Source: Climacium dendroides | Taxonomy: Eukaryota > Streptophyta > Bryopsida > Hypnales > Climaciaceae | Length of the DNA stretch: 64,000 nucleotides | Direction of reading: 5' to 3' | Assembly: GCA_950106755.1 (NCBI GenBank) | Contig: OX467092.1 | Location: forward strand, 10,292,001-10,356,000 | In this document: positions 1 to 64,000 of the stretch, one piece after another | How the letters are laid out: each line of letters begins with the position of its first letter | How positions within the stretch are numbered: the stretch's first letter is position 1 | The notes under the pieces: model-generated | What the model saw: the letters and a program-made list of their open reading frames with translations, nothing else | The model's database searches: none | Told to the model about the DNA's origin: nothing | Program-made: the position numbers and the translations under genes

Positions 1-672
1 TCTGATGAAGGCTCACTAAGTATGGTGAGAGTACACATCTCTTCAACATCAATTACACACAAACACAAGCCTAAACATTAGCATCCAAAACATGGAATGC
101 CAAGGTAAGAGAAGCACGTAAGGTACGGTGAGAGTATTCACTATTTCAACAATTAGTTACACACAAATGCAGGTTTGAACAATAACATCCAAAACCTACA
201 TAAAATGCTAGGATATAATAGGCACACTAGGTATGGTTAGAGTGGGATCCATTGATCCTTCAAAATGTCCAAGTAAACACTGCCATTGCTAATGATATTT
301 GAATGGAAAGATTAATTCAAAACTCAAACTATGCAAACAAAATAAAACATTTTTATAAGTCAAAACCAGTCATCTTCATTACTTATAAAAAAATATCACA
401 CCAAGTCTAATAAGAAAAAAATATTAAGTTTTTCCAATGCAAATCTTGAGGGACACTCTAATGGAGGATATTTGAAGCAACTATTCTAGTTCCAGAAAAG
501 GTCTTTCCACGGAGACAAGAACAAGCCTAGACGAAGTTAGTTATGAGCTCAAATACTAAACTTGAGAAGTTGATTTAAGAAGAATAAATAGTAGGTGGAG
601 ATTTAAGCGATAACTTCTCCTTTTAATTGTGGAGCTCTCCAAGGCTCTTTCTAATTATTAATTATTTGTGAC
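1..672 (+). repeat. Left arm of 670-bp inverted repeat
   Basis: It reads as the reverse complement of 2761-3430 with almost no differences in the stretches compared. Both arms lack the same ~75-bp segment that is present in the related copies at about 14269-14345 and 30285-30360, so one arm was copied from the other after that deletion. Confidence 0.9.
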
Positions 673-892
673 TTTGATATAAAAATATAAATAATACTAA
701 ATTGATATTTAAATCTAAACTTATCCATTTAGTTTTTGGAACTCTCATCAAGACTCTTTATCATAAATTATGATTCTACAAATAAAAAAGAACAAGTGGA
801 GATGTCATTGTAAATTAACTTCTTCATTTATTTTTTGGAATTTCAAAGACTCATTCTATTCAAGTATTATTTGTTCAATTTATTTAATAATA

Positions 893-1294
893 AACTAGCG
901 GTTGGCGCTTGCTTTGCTACGCATTAAATACATTACTTTCATCAATTTTTTATGTGATAGAATGTAGATTAATAAAGTATGTATAATCTTTAAATGAAAA
1001 TATTGACATCTTCATACAATATTCTTTAGAAATACATACATTGTGCAATAGAAAGTAATTAAAGAAAATCTTTATATCATAATTTTCACAAAAAAATCTT
1101 TATAAGCATGAAAACATTACAAGGACACCACCACTTGATAAATTTCTTCACTCACAAACAACGGTGACCAAAATTGATGACTTAAATGCAAATTTGTCAA
1201 ATTGCAAAGACTTTTAAATACTTGGTTGTAGAATCAAAAACTGCTTCAATCTACTAAAGCTTCAAATCATTGGTAATAAAAAAAGAACATTAGA
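893..1294 (-). mobile_element. Helitron-like 3' fragment (truncated)
   Basis: Reverse-complement copy of the 3' part of the Helitron-like element at 13198-13859, including the terminal CTAG followed by T (here ACTAG at about 893). The 5' half is missing because of the deletion junction near 1295. Confidence 0.55.
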
Positions 1295-1335
1295 ATGATT
1301 CTTTATATATATATGGAAAGCTTTGAATCATATCA

Positions 1336-1900
1336 CTTGGGGGGTGCACTTAGTCCTACTACAACATACCACGTGCAAATAAGTGGTTTCTAATAAATTA
1401 TAATTTTAACTTCAAATTTTGAGCATTGTTTACTAATGACTATAGGATTCTACTCTCAAAATTTCAAACTCAAATAAAATATGGGATGAATTCTAGAAGA
1501 GGTTTAAAAAGCACAAAAATGGCATGTTTTTCTAACTCAAATATTTTTAGAGAATACATTTAGATGACCATTACATCAATATTCAACTCAAAATGGGCTT
1601 GCAATTGAGAGTTATTATTAGAAAGTTTTTGCTCCATTTTTAGACAATTTTTTCTTATATAATATAGGGGTGTGAAAGATATTTTTTCAAATCTACAATG
1701 TATCTTTTTACTTCAAAAATTTATAACTAATTATTATTAGCAAATAAAAATATCAATAATTTAAAACATAAAATTTCAAAAGTAGAAAAATCTATTCAAA
1801 TTTTTTCATTTAATTTTATTTAAAATGCAAAAAGTATATAGGAGGTCCACAGTTTTGTTTGCATGTGGTTTTTAATGGACACTCTAAGTGATCCCCCGAG
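1336..1900 (+). mobile_element. Non-autonomous TIR element (565-bp MITE family A)
   Basis: It is bounded by imperfect terminal inverted repeats of the form CTTGGGGGG..CACTTAG and CTAAGTGATCCCCCGAG. Direct flanks tcatatca (1328-1335) and tcatttca (1901-1908) look like an 8-bp target-site duplication with one mismatch. An 8-bp duplication fits hAT-like elements, but the termini are not classical for hAT. There is no ORF. Related copies lie at 10400-10963, 16053-16613 and 26229-26792. Confidence 0.75.
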
Positions 1901-2760
1901 TCATTTCATTTTGATTAATGAGGTTTATTAAAGTTATGAAGAGTTTAGTTTGCGGGTAGTTATGGAATCTCTACTCTAAAATCTTTAGGGGTTAAGATAA
2001 AAGTGAAAGGTGGAAACCTATGATTTAGTACAATTTTTTTTAAAGGAGATCGAAAGAGATTGGGCTTTCTTTTTTTGAGGTTGCCCTTTCACATGCCTTT
2101 TATTTCCATGATTGGCCCTATTGCCCACCCCTAGTTGCCATTTATTCACCCCAAGTAGCCTTTAGTGCATCGAAAGCAAAATCGACATCCACAATCACCT
2201 CTTGGCTACCTCATTTGTCTTTTCTAGGGTCCTCGCAATCACCTTTTGACCACTTGTCTAGATGTACCTCTTAGACCATCAAAGTTAGTGTGGATGGCCA
2301 TTGGATTCTTGGATCTTTAAAGAATTAATTGATAATGATCGTCCAAAAGCCTACACATCCAAGAGGTTTTCATTCATTTGGGTTGCCATACTTTAGCTAG
2401 CCTCTCCAAATTAGCAATTACCATTTGCAAATCAAATCTTCTTCTAGCACTTGTTACACACAAATTTGAAGAACTATAAAAATTTATAATCAATTTCTTT
2501 CTTTCTTGAAAATAACCCTCTCCAAGCAAGTATTATATCCTCAAGCATTGCAAAGTGTACTTGCAAAGATTAGTAGTTTGAGGTTTGGTCGAAGGGGACC
2601 AAAGTTCAAGTCAATGGAGAGCACCTCGGCCTCCAAATTTGAGAGGTTTAAGCATTAGGAAACGTTTCAAGCTTGAAGAGGCCACCACTATCATATTTTC
2701 GGCACCCTAGCAATACAAGTACAGAAGAAATTTAAAAATATTTTTTATTAAAAAAAGTAT

Positions 2761-3430
2761 CACAAATAATTAATAATTAGAAAGAGCCTTGGAGAGCTCC
2801 ACAATTAAAAGGAGAAGTTATCGCTTAAATCTCCACCTACTATTTATTCTTCTTAAATCAACTTCTCAAGTTTAGTATTTGAGCTCATAACTAACTTCGT
2901 CTAGGCTTGTTCTTGTCTCCGTGGAAAGACCTTTTCTGGAACTAGAATAGTTGCTTCAAATATCCTCCATTAGAGTGTCCCTCAAGATTTGCATTGGAAA
3001 AACTTAATATTTTTTTCTTATTAGACTTGGTGTGATATTTTTTTATAAGTAATGAAGATGACTGGTTTTGACTTATAAAAATGTTTTATTTTGTTTGCAT
3101 AGTTTGAGTTTTGAATTAATCTTTCCATTCAAATATCATTAGCAATGGCAGTGTTTACTTGGACATTTTGAAGGATCAATGGATCCCACTCTAACCATAC
3201 CTAGTGTGCCTATTATATCCTAGCATTTTATGTAGGTTTTGGATGTTATTGTTCAAACCTGCATTTGTGTGTAACTAATTGTTGAAATAGTGAATACTCT
3301 CACCGTACCTTACGTGCTTCTCTTACCTTGGCATTCCATGTTTTGGATGCTAATGTTTAGGCTTGTGTTTGTGTGTAATTGATGTTGAAGAGATGTGTAC
3401 TCTCACCATACTTAGTGAGCCTTCATCAGA
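2761..3430 (-). repeat. Right arm of 670-bp inverted repeat
   Basis: Partner of 1-672. It ends exactly where RWP-RK-related DNA begins; the last bases of the arm (aga) are shared with the adjoining gene-derived sequence, a microhomology junction. Confidence 0.9.
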
Positions 3431-4830
3431 AAATGGTAAAATACTTGCACAGGAGCACATGTACCTCTTGTTCTGTTGGTAATGCTTGATGTTCCAAGGA
3501 TTTCATTACCAACACCAAATTTCATGCACCTTGCTTCTCAATTAAGTAACCATGCTACCTTACGTTTGCTCCTTACAAGCATTATTTTCGTGGCATTCCA
3601 AGCCACTTCAGGACAGGCCGCCAGAATCTGATAAATCGGTACCCGAACTAGTTTCTAGAGCGCTATTCTTTTTTTTTTTCTCACCACTCTTGGCGATCCA
3701 ATCAATTAACTGTGCTTGGTAATACTTTGATTTCTTTTATTGTTGTCCACTTTGCTAACAAATAAACCGTCATCTCTTACTTCACTTCACTTAGTCACTT
3801 ACTGTATGTTGATGGTCATCTTGATGATCACTTAGCCTGGCTTCCTTACTACAATATGCAATATAATAACGAGATTCACCTGCAACTAACCTACGACAAG
3901 CTCCCAAATTTAGGACTGCTGAGTTACAGATTGGCGAATGAGGGCGCCAGCTAGCGTGGAAAGTTCCAAGGCCATGAACTTCTACGAATTTCACGAAAGG
4001 AGCGTTCTTCACCTCTGTTGACGACGGTATTACTGCTTCAACTTACTAACTGGGTCTTTCCCTGATTTTGCAGCATTCTCCAGTTGTGAGACCTGCGGCT
4101 TCCTACAAAGAGAATGAGCAACGCAAGCCTGGACGACCTCGAAAGGTTCCCCCCCTTCCAAGGACAGTCCACCCCAACGGAGTGGTGAGGAGGAGCGCGG
4201 AGTGGTGTTCGAAGAGGAGATCCCGATTGCTGAGCGAAGTCCTAAGCGACCGAAAACGGCATCCGTGTCGGATTGAAGCTGGTGTTGGAGTGCAGTCTGA
4301 TGGCCGCAGTCCCAGTGGTATGTACAGTACTAACAGCGGTTTCTAGCTAATGATGATCGTCGTCGGTACATTGCTGCATGGAATGTGGCTGCGTACTAGA
4401 TATGAATTCCTGTTTTTGTTGAAACACTATGGAATATCATTTTTTGTTTACATTCCTAGTGAAGTTACAATGAAAGACATTGCAGTCTATTTCACGGTAG
4501 ATTATCAGTGATTTCTGCCGAATTAAGCTGGTATTGGAGGACAAGGCCTTGTAGCATGGCTGTGGCCAAGTCATATACTGTATGTACAAAATGTTCATTA
4601 GCGTCGGTTGATTAAATCAGGGAAGCTAGAACGAACTACGTCCTCAATATTCCTGTTTTTCCTGTGAAATTGTATCCTTTCTGTATTCGCTGTAAAGTTA
4701 GTAAATATTGGAGGCTATTTTTATCACGGTAGTTTAGTTTTCCCAGATTGCTGCTGAAGCGGGTGTTGAGGGCTAGTTTTAAGCTCCAGCACTTTCGCCG
4801 TCGTCAGAATATATGTTGTGCCCGAGTCGT
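3431..4830 (+). pseudogene. Partial RWP-RK gene copy: last exons and 3' flank (palindrome left arm)
   Basis: This is a plus-strand copy of the minus-strand region 21830-20425 of the RWP-RK locus. It starts inside the third intron, contains the exon 4 counterpart (about 3930-4003), a TACTAAC branch-point-like sequence near 4052, the acceptor ending TTTTGCAG at 4073, and the AT-hook exon from 4074 (KPGRPRKV). The C-tract after the AT-hook is 7 long, against 11 in the gene at 20968-23817, so translation enters a different frame and the acidic C-terminal tail is lost. The exons encoding the RWP-RK domain and coiled coil are absent, so this cannot make a working factor. The copy was joined to the AT-rich repeat block at 3430. 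Confidence 0.85.
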
Positions 4831-4854
4831 AACATATATTCTGAGTGCAACATA

Positions 4855-6172
4855 TATTCTGACGACGGCAAAAGTGCTGGAGCTTAAATTAGCCCTCAAC
4901 ACCCGCTTCAGCAGCAATCTGGGAAAACTAAACTACCGTGATAAAAATAGCCTCCAATATTTACTAACTTTACAGCGAATACAGAAAGGATACAATTTCA
5001 CAGGAAAAACAGGAATATTGAGGACGTAGTTCATTCTAGCTTCCCTGATTTAATCAACTGACGCTGATGAACATTTTGTACATACAGTATATGACTTGGC
5101 CACAACCATGCTACAAGGCCTTGTCCTCCAATACCAGCTTAATTCGGCAAAAATCACTGATAATCTACCGTGAAATAGACTGCAATGTCTTTCATTGTAA
5201 CTTCACTAGGAATGTAAACAAAAAATGATATTCCATAGTGTTTCAACAAAAACAGGAATTCATATCTAGTACGCAGCCACATTCCATGCAGCAATGTACC
5301 GACGACGATCATCATTAGCTAGAAACCGCTGTTAGTACTGTACAAACCTCTGGGACTGCGGCCATCAGACTACACTCCAACACCAGCTTCAATCCGACAC
5401 GGATGCCGTTTTCGGTCGCTTAGGACTTCGCTCAGCAATCGGGATCTCCTCCTCGAACACCACTCCGCGCTCCTCCTCACCACTCCGTTGGGGTGGACTG
5501 TCCTTGGAAGGGGGGGGGGAACCTTTCGAGGTCGTCCAGGCTTGCGTTGCTCATTCTCTTTGTAGGAAGCCGCAGGTCTCACAACTGGAGAATGCTGCAA
5601 AATCAGGGAAAGACCCAGTTAGTAAGTTGAAGCAGTAATACCGTCGTCAACAGAGGTGAAGAACGCTCCTTTCGTGAAATTCGCAGAAGTTCATGGCCTT
5701 GGAACTTTCCACGCTAGCTGGCGCCCTCATTCGCCAATCTGTAACTCAGCAGTCTTAAATTTGGGAGCTTGTTGTAGATTAGTTGCAGGTGAATCTCGTT
5801 ATTATATTGCATATTGTAGTAAGGAAGCCAGGCTAAGTGATCATCAAGATGACCATCAACATACAGTAAGTGACTAAGTGAAGTGAAGTAAGAGATGACG
5901 GTTTATTTGTTAGCAAAGTGGACAACAATAAAAGAAATCAAAGTATTACCAAGCACAGTTAATTGATTAGATCACCAAGAGTGGTGAGAAAAAAAAAAAG
6001 AATAGCGCTCTAGAAACTAGTTCGGGTACCGATTTATCAGATTCTGGCGGCCTGTCCTGAAGTGGCTTGGAATGCCACGAAAATAATGCTTGTAAGGAGC
6101 AAACGTAAGGTAGCATGGTTACTTAATTGAGAAGCAAGGTGCATGAAATTTGGTGTTGGTCAATGAAATGCC
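4855..6172 (-). pseudogene. Partial RWP-RK gene copy (palindrome right arm)
   Basis: This is the inverted partner of 3431-4830 and is collinear with 20425-21748 of the RWP-RK locus. The AT-hook exon lies at about 5370-5594 on the minus strand, with a homopolymer tract of 10. That leaves the same disrupted frame as the 7-base tract in the other arm, since the two differ by 3. It ends after the tract preceding ccttggaac in the parent, where about 20 bases of the AT-rich repeat block are spliced in, followed by RWP-RK upstream DNA. No RWP-RK domain exon is present. Confidence 0.85.
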
Positions 6173-6429
6173 AAGATAAGAGAAGCACCCTGGTCAGTAG
6201 TGAAAATGGAGGTAACAGCAGGAGTCGGTAGCAGGGCAACGCCATAGCCGGCACCGCCAATGTCCGAGCTCCCAACGTTAACGGCCCCGACCCTGTCACC
6301 ATACTTGTAGCCTCCGCGCTCTCTCCCACATATCTGCAGCACCCAGGCTGCGCCCATGCAAACCCAGCTTACAATCTCTGAAACGCTCCACACTTGCGCC
6401 TTGGTCTCGTCATCTTGGGATACACACAC
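6160..6429 (-). pseudogene. Unrecognised ORF fragment in palindrome left arm
   Basis: About 80 codons read as a plausible protein piece, with the motifs VWSVSEIVSWVCMGAAW and YGDRVGAVNVGSSDIGGAG, then ALLPTPAV before the repeat junction. I do not recognise the family. No in-frame ATG precedes it and a TGA lies just upstream, so it is either an exon fragment or chance coding. The inverted copy at 7113-7379 and the one at 24155-24421 keep the frame but have lost residues (GVCLGAADVWERG), so this arm is the more ancestral-looking version. In the parental arrangement it lies upstream of, and divergent from, the RWP-RK gene. Confidence 0.35.
6171..6192. other. Patchwork junction with ~20-bp filler
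   Basis: Between the end of the palindrome arm and the next segment sits gccaagataagagaagcac, a near-match to internal repeat-block sequence at about 100-119 (gccaaggtaagagaagcac). It is followed directly by cctggtcagtagtg, which belongs to RWP-RK upstream DNA. Short filler copied from elsewhere is typical of template-switching repair. Confidence 0.6.
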
Positions 6430-7345
6430 AATATCGTAGAGTCACATTGCATTCTCCAGTGTAGAGAAACGCCAGGTTCCAAGAGTTTTTGTCGGTTTGC
6501 AGTTGGTGGTGAGAGTGTGGAGAGTTGGTGGGAGGCGCATAAGCTTCGGATGAAATGGGTTAAGAATTGTTGATGTATGTCTTTGTGATTTTGGTTGTTT
6601 TGGATGCATTTGAGAAATGTTGAGAAATAGAAATCGGTACATTGGGGATACGTGCTACTTACGGTGGGTTTCTGATGAGGGCTTCCGAAAGGGCAGTGAG
6701 CTGGGACTGAAAAACGACCGGTAACGAGTCGTTTGGGTTGCGGTTGCAGTATAGGGCGAGTATACATGGGCGAGTAGACATGGACAAACGCCAAGTGAAA
6801 TGATTCAAAACTAAATGGGTCGTTTGTGTTGCGGTTTGATCTCACCTCCCTTCTGGAAGCCCTCATCAGAAACCCACCATAAGTAGCACATACCCCCAAT
6901 GTACCAATCTCCATTTCTCAACATTTCTCAAACGTGTTCAAAACAACCAAAATCACAAAGACATACATCAACAATTCTTAACCCGTTTCATCCGAAGGCT
7001 TATGCGCCTCTCACCAACTCTCCACACTCTCACCACCAACTGCAAACCGACAAAAACTCTTGGAACCTGGCGTTTCTCTACACTAGAGAATGCAATGTGA
7101 CTCTACGATATTGTGTGTGTATCCCAAGACGACGAGACCAAGGCGCAAGTGTGGAGCGTTTCAGAGACTGTAAGCGGGGTTTGCCTGGGTGCTGCAGATG
7201 TGTGGGAGAGAGGGCCGAGGTGTGGTGATAGGGTCGGGGCCGTTGACCTTGGGAGCTCGGACATTGGCAGTGCCGGCTATGGCGTTGCCCTGCTACCGAC
7301 TCCTGCTGTTGACCTCCATTTTCACTACCGACCAGGGTTGTTTTT
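6190..7345. repeat. Palindrome of RWP-RK upstream sequence
   Basis: The left arm (about 6190-6780) runs in the same sense as the RWP-RK gene's upstream region and reaches a sequence like its putative start (gtagacatggac). The right arm (about 6850-7345) is inverted and continues without a break into repeat block copy I. The 6780-6850 spacer repeats short pieces of the arm (gtcgtttg, gttgcggtt). The right arm is closer to the 23.9-24.4 kb copy than to its own left arm. Confidence 0.8.
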
Positions 7346-7379
7346 TCATTTTTTTAAAAGTTGCAAAGTGGCAATATGA
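7113..7379 (+). pseudogene. Degraded copy of the unrecognised ORF (palindrome right arm)
   Basis: This is the same reading frame as the minus-strand ORF at 6160-6429, but shortened by small deletions after SETVSG, and it runs into non-coding repeat DNA (FFHFFKSCKVAI). It is nearly identical to 24155-24421. The protein family is not recognised. Confidence 0.3.
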
Positions 7380-8514
7380 AATGGTACAGTGGTGCTCCAA
7401 ATTTTAACATTCATCCACATATTGGATAGAAAATATCACATTAGGACACATCACATTATTTTCATCCACAAATCTAGTGATTTCATCCAAGTTTTTTGGC
7501 ATTTTTTTGGTCAAATTATTTTTTTCTTCTGAAAGGTGCTACCATAAAGTCATAAAATAATACCTCATTTTGACTAAAATTTGAAGTTTCAAGTACCGGT
7601 ATTAGGAGTTGTTAAAAGCCCCAAGGATTTGGGGTTGGGCATAGCTCTTGTTTTCTTTGCTAGCTCTTGTAATAACAAGCATAATTTCTCATTTGTGTCA
7701 AAGAGTTTTGATGAGTGCCATTGTTGGAATGAAAAGCAACAAATCCTTGGTTTGATGCTTTGGACAAAGTCAATTCCCATGGTGTGACGGGCGGTGTGTA
7801 TAGGGCCTGAGTACATATTCAATTGCGACATGCTGATCGAGTACGTGACTTTTCTATGAAGAAAGATTGACGAAATTGTACGATTTTTGACCAAATGTCA
7901 CCATTGGTAAGATTGATGAAAGATGTTTAGTTGGATGGTACAGCTATTATATGATTCATTAGACCCCAATCATCCAAAATCATTTCCTTTGGAGGTTGAA
8001 TATCTTTTGATTAAGTTGAATGCGAATTTTTAGGATTTCATTTCACAAGATTTGGAATATTTTGTGACCTTCAACACTATTCAAGGCTTTATCGAATCTT
8101 CCGTGACCTTTAGTAGTAGACTCCTTCCATCTTAATAAGTTAGTAGAAGAACTAGTTTAGTTTTGATCCTTGAATGAACATAGTCTCATTTTGAGAGGAG
8201 TAAAAAAACTAAGCTTACAGATTCAATGGATTTTTCAAAATCTGACATGGCACTACTAGCGCCACATTAGGATCATGCAATGCTGGCTATCTTTTTTTAA
8301 TATTTTCTATTTTTAAATTTTTATTTTTTGAAGAAAATTTAATAAAAAATATTTTTAAATTTCTTTTGAGCTTGTATTTCTAGGGTGCCAAAAATTTGAT
8401 AGTGGTGGCCTCTTCAAGCTTGAAACGTTTCCTAATGCTTAAACCTCTCAAATTTGGAGGTCGAGGTGCTCTCCATTGACTTGAACTTTAGTCCCCTTCG
8501 ACCAAACCTCAAAC

Positions 8515-9778
8515 ATTAGAGAAATTCTGAGCCCTCCGGAAGCCCGCTCCACAGTGACCAAACCAGTCTATTAACCGTCCTGGAATTAGTAGGGGCATAT
8601 AGGTACAGTGCATGGTCAGAGTGTGTGAACTTCGCCAAAGATGTCAAGACTCAAGTAATGAGAGTGTAGTGGAAACCTCTATAATAATCAAGTACTTCAG
8701 TTTTAGTTAATCCCATTAATTGACAAATTAATCAATTTTACTAAACATAAGCAAAGAGAAGTAAACTTTGAAGCTTGATGTCAAAGTAATAAGAGAACAT
8801 TCAAATATTCGAATTAGCTCCAATTGTCAAATAGATGAGGATATTAGTGAATGAGGAGAGAAGTTATTTATACAAGTGGTATAGTAGTAGGTAAAACAAT
8901 GCATGCGGGATATGTAAATTAGGATTAAGATGAGCACAACCACCCATAGTTGAGTCAAAAGCTGAAATTGTATTCAAAGTTGAATTTCAGACCCCATTTA
9001 GGCATAATAGAATGATTTTTTTCAAAAAATTTAAACTGAATAAATTTAAAAAATAAAACTAGAATTCATCTCCAAAAATCCGTTTGAAGTTTAGAGTCTT
9101 CAATAAAAAGTTATGGACAAAATTTGGAGAAGGTGTTTGAAAATTTCAAAGAAAATTTTTCTTTCAACCTCTTTTAGAATTTTGTCTATAACTTTGAATT
9201 GAAGAATGTAAAACTCAAACAGATTTTTGGAGATGAAAACTATCTTGATTCTACAACTTTATTTAGTTCAAAGTTTTTTGAAAAAAATCATTGTTTTATG
9301 CTTAAATGGGGTTTGAAATTCGACTTTGAACATAATTCTTGCATTTGACAATGAGTGATCTATCTTCTAAATATCCCATATCCTTTGACGATTCACCATG
9401 GACAATTGATTTTCTATAAAAACAAACTCTTCACCATTCTTCTAACCAAATGTTAATGATTAGTCTCTTCCATGATGTTATCAAAAAATTGCTTGATGGT
9501 AGATGTCATTGAACTATTTTTGACATTTGCTTCTTTTTCATAACTCGATTTTTAACAAGGTATGCAATAATCAATATTAAGCTGGATTATGATAGTTGAA
9601 CCTTTGATTACTTAATTACTTATACTTGGGTGCTGAACCTTGACAGTCATCGGACGTTGCGACTTCAGGTGGGGCGAGTATAGGGGAAAAATTAATCATC
9701 AAGCAAAGTTAAAAGTAATCATGGGGTCCTTTTAGCTGCTGTGGAGCGGTCTTCTGGAGGGCTGAGAATTTCTCTAAT
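8515..9778. mobile_element. 1264-bp non-autonomous TIR transposon with internal foldback
   Basis: The ends are inverted repeats of about 40 bp beginning ATTAGAGAAATTCTGAGCCC on the left, with only a few mismatches to the right end. The insertion interrupts sequence that is continuous at 25548 in copy II (caaaccactaacc), so it arrived after the duplication or was lost cleanly from copy II. No clear target-site duplication is visible. An internal hairpin of about 370 bp (about 8965-9335) pairs sequence around gaatttcagaccccattta with its complement. There is no ORF. Confidence 0.75.
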
Positions 9779-10399
9779 GCCACTAACCTTTGCTAGTACA
9801 CTTTGTAATGCTTGAGGGTATAATACTTGCTTGGAGAGGGTTATTTTCAAGAAAAAAAGAAATTGATTATAAATTTTTATGGTTCTTCAAATTTGTATGT
9901 AACAAGTGCTAGAAGAAGATTTGATTTGCAAATGGTAATTGCTAATTTGGAGAGGCTAGCTAAAGTATGGCAACCCAAATGAATAAAAACCTCTTGGCCG
10001 TGTGTAGGCTTTTAGACAATCACCATCAATTAATTCTTTAAAGATCCAAGAACCCAATGGCAATCCACACTAACTTTGAAAAGACAAATGAGGTAGCCAA
10101 GAGGTGATTGTGGATGTCGATTTTGCTTTTGATGCACTAAAGGCTACTTGGGGTGAATAAATGGCAACTAGGGGTGGGTAATAGGGCCAATCATGGAAAT
10201 AAACGGCATGTGAAAGGGCAACCTCAAAAAAGAATGTCCAATCTCTTTCAATCTCCTTTAAAAAAATTGTACTAAATCATAGGTTTCCACCTTTCACTTT
10301 TATCTTAACCCCTAAAGATTTTAGAGTAGAGATTCCACAACTACCCACAAACTAAACTCTTCATAACTTTGATAGACCTCATTAATAAAAATGAAATGA

Positions 10400-10963
10400 C
10401 TCGGGGGATCACTTAGAGTGTCCATTAAAAACCACATGGAAACAAAACTTTGGACCCCCTATACACTTTTTGAATTTTAAATAAAATTAAATGAAAAAAT
10501 TTGAATAGATTTTTCTACATTTGAAAGTTTATGTTTTGAATTATTGATATTTTATTTGTTAATAATAATTAGTTACAAATTCTTGAAGTAAAAAGATACA
10601 TTGTAGATTTGAAAAAATATCTTTCACACCCCTATATTATATAAGAAAAAATTGTCTAAAAATGGAGCAAAAACTTTCTAAAAATAACTCTCAATTGCAA
10701 GTCCATTTTGAGTTGAATATTGATGTAATGGTCATCTAAATGTGTCCTCTAAAAATATTTGAGTTAGAAAAACATGCCATTTTTGTGCTTTTTAAACCTC
10801 TTCTAGAATTCATCCCATATTTTATTTGAGTTTGAAATTTTGAGAGTAGAATCCTATAGTCATTAGTAAACAATGCTCAAAATTTGAAGTTAAAATTATA
10901 ATTTATTAGAAACCACTTATTCGCACGTGGTATGTTGTAGTAGAACTAGGTGCACACCCCAAG
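10400..10963 (-). mobile_element. MITE family A copy
   Basis: 564-bp reverse-orientation copy flanked by perfect 8-bp direct repeats tgaaatga (10392-10399 and 10964-10971). See 1336-1900 for the family. Confidence 0.8.
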
Positions 10964-10977
10964 TGAAATGATTCAAA

Positions 10978-10980
<3 letters not shown>

Positions 10981-11022
<42 letters not shown>
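10981..11022. repeat. AT microsatellite
   Basis: Uninterrupted TA dinucleotide run just distal to MITE A. The matching position in copy II (about 26814-26845) has a shorter run, and copy 0 (about 1300) only a few units. Confidence 0.9.
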
Positions 11023-11026
<4 letters not shown>

Positions 11027-11379
11027 TTTAAAATATTTTATTTTAAAAAAATTATGTTTTATAAATTTTCTAAGGTACCTAGTTTGCCCATAGTTCAAAG
11101 AAAATTACATATCATACAATAATTTTTTAAACATGTAATCAAAAGTTATGGAAATTGTTGGTCCTTGAAGCTACTCTTTAGGCACATGATGTTGTGTGAA
11201 AACGTCAAAGGGAAAAATAAAAATTCCATTTGTAGTGAGCTACCCAAATTGCTATGTTGCCAAAAAATCGCAATTTGGTCCTTTAGGGGTTAAAATCAAC
11301 ATGACAAATACTAGTATACTATACACTAAGCATGAATTGCAAATAATAAAAATGAAATTACTTATTTAAATCTCAACTT

Positions 11380-12340
11380 TTGAATTTTGAATTTTAAATA
11401 CTAATACGACAAATAATATAGTATTTGGACGAGTCTTGGAAATTATCAAAAATAATGGAGAAGTTCACTTAAAGTTTTCCTTTTTGCTCAATAGTTTTAA
11501 ACAAAAGTAAGTGACAAATGATACATACACAAGATATTTCTTTGAGATTTAAAAAATATATATAAATAGAAAAGTTTTTCCTTTAAATCTCCACCTTTTA
11601 TATTTTCATATAAAATCAAAGTAAGAAATCATTCTTGATTAGAAGGAGTTTAGAATAATTGCAAAATACAATTCTACTTGATTATCCACACATTATTTTC
11701 TTAATTAGATCAATGTTACAAACAAAACATGAATAGAATAATCTTTGAGATTTGCAAAAACTAAATAGGATTGTTTCTACTTAAATATTTATGCTTTATT
11801 CTTAATTTGTAAATCAATTAAAAAGTAACTTATTATTAGAAGGATTGTTTAAGAATTGCAAAAAAATGATGAAATTTTTCTATCTAAACATTCAATCCAT
11901 ATTATTAATTTCAAATTCAATGTAACAAATAAAACTTGATTAGATTGAGTTTTTCTCATTAAATTTCTAAAACATAAATTGAGAAAAATCTTACTTAAAT
12001 CTCTTGCCATTATTTTTTATTTGTAAAATTAAAGTGGCAAATAATTCATCAATAGGAAGAGTCATTCTTTAAGAATTGCAAAAGATGAACAAAACCTTTT
12101 ACTTAATTGTCCATTTGATATTAGTTGAATTTTTAGTTATTAGTTCAATGTAACAAATAATAATTTATTAGGATGAGTTTTTAAAAAGTGAATAAAATAT
12201 GGAGAATTTCTTACTTAAATCACCACCATCCATTTTTTATTTACAAAATTAAAGAGACAAATAATTCCATGATTGAAAGGAATTATGGAGAATTGCAAAA
12301 ATTAAATAGAAAAGTCTTACTTAAATCTCCACCCTTTATC
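11380..12340 (+). repeat. Diverged ~115-bp tandem array
   Basis: Eight or so irregular units share an order of motifs: aaaatcaaagtgacaaataat, then a tgattagaaggag-like stretch, then gaattgcaaaaa, then cttacttaaatctccacc. The same family appears at 27230-28180, in short runs at 590-900, 13880-14130 and 29890-30150, and independently at 43090-43770. It is AT-rich and without coding potential. Confidence 0.7.
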
Positions 12341-12344
12341 ATCA

Positions 12345-13185
12345 TCATACTACTAAAATCATAAATCTCTCTGTAATATCACAAATGCTACCATTAATAC
12401 TAGGGGCTCGTGCTTGCTATGCTATGCATTCATTGTATCACATATTAGTAAAAATTTGATATATTTGAATAGAATGCATGATAATGATTCATTAAGTCTT
12501 TAAAATAATTATTTTAAATATTTTGTAAAAATATTTTCAATCATGCATACATAGAAATCGTATTTTCACACAATGTGATATTACAGAAATAGAGTACCAG
12601 TTCACAATTACTTCTCTAATATCATTTTACAAAGGGTGATATTATAGAAATAATATAATCGTTGCAATTGTGGTGATATTAAATATATTATAGAGGTAGC
12701 AAATCCATTGCTTCTCTTGGCTTTACACTTCTTTGCACTTCTATGATTTTGTGCTTTTGTGAGCTTTGAACTTTCATGATTTCAGTTTTCTATTGCTACT
12801 ACCAAATGATTTTGAGAAATTGATTCAATTTAAGCGATTTTGGATTCGAGAACAATTAATTTGCTCACAAAGTTTTTGAGATTTATAAATTTTTCTTTTC
12901 AATTCTTCAATTTAGGTTGCCATTTTTTGTATCAATGGAGTCAAATTTCTAATGCATTCTAATATATGTGTATCTTTTATAGTATTTACCATTGCATATG
13001 TTTCATTCATCATTCATTAAATTTCTATTGTACATTTCAATATATGCTTACTTATAAAAAAAATTATACAAAAATTTTAGTCATTTTTATTTGAAGGTTT
13101 ATTGAAATTTTTATTCTACATTCTATCTAATACATATAAATTCTTATGAAATTCTAATAATGAATGCGTAGCATAGCAAGCACCA
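12345..13185. mobile_element. Nested Helitron-like ends
   Basis: A 5'-type end (TCATACTACTAAAATCA at 12345) runs only about 55 bp before an inverted 3'-type end (ACTAGGGGC with the conserved gcttgctatgctatgcatt) at about 12399. A second 3'-type end in forward orientation (aatgcgtagcatagcaag) lies at about 13152-13180, so two 3' ends face outward. Copy II has the same arrangement at about 28183-28980. This suggests repeated insertion of Helitrons into one another. Confidence 0.5.
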
Positions 13186-13197
13186 ATTATATATATA

Positions 13198-13859
13198 TCA
13201 TACTACTAAAATCACAAGGCCTTTCATAATATCACATTTTTACACTCATAGATCCGATCCCTCTATAATATCACATTTATACACAATGTGAAATTATAAA
13301 GTTTCAACGGTCATTTCATCTCTGTAATATCACACAATGTAAAAATGTGATATTATGGAAGGCCTTGTGATATTATGGAAGTTTTTTTATTTCTTGACTC
13401 CACACTTCATTTTACTTCCAAAATTCTAGGATTTTCTAAGATTTGAATGTTCTCAATTCTAATGTCCTTTTTTTATAACCAAATGATTTGAAGCTTTAGT
13501 AGATTGAAGCAATTTTTGATTCTACAACAAAGTATTTAGAAGTCTTTGCAATTTGACAAATTTGCATTTCAAGTCATCAATTTTGGTCACCATTGTTTGT
13601 GAGTGAAGAAATTTATCAAATGGTGGTGTCCTTGTAATGTTTTCATTTTTGTAAAGATTTTTTTGTGAAAATTATGATATAAAGATTTTCTTTAATTACT
13701 TTCTATTGCACAATGTATGTATTTCTAAAGAATATTGTATGAAGATGTCAATATTTTCATTTAAAGATTATACATACTTTATTAATCTACATTCTATCAC
13801 ATAAAAAATTGATGAAAGTAATGTATTTAATGCGTAGCAAAGCAAGCGCCAACCGCTAG
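13198..13859 (+). mobile_element. Non-autonomous Helitron-like element (662 bp)
   Basis: It begins TC (TCATACTACTAAAATCAC), ends CTAG, and lies between a flanking A and a flanking T, the signature of Helitron insertion into AT. A GC-rich, partly self-complementary stretch (gcgtagcaaagcaagcgc) precedes the CTAG end, as Helitron 3' hairpins do. There is no RepHel ORF. A small foldback near the 5' end pairs cacaaggcctttcataatat with its complement at about 13355-13375. A related copy with a decayed 3' end (ttgg) is at 29008-29870, and a fragment at 893-1294. Confidence 0.6.
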
Positions 13860-14584
13860 TTTATTATTAAATAAATTGAACAAATAATACTTGAATAGAA
13901 TGAGTCTTTGAAATTCCAAAAAATAAATGAGGAAGTTAATTTACAATGACATCTCCACTTGTTCTTTTTTATTTGTAGAATCATAATTTATGATAAAGAG
14001 TCTTGATGAGAGTTCCAAAAACTAAATGGATAAGTTTAGATTTAAATATCAATTTAGTATTATTTATATTTTTATATCAAAGTCACAAATAATTAATAAT
14101 TAGAAAGAGCCTTGGAGAGCTCCACAATTAAAAGGAGAAGTTATTGCTTAAATCTCCACCTACTATTTATTCTTCTTAAATCAACTTTTCAAGTTTAGTA
14201 TTCGAGCTTATAACTAACATGGTCTAGTCTTGTTCTTGTCTCCGTCCAAAGACCTTTTCTGGAACTAGAAGAATTTTTTTATCAATGTGAGAAGTCTTTA
14301 AATACTGTATAAAGCTTGAATAGTTTGAACTAATAAATTTCAAGTTGTTGCTTGAAATATCCTCCATTAGACTGTCCCTTAAGATTTGCATTGGAAAAAC
14401 TTAATATTTTTTTCTTATTAGACTTGGTGTGATATTTTTTTATAAGTAATGAAAATGACTGGTTTTGACTTATAGAAATGTTTTGTTTTGTTTGCGTAGT
14501 TTGAGTTTTGAATTAATCTTTCCATTCAAATATCATTAGCAATGGCAGCATTTACTTGGACATTTTGAAGGATCAATGGATACT

Positions 14585-15015
14585 ACTCTAACCATACCTA
14601 GTGTGCCTATTATATCCTAGCATTTTATGTAGGTTTTGCCGTTTTGGATGTTATTGTTCAGACCTGCGTTTGTGTGTAACTAATTGTGGAAATAGTGAAT
14701 ACTCTCACCATACCTTACGTGCTTCTCTTATCTTGGGATTGGATGTTTTGGATGCTAATGTTTAGGCTTGTGTTTGTGTGTAATTGATGTTGAAGAGATG
14801 TGTGCTCTCACCATACTTAGTGAGCATGTCTTGTCCTAGCATTTGATGTTTTGGATGTCATTGTTTAGGCATGTGATTGTGCGTAATTGATCATTGAAAC
14901 AATGTGTGCCCTCACCATACCTTGCATGTCTTATTTAATATCCTTGCATTTGATGTTTTCAATGGTAATGTTTGGGCTTGTATTTGTGTGTAGTTGATCG
15001 TTGAAAAGATGTGAG
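14585..15015 (+). repeat. ~105-117-bp tandem units
   Basis: About four diverged units are recognisable by ctctcaccatacct (about 14585, 14702, 14804, 14909), each with a gatgttttggatgctaatg-like stretch. The inverted arms of 1-3430 end inside this array, so the array may be a breakpoint hotspot. Confidence 0.75.
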
Positions 15016-16052
15016 ATGAAATATGTGTGGGCTTGATGTCCAAGTGTCTGAATAATTAAAAGTGATGGTCTATGATATAGTCAAGCTTTTCTTCATATAC
15101 AATATTTATGTCAATTGTTGGTATTCTAATAATTTTATAATGTATAAGAATCAATTCTATTTGAAGAAGTAACATGGATTACTCAATAGATGGGGAATTT
15201 CATTGAAATGGCGATATTCCATGTGCCTTTTTCATAGTGTATAATTCCCACAGTTCAAAGTTGCCAATCTAAAATCTATTAGTGTACTAGATTTCAGACT
15301 GCCCAATCTGAACTGCGAGATGTCAAAGTCACAGAATATTCGCCATTTTAATGAAATTCCCAGATAGGTAGTGATTTGATTTTATGTGAGGAATAGTTTA
15401 ATTTGTGTAGTAAGGTTATGAAGATTTGGCCACTTGATTGTACGTGAGGGTCAAACTTTGTATGTAAGGAGATGAAGATTTGGTCACTTTTCAATGAGTA
15501 AGGGTTAATTTTGTTTAGGGGAACTACATGGATTACTAAGTAGGTTGTCATATAATTTTATGTGAAGATTACTTTAAGGTTGTTTGATAAAGTAATGGAA
15601 ATTTGATCACTAGATTGTATATGAGGGTCAATTTTCTTTGGTGAAGTGATGAAAACAATTTTCTACTAGTGTGAAGTTAGTTCATTGTACATGGCGGCCA
15701 ACTCTATTTGGTGAAGTAATATCAATTTGGTCATTTATGTGCCGGACAATTGTATTTAGTGAAGTAGAATCAATTTGGTCATTGTACTTGACAACCAACT
15801 CTATTTGGTGATTTAGTACCAATTTTGTCATTGTACATGACAGCCAACTCTATTTGGTGAAGTACTATTAATCTGGTCTTTGTACGTGATAGCCAACTAT
15901 ACTTGGTGAAGTGATAAAGACAATTTTTTACTAGTGCGAGGTTAGTTTATTGTACGTGACTGTCAACTATGTCTGGTGAAGTAATATCAATTTGGTCATT
16001 GTACGTGACGGCCATCTTTATTTGGTAAAGTAATATTAATTTGGTCTCTTTC
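15015..16052 (+). repeat. ~57-bp minisatellite family B, array 1
   Basis: Irregular units carry tttggtgaagtaat, then aatttggtcattgtacgtgac, then gccaactctattt. The first few hundred bases are more diverged. A short inverted pair (about 15190-15215 and 15340-15365) and an antisense 67-codon ORF at 15348-15551 are by-products of the repeats. Further arrays of the family are at 16614-16789, 17690-18060 and 43780-44800. Confidence 0.7.
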
Positions 16053-16613
16053 CTCGGGGGGTGCACTTAGTTCTACTACAACAAACCATGTGCGAATAAG
16101 TGGTTTCTAATAAACTATAATTTTAACTTCAAATTTTGAGCATTGTTTACTAGTGACTATAGGATTCTACTCCCAAAATTTCGAACTCAAATAAATTATA
16201 GAATGAATTTTAGAAGAGGTTAAAAAAACAATAAAATGGAATGTTTTTCTAACTCAAATTTTTTCAGACAACACATTTAGATGACCATTGCATCAACATT
16301 CAACTCAAAATGAGCTTTCAATTGAGAGTTATTTTTAGGAAGTTTTTGCTCATTTTTTAGACAAATTTTTCTTATATAATAGGGGTGTGAAAGATATTTT
16401 TTCAAATTTACAATGTATCTTTTTACTTCAAAAATTTATAACTAATTATTATTAGAAAATAAAAATATCAATAATTCAAATTATAAACTTTCAAAGTACA
16501 AAAATCTATTCATATTTTTTATTTAATTTTATTTAAAATGAAAAAAATAAATAGGGGGTCCAAAGTTGTGTTTGCACGTGGTTTTTAATGAACACTCTAA
16601 GTGACCCCCGAAG
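16053..16613 (+). mobile_element. MITE family A copy inside the minisatellite
   Basis: 561-bp copy with ends ctcggggggtgcacttag and ctaagtgacccccgaag. It interrupts minisatellite family B. The flanks do not give a clean duplication because the target itself is repetitive. Confidence 0.75.
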
Positions 16614-16789
16614 ATCATTGTACGTGAAACAACTCTATTTTGTGAAGTACCATTAATTTGATCATTGTATGTGACAGCCAACTATATTTGGTGAACTGTT
16701 AAAGACAATTTTCTACTAGTGCAAGGTTAGTTAATTGTACGTGATAGTCAACTTTATTTGGTGAAGTAACATCAGTTTAGTCATTTTAA

Positions 16790-17665
16790 TGTACAATCCC
16801 CTACCAAAAAGTATTTGTGATTGCATTTTGGATTCATTTATTCCCTTTGTAAAATGCAAACATGTGTCAAAATTTTGGTTTCCTTCAATCAACCCTTATA
16901 TCTTGCACACTTTCCTCAAGTATACCAAATTTCACTTTCAAAAAATCAAGTCTCTTTTTTTGGTGAATTTTCTAATTTAAATTTCATGGTTTTGTATGAA
17001 AATTCATCGAAAAACATTGGTATTGAATTATTTGAAATTTCTTGTAACTATATATAAGAATTATCCATGCACACATCTCACCTTTGAGATACATCCCAAA
17101 AAAGGTTTTACAATTTTCTCCAAAAAGATTTTAGTTGGAGCATGGCAATGCCCTAATTTTCAAAAATAGATATCTTGTTGATGTAATTGGATTTCTGTGT
17201 ATTGCCTTCTCACTACAACTAAATTTGTACATTCAAACATGGTGGTACAATTCCTTTGTGCATATCCAATTACATCAACAAGATATCTATTTTTGAAAAC
17301 TAGGACATTGTCATGCCCGGACTAAAATCCTTCTCGAAAGAATTGTGAAATTTTTTGGGAGATGTTTCTTAAAGGTAAGATGTGCACATGGATGATTCTT
17401 ACATATGACCACAAAAAAATTCAAAAAATCCAACACCAATGCTTTTCAACAAATTTTCATGTGAAACCATGAAAATCAAATTAAAAAATTCACCAAAAAA
17501 TAGGGTTTGATCCTTTGAAAGTGAATTTGGTATGCTTGAGGAGGAGTGTGTAAGATATGGGTGTTGATTGAAGGAAACCAAAATTTTTACTCTAGTTTGC
17601 ATTTTGCAACAGGAATAGATGGGTCCAAAATGCAATTACAGAAACTTTTGGTAAGGGATTGTACA
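16790..17665. mobile_element. 876-bp foldback element
   Basis: Two arms of about 410 bp form an imperfect inverted repeat around a spacer near 17205-17245. The tips are TGTACAATCCCCTACC on the left and its near complement ending GGGATTGTACA on the right. It is inserted in minisatellite family B. The short ORFs seen in either arm are the same sequence read twice and are probably not genes. No transposase is present, so it would be non-autonomous. Confidence 0.75.
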
Positions 17666-17689
17666 AAAAGATCAATTTTGTTCCATGAA

Positions 17690-18060
17690 ATGAATAAGAT
17701 TACATCACTTCACCTTATACAAGGGTCAATTTTGTTTGGTGACTTTCTTATGTGTAAGAATCACTTCTATTTCAAAAAGTAACATAGTTTACTAAATAGG
17801 TAGTCACTTGCTTTTATAAGAAGGTTAGTTTTGTTTTGCTAGGTGAGGTAATGGGGATTTCATAATTGTACATGAAATTCAATTTTTATTTGGAAAGCAA
17901 TGAAGACTTGGTCACTATAGAGTGCATAAGAGTCAATTTCATTTAGGGAAGTTACGTAGATTATTAAGTAGGTAATCAATTAATTTTATGTGAAGGTTGG
18001 TTTAACTTGTTTGGTGAGGAAATGTGAGTTTGAGAGCTTGTAAACATGTAATTTTTTTAG
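17690..18060 (+). repeat. Minisatellite family B, array 2
   Basis: Units of the gggtcaattttgtttggtgaa type continue on the far side of the foldback. They closely resemble 43780-43940, with which they share gaagacttggtcactatagagtgcataag. Confidence 0.7.
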
Positions 18061-19790
18061 AACAAAGACCTTTAACTATGGACATTAGAATACTAGAAAA
18101 TTAGGCTTGAAGTATTGAACTAACGAGTAAATGGGAGTTGTACGCACTATAATGTAGAGAATTGTTTTTGAGCCATAACAAGTCAATCATAATACAAATC
18201 GGAAGTTTAGGAGAAAGAAGTATTGCCCTCATCGATGCCAACAAGTTCCCTAAATCTAAAGCCAATTGATAAAAAGAAAACCTAAATCTACTTATGAGTG
18301 ACCATGAATTGAAATCGAAATGGCATCATGTAATAAAAATTGTCTTTGATTTTGAAAATCATTGGAGCTTGGGCCCTTAGCTTCCACTAGCGTAGCAAGG
18401 TACACAAATCTCAAGCTCAATCATAGAAAAAATAATTGAATGCTACAATCAAGAGGGTTGAATGAAATAAATAGAGTTTAATTTTTTTTATCATTGGCTA
18501 CATGACTAGGCGATATCATCAGCGTTGAAAGTTCCTTTGAACAACTTACATATGATTAAAAGAACCCTGACCCATGCTTGAGAATTGCAAAATATAGAAG
18601 TTGAAGTTTAAATGATTGAGTTTTCAAATATGACTTGTTCAAAATATCTAGGTGTCTTCTAATTTGCACCAATTGTATATATTCTCAACAACTAAGAATT
18701 TAGTCATAGACTCATAGTATCTTTTATTTCTTCTAGTCGTTTGGCATTTATGAAGAAGAAGATTTATTAAATTTGAAGAGATTTGCTTCTTTTTTTTAAC
18801 AATTTGATTTCAACAATTCATGTGTTCATTTCATTTTCTCCATATATATTTAGTAGCCATGTGGTTTTTTACTTCAATTTTTTGAGGTAAAGATTGTAGA
18901 TTATAATTTTTTCATCAATTTTGTTTATTCAAATTACATTGTATTTAAAACAAATTTTGTATTTGCTTTTCTTGGACTATTTATGAAATCTATAAATAAT
19001 CTAAGCTAGCTAGGTTGTTTGCTTTGCTTTGTTTTATTTATTGTATTTTTTGAAACCTTGAAGCATTGAGCAACATTTGCAATATTGGTGGAAACTTCAT
19101 TGCTAGGATGGATGCTCAAATTTTGTTTTGTGGTGTTTGGACCTATAGTGCAAAAATTATTGAATTACAAAGTTTTTATGAATTCAAAAATTGAAATAAA
19201 TTATATTTTATTTTGAAAAAACTATAATTTTCAATTTTCCACATAATAGGTATAAACACCACAAAACAAAGCCCTTGGCCTCCTTTGTGCAAAAAGATTT
19301 ATATTTGTACCAATTTTTTGCCATTTCAAAGGCCTACAATATGGGTGAAAATTAGGGATATTTTTAAAATTAAAAATTAAATTAAATTTATTTTTATTTT
19401 TGAACAAAACTAATTTTCACATGGCATGTCCAAATGCCACAAAACAAAAATCTTGCACTCCTTTGAGCATAAGGCTTTCTATTTGTACTAAAAACACAAC
19501 ATCTAAAAGCACAACAAAGACCTTGCACTTTGACTTGCATAAAAATCATTAAGTTTTAAAGTCTTTATAAATTAAAGAATTAGAATTTTTTTGCGTTCAT
19601 TTTGGCTAAAGCAATGACACAAGGCACACTAATTTTCATTAAAATAGAGCTTATAAATATGAAAACAAAAAGTCATTTCCTTTTAAATTTGTAGCATTTG
19701 GTATGCCATTTTGACATTTATGTTACCTTGTTGCCTCCAAGATATGCTAATTGCATTTCATCCCACGCATTGTGCTCCACTAACCTCAAC
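18060..19790. other. AT-rich intergenic DNA, no feature seen
   Basis: No ORF of substance, no long inverted repeat and no similarity to the other blocks is apparent. Some phrases recur (ccacaaaacaaa, atttgtacca), suggesting old, diverged internal repetition at about 19120-19520. Confidence 0.6.
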
Positions 19791-19797
19791 TCCAACT

Positions 19798-20015
19798 AGG
19801 ATTTCCAACCTGAATTCCCTTCCCAACTTCCATAATCATTTCGTTTACTTCCTTTCTTTTCAAGAGGATTTCTAACCCAACTTCTATAAACATTTCATTT
19901 ACTTCTTTTCTTTTCGAGAGGATTTCCAACCCAAACTCCATAATCATTTCATTTACTTCCTTCATTTTCCAAAGGATTTCTAGCCTTGACTCCCTCCCAA
20001 CTTCAAAGTGCATAG
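19798..20015 (-). repeat. 54-bp minisatellite with open 18-residue frame
   Basis: Three to four units start aggatttc (about 19799, 19865, 19919, 19973). Because 54 is a multiple of three, the minus strand stays open and would encode an 18-residue repeat, GLEILxKRKEVNEM-like. There is no family match and no support for expression, so I read it as a minisatellite rather than a gene. Confidence 0.65.
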
Positions 20016-20089
20016 TAAAATCACGTACATTGCGGACTCCTGACTCCTAAATTTCGAAGTCACCTTGTTTTGTGTGCACTAATTTTGAT

Positions 20090-20967
20090 CCCTGATAAAC
20101 CAAGGACCATTCATGATCGTTCTAACCATTTGTGTTCACATTGGAGAATGATAAACACTCATCAGCACTCCAGTCAAGATTGAAGCCATTCAAAGAGGTT
20201 TCCACCAAGCCCTGTGACAATTGAACTCTGAATCGTGAAATAGCCTCCAACATCTTGTAAGTTGCAACTTCACTACGAGGTACAAGATCAGAATTGACAT
20301 TCCATGGTCAGTCCTCCAGCAAAACAGGAATGAACGTCAAGTACGTAGCCCAAACTTCCATGAACCAACCGACCTGCGTGACCCACATTGGAAACAGCTG
20401 TGAAAACGACTCGGGCACAACATATATTCTGACGACGGCAAAAGTGCTGGAGCTTAAAACTAGCCCTCAACACCCGCTTCAGCAGCAATCTGGGAAAACT
20501 AAACTACCGTGATAGAAATAGCCTCCAATATTTACTAACTTTACAGCGAATACAGAAAGGATACAATTTCACAGGAAAAACAGGAATATTGAGGACGTAG
20601 TTCGTTCTAGCTTCCCTGATTTAATCAACCGACGCTGGTCAACATTAGAAACCGTTGAACTTACAGTATATGACTTGGCCACAGCCATGCTACAATACCT
20701 TGTCCTCCAATACCAGCTTAATTCCGCAGAAATCACTGATAAACTAGCGTGAAATAGACTGCAATGTCTTTCATTGTAACTTCACTAGGAATGTAAACAA
20801 AAAATGATATTCCATAGTGTTTCAGCAAAAACAGGAATTCATATCTAGTACGCAGCCACATTCCATGCAGCAATGTACCGACGACGATCATCATTAGCTA
20901 AAAACCGCTGTTAGTACTGTACAAACCACTGGGACTGCCCCCATCAGACTGCACTCCAACACCAGCT
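20090..20967 (-). other. RWP-RK 3' flank with three diverged ~240-bp repeats
   Basis: Downstream of the RWP-RK stop, a short phrase like gaagctggtgttggag recurs at intervals of about 235-250 bp, with similar intervening DNA (attcctgttttt, then ctatttcacggtag). In the plus-oriented copy the three occurrences are near 4276, 4525 and 4755. These may be decayed exon duplications or 3' UTR repeats. Beyond about 20425 the sequence is no longer shared with the palindrome arms. Confidence 0.5.
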
Positions 20968-23817
20968 TCAATCCGACACGGGTGCCGTTTTCGGTCGCTT
21001 AGGACTTCGCTCAGCAATCGGGATCTCCTCCTCGAACACCACTCCGCGCTCCTCCTCACCACTCCGTTGGGGTGGACTGTCCTTGGAAGGGGGGGGGGGA
21101 ACCTTTCGAGGTCGTCCAGGCTTGCGTTGCTCATTCTCTTTGTAGGAAGCCGCAGGTCTCACAACTGGAGAATGCTGCAAAATCAGGGAAAGACCCAGTT
21201 AGTAAGTTGAAGCAGTAATACCGTCGTCAACAGAGGTGAAGAACGCTCCTTTCGTGAAATTCGCAGAAGTTCATGGCCTTGGAACTTTCCACGCTAGCTG
21301 GCGCCCTCATTCGCCAATCTGTAACTCAGCAGTCCTAAATTTGGGAGCTTGTTGTAGATTAGTTGCAGGTGAATCTCGTTATTATATTGCATATTGTAGT
21401 AAGGAAGCCAGGCTAAGTGATCATCAAGATGACCATCAACATAGAGTAAGTGACTAAGTGAAGTGAAGTAAGAGATGACGGTTTATTTGTTAGCAAAGTG
21501 GACAATAATAAAAGAAATCAAAGTATTACCAAGCACAGTTAATTGATTAGATCACCAAGAGTGGTGAGAAAAAAAAAAGGAGAACAGCGCTCTAGAAACT
21601 AGTTCAGGTACCGATTTATCAGATTCTGGCGGCCTGTCCTGAAGTGGCTTGGAATGCCACGAAAATAATGCTTGTAAGGAGCAAACGTAAGGTAGCATGG
21701 TTACTTAATTGAGAAGCAAGGTGCATGAAATTTGGTGTTGGTCAATGAAATCCTTGGAACATCAAGCATTACCAACAGAACAAGAGGTACATGTGCTCAT
21801 GTGCAAGTATTTTACCATTTTCTGGGTTATATGCGCAGGAGTACCGTGGACGAGCTGGTCCCTCTCCAGCTGCAGCTTGCGGACTTCGGACCGAATACGC
21901 TCTTCGGTCGAATTATTCAACTGGCCCTCGGCAAGTGCACGTAGAAGGCGGCGGATGGTGTTGTCCAAGCTCCTGACCTAAATGCATAACCAGAAAACCA
22001 AGTTACTATAACATGCAATACAGTTCTTACAAACGCTCCATGCATGAGCAAGCCATCAGTTCTGTTCAACATTGTTTTTCAATGCACATCAATTTCACTA
22101 AATTGTGCGACATACATGACATTCTCACGATTCAACTATTCAAGGTGGGCGTCACGAATCGTCAATATATACCAATCCTAATTATGTGAGCTTTCTGCTG
22201 TCAGTTACGTTCATGTCACAATTTTGACGCTCTCAATTGTGACAATAGGACGCAATTGACGTTAAAAGGCTCACATGCAAGCATGGAATTGAAGTACAGA
22301 AGCAAGATTCTAAGTTACAACAGAGGCTCTCAGTATGTCTGTGCAAGTGAGATCGAAAGCCTTGGGTACTAAGCAGCTTCGGCTGTATTATAAAAGAAAT
22401 ACAAGAAGTCAACCAAGGTCAGTTCGTTTGTGCAAGTCTTGTGTAAAGAAAACAGAGCAGAAAACAAATTAAAAGCAATATTCACTAGGGGAAATCATGT
22501 CCTGTTTCATCAGCTTGCGTGGACTCCACTGGTTTTAGTCACATTATAGTATTTCGAAGACCCTGAGTGTGAGTAGTTCACCCACCACCAATTCAAGTAT
22601 GAGTAAACAGATGCCACAACAAACACACACGCGCATGGAACTTGAATGAATTCTAAAGACTCGAAGCTACCTTACGGCCAGGCCATCGTTCCAGCCCAAA
22701 CGTTCGGCAAGCGTTCTTCAGCGTTGTCTGCGCGACTCCCAGCGTCTTCGCAGCATTGACAAGATTCAGATGGAAGTACTTAGACAAATCAGACATTTTT
22801 AGCCGCTGCGTTCCACCTCCCTGCAGCCGAAACAACAACATAGAAATCAATACAACACAACCTGCACAACATTCGTGACATTCACAACACTCACTCGTGA
22901 CACGTACTCACAGTCAACTGCAGACCATGATAGCATGTGCAAACATTATATACTCCAAACTAAAGTAGACATAGACTATATTGAACCTCACCGTCTTGCT
23001 GGGTCGCTTCACCTCCTTCACGAGCTCGGAACCCCCATTGGGCAGCTCGCTATCCACACCTTCGCCATCTCCTCTTGGCGGTGGCGGCGACTCCAAAGAG
23101 TTGTGCACTTTCGCCGACGAGTGCGACGGCCATGAAGACTTCTCGTTCGAGTTGCCATCGCCGCTCACAAACCGCTTCGCAGTACTCGCGACAGGATTCG
23201 TGACTTTGGGCGCCTTGTGGTACTCAGGGGTGGGGAGTGCGTCGCCGGGAGTTGAAAAAGCTCGCAACTGCAACGCCAGGAGCGCGACGTTGGTGGTGGC
23301 GCCATGCGGACACTGGATGCTCTGGTCGAGAAGCTGGCCCAGCACCGCGGCTGCTAGTGACTGGAAACCTGCAGTGGGCGGAGGCATCGCAGTGGACTTC
23401 GGCGCCGCGCTTGTGGGGAGGAGGAGGCCTGGGGAGCTGCTGGGGGCTGCGACGCTGGCGTTGCAGTTGGTGGCTTTGGCGTTGGTGATTTGCAGGGTGG
23501 ACTCGGAGTCTGGGCGTGTCGTGGGGGTGACGTTGCTGAGCATCGGTGGTGGGGGAGTTGGTTGGTTGGAGTTCACGATCGCGAGAAGTTGCTTGTGGCC
23601 CATGCAGACGATCACGTCGCCGAGCATGGTGGCCACATCCAGATCCTCGGGCTCGGAGCCTCGATGTAAGCCAGGTGCGAGCGCTGGATGCTGTCGTCGT
23701 TGTCGATGAAAGCCAGACGCCGCGCGCTCCGCTGCCACACAGGAAACAGAATGTCAGCAAGCACCACTCACAACGACATATGTTCATTAGTCTCTTAGTA
23801 ATCGACCACGAGTCCAT
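20968..23817 (-). CDS. RWP-RK transcription factor with candidate AT-hook
   Basis: Predicted nuclear DNA-binding regulator with five or six exons on the minus strand. The best-supported joins keep phase: 23731-22992 (Pro/Ala/Ser-rich, with MLGDVIVCMGHKQL), 22820-22671 (RWP-RK domain: LSKYFHLN, AAKTLGV, LKNACRTFGL, ERWPGRK), 21977-21845 (VRSLDNTIRRLL, then a charged coiled-coil stretch), 21318-21245 and 21174-20968 (KPGRPRKV AT-hook, then acidic FEEEIPIAERSPKRPK and stop). A possible first exon is 23817-23772 (MDSWSITKRL) with a GTGAGT donor but only a 40-nt intron; otherwise the start may be the ATG at 23627. The model gives about 449 residues. Exons 2 and 3 are the firmest. The 21245 donor (GTTCTT) is weak. 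The AT-hook exon depends on an 11-C tract: lengths of 7 or 10, as in the two palindromic copies, change the frame. RKD or NLP subclass cannot be told from this. Confidence 0.75.
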
Positions 23818-23819
23818 GT

Positions 23820-24155
23820 CTACTCGCCCTACACTGCAACCGCAACACAAACGACTCGTTACCGGTCGTTTTTCAGTCCCAGCTCACTGCCCTTCCGGAA
23901 TCCCCTCATCAAAACCCACCGTAAGTCAGCACGTACCCCAATGTACCGATCTCCACTTCGCAACATTTCTCAAATGCGTCGAAAACAACCAAAATCACAA
24001 AGACATACATCAACAATTCTTAACCCGTTTCATCCAAAGGCTTACACGCCTCCCACCAGCTCTCCACACTCTCACCACCAACTGCAAACCGACAAAAACT
24101 CTTGGAACCTGGCGTTTCTCTACACTAGAGAATGCAATGTGACTCTACGATATTG
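23820..24155 (-). promoter_or_regulatory. Upstream flank of RWP-RK gene
   Basis: This is a moderately GC-rich stretch immediately upstream of the putative start and is the part copied into both arms of the 6190-7345 palindrome. It contains the repeated phrase aacgagtcgtttg, read on the minus strand. No clear TATA box was identified. Promoter function is inferred only from position. Confidence 0.35.
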
Positions 24156-24421
24156 TGTGTGTATCCCAAGACGACGAGACCAAGGCGCAAGTGTGGAGCG
24201 TTTCAGAGACTGTAAGCGGGGTTTGCCTGGGTGCTGCAGATGTGTGGGAGAGAGGGCCGAGGTGTGGTGATAGGGTCGGGGCCGTTGACCTTGGGAGCTC
24301 GGACATTGGCAGTGCCGGCTATGGCGTTGCCCTGCTACCGACTCCTGCTGTTGACCTCCATTTTCACTACCGACCAGGGTTGTTTTTTCATTTTTTTAAA
24401 AGTTGCAAAGTGGCAATATGA
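24155..24421 (+). pseudogene. Degraded unrecognised ORF, copy II
   Basis: Nearly identical to 7113-7379, and divergent from the RWP-RK gene. The frame (VWSVSETVSGVCLG, then GDRVGAVDLGSSDIG) is open but ends in AT-rich repeat DNA. A better preserved relative is the minus-strand ORF at 6160-6429. Function unknown. Confidence 0.3.
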
Positions 24422-26228
24422 AATGGTACAGTGGTGCTCCAAATTTTAACATTCATCCACATATTGGATAGAAAATATCACATTAGGACACATCACATTA
24501 TTTTCATCCACAAATCTAGTGATTTCATCCAAGTTTTTTGGCATTTTTTTGGTCAAATTATTTTTTTCTTCTGAAAGGTGCTACCATAAAGTCATAAAAT
24601 AATACCTCATTTTGACTAAAATTTGAAGTTTCAAGTACCGGTATTAGGAGTTGTTAAAAGCCCCAAGGATTTGGGGTTGGGCATAGCTCTTGTTTTCTTT
24701 GCTAGCTCTTGTAATAACAAGCATAATTTCTCATTTGTGTCAAAGAGTTTTGATGAGTGCCATTGTTGGAATGAAAAGCAACAAATCCTTGGTTTGATGC
24801 TTTGGACAAAGCCAATTCCCATGGTGTGACAGGCGGTGTGTATAGGGCCTAAGTACATATTCATTGCGACATGCTGATCGAGTACGTGACTTTTCTATGA
24901 AGAAAGATTGACGAAATTATACGATTTTTGACCAAATGTCACCATTGGTAAGATTGATGAAAGATGTTTAGTTGGATGGTACAGCTATTATATGATTCAT
25001 TAGACCCCAATCATCCAAAATCATTTCCTTTGGAGGTTGAATATCTTTTGATTAAGTTGAATGCGAATTTTTAGGATTTCATTTCACAAGATTTGGAATA
25101 TTTTGTGACCTTCAACACTATTCAAGGCTTTATCGAATCTTCCGTGACCTTTAGTAGTAGACTCCTTCCATCTTAATAAGTTAGTAGAAGAACTAGTTTA
25201 GTTTTGATCCTTGAATGAACATAGTCTCATTTTGAAAGGAATAAAAAAACTAAGCTTACAAATTCAATGGATTTTCAAAATTTGACATGGCACTACTAGC
25301 GCCACATCATGATCATGCAATGCTCGCTACTTTTTTTAATTTTTAATTTTTTAATTTTTTAATTTTTTGAAGAAAATTTAATAAAAAATATTTTTAAATT
25401 TCTTTTGTACTTGTATTGCTAGGGTGCCAAAAATTTGATAGTGGTGGCCTCTTCAAGCTTGAAACGTTTCCTAATGCTTAAACCTCTCAAATTTGGAGGT
25501 CGAGGTGCTTTCCATTGACTTGAACTTTAGTCCCCTTCGACCAAACCTCAAACCACTAACCTTTGCAAGTACACTTTGCAATGCTTGAGGGTATAATACT
25601 TGCTTGGAGAGGGTTATTTTCAAGAAAAAAAGAAATTGATTATAAATTTTTATGGTTCTTCAAATTTGTGTGTAACAAGTGCTAGAAGAAGATTTGATTT
25701 GCAAATGGTAATTGCTAATTTGGAGAGGCTAGCTAAAGTGTGGCAACCCAAATGAATGAAAACCTCTTGGATGTGTAGGCTTTTGGACGATCACCATCAA
25801 TTAATTCTTTAAAGATCCAAGAACCCAATGGCAATCCACACTAAATTTGATGGTCTAAGGGGCACATCCATACAAGTGGTCAAAAGGTGATTGCGGGTAT
25901 TCTAGAAAAGATAAATGAGGTAGCCAAGAAGTGATTGTGGATGTCGATTTTGCTTTCGATGCACTAAAGGCTACTTGGGGTGAATAAATGGCAACTAGGG
26001 GTGGGCAATAGGGCCAATCATGGAAATAAAAGGCATGTGAAAGGGCAACCTCAAAAAAAGAAAGCCCAATCTCTTTCGATCTCCTTTAAAAAAAATTGTA
26101 CTAAATCATAGGTTTCCACCTTTCACTTTTATCTTAACCCCTAAAGATTTTAGAGTAGAGATTCCATAACTACCCGCAAACTAAACTCTTCATAACTTTG
26201 ATAAACCTCATTAATCAAAATGAAATGA

Positions 26229-26792
26229 CTTGGGGGATCACTTAGAGTGTCCATTAAAAACCACATGGAAACAAAACTTTGGACCCCCTATATACTTTTT
26301 GAATTTTAAATAAAATTAAATGAAAAAATTTGAATAGATTTTTCTACTTTTGAAAGTTTATGTTTTGAATTATTTTTATTTTTATTTGCTAATAATAATT
26401 AGTTATAAATTTTTGAAGTAAAAAGATACATTGTAGATTTGAAAAAATATCTTTCACACCCCTATATTATATAAGAAAAAATTGTCTAAAAAAGGAGCAA
26501 AAACTTTTTAAAAAGAACTCTCAATTGAAAGCCCATTTTGAGTTGAATATTGATGTAATGGTCATCTAAATGTGTTCTCTAAAAATATTTGAGTTAGAAA
26601 AACATGCCATTTTTGTGCTTTTTAAACCTCTTCTAGAATTCATTCCGTATTTTATTTGAGTTTGAAATTTTGAGAGTAGAATCCTATAGTCATTAGTAAA
26701 CAATGCTCAAAATTTGAAGTTAAATTATAATTAATTAGAAACCACTTATTCGCACGTGGTATGTTGTAGTAGAACTAAGTGCACACCCCAAG
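26229..26792 (-). mobile_element. MITE family A copy
   Basis: Orthologous to the copy at 10400-10963 within the duplicated block, with the same perfect 8-bp flanks tgaaatga (26221-26228 and 26793-26800). Confidence 0.8.
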
Positions 26793-26811
26793 TGAAATGA
26801 TTCAAAGCCTT

Positions 26812-26813
<2 letters not shown>

Positions 26814-26845
<32 letters not shown>
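26814..26845. repeat. AT microsatellite
   Basis: TA run at the same relative place as 10981-11022 but of different length. Confidence 0.85.
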
Positions 26846-26849
<4 letters not shown>

Positions 26850-27229
26850 AATTAATTTAGAATATTTTATTTATAAAAAATTGAATTTTTATAAATTTTC
26901 TGAGTTGCCTAGTTTGCCCTTAGTTCAAAGAAAATTACATATCATACAATAATTTTTTAAACATGTAATCAAAAGTCATGGAAATTGTTGGTCCTTGAAG
27001 CTACTCTTTAGGCACATGATGTTGTGTGAAAATGTCAAAGGAAAAAATAAAAATTCCATTTGTAGTGAGCTGCCCCAAATTACTATGTTGCCAAAAATAC
27101 GCAATTTGGTCCTTTAGGGGTTAAAATCAACATGACAAATATTAGTATACTATATACTAAGCATGAATTGCAAATAATAAAAATAAAATTAGTTATTTAA
27201 ATCTCAACTTTTGAATTTTGAATTTTAAA

Positions 27230-28180
27230 TACTAATATGACAAATAATATAGTATTTGGACGAGTCTTGGAAATTATCAAAAATATATGGAGAAGTTCAC
27301 TTAAAGTTTTCCTTTTTGCTCAATAGTTTTAAACGAAAGTAAGTGACAAATGATACATACACAGGATATTTCTTTGAGATTTAAAATATATATAAATATA
27401 AATGGAAAAGTTTTTCCTTTAAATCTCCACCTTTTATATTTTCATATAAAATCAAAGTAAGAAATCATTCTTGATTAAAAGGAGTTTAGAATAATTGCAA
27501 AATACAATTCTACTTGAATATCCACACATTATTTTCTTAATTAGATCAATGTTACAAACAAAACATGAATAGAATAATCTTTGAGATTTGCAAAAACTAA
27601 ATAGGGTTGTTTCTACTTAAATATTTATGCTTTATTCTTAATTTGTAAATCAATTAAAAAGTAACTTATTATTAGAAGGATTGTTTAAGAATTGCAAAAA
27701 AATGATGAAATTTTTCTATCTAAACATTCAACCCATATTATTAATTTCAAATTCAATGTAACAAATAAAACTTGATTAGATTGAGTTTTTCTCATTAAAT
27801 TTCTAAAACATAAATTGAGGAAAATCTTACTTAAATCTCTTGCCATTATTTTTTATTTGTAAAATTAAAGTGACAAATAATTCATCAATGGCAAGAGTCA
27901 TTCTTTAAGAATTGCAAAAGATGAACAAAACGTTTTACTTAATTGTCCATTTGATATTAGTTGAATTTTTAGTTATTAGTTCAATGTAACAAATAATAAT
28001 TTATTAGGATGAGTTTTTAAAAAGTGAATAAAATATGGAGAATTTCTTACTTAAATCACCACCATCCATTTTTTATTTACAAAATTAAAGAGACAAATAA
28101 TTCCATGATTGAAAGGAATTATGGAGAATTGCAAAAATTAAATAGAAAAGTCTTACTTAAATCTCCACCCTTTATCATCA
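27230..28180 (+). repeat. ~115-bp tandem array, copy II
   Basis: Unit-by-unit counterpart of 11380-12340. Confidence 0.7.
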
Positions 28181-28974
28181 TACTACTAAAATCATAAGTC
28201 CCTCTATAATATCACAAATGCTACCATTAATACTAGGGGCTTGTGCTTGCTATGCTACGCATTCATTGTATCACATATTAGTAAAAATTTGATATATTTG
28301 AATAGAATGCATGATAATGATTCATTAAGTCTTTAAAATAATTATTTTAAATATTTTGTAAAAATATTTTCAATCATGCATACATAGAAATCATATTTTC
28401 ACACAATGTGATATTACTGAAATAGAGGAGCAATTTGCAATCACTTTTGTAATATCACTTTTTACAAAGGACGATATTATAGAAATAATATAGTGGTTGC
28501 AATTAAGGTGATATTGAAGAGGATCCATAGGATGATATTATAGAGGTAGCAAATCCATTGCTTCTCTTGGCTTTACACTTCTTTGCACTTCTATGATTTT
28601 GTGCTTTTGTGAGCTTTGAGCTTTCATGATTTCAATTTCCTATTGCTACTACAAAATGATTTTGAGAAATTTACTCAATTGAAGCGATTTTGGATTCCAG
28701 AACAATTAATTGGTTCACAAAGTTTTTGAGATTTATAAATTTTTCTTTTCAATTCTTCAAATTAGGTTGCCATTTTTTGTAACAATGGAGTCAAATTTCT
28801 AATGCATTCTAATATATGTGTATCTTTTATAGTATTTACCATTGCATATGTTTCATTCATCATTCATTAAATTTCTATTGTACATTTCAATATATGCTTA
28901 CTTATTAAAAAAATTATACAAAAATTTTAGTCATTTTTATTTGAAGATTTGTTGAAATTTTATTTTACATTCTA

Positions 28975-28978
<4 letters not shown>

Positions 28979-29008
<30 letters not shown>
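28979..29008. repeat. AT microsatellite
   Basis: TA run immediately before the Helitron-like 5' end. The corresponding site in copy I (about 13186-13197) is shorter. Confidence 0.85.
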
Positions 29009-29010
<2 letters not shown>

Positions 29011-29870
29011 TACTACTAAAATGACAAGGCCTTTCATAATATCACATTTGTACACAATAAGAAATTATAAAGTTTCAACGATCATTTCATCTCTGTAATA
29101 TCACACAATGTAAAAATGTGATATTACGGAAGGCCTTGTGATATTATGGAAGTTTTTTTATTTCTTGACTCCACACTTCATTTTACTTCTAAAAGCCATA
29201 TTTAACTACTTTTGGACTTTTCAAGGAATTTTGAACTTTGTCCAACGGGAGATCTCCCGTTGTCATAGATATCTAAAATCTAAACTTGTTGTACATTTTT
29301 CAAACCACCTAGTCCAAAATCTGTATCATATCTAGATTCCTAAAATCTATAGGAATCAAAATCTACAACTGTCTTAGATGTCCCTTTACCAATTTTTGAC
29401 TTTGCAAAGTCCAAAAATAGTTAAATATGGCATTTCTATGATTTTCTAAGCTTTGAATGTTTTCAATTCTAATGTCCTTTTTTTTATTACCAAATGATTT
29501 GAAGCTTTAGTAGATTGAAGAAATTTTGGATTCTACAACAAAGTATTTAGAAGTCTTTGCAATTTGACAAATTTGCATCTCAATTCTTCAATTTTGGTCA
29601 CCATTGTTTGTGAGTGAAGAAATTTATCAAGTGGTGGTGTCCTTGTAATGTTTTCATGTTTGTAAAGATTTTTTTGTGAAAATTATGATATAAATAATTT
29701 CTTTAATTACTTTCTATTGCACAATGTATGTATTTCTAAAGAATATTGTATGAAGATGTCAATATTTTCATTTAAAGATTATACATACTTTATTAATCTA
29801 CATTCTATCACATAAAAAATTGATGAAAGTAATGTATTTAATGCGTAGCAAAGCAAGCGCCAACCGTTGG
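29008..29870 (+). mobile_element. Helitron-like element, copy II
   Basis: Counterpart of 13198-13859. The 5' TC end is intact (TCATACTACTAAAATGAC), but the 3' end reads ttgg instead of CTAG. It is lengthened by the 237-bp MITE at 29195-29431. Confidence 0.55.
29195..29431. mobile_element. 237-bp MITE nested in the Helitron-like element
   Basis: The terminal inverted repeats GCCATATTTAACTA and TAGTTAAATATGGC extend about 25 bp into the element with few mismatches. The empty site is seen in copy I near 13418. The interior holds a perfect 20-bp palindrome, CAACGGGAGATCTCCCGTTG, at about 29242-29261. No ORF. Confidence 0.8.
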
Positions 29871-30639
29871 TTTATTATTAAATAAATTGAATAAATAATA
29901 CTTGAATAGAATGAGTCTTTGAAATTCCAAAAAATAAATGAGGAAGTTAATTTACAATGACATCTCCACTTGTTCTTTTTTATTTGTAGAATCATAATTT
30001 ATGATAAAGAGTCTTGATGAGAGTTCCAAAAACTAAATGGATAAGTTTAGATTTAAATATCAATTTAGAATTATTTATATTTTTATATCAAAGTCACAAA
30101 TAATTAATAATTAGAAAGAGCCTTGGAGAGCTCCACAATTAAAAGGAGAAGTTATCGCTTAAATCTCCACCTACTATTTATTCTTCTTAAATCAACTTCT
30201 CAAGTTTAGTATTTGAGCTCATAACTAACTTCGTCTAGGCTTGTTCTTGTCTCCGTGGAAAGACCTTTTCTGGAACTAGAAGAATTTTTTTATCAATGTG
30301 AGAAATCTTTAAATACTAAATAAAGCTTGAATAGTTGGAACTAATAAATTTCAAGTTGTTGCTTGAAATATCCTCCGTTAGAGTGTCCCTTAAGATTTGC
30401 ATTGGAAAAACTTAATATTTTTTTCTTATTAGACTTGGTGTGATATTTTTTATAAGTAATGAAAATGACTGGTTTTGGCTTATAAAAATGACTCATGACT
30501 GTTTTGTTTTGCTTGCAATGTTTGAGTTTTGAATTAATCTTTCCATTCAAATATCATTAGCAATGGCAGCATTTACTTGGACATTTTGAAGGATCAATGG
30601 AGCCTAGTCTAACCAAACCTAGTATGCGTGTAGTAGGAA

Positions 30640-31104
30640 AAAAGACACCAAAGCAAAAGGTCTATGGTAACTCTCCTAGTGGGGGATCTTTTAAGAAGGA
30701 AGGTCAAGTAGGACTTTTGTTGAAGCAACTAAGGTCACATTAAGGCCAAAAAGACTAATAAGAGATAATTGAAATTGTAAATGGTATCACTTTTTGATGG
30801 TATTAAAAATTACAAGTATTTGTGGTCCAACAATGCAATGCAATCAAAACTTTGGAATTCACAATCTAATTTACATCTCTCAACTTTACACATTTTCATA
30901 ATTCTATTTTTTTCATAAATAGTTTTTATCTTCTATTTAGAAGTTACAAGCTTCAAAATCAGTTGTCTTATATACTCCACCTAAATAACTCACACAACAA
31001 TAATTTTTAACATATCACAAATAAATTGGCACACCTACCCGGTGGCTCAACAACAAACAAAAGTATTTAGACAATCATTCTTCTAGCTTTTTTCAATTGA
31101 AAGA
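30640..31104. other. AT-rich intergenic DNA
   Basis: No gene, repeat family or structure seen beyond AT-rich composition. Confidence 0.6.
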
Positions 31105-33068
31105 TATGATCAATATAGAAAAGGTTAAAGAAGCTAAGTTGGAGCTTGATTGACTTTTAAAGTCATTTAGCTAATAGTTGAAATTAGATTAGATTAGAAT
31201 TCTTATGTTTTAACTTTTAAAACCTATTGAAAAAGAAATAGAAAAATTAGAAAGATAAAGAAAAAGTGAAAAAAAAATAGGAACAAAAAACAGGAAGATT
31301 GGAAGACCAAATAATTCATGAATTTATCAACTACTAAGAATCCCAAATACGGAAGGAAATGGAAGGAGTGTACACTCAAGTGATGGATTTGAAGTTCAAA
31401 CTACATTGAAATTGGTAAATAGTGTTGGTAGATAATTAGTGTTGTTCTCTATTTTTTTACCCCCAACACTATTTTTCAACTCATGTGAAAATAGTGTTGG
31501 GGCACTTAACTCCCGCCGTCATACTTTGGCTCTTCCCTCAAAATCTGAATTTCTAGCCCTTCCCTGAAAATCTAGATTTTTGGTCTTTCCTTAGAAATCT
31601 GAATTTCTGGCCCTTCCTTGGAAATCTAAATTTCTGGCCCTTCCCGATTGGACAAAAGGAGGCACCATTCTCCACAAACTAAACTAGATCGAGGCAAATT
31701 TTTTTACTATAGAACTAAAATAGTGTTAGAATTTGTAATAAGTGTTCTAATACTAACCTTGCAAATCACAATTAGTGTTAGTTCGGCTAATTAGTGTTGC
31801 CAACACTATTTACCAATTTTAGTGTAGTGAAGAGAAGATCAACAACATTGAGATTAGTATTTAAACACAACCCCTTAATAGTATTTTGATTTCAATTAGA
31901 ATTTTGATTTGGCTTAGCAATTAGGGCCGTAGGTGGAATTTAAGTTCAGACCATTAGAATTATTCAAAGAGTAGAATTAGAATTTAGAATCGCATAGAAA
32001 ATTCCTTTAGCATCCCAAAGCTATATTACACTTTGAAATCTGGTAAAAACTCCATCAACTAAGCTTAGAAGAAGTTTAATTTAATTTTGAATGAAAACTT
32101 AAAGTTACATCAAAAACACCAAAAGGATAAGGAAGGAACTACAAAATTAGCATAGATCAAAATTGAGAAAGTAGAAGAATAATTAAACCAAAGATAAAAG
32201 GAATTAATAGGTAAATTTTGAAGAACCGCTAATAGTCAAAATTTATTCCACAATCAATTAACATAAAAGCTCACAAACAACACGATTTTCTTTTATTAAA
32301 AGTAAAAGTCAAAAGTGAGGAGAAATTAAAGTAACTTCAAGGGGGCAAGTAAAAAGAACTAGTGGTAAATTTTGATGAACTGGTTGACGGTCAAAATTTA
32401 CTTTTAAAAATTAATTTTTTTACTGGAAATCTTGAAATAGAAAAAAATGACTTTTATCCAAAGCTAAATCAAAATCTTAAAGGTAAAATTATTTAATGGT
32501 AAGAGTAGAAGTAGGATTAAAATAAAATTACCTTGAATAAAAAATCATAGTAAAAATAGATAAAAGATTAAAGGTCATCTAAAGGAATCTTTAAAAAAAT
32601 TTAGAATCTAGATTAAAGTAGAAGTCAAAGATAAAGGATAAAAATAATTTTAAAATTTGAAGGTCAACATGGTAAGTTGGTAAACCGACCAATGGTCAAA
32701 CTTCTACTGTAACCAATTTTTACCTAGACAGTCAAAAACAAGAAGTTTTGTACCTTTTAGTAAAACCTCAAAGATAAAATCAATGAACCTTGGAAGTAGA
32801 AGTAAAATCCAAAATTATCCAAAGTAGTAAGGAACATTTAAAAATTTATCCATTAGGTAAGAAGATAGTGAATCTTTTAGGAAATATTCCAAAACTAATT
32901 TTACCTTTAATTCGGATTGATAGTAAAAGATCTAAAGTAGAATAAAGATTTAAACAAAAGTAGGTTTAAATTGAATGGAAATCAACCAAATTGACCAAAT
33001 AGACTCCAAGTCAGAATTGAGATAGAAGCTAAAAAATAGAAAATAACCATAAAAGGAAGCCAAAACTA
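31105..33068 (+). repeat. Segmental duplication, copy A (partner 62009-63565)
   Basis: Nearly identical to 62009-63565 apart from the 421-bp MITE at 31404-31824 and a few small indels. It is AT-rich and non-coding in all frames. The partner lies about 30 kb away in the same orientation, on the other side of both large transposons. Confidence 0.9.
31404..31824. mobile_element. CACTA-like MITE (421 bp)
   Basis: The right end read inward starts CACTAAAATTGGTAAATAGT. The left end starts CATTGAAATTGGTAAATAGT, a slightly decayed CACTA terminus. The flanks share ta, and the partner duplication shows an empty site (caaactagtgaag near 62300), so the insertion post-dates the duplication. The interior holds four ~27-30-bp tandem units of the cccttcctngaaatctgaat type at about 31540-31650. 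Its termini differ from those of the 13-kb CACTA element at 47510, apart from the first bases. Confidence 0.8.
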
Positions 33069-33195
33069 ATTGAGTCCAAGCCATCCAAGCCATCCAAGCT
33101 AATTAAAAGTCCAAGCCATCAAAGCTAATTGAGTCTAAGCCATCAAAGCTAATTAAAAGTCCAAACCATCAAGGTTGATTAAAAGTCTAGGCACT
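33068..33195 (+). repeat. ~27-bp tandem repeat
   Basis: Four to five units like aagccatcaaagctaattaa, degenerating distally. They start where similarity to the 62-kb copy ends, so the array marks the duplication breakpoint. Confidence 0.7.
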
Positions 33196-35086
33196 CAAGG
33201 TTACATTTAAAAAGGGGGGTGGGGGTCAAAAGTGATTTGATTGAGTCTAACCATCAACAAATTCACTTTTGAATTGGAAAACTAGTTTTGAAATCATAAA
33301 TTTGTGATTAACAGTTTTGCACATACCAACTGGTGATCTTCACATGCTAAGTTAAGTCCCAGTTGTCAAACACTCACACATTTTAAGTCTAAAACTAAAT
33401 GAGACATCAAAGTTAATTAATGTACATATTCTCTCAAATCAAGCATTCAAAGTTCTAATGAGCAAATGAAAGAGAGAGGTTGAAGTGACAAATAAAAGAG
33501 CCTTAGAAGTTTGGAAGTTGGAATGTTGGGAGAGAAAAGGAGAAATTAGCAAGTGGATCTTTTCAAGAGAATCTACTACATTTCATGAGGTTTGATCCAA
33601 ACGATTTGCTTGGAAGTTTTGATTCCTTTCACTATTCATTTAATTTATTGGTTAGTCATTAAATTGAGTTCTATTAGAGATTAGTAGGTTGGAATTTTGA
33701 TTAGTGTTGCTTTATTACGCTTAATATGCCAAAAGAAAGACAAAATCATAAATTAAAACCTTAAAAGTTAAAATAATAAAGAAAAGTTGATAAACAACTA
33801 GAAGATAAGATTTTTAAAGATTCAATTGTTTAAAAACCTATTACTCCTGCTAAAAAATATCTAGTATTAAAATTAGACCCCCCAAATAAAAGGGATTAGT
33901 CAAAATATTAACAAAGTTCTATAGAGATTAGAGTGGGAAGAATTAGAGGAAAAAATTATTCAAAAAGGGTTCTAAAACTTAAACTCTTTCCATTATGTTA
34001 GTCATAATGAAGACATACACATATGATGGAGGGCGATTCTACAAAAAGATCATGATTGTGGTTTGTGAGGATGGGACCATGTCATTTGTCAATGGAGAGG
34101 TATGTTAATTTAACTATCTTTTTTTGTTTCTAAAAATTACGTAGTAGAAAGATGCAAGTTAATCCTTAGGTTAGAGTTTTAGAATTTAAAGTAGAATTAG
34201 AATATTTTAGTTACTACTTAGAGATTTTTAAAACTATTTTATAGTTAAAAATAACTAAAAAATAAGGAAGTTATTAGTGGATGAATTTTAGTAGTAGAAT
34301 TGGATGAGAATTTAGTAATTTCATCCAAAAGAATCTTTAGCAAAAATTAAAAATCTAGGAATAATTTAGAAGTTAAAAATAAAAATAGGATTTAGTTTAC
34401 TTATTTAGGCTAGAAGTAATTTGTAGATGAAGTTTTATATTACCAATTAAAGATAAAATTTCATCTATTAATAACTTTTTACGCAAGAATTTATTATTTT
34501 GGTTTTTTACCTTATTGTAAGGTAATTTATTTCTTTATATCTAAAAAAATCTAAATTCCTCAAAATGATAATATTAGACTAGAAGTTCTAGATTAAGATA
34601 AATTAAAAGATAATTAAGAAGAATCTTTTCAAAGCTATTAAAAAATATTATAAAATTAGATTTACTTAGGATATCTTCTAAAGATTTCATAACCAATTTA
34701 CATTGGACAAAACATTTATTTTTAAAGAAGATAAAGGTGGATGAACTTTGAACCTAAATTTGGATGAAGTTTTGTTATCCTTGACAAAAAAGGGTTAAAT
34801 TTCAGATTCAATAAGTAAAATTAATTAAAAAATCAGCACTAAAATTTGGATTGATTTTGAGTGAGTTTACTATTACAATTTAATGGATGATGTTCTTTAG
34901 GTTAGTTTAGAGTTAGAACTGCATCTATTGATATCTTTTGTTAGGAAGGTCCAAATTTAATTTAATTTACCATTCTAAAAAGGAAAAATTATACTCTAAG
35001 ATTAGTTTTTGGTTTAATTTAGGTTTAATTTTCAAGTTCAACATTTAGCTTGGTTTGCTCAAGGCCTTAGATTTCTAACATTTAAT
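33195..35086. other. AT-rich intergenic DNA, no gene seen
   Basis: It contains only short ORFs and no recognisable element. The retrotransposon inserted at its right edge within ttaat. Confidence 0.6.
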
Positions 35087-35453
35087 TGTCAAGGTTCGGG
35101 TTCGAAACTCTAGATGCTGTCAATGCGTCTTCATTACCTAGGGTTTCGTCATCTCAGCAATACTCTCTCATTATCTGATCCGTTTGAATACCTTTGCTCT
35201 CACTTACTGGGAATCTCTCTACACGGAAATCACAGGCATCATAGCTACAGTATTACGACTAGAATCCTCAGATCAGAGAGTCTATATTGAAAGTATATCG
35301 CGTGAGGGACAACGCCCCCCTCACTGGGCTTTATTCAAGCTTTCTCTAACTGTCGCTAAGTTTCCGTGGTAACCGTCCATTGTAACCTCTCCCTTCTTGC
35401 CGTTCGATCTCCACGTCAGTAACTTGTCCAGATGAGACGACGCAGTCGTAACA
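35087..35453 (-). repeat. 3' LTR
   Basis: On the minus strand it starts TGTTACGACTGCG and ends CCTTGACA (TG..CA). It is preceded in transcription order by a purine tract, TTGAAAGGGGGGG. Confidence 0.92.
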
Positions 35454-38400
35454 TTACCCCCCCTTTCAAGGCGTGAATTTCGTGTAATGCTTGGTGAATT
35501 GTTCCTCGAGTGGGACCTTGGTTCTGTTGTCTCGGTGCGTTAGGGTGAAGTTTATGGAATTCCTCGACCAGGTCAAGTGCGTTGAGGAGATTCTCGGCTG
35601 GTTTCCAGGAATTTTCCTCGGGCCCATACCCCTCCCACACAACCAGATATTGTAATTTTTTCCATCTGCCAGTTAGTCGTGAATCAAGAATCTTGTGTAC
35701 CTCCCATTCCAGATCACCTTCAGGAGTTAACATCGGTGGTGGTCGCTTGTACTTACGGCCCGCGATCGTGTCTGGTCTGTATTTCTCCAGACAAGAGACG
35801 TGAAACACGTTGTGGATTCGAAGGGCCTTAGGTAATTTGAGTTGATAAACTAAATCTGATATTCTGGAGACAATAGGATACGGGCCCAAAAATTTAGCTG
35901 CCAACTTTTTAGTCGGAGCTGTTGTCGTGATATGATCATGCCGTAACAGTACTTTCTCTCCCACTTGGAAGGAGGGTTGCATTTGCATGCCCCGGTCGTA
36001 ATTACGTTTAGCTTGATCTGCTGCAAGTTTAATCATAACCTTGACCTCGTTATGTATCTGTTGTAAATGTTGAACTCTATCTTCTGTTGCAGGCACGGTC
36101 GACGTTGAAGGGACCATGAACGATATCGCAGGATGATAACCATAGGTCGCGTAGAATGGGGAGAAACCTGTGGCGGAATGGACTGAGTTATTATAAGCGA
36201 ACTCTGCAATCGGGAGCAAGTCAGACCAGTCGTCTTGTCGTGTGGTTGTAAACATCCTTAAGAACTACTCAAGTACCTAGTTCACCCGTTCTGTCTGACC
36301 GTTCAATTGTGGATGGAAGGCTGTAGTTGTTGAAGATTGAATTCGAAGAAGTTGATTCATGCGTTTCATAAATTTCGAAACAAAAACCGGACCACGATCA
36401 GATATAATCTCATCAGGTGTGCCATGGTGCTTCCATATGTGATGCAAGTATAACGTAGCTGTTTTAGAAGAGTCAACTGTTTCATTTGTCGATATAAAAT
36501 GTGCGAGTTTAGTATTCTTGTCGACGACCACCATGATGGAATCAAATCCATTGCTATCTGGTAACTTGACAATGAAATCGACTGTCACTCGCTTCCATGG
36601 TGCCTCCGCCGCTAGAATTGGTTGCAACAAACCATAGCGGGCATGATGCGTGGGTTTCGATCTTTGGCATAAATCACACCCGTCGACATAACGGTGGACG
36701 TATCTGCGTAAAGTAGGCCAATAAAATGTCCTGGCTACTAAATCCACGGTCTTTGCTCGACCTTGGTGTCCTGCACTTGGTGCATCATGCTATGACCTCA
36801 ATATTTGTCGTTGTAACTCCTCATCATCTGGTACAAAGATTACATCTTTAAAATAAAGCATTCCTTCTTTCATATTATAGTCTTGGAATCGTCGACGGAT
36901 GTCCACTGGGGACCGCTCAGGGCTGTTTGTAAAAAATGCCAATATCGGCTTGAGGGAGATATCTCCATCGAGGGACGTTTTAATGCGTTCCATAATGTGA
37001 GCGTCGCTCCATACCGGTTCGCATGCTTCCAATGCTGCCAATCGTAATAATGGTTTCGAGTTTGCCTGGACATCATTTAGGATATCGATATGTCGTGAAA
37101 GCATATCAGCTCGTCCGTTCAAAGACCCTGGTCGGTGTTGAATTTCGAAGTCAAAGGCCGAGAGTTGCTCAGACCACCGAGCCTGTCGCCTATTTAACTG
37201 TTTAGTTGTTAAAAAATGCTCGAGATTTTTATGATCCGAGATTACCCGTATTTGATGTGGTGATCCTTCAAGATAGACTCGCCATTCTTGCAAAGCTAAT
37301 ACGATACTCAACAGCTCCTTGTCGTAGATATCATAGTTTTGCTCCGCGGGTTGCATTTTAGAACTTCTATATGCACATGGGTGTAAGTGTCCATCCTCTC
37401 CATGTTGCGATAGTATTCCCCCTGTTGCATAATCTGAAGCATTGGTTTCAACTATGAAGGGTTTTTGAAAATCAGGGTGAATGAGCACCGGTGCCTTAGT
37501 GAATCGAGATCATAATTCTTCAAAAGCTTCATTTGTCAAAGGAGTCCATTCAAATTTTTTGTCCTTGCGTGTCAAGGCCGTGAGTGGAACGGTGATTCTT
37601 GAATAATCGGGAATAAATCGGCGGTAAAAATTAGCGAACCCCCAAAAGGATTGAACTTCCTTGATAGTGGTTGGCTTGGGCCACTCTTGAACGGCTTTAA
37701 TTTTATCTTGACACATCTCGAGCCCCTTCTCCGAGATTATCATTCCCAAAAATTCAACAGAATTCTGGTGAAACTGACACTTTGAAGCTTTGGCATAAAG
37801 ACCATGTTTATGCAGTCGTTGAAGGACATCCCTTACTATTGATTGATGTTCCTCCATGTTCTTTGAAAAAATAAGAATGTCATCTAAGTAAATGACGATC
37901 GAAATATCCAAAAGGTCATGGAAAATGGCTTGCATATGCGCTTGGAATTGAGCAGGGGTGTTTGTTAAACCAAAGGGCATTACCAAGTATTCAAATAGTC
38001 CATAACGCGTTTTGAAGGCTGTCTTAAATTCATGACCCATTGCCATTCGTAATTGGTGATATGCTTGCCTAATATCTAATTTTGTGAAGATCTTTGCCCC
38101 TGCCAATCGATCCGTGAGTTCGGGAATCAAAGGAAGGGGATATCGGTTTTTTATTGTTACCTTATTTAAATTACGATAGTCGATACAAACTCTAATAGAT
38201 CCGTCTTTTTTCCGGGCAAACACAATGGGAGTGGAAACCGGCGATTTAGAGCGTCGAATCCAACCCTTGCCTAAGTTTTCTTCAAGATATCGTCGGAGCT
38301 CCTCCAGTTCCAAAGGGGACATGGGCCGCAACCCTGTATTACGAGGTTCTTGCCCCTCTTTAAATTCTATTTTCATATCCGAGGTGCTGTGATTTGGTAA

Positions 38401-39321
38401 GTCATTGGAGGCTTTCTCGCTAAATACCTCGTACAAATCCCGATATTCTGCTGGAATATGTTCCGCAAGTGGCTCACTGGTTCCATCCAACTCAAATACC
38501 TCCAATGTATATAACTCAGCTCCCTTTCTTGATAGCCGAAAAGTTGCTGCCGATACAAAGGCGTGCTTTGGCGCTCGCAATCGGGAACTTCTTTGACCTT
38601 GAGCTCCCATCAATTTATTTGATTGGGTGCTGACTTGCTCCTTTAATTCCGGAGAGCTGCTAGCTGCCCCCATTGATTTCCTCGCAATGGTTCCCTTGAT
38701 TCCTGGTTGCTCCAGCACCACTGAATTCATAAGCTGCGGACCCGCATCACCCCCCAATTGTTGACTTTGGGAAATAGGCGGAGTTGTCCTTGCGTCAATT
38801 CTGGTTGATTCCCAAATTGCTGCCATTGGTTGCAGGCAATTCTTCCGACAATATTCTGATTCGAAAATCACTTTTCTCTGTGACCACCTAATCGTGGGAT
38901 CATGACGAACCAGCCATGGTGTCCCTAAGATACAAGGATAACGCCCAGTATTGGTGATGTCAGCCATAACTATCTCTCGATGACCTCCCACTTCTAACTG
39001 TACGGATGCTTCATGAGTAATAAGTCCGGAGTTGATGATCCTCCCGTCAATAACTCGAACTTCCCGTGGAACCGATTTAAGCTTCACCTCTGCTCCACAG
39101 TCTCGCGCAAAATTTTGGTGCATGAAAACACCAGTGGCACCGGAATCTACGAGGGTGAGCGCTGCCATCGAATTAATCCGAGCATTCAAAGTTACATGCG
39201 CCGCTGGCTCGAGAGTTGCTCGTAGATAGTGTGGATCCTCAGCCTCGCTTGGAACTTGACACGACTGGGGCATGGTGTCGCTCTCGACCCGATCCCACTT
39301 CGTAGTCACCGTCGCAACAGA
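35416..39321 (-). pseudogene. Retrotransposon pol remnant (PR-RT-RH-IN-chromodomain)
   Basis: One frame carries all pol domains, interrupted by stops at 37510-37512 (TGA), 36790-36792 (TAG), 36277-36279 and 36265-36267 (both TAG). In order: protease LVDSGATG (about 39147-39130); reverse transcriptase with CIDYRNLN, YGLFEYLVMPFGL and the catalytic YLDD (about 37890-37879); RNase H with ETNASDYATGG and DKELL; integrase with the H-x-C-x-x-C remnant CDLCQRSK, VDFIVKLP and SDRGPVF; then a chromodomain with LQYLVVWEGYG and ENSWKPAENL. The chromodomain places it among chromoviruses, which often target heterochromatin. Each stop is one transition from a plausible sense codon. It cannot encode a continuous polyprotein. 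The open frame also runs a little into the LTR. Confidence 0.9.
35454..35470 (-). other. Polypurine tract
   Basis: The minus strand reads TTGAAAGGGGGGGTAA immediately upstream of the 3' LTR, the expected place and composition for the plus-strand primer. Confidence 0.75.
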
Positions 39322-39347
39322 CTAGGACACGCCCGAGTACTGAATTC

Positions 39348-40427
39348 TCAGTCCCGGGCTTTGCCTTTTCTCGATTCGCTAATTCCCACCTCTTCTCCCC
39401 CTAGAACCGCAAGGGATAATGGTTTGGAAGGATTTGTAGGACATTTTGAACGAATATGTCCGGATAATCCACAACCCCAGCACTTTCCTTGGCGTTGATA
39501 ATCCAAGCGCTCAGCGGCTGTTTTGGCCATGGCGGTCGTTCCATAAGTAGCATCAATTTCCATCGGTACTGGTCCAGAACCACCCGATGTGTTTTGGAAC
39601 CATCTAGTGTGCTCTTTTGAATAAGAAGATGGAATCGGCGGCCGTTGCCCTTGACACCGTGCCCATAAGTGCTCATCAATTCTGGATGCCATGGCCATCT
39701 ACTCCTGGAGTCGCCGCGGTTGAGTTTCTGCAATAGCGATCGAATCTAAGATTTCCTCCTTAAGTCCTCCACGAAATCGTGCCACTAAACTGGATTCATT
39801 CCAGTCAACTTGGGCGGCGTGCTCATTAAACATGGAAATGTAAGCTGCAGTCGACCCCATTTGCCGAATTCTCCCAAGACGGTCTTCTACGGTGCTCTTC
39901 CGGTCCATCTCCCCATAAACGGCGATTACTGCTTCTCAAAAAACATTATAATCACCTAATAACTCATGGGGTCGATCTTCATCGAGGGCCTGGAGAATCG
40001 GCATAGCCCAATTTTGGGCTGCGCCAGTCATGTATGAAAGAGCGTAAGCGATTTTATCTTCGTCATGATGATATGCACGGGGCTTACCTCGAAATACTAA
40101 CCGAAGCTGGGCGAACCATTTGTATACCTCCCCTCCTTTCTTGCCTGCAAATTTCTCAGGCGCCGCCACCTTCGAATCCTTGTTCCCAAACACTTCGCTA
40201 CCAGATCCTTCGGCTTTAGCATGTGTTGGATCAGTCGCCCTCCAAGTTACGGTTGGAGAGGTCTGATTGAACTGGGCCCCAGCTCTCTCCGAAATCTGTT
40301 GCACGATATGAGGGATGGTTGTTTGGAACACTGCCTGGACTTGTTGCTGAATAAATGCTGCCAATTCGGACTCCATTCCCTCCGGCAGTGACTGCCCAGC
40401 CCCTTTTCCCGCTTCTTCTCGATCCAT
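39348..40427 (-). pseudogene. Retrotransposon gag remnant
   Basis: Starts at MDREEAGKG and carries an AAPEKFAGKKGGEVYKWF capsid-like region, then a CCHC zinc knuckle CWGCGLSGHIRSKCP near 39470-39426, as expected for the nucleocapsid part of Gag. The frame is broken by TGA at 39936-39938, TAG at 39699-39701 and TGA at 39348-39350; after each of the first two the same frame continues with sensible protein. Pol lies in a different frame, so expression would have needed a frameshift, or one indel has occurred. Confidence 0.88.
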
Positions 40428-40572
40428 TACGCTGCCAGACCCGCGCCAAATTATGGCGACTCCTCCGATGCAGGATCACTTACTTTCCAACCTCAGTCAA
40501 GGACCGAGCAATCATCATCCCTGGAGCTGTATCCTCTGTTTCCGAAGCATGGACAGTTTGCACGCGATATAA

Positions 40573-40939
40573 TGTCAGGGTTCGGGTTCGAAACTCTAGA
40601 TGCTGTTGATGCTTCTTCATTACCTGGGGTTTTGTCATCTCAGCAATACTCTCTCATTATCTGATCCGTCTGAATACCTTTGCTCTCACTTGCTGGGAAT
40701 CTCTTTACACGGAAATCACAAGCATCATAGCTACAGTATTACGACCAGAATCCTCAGATCAGAGAATCTATATTGAAAGTATATCGTGTGAGGGACAACG
40801 CCCCCCTCACTGGGCTTTATTCAAGCTTTCTCTAACTGTCGTTGAGTTTCCGTGGTAACCGTCCGTTGTAACCTCTCCCTTCTTGCCGTTCGATCTCCAC
40901 GTCAGTAACTCGTCCAGATGAGACGACGCAGTCGTAACA
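40573..40939 (-). repeat. 5' LTR
   Basis: Same length as the 3' LTR, with TG..CA ends. The adjoining internal sequence (minus strand TTATATCGCGTGCAAAC) is the primer-binding position but matches no tRNA end that I recognise. Confidence 0.92.
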
Positions 40940-40944
40940 TTAAT

Positions 40945-43089
40945 GTGTTTGAATGATTTAGATTGTCTTAGGGATTACAAGTAGAGCATCCATTGCTTGG
41001 AAGGCGTGAATTGGACTAGACTTAGGCACCCCTAGGATAACTTAATCAAAAAGTCATTGAACCCCGTGTGCACGTTTTGACTCAAGGAGTGGAGTTGGGA
41101 TAATTCACACACCTTTCTCATTTTCCTAGAGGTAAACTTATCAATTAAGATTTTCATCCTAATTTTTGGATTTTTGACTTTTTATGTTGTTCCTAAACTA
41201 TAACTTTTAGAGAAAGACTTCAAATCACAAATAGATTGTGCCATTGGCTTCAAAACACCATCTAAATGAAATTTGTATTTTTGGAAGTGGTAGGATCCAA
41301 TGTTTAACTTAGTATTGATAGTTTGTGATTGCAAAATTTTGCTCCCAAGAGTATAGTGGCCTTGGTTAGTTCATTGTTTAGCCAAAAGTAGGTTTCATTT
41401 GAGTTTTAGTTGGTTTATTTTGTAGTTCATATTCAATAAGCAAATACAAAGATTCATTGTTTGGAAGACACAATATACCAAACCTAGGCACCCACTTAAG
41501 AGAATTTCTACTTAAACACTAATAACCTAGTTGTGCTCATTTAATACTAAGGGTGGATATTAAATTGCTTACAAGGATGAAATACTACATATATAGGCAT
41601 GTGACATATCTATTTTAGTTTTCCACTCTTTGGAGGGCTTTTGTATATAAAACTTGACTTAATTATGTAAAAATAAAATAAAATAAAACCATGAGTCTAA
41701 AGTGACAAATTAGGAATTTGCTAAGTACGTGAAGGTGGATGTAGGGCAACTTGGGTTAAGAGGTGATCAAGGTGGGGGAAAGAGGCAACCACGGTGGGGG
41801 AAGAGGCTAAAAGAATGAATACAAGTAAAAAGATAAATGAAGATTGCTAAAAAAGTGAATGTGGATTTAATAGGACAACCACGGGTGAAGGAGGCACTAT
41901 GGTGAAGGGGCAAGTGCATGGGAATATGCAACTAGAAATACGTTAAAGGACAATTGCAAATGAAAAAGCAATCACAAGTAGATGAGGGTTTAGCTATGGA
42001 AAGGAAAAAGAATGAAATGTCCTTCAAATGCAATCTCCTTCAAAAAACAAATTGCTAAAATTAAGTGAAAAAATAATAATCAAGGTGAATCCTTGTAAAT
42101 CATAAATAATATATTAGAAAATATTTCTTTTGAATTTTTATCTTTTATTTTTTATTTTAACCTCAAAGGCCTATTGTCCCTTTACGGGACAAAATATATT
42201 TTGGGCAAGTTCCTATAAATTCAACTTTTAGTGAAACCTTTTAAAACTTTTTCATAAGATGATTTCAATTATCACTTGGGAGCAAAATTCATATCATAAA
42301 AAGTCCCAATTTTTTTTTCGGAGGCAAAAATATAAATCTACAAAAACTTGAAAGTATTTTTTTTTTCTTATAGATAATATTTTTATCTACATGTAAAGCT
42401 TTGACTCATTCCATTTGAATTAGTGATGTGGAAATTATGAACAATATTATTTTCAAATAATCTAAGCATCTTCTTAAAAAAATAACGTATAGGATTCAAA
42501 TTTGAATGCAATTTTTGCAATTTTTCAAACAAAAGTTATATGACAAGGTTAAATTTGCTTGCTTGAATAATTTCACCATTGGGATTATTGTATTTCAATT
42601 GCATCTTAGAGCTATTAATGATTCAATTATTCTTTCAATTTTGGACCTAATTCTACTTAACAATTAAAAAAAAATGAAAATCATGTGTTTTTTTCTTGAA
42701 ATTTTTTTCTTAGACTTTCAATTCAATTATTCAACACAAAAAATTTAAATTCAAAGTCCATAATACAAATTTTTTTTACAAATGGTGGTCAAAGTCATTA
42801 GAAATTGCAAGCTAGTGTTCCAAAAATTATAAGCATAAACATTGAAAGCTAGTACCTCTCAATTTGTACGGTCAAACTTTATGAAATTCTTACCACATGA
42901 TCTTAAACAAATAAAGTGCAAGACCCTATGGTAAGGTTCTAAATATAAATTTAAAAGAAATGAAGAAAATTGTTTTCTTAAGCAAATGCAACAAAATGGC
43001 AATTTTGAGTGGTTTTTGATAGAAAAATGGCCTTGGGCCTTTTAGGGTTGCAGGTTGCTTTATTCTTTGGTGGAAAAATATACAGGGGG
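40945..43089. other. AT-rich intergenic DNA, no gene seen
   Basis: Only short ORFs. The stretch at 41750-42010 is slightly purine-rich (gggggaaagaggcaacc). No element termini found. Confidence 0.6.
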
Positions 43090-43775
43090 GCAAGAAGTTT
43101 TGGCCAAGACATGCTTATTTTAAAATTCAATATAGCAAATAATTCAAAATTAAGAGGTCTCTTTGAAAATTGCAAAAATTACATGGAGAAGTTTTTAGTT
43201 TATTTGTCACACTTCATTTTTATTTTAAAATCAAAGTGACTAATGATACATGAATAGCATGATCCTTTGAAGATTTCCAAAAAAAATGGAAGAGATCTTA
43301 CTTAAAACTTCCATGCATTATTTTTATGTATAAAATCAAAGTGACAAATAATTCATTACTTGGAAGAATCTTGGAGAATTGTCAAAAATAAATCAAAAGC
43401 TCTTACTTAAATCTCTTACCTTATGTTTTTATTATTAAATCAATGTGACAAATGATATATGAGTAGGAAAAATCTTTGAAAATTACAAATAGGTATGTTT
43501 ATATTTCAATCTCCACCCTTCATTTTTTATTTTAAAATCAACATGACAAGTCATTCATGATTGGAAAGACTCTTAAACAATTACAGAAATTGAAAGGAAA
43601 AGTTACTTAAATCATTGTTATATATTTTTTATTTACAAGATTAACTAAACAAATAATTCATGATTAGTAGTCAAGGAATATATATTTTTTTAAATAGAAG
43701 AACCTTTAGTTTATATCCACCCTTTATTTATTTGTTTCTATTTTGAAATCAATGGAGAATATGACATATCAAAAA
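43090..43775 (+). repeat. ~115-bp tandem array, third location
   Basis: About six diverged units with aaaatcaaagtgacaaataat, then gaattgcaaaaat, then cttacttaaatctc, the same family as 11380-12340. It is directly followed by minisatellite family B, as the two families are also neighbours at 11-18 kb. Confidence 0.7.
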
Positions 43776-44800
43776 AGCGATGAAGACTTGGTCACTATAG
43801 AGTGCATAAGGGTCAATTTCATTTAGGGAAGTTACCTAGATTATTAAGTAGGTAGTCACTTAATTTTATGTGAAGGTTGGTTTAACTTGTTTGGTGATGT
43901 AATGTGGATTTGACCACTTGATTGTTCATGAGGGTCAATTTGTTTTTTGAAGTGATGATGATGAAGTTAACTTAATTATTATATGTAAGGGTCAATTTTA
44001 TTTGGTGAGCTCGTGAGGTAATATGATTTTGGTCACTCTAGCGTATGTAAGGGTTGATTTAGTTTTGTGAAATGATTAGAAGTACATCACTTTATTTTAT
44101 ATGAGGGTCAATTTTGTTTGGTCATTGCATTGTATATAAGAATCTATTCAATTTGAAGAAGTAACTTGGATTATTAAATAGGTAGCCAATTGATTTTGTG
44201 TGAAGATTAGTTTAATGTTTGGTGAGAGTATGGGAATTTGATCACTTGATTGTATATAAGGGTTAATTTTTGTTGATAAAGTGGTGAAGACATGGTCACT
44301 TTATAGTGACTAAGGTCAATTTTGTATGGGGAAGTTTCGTGCAATAGTAAATACTAGGGGGTGACTTCATTTTATGTGACTTAGTTTAATTTAATTATTT
44401 TGATGAGGTAATGAAGATTTGATCACTTGAGTGTATGCGTGTAGCAATTTTGTTTTGTGAAGTAATGAAGACTAGGTCACTTTATTGTACATGAGAGTCA
44501 ACTTTGTTTGGTCAAGTGAATGTGGAATGGATCACTTTATTGTGGTTTAGAGTCATTTTGGTTTTGGTGAAGTAATGTGGATTTGGTCAATTTTATATAT
44601 ATAAGGGTCAATTTTGTTTAATAAAGTGATGTGGATTACATTATATTATTGTAAATAAGAGTCAATTTTGTTTAGTAAGGTGATGTGGATTACAAAGTCA
44701 ACTAGGTAAAATAATGTATATCATTTAGGTCACTTTAACGTATGTATGTAAGGATCAATTTGTTTGGTGAGGTAGTACTTATGAGTTATTTTCACAAGAA
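43776..44800 (+). repeat. Minisatellite family B, array 3
   Basis: Many irregular ~55-65-bp units: gggtcaattttgtttggtgaag, then a tgatgtggatttggtcacttt-like stretch, then attgtatatgag. The first units nearly repeat 17890-18050. Confidence 0.75.
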
Positions 44801-47509
44801 TTGGAATTAGTTTCTAAAAATCCTTCCAATTACCTCTAGTAAAGGTAGTAGGGATAAAAACGATATGGAGGAAGAGACAAACAAAGCATATAGAGAAGTA
44901 CTTTTAGCTTAAAAGCATGCCATGAGGTCAATAGCATATTTGATTTGTTTAGATTTTTGGTTATGTGAATGATTTCTCTTCTAGATAGAAATTAAAATGG
45001 GATAACTAAGGTTAGTCTTCCTATAAATGGTACAAAGTTGAATGTGTGTTTGTGCTTTGATTTGGGGACCTTTCTAGAAGTTGCTCAAAAAGTTTAAGGC
45101 TTTTTCAAATTACACAAGATGACCCTATAGGAAGTCAACCGTCTTTAAACATGTTTATAATTTCTTAGAAATTACCCAAGTTGAGATAAAATCCCACTAA
45201 AAATTAGGATAGTTTTATTTGTGCTAATAAAGTGACTCATCAAGTTTGACATCAACAAGTACTAGAACCAACAATTGCATCAAATTTTGCAAGAAATTTA
45301 CAACTTGGCAATAAGTTGATCAACATACTAAGAGCTTGCAATGGCCAAATGACCTAATTTAGAGGTCTTTTCTTGTTTCAAACCTTTCAGACACTCCTAA
45401 GTAGTTATTTTTTGGAAAATGCAAATTCCAAATAATGGAATTTTTGATTGTTTTTTAGATTTATTGGTTGTGGTTTTTACAAGCCCAACTAACCTAGGCA
45501 TAGGAGGTTGGGGCCTCCTAGGCTAACTTGGGAATTGTAAACACAATTATGCAATTGGTTTTTGATTTTAAGTTGTTTCCTAAAACATAGAGAAGGTCCA
45601 GTATTAGGTTTGATTTTTTTAGTGTAATTAGTGGCAATCTAAAGGTAGTTTTAGAAATATCTAAGTGAAAATCAAGGATTTGATTTGAACAAGATATCAA
45701 AGGCTATATGAGTTTTGCTCCTCAAAAATTCCAAAATTGAACAAAGTTTTTTTTAGATTTACCTTAAGATTAATTAGGATTAGTTTTAAAAATATCTAGG
45801 TAAATTAGGGAAACATTCACTTGTAAACAAGGGAGGGGAGGCCTTGGTTTTCGGTACCCTTTTTTTTTGTTGTTGGCCATTTCCTGGACAAACCTTTTCT
45901 AATTTTCAAAACCATTGGCACATTATTAGTTTCATATTTAAGACTAGTTAGGTCAATTTTCATTTTGTTTTGTTTAACAGTTTTTCACATTTTCAAGTTG
46001 GAACAATTTTTGAAGGACACAGAGGTCTATTCAAGTCAATTACTTCCACATCTTGACATGTTTTGGAGGTTTAGACCTCCAAACTTTGATTTTACTTGTA
46101 TGTTGGGAGGTATAGGCCCTTTGTGAGCATTGAGCCCCGAGATTGTCACTTGTGACTTAGCTCTTTTTTTTCTGCTTTTGCTCATATTGATCCTTAATTT
46201 TTAACAAAAAGATAGAAAAAGAGAGTTAGCATTGTGTTTGGAGGGATTCCCTACAAATACAACATTAATTTTCTAAACACATGGAAGTACTTAAAATGCT
46301 TCCAAATTCCCGATTTAGAATCTAATTTGGTGAATTGGAATCAATCTAAGAGTTTAACGAAAATCAGCTCGATCGGCATTTCGATAACAAATCACTCAAA
46401 ATTGGGAATAATTTGATTTTACAGCAGCCGACCATGACAGAAGGATAGAATTAGAGGATGAAATCTAAAAGCGTCTTTTTTGATACTAGGAATCTCTACC
46501 AAAGCATTTTCATTGAAGGTTTCTATTCAATTCTGCAATTAGTAGACATTGCCTAATTAGTGGAAATTGCCCATTTCATGGAGAAAATTCCCAAAATTCA
46601 AGAAAGAGCAATCAAGGATTGAGGATAGTTTTTTTTAGCTTAAAGACATGTTTGGAGAACAATGGTGGAGTCGGTTCACCCAAATTCCCTTGTATGGGAA
46701 TGATTCCTTCCCAAAGGAATTAAAATTGAGAAAGATAATTTTGTTTCTCTTTCACCAAGTGCAATTAGATCTTGCAACTTTGCACAAAGGACTTTGGGGA
46801 CTTCCTAGAAGCTATCCAAAAAGTTTTGTAATTTTCTAAATTGCAGAAAATAACTCCATGGGAAGTCAACAATTTTTACGTGAGTTGGAAAAATCATAGA
46901 AATTTTCCAGGTATTGGTAAAATTCCACTAAATATTTGGATAGTTTGTTTTAGCCTAAATAAGTGCCCAATCAAATTCCATGACATTCTGACCTCAGTAA
47001 CTACCTGAATTGGTAGCATTAATGGTTTTCAACGAAATTTTAAAACATTCAAAACGTTAATTGACATACCAACAGCATATGAAGTCCAAATTGGGTCGAC
47101 TTGAACTCTTTTCTTACTTTTTCAGACCTTCCAAACAACCCTAGCCAGTCAAAATTACCAAGAGATGCATATTCCAAAAGTTAAGTTTTTCTCCTTTTTT
47201 TTAGATTGGAAAACATTGTCTTTTGTGAACGATTTAAGCTTGGAAGTTGAGGGTAGGGGGGCCTCAAAGCTAATTTGGATCTTTTAGAGCCAATGGCACA
47301 ATCTGTTTGCCAATTGGAACTTTTCTCCAAAAGTTATAGCAACATCAGTAGTAGGGTAGAATTTGGCATAGTAATAGTTGGTTTTAGTTCATTTTCATTT
47401 TACTTAGGTAGTTCAAAGTACATTGAGAAGGGGTGGAGGCCTTGGAAACATATAAAAGGCCTCCCTTCCTCTCTCTTTTCAACCATTTTTTCATTTTGTT
47501 ATTTGCGGC
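44800..47509. repeat. Intergenic DNA with diverged ~700-bp direct repeats
   Basis: Two stretches, about 45050-45800 and 46780-47450, share an order of phrases (ctagaag..ctcaaaaagttt, then ggaagtcaac, then ggcctcc..gctaa). They could be old solo or paired LTRs or another ancient duplication. No ORF longer than about 80 codons and no domain seen. Confidence 0.4.
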
Positions 47510-47530
47510 CACTATAAGAAAACGTAGTTT
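47510..47530 (+). repeat. CACTA left terminal inverted repeat
   Basis: Starts CACTATAAGAAAACG at the element edge. About the first 14 positions pair imperfectly with the right end. Confidence 0.8.
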
Positions 47531-48700
47531 TTTTGGATGTCACAAAAAACAGGCATCTGTGTTTTTAAAAACGGGTTTGACATCGACGTTGATGTCCTCC
47601 AAAATCCGTCAAAAAAGAAACGTCCAAAACATGCTAAAAATTTTGTGAACGTCACCAGTAACATGACGATTTTTTGTGACGTCAAAAAAATTCAAGGCCT
47701 CCAAACTTCTCTATGTGTGACATGTGGAGGGGTCCAAAATGCCAACTCAACTTTTGTTTGGGCAGTTTTTGCCACGTGTACTTTTTTCCCCCCAACCCCT
47801 TCCTGCCCGGGGCGGTGACATGGACCCCTTTCAAATCTGACGTGGCATTTTTTGACGTGGACATGCCACGTCAGATGCCACGTCAGCAATATTGGGTGAG
47901 TTGAAATTCTAAAGTCCTGTTGTTCATGACGTCTCATAAAACGTAGACGTGTCCATTTTGACATCATTATGAACAACCTTTATGTCATGCAAAACAGGAA
48001 AGTTTATTTGAAAGAAGCATACATAGTTCTCTTCAACAACACTTTACGTTCTGGGAGACATCTTTCTTGACATCTCAATAGACGTGGCTGCTGTTTCACA
48101 ACACTTCCTAACATTGAAGATGACATTGGACATTTAGGCAATGACAACTAGTGCAAGGAAATGTATTGTTCATGTGAGTGTCTCAAAAAACATGGTATGT
48201 AACGCAGATGTTTCATAAAACGCAAGCGTGTCCACTATGACATAATTTTAAACAACCTCTATGTCATGCAAAATTGGGTAGTTTTTGTGAAAGAACCATA
48301 CATAGTTCCCTTCAACAACATTTTCCGTTGTGCGACACATCTTTGTTGACATCTCAATAGACGTGGCTTTTGTTTCACAACGCTCTCTAAACATTACAGA
48401 TAACATTGAACCCGTAGCGAATGACAACTACTGCAAGGCAAAGTATTATTCATGTTAGTGTCTCAGAAGACATAGTATGTAATGCCAATGTCTACTGCCT
48501 TGTTGTTTTCTGACGTTTACATTGGCATAAGAATAAACAACTTCCATGCTTAAATTAACTACAACATTGTACAATGCTATGTCACTGACAACAAATTCGA
48601 ACATCGACTCAACATCGACATTTGTTTATTATTAAGCATATAACCATGCCTACATTATATGAAAACATAGAGATTTTTTGTTGTCAATAATACAAAAACG
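47530..48700. promoter_or_regulatory. CACTA left subterminal region rich in ACGTC motifs
   Basis: Motifs such as gacgtc, aacgtc, acgtcat and acgtggc recur in both orientations. In En/Spm, subterminal repeats bind TNPA; here the role is inferred. A GC-rich-for-context stretch at 47755-47885 contains an inverted pair, gacgtggcat and atgccacgtc. Confidence 0.6.
47920..48490 (+). repeat. ~285-bp tandem duplication in the CACTA left arm
   Basis: Two units share, in order, ataaaacg..gcgtgtcca, then aacaacc.ttatgtcatgcaaaa, then catacatagtt, then gacatctcaatagacgtgg, then gaatgacaact..tgcaagg. The third unit begins but breaks off. Confidence 0.75.
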
Positions 48701-49104
48701 TGCTAAGGCAAAGGTACAAAACAAATATATCAGTAAGTAGTGGCTACTTCCAAGCCATCCTTAGAAGTCAAATGTTCACATTCCTTCTGTCTACCTCAAT
48801 CCCCTCTCCCTCGATTTATCTTCCCACTACCACACTCCCTCACACAAACCATGACATACAAACACGTTTCTTGGAACATCATGATCAATATGGTGTGCTG
48901 TAAAAGATGTCTCCGCCAACACACTCAACGTCTTCAACAACATCAGCAGATCATCATAAGTGACACTAAATCACTTTTTCCGAGGTGGCACCGGCTTCAC
49001 AATAGACACCTGCATCAGTCCACCACCTTTGACATCATGAGTGAATTTATTCATAGTACAACATGAAAACAAAAAATAGACAACCTCTTCAGCTACGCCT
49101 AAGT

Positions 49105-52100
49105 TTAATTGATCGGCACACTAAAGAACCAAAGGATCAAAAGTTTAAAATGAGTGCAACTGATCTTGGTGGCAACTTGGGGAGGTTTGGGTGAGACAAC
49201 TGTCTTTGGTGCATTTGGGTTTGTGGTGGATGTCTTCTGCGGTGCTTTCACTACATTTTCGGATGCTAAGCTCTTCACTACACGACGAGGCCTCCCTGGT
49301 GAATATGTCGGTGCTTGATCATCCTAATACAACATACATTTGAAAATGACAAATTCTGAACCCAATGTAACTGAAGTCATTCAAATCCCTCACATTTGAT
49401 GTCATAAAGACATCTGTGGTGACATAACAGAGCATTTGCATCAATGTCACACAAAACACATATCTAGCATGATACAAACTTCATGTTCAACAAAGGAGTG
49501 GTTAGAATTCTTTCAAGAAAGTATAAAGTGGCACACTTGGATTACCTCCTGTGTAGAAGAGCTTTGGGTTTGATGTGCCACGCCTTTTGCCGTGCTTTTT
49601 TTGATGCTTGTTGTGGGTAGCGCGTATGCATCGTCCTCTTCCTCTTCGATTTCTCCTTCTTCAACTATGGCAACAACATCTGCAGATTTGGAGTCCTCTG
49701 TAGACATTGGCTCCACGACGTCTGCTGTCACATCAGTGCCCACTACATCTTTGTCTGCACCAGCAACAACAACATCGTCAACAACATTCTCCTCAACAGG
49801 AATAGGATCAACATCGACGTCGTCTGCAACAGAGACTGCCTTCTCCGAATGAGGGGCCGAAGACTTCAACATTGGTAGAAGTAAGTCTGATTGCACCGTG
49901 GTCCAAGTTGCCGTTCCCTGTGACATTGGCTCCGTTCCTGCTAAACCCTGCACAGATGAAGGAGGTTGTACTATGTACTTGACTGATTGTTGACTTGCCC
50001 TTCTTTTTTCCTCTACGAAATCCTTCAACATCTCCTTGATCCGTTCTTGGGATGATGTCACTTTCTCTTCCAATCGCATCATGGAACCCTCCATCTCCAA
50101 CATGCGTGTACGCACTTCTTCAAGCTCCTTGCTTGCATCATATCGACCTTTGTTTTTCTGTTCGCTAATGCGCTTCAACTCCTTTGCCACTTCAGCATCA
50201 ATCTCATCATCAAGCGGTTCACGTCCCAATACCAAAGTCTACAATGTCAAATCACATACATGAACATCAAAGAAGGTCACTACATACAAACCATGTTTTG
50301 AATATAGAAAATGTAACACATGAGTGTAATGAAACGATGAAAGTGATATTGGAGGGAAAAATATACATTTGCATTTTGTTAGTGTTAAACTACTCAATCA
50401 TGCTCTGTCTATGAAAACGTCCCATAAAACACTACTTGTATGAAAAGACATCCTTTAAAACATATGAAGTTCTTAGAGACATTTTCTAAAACATGTGACA
50501 TCTTCATTGACATCGTCTAAAACATGTGACTTCACCAAAAAAATTGTTCAGAACATATAACGTCTTCAAAGACGTTGCATATAACATCATTTGATATACA
50601 TGACAAGAACAATACACATGTAAAAATGCATCAAAGATAGATGACTGCAATAAATTGAACATGGTGGCAAATGCAGTTCATAAGTACTTACCAAACGTGA
50701 TGTGACTTGCCTCTCAACAACCTTCATCTGTGACGTGCTTGATCCTTTACCTTTTGAGATCGCACGCATTTGTGCTGACTTTGCTTGTGCAGCTTCGGTA
50801 TGCCGCATCTCAACCAACCCCTTCCAATATGTGTCGTTGAAATCAGTTGGCATTGGCTTCTCTTCATCAATCAGCTGGTTCATCTTAAACCGCAAAGTGA
50901 TGAGTGACTTTGTTATGATACGGCCAAGAAATTTTTCACTCACGCGATTCGATCGACCTATTGTATTCCAATCTGCAAATCTCATTCACTCATTACTTTC
51001 GCCCCATGCAAAAGCAAAGACATTTAGGCAATAACCACTCCCACAAAATGATTACACACGTTAGATTCCAAGGCTTCAAGTTCATGCACAACCGTAGGGG
51101 ACAAAAGCAAAAGTTGTTTACAGATCAAACTTGATTAAAAATAATCACGTCAGGGAAAACATTCAATATGACGTCAACTAAAACACAATATCTGTTTAAA
51201 TAGACGTCATAGAAAACATCCACTTTGACATCCACATGTCGTACAGAACATCACGGTAAACGCAATATTTGCTTTTATAGATGTCATTTTTAACGACATA
51301 ACATTCCAATTAACATGCATTATTGTAAGAATGAAATTTATTTTGGAAATACCTGAATACAACCGCTTAAACAACATATGTCTCAATTCCTTAGATTGGC
51401 CCTCCCAACCTGTTCTTGGGTCAAGGGACTTGGCATACTTGTTCACATCCTTTGACAATGCATCCTTCATTGCTCCATGTGGCTCCCCGTTTGCATCTAG
51501 TTCGATGGGTTTCTTCATTGCTTTTTTAGCCTTGCCTTTTCTCATCTTCTCATTGTTTGCTGCTTCAATGATGTCATCTGTGTCGCCTGACTCTTCCTGG
51601 CCTGAACCTGTCTCATATCCTCGACTGTAGAAACCAATACATAAGAACTCATTGATGATTTTATACAGCTTAAAAGCATCTTTACAGACGTCAAGTTTGA
51701 CAAGATACACGTCAATGTTGACATAGATATGAACTTGAAGGATGTCACAATTGACGTCATGCAAAAAAACGTCTATGATGTCCACTTGAACATTGACCAT
51801 GTTCATAATAACACTAAATTTTGAAGATAATTTGACTACGTCTCACTATGAACGCAACCTTACAACACCACTTGTCACTACTGACATCATTCAAAACATG
51901 GTAGGGAGCAAAAGCTATGATCTTTAAAAAAAAACAAGATTTACATTATTACCTCCAAGATTGCTCCTTCAATCGTCCGCTCTGATCGTCCTCATTTGTT
52001 GGAGACCCGCGCTCCTCATCCTCTTCTTCTTCGCTAACCTCAACAAGCACCTTCTTCTTCTTAGCTGGTGGAGAGAATTGCCGTGCAGGACCCTTCCCAC

Positions 52101-53270
52101 GTCGATCAGGTACCTCTCTGACATCCTCCCAATTCTTCGACCTACGTTCATTCAACGCCCGCATGCGAGGTTCTTCACTGTCATACCACAAACTCCCACG
52201 TTGTTCAATTTTCCGCTTGCCAATGTTTCCCTTCGCCATGACTTCTTGTGAATCTCTCCACAACACGAAGAATTGAACGTCCTACAACAACAATGAAGAA
52301 AGAGAACAATTAATTTGTATTGAGACAAAAACAACTCTCTTTTCAACACAATTGCAATAACAACTAAGATGAATTGAAAATGAAGCAAGACAACAAAGAC
52401 AAAACAATGCAACAAGTTCAATAAAAACAACCGCAATGCAACAAGACACCCACAAATTAAAATCACCGTTCAAGGAAGCACGTTGGTGAAGACAGGATAA
52501 ACACAAAGAGAACATGCAAAAACAAGCGACGTCTCAATAAACTAATGTCGGGGGGGGGGGGTCACGGAATTAGAAGACGGGCAGGGTTTTCCAAACCCTA
52601 GCCGCCGCAGGCCGGGCCCCCTCCCATCCGACGGCCGCACGTAGCCCGCGGCCTGGATGGGCGGCTAGACTGCCGGCCAGGCATGTGGGCCGGCTGGCCC
52701 GCTTGTCTGCCGGTTGGCCCGCCCGGCTGCAGGCTGGATAGGCTGCCGAGGGGGCGGCCCGGTCCGGCCCCCACAGCCGTGGCCGGGTCCCTATGGCCGC
52801 GCGCCGCTCCCCAAGGCCGTGCCCCCTCCACCGTCGCTCCGCGGCTGCGCCTACAGGGAGCGGCGGCGTGTAGGTTGGAGCACAAATCCGTCAGCCTTGG
52901 TTGATGGATTTCTGAATCATTGGCTTGGGTGGGTTAGCGAACTCCAAATCACAATCTACTTTTCAAAAAATTTGAAATTGTAAAGAATTGAAGGAACAAG
53001 ATTGCATCTCACTTGTTTTGTAGGGTTTGCGGAGTAATCGGAGGTGGGATTTTCTTCATCATTTGTTGGAGTGATGACTCCCTCCTCTCCCTCTACTACA
53101 CGTTGTTTCAGTGAGCTCTTCAGCTGAGACTGCCCTGCACATTGAGATACAAGATTTCCAAGCACCATTGCTGTCTCTGTCTCTACAAGGTTCACTTCCG
53201 TTGCCTCTACCGAAGTGTTTGCAAAACGAACAACCTTAGTGCGCTTTGGTGATACATAGTGTTGTGCCAT
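49105..53270 (-). CDS. TNPA-like / plant Transposase_24-like CACTA protein, six exons
   Basis: Accessory protein of the CACTA element, expected to bind subterminal repeats in the nucleus. Exons: 53270-53013, 52281-51953, 51624-51353, 50972-50692, 50238-49546, 49323-49105. All joins use GT..AG and keep phase, giving about 683 residues with no stop. Landmarks: MAQHYVSPKRTK start; basic and acidic exon 2 (PPAKKKKVLVEVSEEEED); exons 3-4 with KKPIELDANGEPHGAMKD, LDPRTGWEGQSKELRH and YWKGLVEMRHTEAAQAKS, resembling the Transposase_24 family; exon 5 with a long coiled coil (KELEEVRTRMLEMEG, MMRLEEKVTSSQERIKEML) then an acidic Val/Asp-rich tail; exon 6 with AT-hook-like SPGRPRRVV. The family call rests on layout and exon 3-4 resemblance. 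Intron 1 holds a GC-rich block. Confidence 0.72.
52550..52880. promoter_or_regulatory. GC-rich block in intron 1 of the TNPA-like gene
   Basis: A ~310-bp stretch of very high GC in an otherwise AT-rich element, bounded on the left by a run of 12 G (52550-52561). It includes aaaccctag, a telo-box-like motif common near plant starts. Maize Spm has a GC-rich, methylation-controlled region just downstream of its promoter; position and composition here are similar, but function is inference. Open frames in it are composition artefacts. Confidence 0.5.
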
Positions 53271-54094
53271 ATTGGTAAGCTAAATCCTTCAAAGACTTTG
53301 ATGTTTTGAACTGCGTAGGTCTTAGTGTTCATTGAACCCTAAGTATGTACTTTATGTATCTTCAACAATATGATTTAGTATTGTACCACGAGAGCCACGT
53401 GGGGGTTTGTAATGATGAAAGTATTATTTCATGTTTGCTTTGACATCTGTTGTGACATTATGAATGACATGAAAGTGTTGCTGTAGACATATTTTTAGTC
53501 ACATTAGGTCAATATACACTTCTACTTGTCAATTACAGAGGCTTCAAGATTCTATAAAAAAGTTAGTTGAACTCAGAGGTTCCAACACTAGTCATGAAGA
53601 GTAATGTCAAGAAATTTCACACTCACTTTTTGCCTTCGAAGCTTTTATTATTTTACCTTTTGACATTTTCTGAAGCTTACACATTGCGTTTACGTAGGAA
53701 AGAACCAACTGAAATTAAAACACTAAGAGAATGTGGACCATGCTATAGAATATAACGTCTCCACGATGCTAGCTTCTTCTTTTGGAAGACATTGTTGTTC
53801 ACACGTCATGTTTACAAAGACGTCATGACAAACACATTTATAATGTTGTAATTGACGTCATGACAAACACATTAATAATGTTGTAATTGACATCATAGAA
53901 GACAACATTGACATCACACACGTCAGAATTCTATGTCTACAGACATGTCAACAACAGTAGGTGTGAAAGTGGTTTTTTGTGGTTGCAGCCTCAGCCTCTA
54001 CCTCTACAAGTACTAGATGCCAATCACTTTAAATTAAAGATCACCTAAAGATAGTGCACTCCAACATGCCACTAGCATTTGAAAAGTCACTTAA
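53271..54094. promoter_or_regulatory. Divergent intergenic region between the two CACTA genes
   Basis: About 820 bp between the start of the minus-strand TNPA-like gene and the plus-strand TNP2 remnant. It again carries acgtc motifs, tandemly at 53805-53945 (gacgtcatgacaaacacatt twice). A bidirectional promoter is the simplest reading. Confidence 0.45.
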
Positions 54095-57000
54095 ATGTCA
54101 TTGAAGAGTCCATCTAACCAATTGATTATTTTATATCAGGATTTCTTGTTCAAGGTCTTGAGAGACGCTTCACCATATTTGAATTCCTTATCCAATGTGA
54201 AGATGACATCGTGCATGAATCCAGTGTCCCAAAGACGTGGCGCCACCATCCGCTTTGCAGAAGACGGACGTACGCTACACCACATACCTATAGGTGACCT
54301 AATCCTGCATACGGAGTTGCGTGTGGCGACAGAGAAAAATGTGCTCTCTTACAGGTGTCCCTGTCTAAACTGCAAGGGCGGACTACAGAAGACCATAAGG
54401 AGCATACGCCAACATCATTTTCTTGTCGGTTGAGATCCTTTTTTGAAGAAATCCTTGCTAGGTGGGGACCCCTTGAAGGCTATCCCGATGCTAGAATTTG
54501 GATTGAAGACGTCGCTTACAACAACGACGTCATAGTCAATGTTGGCTCAGACAACAACTACATTCACAATGACAACGTCTTTGTTGGAGAAGACAATGCA
54601 CCAAGTCCAGATGAAGAAAATGATCCTTCCCTTGATGAGTATCACGAAGTGCAGCACCAGGTCATGGAGGCCTTTGATAGAGGGGATACATTGCATGAAG
54701 AGTCCGAGGCCTATGGAGAGGGAGGCGACGGCCGCGACGTAGATGATGGTTGCAACGACACTGTAGATAATATGGAAGATTTGTACACGCAAGCCACTAC
54801 TGCACTGTACCGTGGTGCAAAGGCGAGCATCGTGTCAGCCACGATCATCATCATGAATATGTGTACCGTTTTCCGCGTTAGCAATAAATTCACAGATGAG
54901 CTATTCCGATTTTTGTCCGGTGATTTGCTTCCAGAAGGTAACAAGTTGTCCATTAACCATTATGAGGCGCGGAAGAGCATTAGGTGATTGGGGCTTAACT
55001 ACAACAGTATCCATGCCTGCCCCAATGGGTGCATTCTATATGAAGATGCGCATGCCACATTAGAGAGTTGTCCTTAGTGCAGTACTCCACGATGGATGGA
55101 TGGCACGACCAATATTCCATCCAAAGTTATCCGTCACTTTCCCCTCATTCCAAGATTGAAACGGATGTGGAGGTCGCCTGAGATAGCACGCATGCTAACG
55201 GGTTACACCAAACACGTCAGTAGTGACGGCGTCATGCGTTCTGTGGTGGACAGCCCAGCATGGAAGCACATTGACACCGACGTCGCATTCAACAACTTTG
55301 GAGCAGAAGTGCGGAACATGCGACTTGCATTGGCTTTAGATGGTGTAAATCCCTTCAAGTTGAATAACACAAACTGGTCCACGTGGCCAGTTCTAATCTT
55401 GATCTACAACTTTGAGCCGTGGTTTGTCACAAAGAAGTTTTTTATTTCATTATGCATTTTGATTTTAGGCAAGCACTCTCCAAGCTCAAGTGGACTTGAT
55501 GTCTTCATACGCCCGTTGCTAAAGGAGTTGAAGGAATTGTGGACAGGTGTTCGTGTGCTTGACTTTTCCCAAGAGGAAGGCAATCGATCTTTTGAATTCT
55601 GTGCCGTATTGATGTGGACCATCTCTGATTTTCCAACGTATGGGCTGATTTTAGGCCTCTGTTGTAAGGGGTACAAAGGGTGTCCACATTGTGGACCTGA
55701 CACAGATGCAAGGATGGCCAAAACTGGAGATGTTCTATCAAACAGAAGAGTTAGAGGGTCGAAGATTGTGTATGGTGGCATACGGCGTTACTTGCCTCGA
55801 CATCATCCATATCGAAGGAACACTTGGTTCAATGGCAAAACAGAGCACTGTGGTATGCCAAAAGTACAAACAGGACAAGATATTATCCGATTTGCAGCAT
55901 GGCGACAATCATACCTAGACCTAGGTGGCAAGGAAAATGGACCAGATGATCCAGTGCACGTGACCGGGGTAAAAAGAATGAGTGCATTATTTGAGCTAGA
56001 CTACTGGGAGGTAATTGAATACCAAAAACCATATGGAATTTCCTTGTTCTAGACGTGTCAGTGATGACGTATTTGTTGACATGCTATGACGTGTAATGCT
56101 TTAAATTGTCCCCAACGACGTTGCTGTAAATGTCTTGAACTGTCTACGGTGACGTCTCTGTAAATGTCTTCAAGCATGTCTCAGTAAAGGGAATAATTAT
56201 TTCATACATGTTATTATGTTGAAATGTGATCATCGACCTCTCGTAAAAAAAAATTTCACAAGCGTTGCATGAAAAATATGTTATTTTCGAAAGTCTTTGA
56301 TGGAGGATTTTGCTGACCTCATGTGTACTGGTTTGTATTGCAGCATTTGCTCGAACGTCATACACTGGATCCTATGCATTGCGAAAAGAATTTATGCGAG
56401 AATATAGTGAAGACTTTGTGGGGTATGAATGACAATCCAGGGAGCCGGCTTGATGCAGAAGAATTAGGCATTCGTGAAGAAATATGGCTTCAGGAACCAC
56501 GCCGGCGACAAGATGAGTACTACATGCCACAAGCTCCTTTTGTGTTCAAGCCATACGAACGTAAAGAGTTTGTTTCAATTATTTCCAACATTCGCACCCC
56601 TTCAAATTATGTGGGAAGCATTCACAAGCGCCTAGAAGATGGAAAACTTCAGTATATGAAAACCCATGACTACCATGTTCTCATGCAGCAGGTACTTGGC
56701 ATATTTGTTTTTTACATGCATCCATTGTATGTGATTAATATCATGAAGTTGCAATAGGTGAAATTGATGTTTGCACGTTCACTTGTACATAGAAGTAAGA
56801 CAAGTCTTGTTTTATGTGATGTCAAGAGCAGTGTCATTAATAAAAATAGGAAAGGTATGTTCTGTCTATGGTGACAACAGTGTTGACATGGTTGTGATAC
56901 AAACCATGTTTGTAGTCATGTCATTAGTGACGTACTTTGTGTAGTACACAAAACTAGTACTTGACGTCTGTCTAAATGTCTGAAGTGCTTGCGGCAATTA

Positions 57001-58772
57001 ATCTTCCTAACATAAGCCTTATTGTGGACAATGTTTGTCAGATCCTACCAGTGGCAATCTGAAATTTACTTGATGAGAATGTGCGCGCAGCCATAATCAA
57101 AATGAGCCGGGTATTCCAAAGAATTTGTGCCAAAGAAGTGCGAGAAGCTGACCATGATGACATGATGCGGGATGTCATAATGGCAACTTGCGTATTGGAG
57201 AAGGAATTCCCCCCTACATTCTTAAACATCATGTCCCATCTTCCCTTGCACTTGGTCCAACAATTATTTGTATGTGGCCCCGTGCACTGCCGTTGGATGT
57301 ACCCAATAGAGCGGTACATGAAAACTTTAAAAGATTATGTCCGGACTTATGCACATCCAGAGGGTAGCATTGCAGAAGGCTATTGAATGGATGATACGCT
57401 TGGATTTTGTACTGAGTACATGCGCGAGTATACAGGGACGGTGCACCGTGTGTGGGATCCAAATGAAGACGCTATAATGACAGACGAGATTCTTCGATTG
57501 AATGCCCATCAGAAGCGGAAGATGTCAGATGAGTTTCGGAATCTTGCACATGCATTTGTATTGGACAATGCTGCATGCCTTGAACCTTGGCGCTAGTGAG
57601 TGTCTTGAACTTCATTTCAAATTCAGTCAAATTCTATATTACATTCTTTTTGTATGATGTTGTATAGCTGCTTGTACCGAGGTATGCTCATATTGACAGA
57701 AATTCATATCATAGGCAAGTTCATTGTGATGTCGCCTTCTAGGTTGCTTGTGATGTGTGACGTATTCTGTGACATCCTATGAAACATTTGTGAAAACACA
57801 TGTTGTTGGCAAGGCATGTTAAATTTGATATGGCCTGAGAATTGAGGTGTTTATAGTTATGTATTCAATAACAAGATTATTGCCCTTCATGACATGATTG
57901 ACAACTGTACCTTTGTTTGGAATGACATGTAGGGAGTACACAACCGCAAGATGCCAAAGGTGGCAAGAAAGAGAAGCATTTCGTCGTCAATTCCGCCGCC
58001 GGCACCCTACAATGGCCGTGCGATATACAGCAGACCTTGTGGATTTGCCTCCTTTTGCTTCGTGGTTGACTACACGAGTGAAGTCTTTGGAAAATGCGGG
58101 TCAACGTGTCGACAATGACGTCGTACAATACAAGCAACCACCGGAGCGATATGCAACATCACATCGTCAAATGCATGCCTTTGGCATGCATCTTCGCATT
58201 CGTACAGCAGAATTAGGGCTGGTTACACGAGATTCAGGTGTAGTAGCCTCATTCACTCAGCAACTACGTTGGGGGCTTCGCAATGGGCAACCTGTAGAAA
58301 GAACAGAGGACTATGTGGGGTACATTGAAGAGATATTGGAGTTGGACTACCGAAATCATTGTACGACTGTGCTAGTGTGTGACTAGGTTCGCGCAGGCAA
58401 TGATGTTCGATTCCCTCATGTTCAACGAGATCGCTATGGCTTTGCCATGGCAAATTTCAACCATATGGACGGCAAAGTGCATGCTAACTCTTTTGCATTT
58501 CCATTGCATGTTCAACAAGTATTCTTTTCAGACGATCCTCATAGGCGGGGGTGGAAGGTGATATGTCGTACAGATGTGAGGGGTAGACGTGGTCAGCTTG
58601 AAGGCAATCAACCCATTCCTTCAATGGTTGAAGTAGGGAATGATGAGGACTTCATGGGACTTCAACCCATTGCCTTGGAGTCAGAACCAGTGAGAGAAGT
58701 GGCAACAGAAGGTGGAATGTTCATCACACCAGCAAATGAGGCTCCAAGGCAACAAGAGGTAGATAGAATCTA
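54095..58772 (+). pseudogene. TNP2-type CACTA transposase, inactivated
   Basis: Main transposase of the element, which would cut at the CACTA ends. Early region: YRCPCLNCKGG, then a frameshift near 54425-54440. The core exon to 56010 shows DGVMRSVVDSPAWKHID, VRNMRLALALDGVNPF, STWPVLILIYN, LLKELKELWTGV and FPTYGLILG, typical of tnp2. Intron 56011-56343. Exon 56344-56691: LERHTLDPMHCEKNLCEN, LDAEELGIREEIW, MKTHDYHVLMQQ. Intron 56692-57041. Exon 57042 to about 57595: FPPTFLNIMSHLPLHLV, CRWMYPIERYMKTLK (DUF4218-like). The last exon, from about 57933, holds a DUF4216-like tail (YIEEILELDY, YGFAMANFNHMDGK). In-frame stops: TGA 54985-54987, TAG 55075-55077, TGA 57060-57062, TGA 57384-57386, TAG 58384-58386. 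Introns keep phase, so the gene was functional in the past. Confidence 0.88.
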
Positions 58773-60560
58773 GGTGGGACATGATAGGCATGGCCTTCGG
58801 ATACATCACTTCTCCCACAAAGTGCTGTGTCAAATTTGACAATAGCATTGTTATTAGACACATCACATTTAATTTCCCGTAGTTGTCATTAAAGACGTTG
58901 TAGAAGATGTTGAAAATGACATCTTTGTGGACGTGTCTAATGCACTCAAAAATTGATGTTTTCACATAATGGTATTTTGCAAGAAAGAAAGGGAAACTAA
59001 TTTTCATTATACGTAAGGGATGTGTAATTGTTGTGTTTCATTATGAACAATTGGGCATTTCAGTTACTCTTTGTGGGTTCATTGCAAGAAACATTGTTCA
59101 TTTTCTGTAGCGTTTTGACATTGTAAAACATTGTTGGCTTTTTGAAGCACGGGATCATTATATAATTCAAAAGTATTTTTTTTTTTCAATATGAGAAATA
59201 TGTCCAAAGGTAATCTGTGATGCTGAGTCGCAAATTCCATTTATGTAGTAGTGGCATTTTCAATAAGAATTGTGGCGGATCACTAATGAATGTGCATGTG
59301 CATAATTGCATATGTCCTACTTTTTTCTTTGGGGATGAAGGTTTTCTTTTTCTATCATTTGGTTTTCTTACATAGCAAACCCTTTTCACGAACGAAATTC
59401 GACAATTGTACTGCCCTGTAAATAAAAATTCATAATTTATAGAAAGGCACTTTAATTTCATGGAAATGTTTATTTAGTATAAAATATGAGCACCCAAATC
59501 CAATTATTATGTAGAGCCACATTTCACTTTAGTTGTTGTCTTTTAGTAAAAAATGTTCATGTGAAGTTTCTCTTTCAAATTTGTCATTTGCTGCTTTCCT
59601 TGCCTATTTTTTCCCTTGTCCTCCTAGCCTTCTAGCCCTCCCAAAAAAAAATGGCAAATACGCAAAGTGATATTCTACAAAAATTTGTTTGAAAATAAAA
59701 TAGGAATTTCATAGAAAAGTCTCGTGAAAACATTAGGACCAAATGAATTCTAATTTTTATTATGGTAATTTTCCTTGCTAGCTTTCTGAAATTAACATGC
59801 ATTTTTCCTCACCAGTTCTTTGAGGTATTTGATTTAATAATTTCCTTATATAATTTTTTTCTTTTCTTGGCAATATGAAGTAATTCATTGCATGGTATTA
59901 AAGTAAAATTAAATACTGAATTTCCATCCTACAAACATAGGATGCCACTAAAATCGTGGTCATCTTTACATTTTTACACCTTTAAGAATATTTGTTTGCT
60001 TCAAATGTTCTACGAATGTTCATATTAAGAGCCTTTTTGCTTGGAGGTTACAATTTATTAAACTTTCTTCACCATTTTGTATTTACCGTGTACCTCATTT
60101 TATTAATATTAATTCATGCATAATGTTTTTGGCAATATATACATGCTTTTCTATAATATTTTGGAAGCGAAGTTGGTCACGTGGAAAATTATGCCCCAAA
60201 AACTCCTACTCCACACCCTACCCAAGGTTTTTTGAACACTATGTAAGCAGCTGCCCCGTTCTGCACTTTTTTCGAAGTGGGCAACATCCTCCACGAATGT
60301 ACAGTGGCTGCCCGCAAGAGCCATCCCGAAGTCTGCTGACGTGGCAGAAGGGCGTTGTCTTTGACGTCACCAAAAAACATGTCTAGTGTTGTTGTCGACG
60401 TCATAAAAAACATGTGATGTCTTTTGGTTCTTGTTCCTGTTTTTGTTGACATCACCGAAGATCTAATAGTCACGTATGCGTTTTTTGAAAAACATAGCAT
60501 GTTTTGAAAAACGCTTTACGTTTTTTTCAACGTCACATGTTTTTGTAAAAACATAGTCAA
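58773..60560. promoter_or_regulatory. CACTA right arm and subterminal region
   Basis: AT-rich, without genes until about 60300, where gacgtc and acgtcat motifs and aaaaacatgtgatgtc-like phrases become dense, mirroring the left arm. Short ORFs across 60123-60500 are by-products. Confidence 0.55.
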
Positions 60561-60579
60561 AAACGCAGTTTTCTTAATG
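60560..60579 (-). repeat. CACTA right terminal inverted repeat (decayed)
   Basis: Read inward: CATTAAGAAAACTGCG. Compared with the left CACTATAAGAAAACG it lacks three bases at the tip. Confidence 0.65.
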
Positions 60580-62008
60580 CCGGCATACGTGGCCACGTTA
60601 TCAAGAAATTTTGGTATTTGCCAAAACTCTTTGCTTTTCATTTCAAATTGAGATTTCATTGTGTTTTCAAGCATTCTATTGTGTTTTTGAGCTCATTATA
60701 AAGGACATGGGGGTCCCTTTGTCCTAAGCTTGTCTCCTTTTGGTGTTTTAAAGCAATTTTGAACTAACTTTGTGTTAGGTGGCATTTGTAATTGAGTTCT
60801 TCTTTTGGTACTAACCCCAAGGACATTCTAGCCAAATTCTAGTGATGCCATTAGTTAGAATTCCTTGGAGCTTGCATTAATCTAATTGTTTTGGTGTTTT
60901 GAGTCTTTGTGGTTTACTAACAAACTTCTAATTGAGCTTTTCCGGAGAGGAATTTCACACCTTTGGTTATTGTAAATTTCCACTGAAGCTTAGATGTTGG
61001 AATTCATGGTCTTAGTGATGTTTATGTTATTTTAAGTGATTTGGATGAGAACCAAACCTCATACTTTATTACTAACCCACTAGTGGAGATTGACCAAAAT
61101 TTGGGCCTACCCCCCAGACGGCGAAGCTTCACCTTCAGTAACAACTTTTCCGTTTTTGTTTTGTATTGAAAGGGTCCCTATACAAAGACCCAAAGTTGGC
61201 TAAAATTTGGTGGATAACAACCAAGAATTTGTGAGTTTGAAATAAAAGACCGAAATTTGGAAGCAACCAGCCGATCACTTAATTCCTCCAAACTCACATA
61301 CATCCATCAAAAACTAAACATGGATGATGCCCGAGGGCCCCTTTTGATTTTTTTCTTGGAAAATTGAACACCATGTTTGGGTTTCTTAGAGTCAAATCAT
61401 CATAGAAAGTCCTTAGTGAAAAAATTTCAGAGATATTAGAATTGAAAGGCCAGAAAAAATTGGGCAACTCTAGGGTGCCAAAGAATATCAAAATTTCAAA
61501 AAATCAAAGCAGGAGAGTTCAAAGCCAGAGTGGGTAACTCATCTAGAGAATGAGAGGGGTTGCAAAAATCTGAATTTTGAAAGTCAACACAATTTGTCCA
61601 AAATTGGAGGTCTGTGTACCAAATAGATTGAGAGGAACAAACCAGAAGCTAGTAATTGCAATTTCACAGTTCAAAGTGCTTAACATTCAAATCAAATCAG
61701 AAGTTGAGGGGGAGTTCTCACATGCTAGCAACCAAATTCTCCATCTGTCTAAATTATTTAGTGCTTGGCCTAATTCAAAATCTCATCCGGAGCAACTAGT
61801 TCTCAATTCAAGCACATGTATAAGTGCATACCAATTGTTGAGAGACAATTAGTAGTGGAAGAGAAGAAGGCAAGGAGTTGTGAAGTGGATTAGAACCACC
61901 CATAGAGAATAGTTGACTTTTATAACCACATTTTGTTTTGAATTAGAAAACAAATAGAAAAAACAATAAAAAATAGTTTGACTTTGGGAGATGTCCTAGA
62001 GATCAGCT
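60580..62008. other. AT-rich intergenic DNA, no gene seen
   Basis: Only short ORFs without domain features. Sequence resumes here after the CACTA element. Confidence 0.6.
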
Positions 62009-63565
62009 ATAATATAGAAAAGGTTAAAGAAGCTAAGTTGGAGCTTGATTGACTTTTAAAGTCATTTAGCTAATAGTTGAAATTAGATTAGATTAGAATT
62101 CTTATGTTTTAACTTTTAAAGCCTATTGAAAAAGAAAAAGAAAAATTAGAAAGATAAAGAAAAAGTGAAAAAATAAAATAGGAGCAAAAAACAAGAAGAT
62201 TGGAAGACCAAATAATCCACGAATTTATCAACTACTAAGAATCCAAAATACGGAAGGAAATGGAAGGAGTGTATACTCAAGTGATGGATTTGAAGTTCAA
62301 ACTAGTGAAGAGAAGATCAACAACATTGAGATTAGTATTTAAACACAACCCCTTAATAGTATTTTAATTTCAATTAGAATTTTGATTTGGCTTAGCAATT
62401 AGGGCCGTAGGTGGAATTTAAGTTCAAACCGTTAGAATTATTCAAAAAGTAGAATTAGAATTTAGAATCGCATAGAGAATTCCTTTAGCATCCCAAAACT
62501 ATATTACACTTTGAAATCCAGTAAAAACTCCATCAACTAAGCTCAAAAGAAGTTTAATTTTATTTTGAATGAAAACTTAAAGTTACATCAAAAACACCAA
62601 AAGGATAAGGAAGGAACTATAAAATTAGCATGGATCAAAATTGAGAAAGTAGAAGAATAATTAAACCAAGGATAAAAGGAATTAATAGGTAAATTTTGAA
62701 GAACCGCTAATAGTCAAAATTTATTCCACAATCAATTAACATAAAAGCTCGCAAACAACACGATTTTCTTTTATTAAAAGTAAAAGTCAAAAGTGAGGGG
62801 AAATTAAAGTAACTTCAAGGGGGCAAGTAAAAAGAACTAGTGGTAAATTTTGATGAACTGGTTAACGGTCAAAATTTATTTTTAAAAATTAATTTTTTAC
62901 TGGAAATCTTGAAATAGAAAAAAATGACTTTTATCCAAAGCTAAATCAAAATCTTAAAGGTAAAATTATTTAATGGTAAGAATAGAAATAGGATTAAAAT
63001 AAAATTACCTTGAATAAAAAATCATAGTAAAAATAGATAAAAGATTAAAGGTCATCTAAAGGAATCTTAAAAAGAATTTAGAATCTAGATTAAAGTAGAA
63101 GTCAAAGATAAAAGATAAAAATAATTTTGAAATTTGAAGGTCAACAGGGTAAGTTGGTAAACCGACCAATGGTCAAACTTCTACTGTAACCAATTTTTAC
63201 CTAGACGGTCAAAAACTAGAAGTTTTCTACCTTTTAGTAAAACCTCAAAGATAAAATCAATGAACCTTGGAAGTAGAAGTAAAATCCAAAATTATCCAAA
63301 GTAGTAAGGAACATTTAAAAATTTATCCATTAGGTTAGAAGATAGTCAAAGGATAAGTTAGGGTTGGAATCTTCTAGGAAATGTTCCAAAACTAATTTTA
63401 CCTCTAATTTGGATTGATAGTAAAAGATCTAAAGTAGAATAAAGATTTAAACAAAAGTAGGTTTAAATTGAATGGAAATCAACCAAATTGACCAAATAGA
63501 GTCCAAGTCAAAATTGAGATAGAAGCTAAAAAATAGAAAATAACCATCAAAGGAAGCCAAAACCA
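62009..63565 (+). repeat. Segmental duplication, copy B (partner 31105-33068)
   Basis: Direct copy of 31105-33068 with the empty site for the CACTA-like MITE at about 62303. It has a small insertion at about 63352-63375. Non-coding. Confidence 0.9.
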
Positions 63566-64000
63566 ATGTACGGGGAGTACCGGTATTTAGTTACAAGCTA
63601 GCCGGTTGATTTTGAGAATTTTCGAATGAGGTAGAAAATTTTAGGAAGTGGTTCCGAATGAAAAAAGGAGATTTTTGGAAATGGACCAGTCAAGAAAGAA
63701 AAATTTGGCTATTTTGCCGTCCGCCCTAGGAATATGTAGAAAAATTACCAATTTATATGCCTTTTTTACAGCAAGTAACCAACCGGGTACATGCTTTTTT
63801 GGAAATTTTTTTACATGTATATAGAATTTTTTTTATATACTCAATGTATTCTTGGGACTTGGGAACTTGGGATTTCCAAAATCCAAAGAAGAGAAATAGT
63901 AATTAGTAAAGTCTACACTCTGTATAGTGCATAGTAAAGTAAGTAGGTAAGTGAGTTAATGATACTGACTGATTTATGAATTATGTGAAAGTGAAAACTG
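63566..64000. other. AT-rich intergenic DNA
   Basis: Sequence after the duplication breakpoint. No feature seen apart from AT-rich runs. Confidence 0.6.

Follow-up and report, generated by a model that had tools for sequence, protein, structure and literature searches.

How did both ends of one RWP-RK gene come to lie side by side as palindromes that lack the core of the gene? We addressed this question in a 64,000-nucleotide stretch of Climacium dendroides DNA, hereafter the window, whose contig (C41, 28.6 Mb) belongs to a moss assembly of 412.6 Mb. The LEAFY exon of this organism aligns with PDB chain 4bhk, the Physcomitrella protein, with 103 of 106 residues in agreement, which marks it as a moss. 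Positions are window coordinates, and negative values denote C41 sequence left of the window start. Self-BLAST and repeat finding within the window located two inverted repeats. Palindrome A (3500-6169) repeats the 3' half of the gene with 97.6% identity between its 1.3-kb arms, a similarity far greater than expected by chance. Palindrome B (6187-7338) repeats the upstream flank with 85.6% identity, gaps counted. The two adjoining palindromes reported in the first-pass annotation (3431-6172 and 6190-7345) are real, and their coordinates were correct within about 70 bases.

The gene copy in the window, G1, occupies 20968-23627 on the reverse strand with four exons (23627-22992, 22820-22671, 21977-21816 and 21174-20968), all GT-AG. 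Exon 2 (22671-22820, reverse strand) encodes the RWP-RK domain PF02042 (E 2.8e-19; 69.2 bits against a curated cut-off of 29.3), and another copy, G2, matches the same domain with E 4.6e-20. As the annotation had held, neither blastn with 7-base words nor tblastn finds the core (21825-23813) a second time in the window. Exon 4 is the only gene part that recurs there, in both arms of palindrome A. No homolog of the 384-residue G1 model was found in a protein collection among the 7993 candidates sharing most words (E 0.001), nor was one found for model region 212-325 among 234 candidates (E 1), which suggests that plant proteins are sparsely represented in the collection. No PDB match to exon 2 was found. 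In the window, no Rfam match reached the gathering threshold, and we discounted a single ARAGORN "tRNA-Pyl" prediction (35039-35121) as spurious, given that the genome is that of a plant.

Genome-wide, the RWP-RK core was found at five loci (G1, G2, G3, Ca and Cb), three of them on C41 within 85 kb, and the gene clade is also found on a second contig, C35, as an inverted pair. The frames of G2, Ca and Cb are open across aligned exons 1-3, while exon 1 of G1 carries a 1-bp deletion relative to these three copies, and G3 carries the same deletion. We estimated dN/dS from a simple count over 270 codons and obtained 0.27 for Ca-Cb, 0.55 for G2-Ca and 0.64 for G2-Cb. The ratio was 0.70 to 1.12 in all seven pairs involving G1 or G3, with values for G1 of 1.12 with G2, 0.83 with G3, 0.87 with Ca and 1.02 with Cb. 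By this measure G1 and G3 look unconstrained. Because the exon 1 deletion is common to G1 and G3 and there is no sign of constraint, G1 is probably a pseudogene or a truncated gene, and its exon 1 frame rules it out as an intact parent. G1 could nevertheless be translated from an ATG private to it, which opens a frame of 384 codons with the domain intact. With five core copies, the one in the window itself frameshifted, the idea of a single gene losing its core does not hold. In exon 4, the C-runs of the A arms are 7 and 10 bases against 11 in G1, the A2 run being one base shorter, and the exon 4 frame is therefore lost in both arms; these length differences may be sequencing errors.

The left side of the window is a mosaic of blocks from this locus. 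Self-BLAST showed that 1-2752 (block U0, reverse strand) is an inverted and deleted copy of the far flank, in which 30627-29466 is joined to 26824-25377. It is followed by block F (2760-3430, forward strand), an inverted copy of 1-671 with 100% identity, and by arm A1 (3427-4830, reverse strand), which corresponds to the 3' half at 21824-20406; F and A1 form the left and right parts of one 2071-bp inverted copy. At the centre of palindrome A is a 17-bp insert (4831-4847), and in the alignment the leading 14 bases of this insert (AACATATATTCTGA) duplicate sequence that lies immediately within arm A2. Arm A2 (4848-6169, forward strand) is the 3' half of the left unit and corresponds to 20418-21751; both A arms are about 97% identical to the matching sequence of the gene copy. 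The A2/B1 junction lies at 6170-6186 and the centre of palindrome B at 6770-6840. Arm B1 (6187-6769, reverse strand), which corresponds to 24380-23814 of the upstream flank, occupies the expected place of the core. Arm B2 (6841-7338, forward strand) corresponds to the flank from 23883 onward and begins the part of the left unit that runs from the upstream flank outward to 14825 on the forward strand. Up to 14606 this part is a direct repeat of 23883-30627, relative to which it carries an insertion at about 8515-9779, and 14347-14825 is also present at 1-481 and 2950-3420 (self-BLAST).

Genome comparison showed that the A block extends beyond the left edge of the window. The 2071-bp inverted copy (2760-4830) has a twin at -1399 to 671 (C41:10290601-10292671), and the pair, at 99.7% identity, differs by six substitutions, all transitions, and no indels. 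In 216 kb, this pair and palindrome A were the only inverted repeats with more than 95% identity, arms longer than 1 kb and a spacer shorter than 3 kb. In contrast, 17 substitutions (1.3%) and four indels separate A1 from A2 over 1318 bases. A1 and the twin have in common a novel join of the 3' half to the far flank, and the twin is collinear with the gene copy past both ends of the copied stretch, where the inverted copy stops. Site patterns among P, A1 and A2 are thin (three sites join P and A1, two join P and A2) and tree support for grouping the three is only 89/90, so it is the common join and the collinearity that carry the argument for the origin of A1. Judged by these two features, palindrome A consists of A1, part of an inverted copy of the twin, placed beside an already diverged A2. 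The common join and the six-substitution twin rule out a local fold-back of A2, and the earlier view, that palindrome A arose when its own 3' half was duplicated in inverted orientation, finds no support in the same comparison.

We also compared the two palindromes with each other. B1 and B2 differ at 29 of 496 sites (5.8%), a divergence that rules out one event for both palindromes when set against the 17 of 1318 (1.3%) in A. Thus, of the inverted duplication followed by core loss proposed in the first-pass annotation, one part stands, namely that the left block derives from a duplicated copy of the locus, with pieces inverted and the core gone; the single event and the self-duplication of A do not. 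A tree of B1, B2 and G1 gives no clear branching, and any history of palindrome B is therefore more tentative than that of A.

Template switching during repair leaves short inserts that match nearby sequence. We inspected five junctions, where the inserts found are short: two match elsewhere in the repeat unit, one repeats 14 neighbouring bases, and at the remaining two no copied insert was found. At the A2/B1 junction, 6171-6188 is an exact 18-bp inverted match to 14719-14736 (BLAST E 9.7e-5), and the 22 bp at 6167-6188 match 96-117 and 3314-3335 at 95%. At the centre of palindrome B, the 19 bp at 6791-6809 are identical to 10959-10977 and 26788-26806 (E 6.8e-5). The resemblance of these inserts to what template switching leaves suggests that pathway, and they occur among direct and inverted duplications and deletions. 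Complex rearrangements have been attributed to FoSTeS/MMBIR template switching (PMC2621351), and the moss block resembles them in its deletions and its discontinuous duplications, both direct and inverted. Unlike those cases, the moss events are historic and reconstructed from one assembly, and the pathway is proposed from their outcome.

Taken together, we favor, with a probability of roughly three in four, the explanation that the palindromes are birth-and-death debris of a young, unstable moss RWP-RK cluster, carrying a latent hairpin. The RWP-RK gene locus would first have been duplicated, and the left copy would have lost its core, where an inverted upstream-flank fragment now sits. In a later step, a 2071-bp segment in which another 3' half was already fused to far flank would have been copied in inverted orientation beside the 3' half of the left unit. 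The palindromes would then be by-products, paralogous fragments that several rounds of template-switching repair, and no single inverted duplication, brought head to head, and they would presumably be without function. The repair route may have resembled MMBIR/FoSTeS, or it may have been end joining in which filler sequence was copied in. Clustered gene families evolve by birth-and-death, with tandem and inverted copies of varied age, some open and some broken. The moss copies are likewise of different ages and open or broken, although here the fragments happen to form palindromes spanning both gene ends.

An alternative is that the locus is a natural hairpin silencer, in which a transcript of palindrome A, perhaps with B, would form double-stranded RNA and yield siRNA against RWP-RK paralogs, the 3' half acting on mRNA and the upstream flank on the promoter. 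The two palindromes do cover both ends of one gene and are long, near-perfect repeats of gene fragments, with perfect pairing in 988 of 1384 21-nt arm windows of A and 145 of 563 of B. Perfect 21-nt matches to the A stem number 763 in G1, 650 in G3, 224 in G2, 21 in Ca and 18 in Cb, whereas 91 kb of C41 beyond the cluster contain no such match. Within exon 4, the A stem matches 136 of 195 windows in G1 and 106 of 193 in G3, but only 2 of 484 in G2, 2 of 506 in Ca and 0 of 518 in Cb, the open-frame copies; the greater matching in G2 is limited to intron 3 (174 of 631) and the downstream flank (47 windows). A transcribed palindrome A could thus give siRNA against G1 and G3, which carry frameshifts already, and hardly against exon 4 of the others. 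Matches to the B stem are scarce beyond G1 (134 in G1, 22 in G3, 21 in G2, 0 in Ca and 8 in Cb). Arm-private substitutions are biased toward transitions, as expected of methylated cytosine (34:6 versus 15:18 in the G1 column, which mixes the G1 branch and the stem; Fisher p = 0.00045 in a test picked post hoc). The U0 and L far-flank copies show a weaker bias of the same kind (54:25 versus 16:19, p = 0.036), and the bias is thus not specific to the palindromes.

The architecture resembles the male-specific region of Populus trichocarpa, which carries inverted repeats of incomplete fragments of RR9 (ARR17-like), with arms 90-95% alike (PMC7465354). Silencing by siRNA has been proposed for the inverted RR9 fragments on the poplar Y. 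Both loci have several homologous arms made of incomplete, inverted fragments of one regulator lying close together, and the moss arms are 86-98% alike. The moss locus differs in its gene family, in having open-frame copies within the cluster that scarcely match the stems in exon 4, and in being known from sequence alone. On balance, we consider a silencing function unlikely. More doubtful is the fuller version, that template switching among dead copies recently built a hairpin locus aimed at both gene ends, which would parallel the poplar RR9/ARR17 repeats while having arisen independently of them, and would control gametophyte RWP-RK expression, possibly in a sex-linked manner.

The first-pass annotation had speculated that the locus lies on a sex chromosome or in some other region without recombination, where ampliconic palindromes are held alike by arm-to-arm gene conversion. 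Mosses have UV sex chromosomes, and the 99.7% inverted pair and the cluster of inverted gene copies would fit such a region. The RWP-RK family includes the algal MID mating-type genes, and RWP-RK genes are described at algal mating loci (PMC5601483) and an RWP-RK factor on the U chromosome of Ceratodon, also a moss (PMC8000587). What these loci share with ours is the domain family; the Ceratodon gene is compared at that level, and a position like theirs, at a mating locus or on a sex chromosome, is speculative for the C41 locus. However, the arms hold gene fragments and no complete genes, their substitutions (A1-A2 17/1318, B1-B2 29/496) indicate no homogenisation in A or B, and the gene clade also occurs as an inverted pair on C35. 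Recent copying explains the 99.7% pair, which conversion would fit equally. We therefore regard this reading as improbable.

An assembly artefact is a still poorer explanation. Assemblies often go wrong at palindromes and at inverted pairs as similar as 99.7%, but the arms differ chiefly by substitutions, unlike copies of one read, some junction inserts match other sequence, and the contig around the block is 28.6 Mb long and N-free across the 216 kb inspected. A fold-back or TIR transposon with captured gene pieces, suggested by the inverted arms and short spacer, can practically be dismissed, since a genome search with 3431-6172 gave 26 matches from the best seven candidates, all of which fall in the RWP-RK loci on C41 and C35, with no dispersed copies having the same ends among these candidates.

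If birth-and-death debris is the correct explanation, it illustrates an accidental route to a natural hairpin locus, with fragments of dead paralogs lying head to head before any function. Viewed from the window alone, such debris may be mistaken for one inverted duplication with core loss. If small RNAs are present, regulation by hairpins, as proposed for sex determination in poplar, could be followed from its earliest stages in a moss.

Self-comparison of the window confirmed the two adjoining palindromes described in the first-pass annotation, whose coordinates were off by ~70 bases at most. Palindrome A (3500-6169, 97.6% identity) is built from the 3' half of the RWP-RK gene. Its left part, A1 (3427-4830), is inverted and corresponds to gene-copy positions 21824-20406, and its right part, A2 (4848-6169), is direct and corresponds to 20418-21751. 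Palindrome B (6187-7338, 85.6% identity with gaps) is built from the upstream flank, with an inverted left part, B1 (6187-6769, gene-copy 24380-23814), and a direct right part, B2 (from 6841, gene-copy from 23883). The claim that the core (21825-23813), which holds the RWP-RK and coiled-coil exons, has no second copy inside the window also held, as neither blastn with 7-base words nor tblastn found one. In 216 kb of C41, the contig containing the window, there are 57 inverted matches of at least 300 bases, 18 with a spacer <20 kb. Among these 18, only palindrome A and a 2071-bp pair combine identity >95%, arms >1 kb, and a spacer <3 kb; the remaining self-inverted stretches, palindrome B included, are 73-86% identical. 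In the literature searched, which included few subscription papers, we met no description of moss RWP-RK palindromes. We judge the palindrome block to be genuine and recent, though of a fairly ordinary type.

The 2071-bp pair bears on the origin of palindrome A. Directly left of the window (negative positions) lies P, a 3' half collinear with gene positions 20083-21824 and then joined to an inverted far flank. The segment -1399..671, which crosses this join, is repeated inverted at 2760-4830 over 2071 bases with 6 substitutions, all transitions, and 0 indels. Because collinearity with the gene copy persists left of -1399 in P and right of 671 in the far flank, whereas the inverted copy ends at 4830 and 2760, the simplest reading takes -1399..671 as the source from which 2760-4830 was copied. 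P and A1 differ by 6 substitutions and 0 indels over 1331 bases, whereas 17 substitutions and 4 indels separate A1 from A2 over 1318 bases, which argues that the arms of A were already separate paralogs when placed head to head. Substitutions plus indels amount to 13 + 4 between P and A2, 26 + 4 between P and G1, the gene copy in the window, and 37 + 8 between G1 and G3, a further copy on C41. A tree grouped P, A1, and A2 (support 89/90, not starred); site patterns within this group are thin, with 3 sites uniting P and A1 and 2 uniting P and A2.

Based on arm divergence, palindrome B is older than A. B1 and B2 differ at 29/496 positions, similar to B2 and G1 (25/497) and to G1 and G3 (27/518), and a five-row tree gave no resolution among B1, B2, and G1. 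B1 could have formed by folding back or could derive from a piece of a different copy. It occupies the place of the core in the left unit, the core-less duplicate locus, and from this common place we infer that core loss and B1 insertion may have been one event. The left unit also carries an insertion relative to the right unit (8515-9779), with an old self-inverted stretch at 8954-9349 (78%).

We examined five junctions, namely the centre of A, A2|B1, the centre of B, and the joins at 2752-2760 and 3430; the last four were searched against the 216-kb stretch. The centre of A has 17 additional bases, the first 14 of which repeat the bases just inside A2. At the A2|B1 junction, 18 bases are identical to 14719-14736, and a 22-base piece is 95% identical to 96-117 and 3314-3335 (E 9.7e-5). 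The centre of B contains 19 bases that recur at 10959-10977 and 26788-26806 (E 6.8e-5). No copied insert was seen at 2752-2760, where matches reached 15 bases at most, and the join at 3430 gave no additional insert, its matches being its twin where P meets U0, the inverted, deleted far-flank copy, plus the expected homologous stretches. The inserts are consistent with template switching as a candidate pathway. The left unit ends in a tandem array of period 103 (14641-15013), which contains one of the matches to the A2|B1 insert. Elsewhere in the window lie a Ty3/gypsy retrotransposon (35087-40942; 370-bp LTRs 95.4% alike, chromodomain, reverse transcriptase) whose frame is broken by in-frame stops, a Transposase_21 (tnp2, CACTA-type) coding piece (55078-56052, E 3.6e-58), further open frames at 49-59 kb that may belong to the same element, and a two-piece direct repeat (~0.3 + ~1.3 kb; 31112-33070 and 62011-63567; 95-97% identity, ~30.5 kb apart).

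G1 lies on the minus strand with exons at 23627-22992, 22820-22671, 21977-21816, and 21174-20968, and all introns are GT-AG. Exon 2 encodes the RWP-RK domain (PF02042, E 2.8e-19), and exons 3 and 4, read by eye from the translation, appear coiled-coil and AT-hook-like. We searched the 412.6-Mb assembly (123 contigs), in which the window occupies C41:10292001-10356000. A search with the RWP-RK family scored 33 candidates and listed 17 matches, 14 above the cut-off; bacterial controls gave matches in 4/14 genomes, 0 above it. The genome's LEAFY exon matched PDB chain 4bhk, a Physcomitrella protein, at 103/106 residues (counted by eye; 242.8 bits), the other four chains listed scoring ≤173; on this basis we regard the source as a moss. 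A search with the core (10 matches, 5 candidates) found it at five loci: G1, G2, and G3, which lie within ~85 kb of C41, and Ca and Cb on contig C35. The two C35 copies face each other as a convergent inverted pair (C35:20660091-20684485; 91% and 79% over two stretches, ~14-19 kb apart).

In a five-way alignment, exons 1-3 of G2, Ca, and Cb are stop-free, "open" here meaning across aligned exons, since the family's true first exon could not be located. In exon 4 the expected stop ends G2, while Ca and Cb continue beyond it as far as the alignment reaches. Exon 1 carries the same 1-bp deletion in G1 and G3, and the downstream ATG behind the 384-codon model is present in G1 alone. A simple dN/dS count (270 gap-free codons, frame from G1, no error bars, two branches mixed in each pair) gave 0.27 for Ca-Cb, 0.55 for G2-Ca, and 0.64 for G2-Cb; 0.70 for G3-Ca, 0.82 for G2-G3, and 0.87 for G3-Cb; and 0.83 for G1-G3, 0.87 for G1-Ca, 1.02 for G1-Cb, and 1.12 for G1-G2. 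From these counts, constraint appears to have been lost in G1 and G3.

That a latent hairpin of the palindromes silences RWP-RK copies is possible but weakly supported. Pairing is perfect in 988/1384 21-nt windows between A1 and A2 and in 145/563 in palindrome B. Against the gene loci, the A stem has 763 perfect matches in G1, 650 in G3, 224 in G2, 21 in Ca, and 18 in Cb, and the B stem 134, 22, 21, 0, and 8. Within exon 4, A-stem matches account for 136/195 windows in G1, 106/193 in G3, 2/484 in G2, 2/506 in Ca, and 0/518 in Cb; intron 3 of G2 has 174/631, and there are none outside the cluster in 91 kb of C41. The targets would be chiefly copies with a broken frame. Arm-private substitutions, taken over all four arms, comprise 34 transitions and 6 transversions, compared with 15:18 for the G1 column (p 0.00045), a bias compatible with methylated cytosine; however, the test is post hoc and the G1 column combines changes on the G1 branch with those on the stem. 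Moreover, the far-flank copies U0 and L, pooled, have a weaker form of this bias (54:25 vs 16:19, p 0.036), so it is not special to the palindromes. PMC7465354 describes inverted repeats on the poplar Y whose five homologous arms consist of incomplete RR9 fragments and may yield small RNAs for RNA-directed DNA methylation, and PMC8000587 places an RWP-RK factor on the Ceratodon U chromosome. A sex-chromosome location of the present block is speculative.

Taken together, the block is best read as birth-and-death debris left by a cluster of RWP-RK genes in a moss, in which the palindromes would have arisen as likely by-products of template switching.
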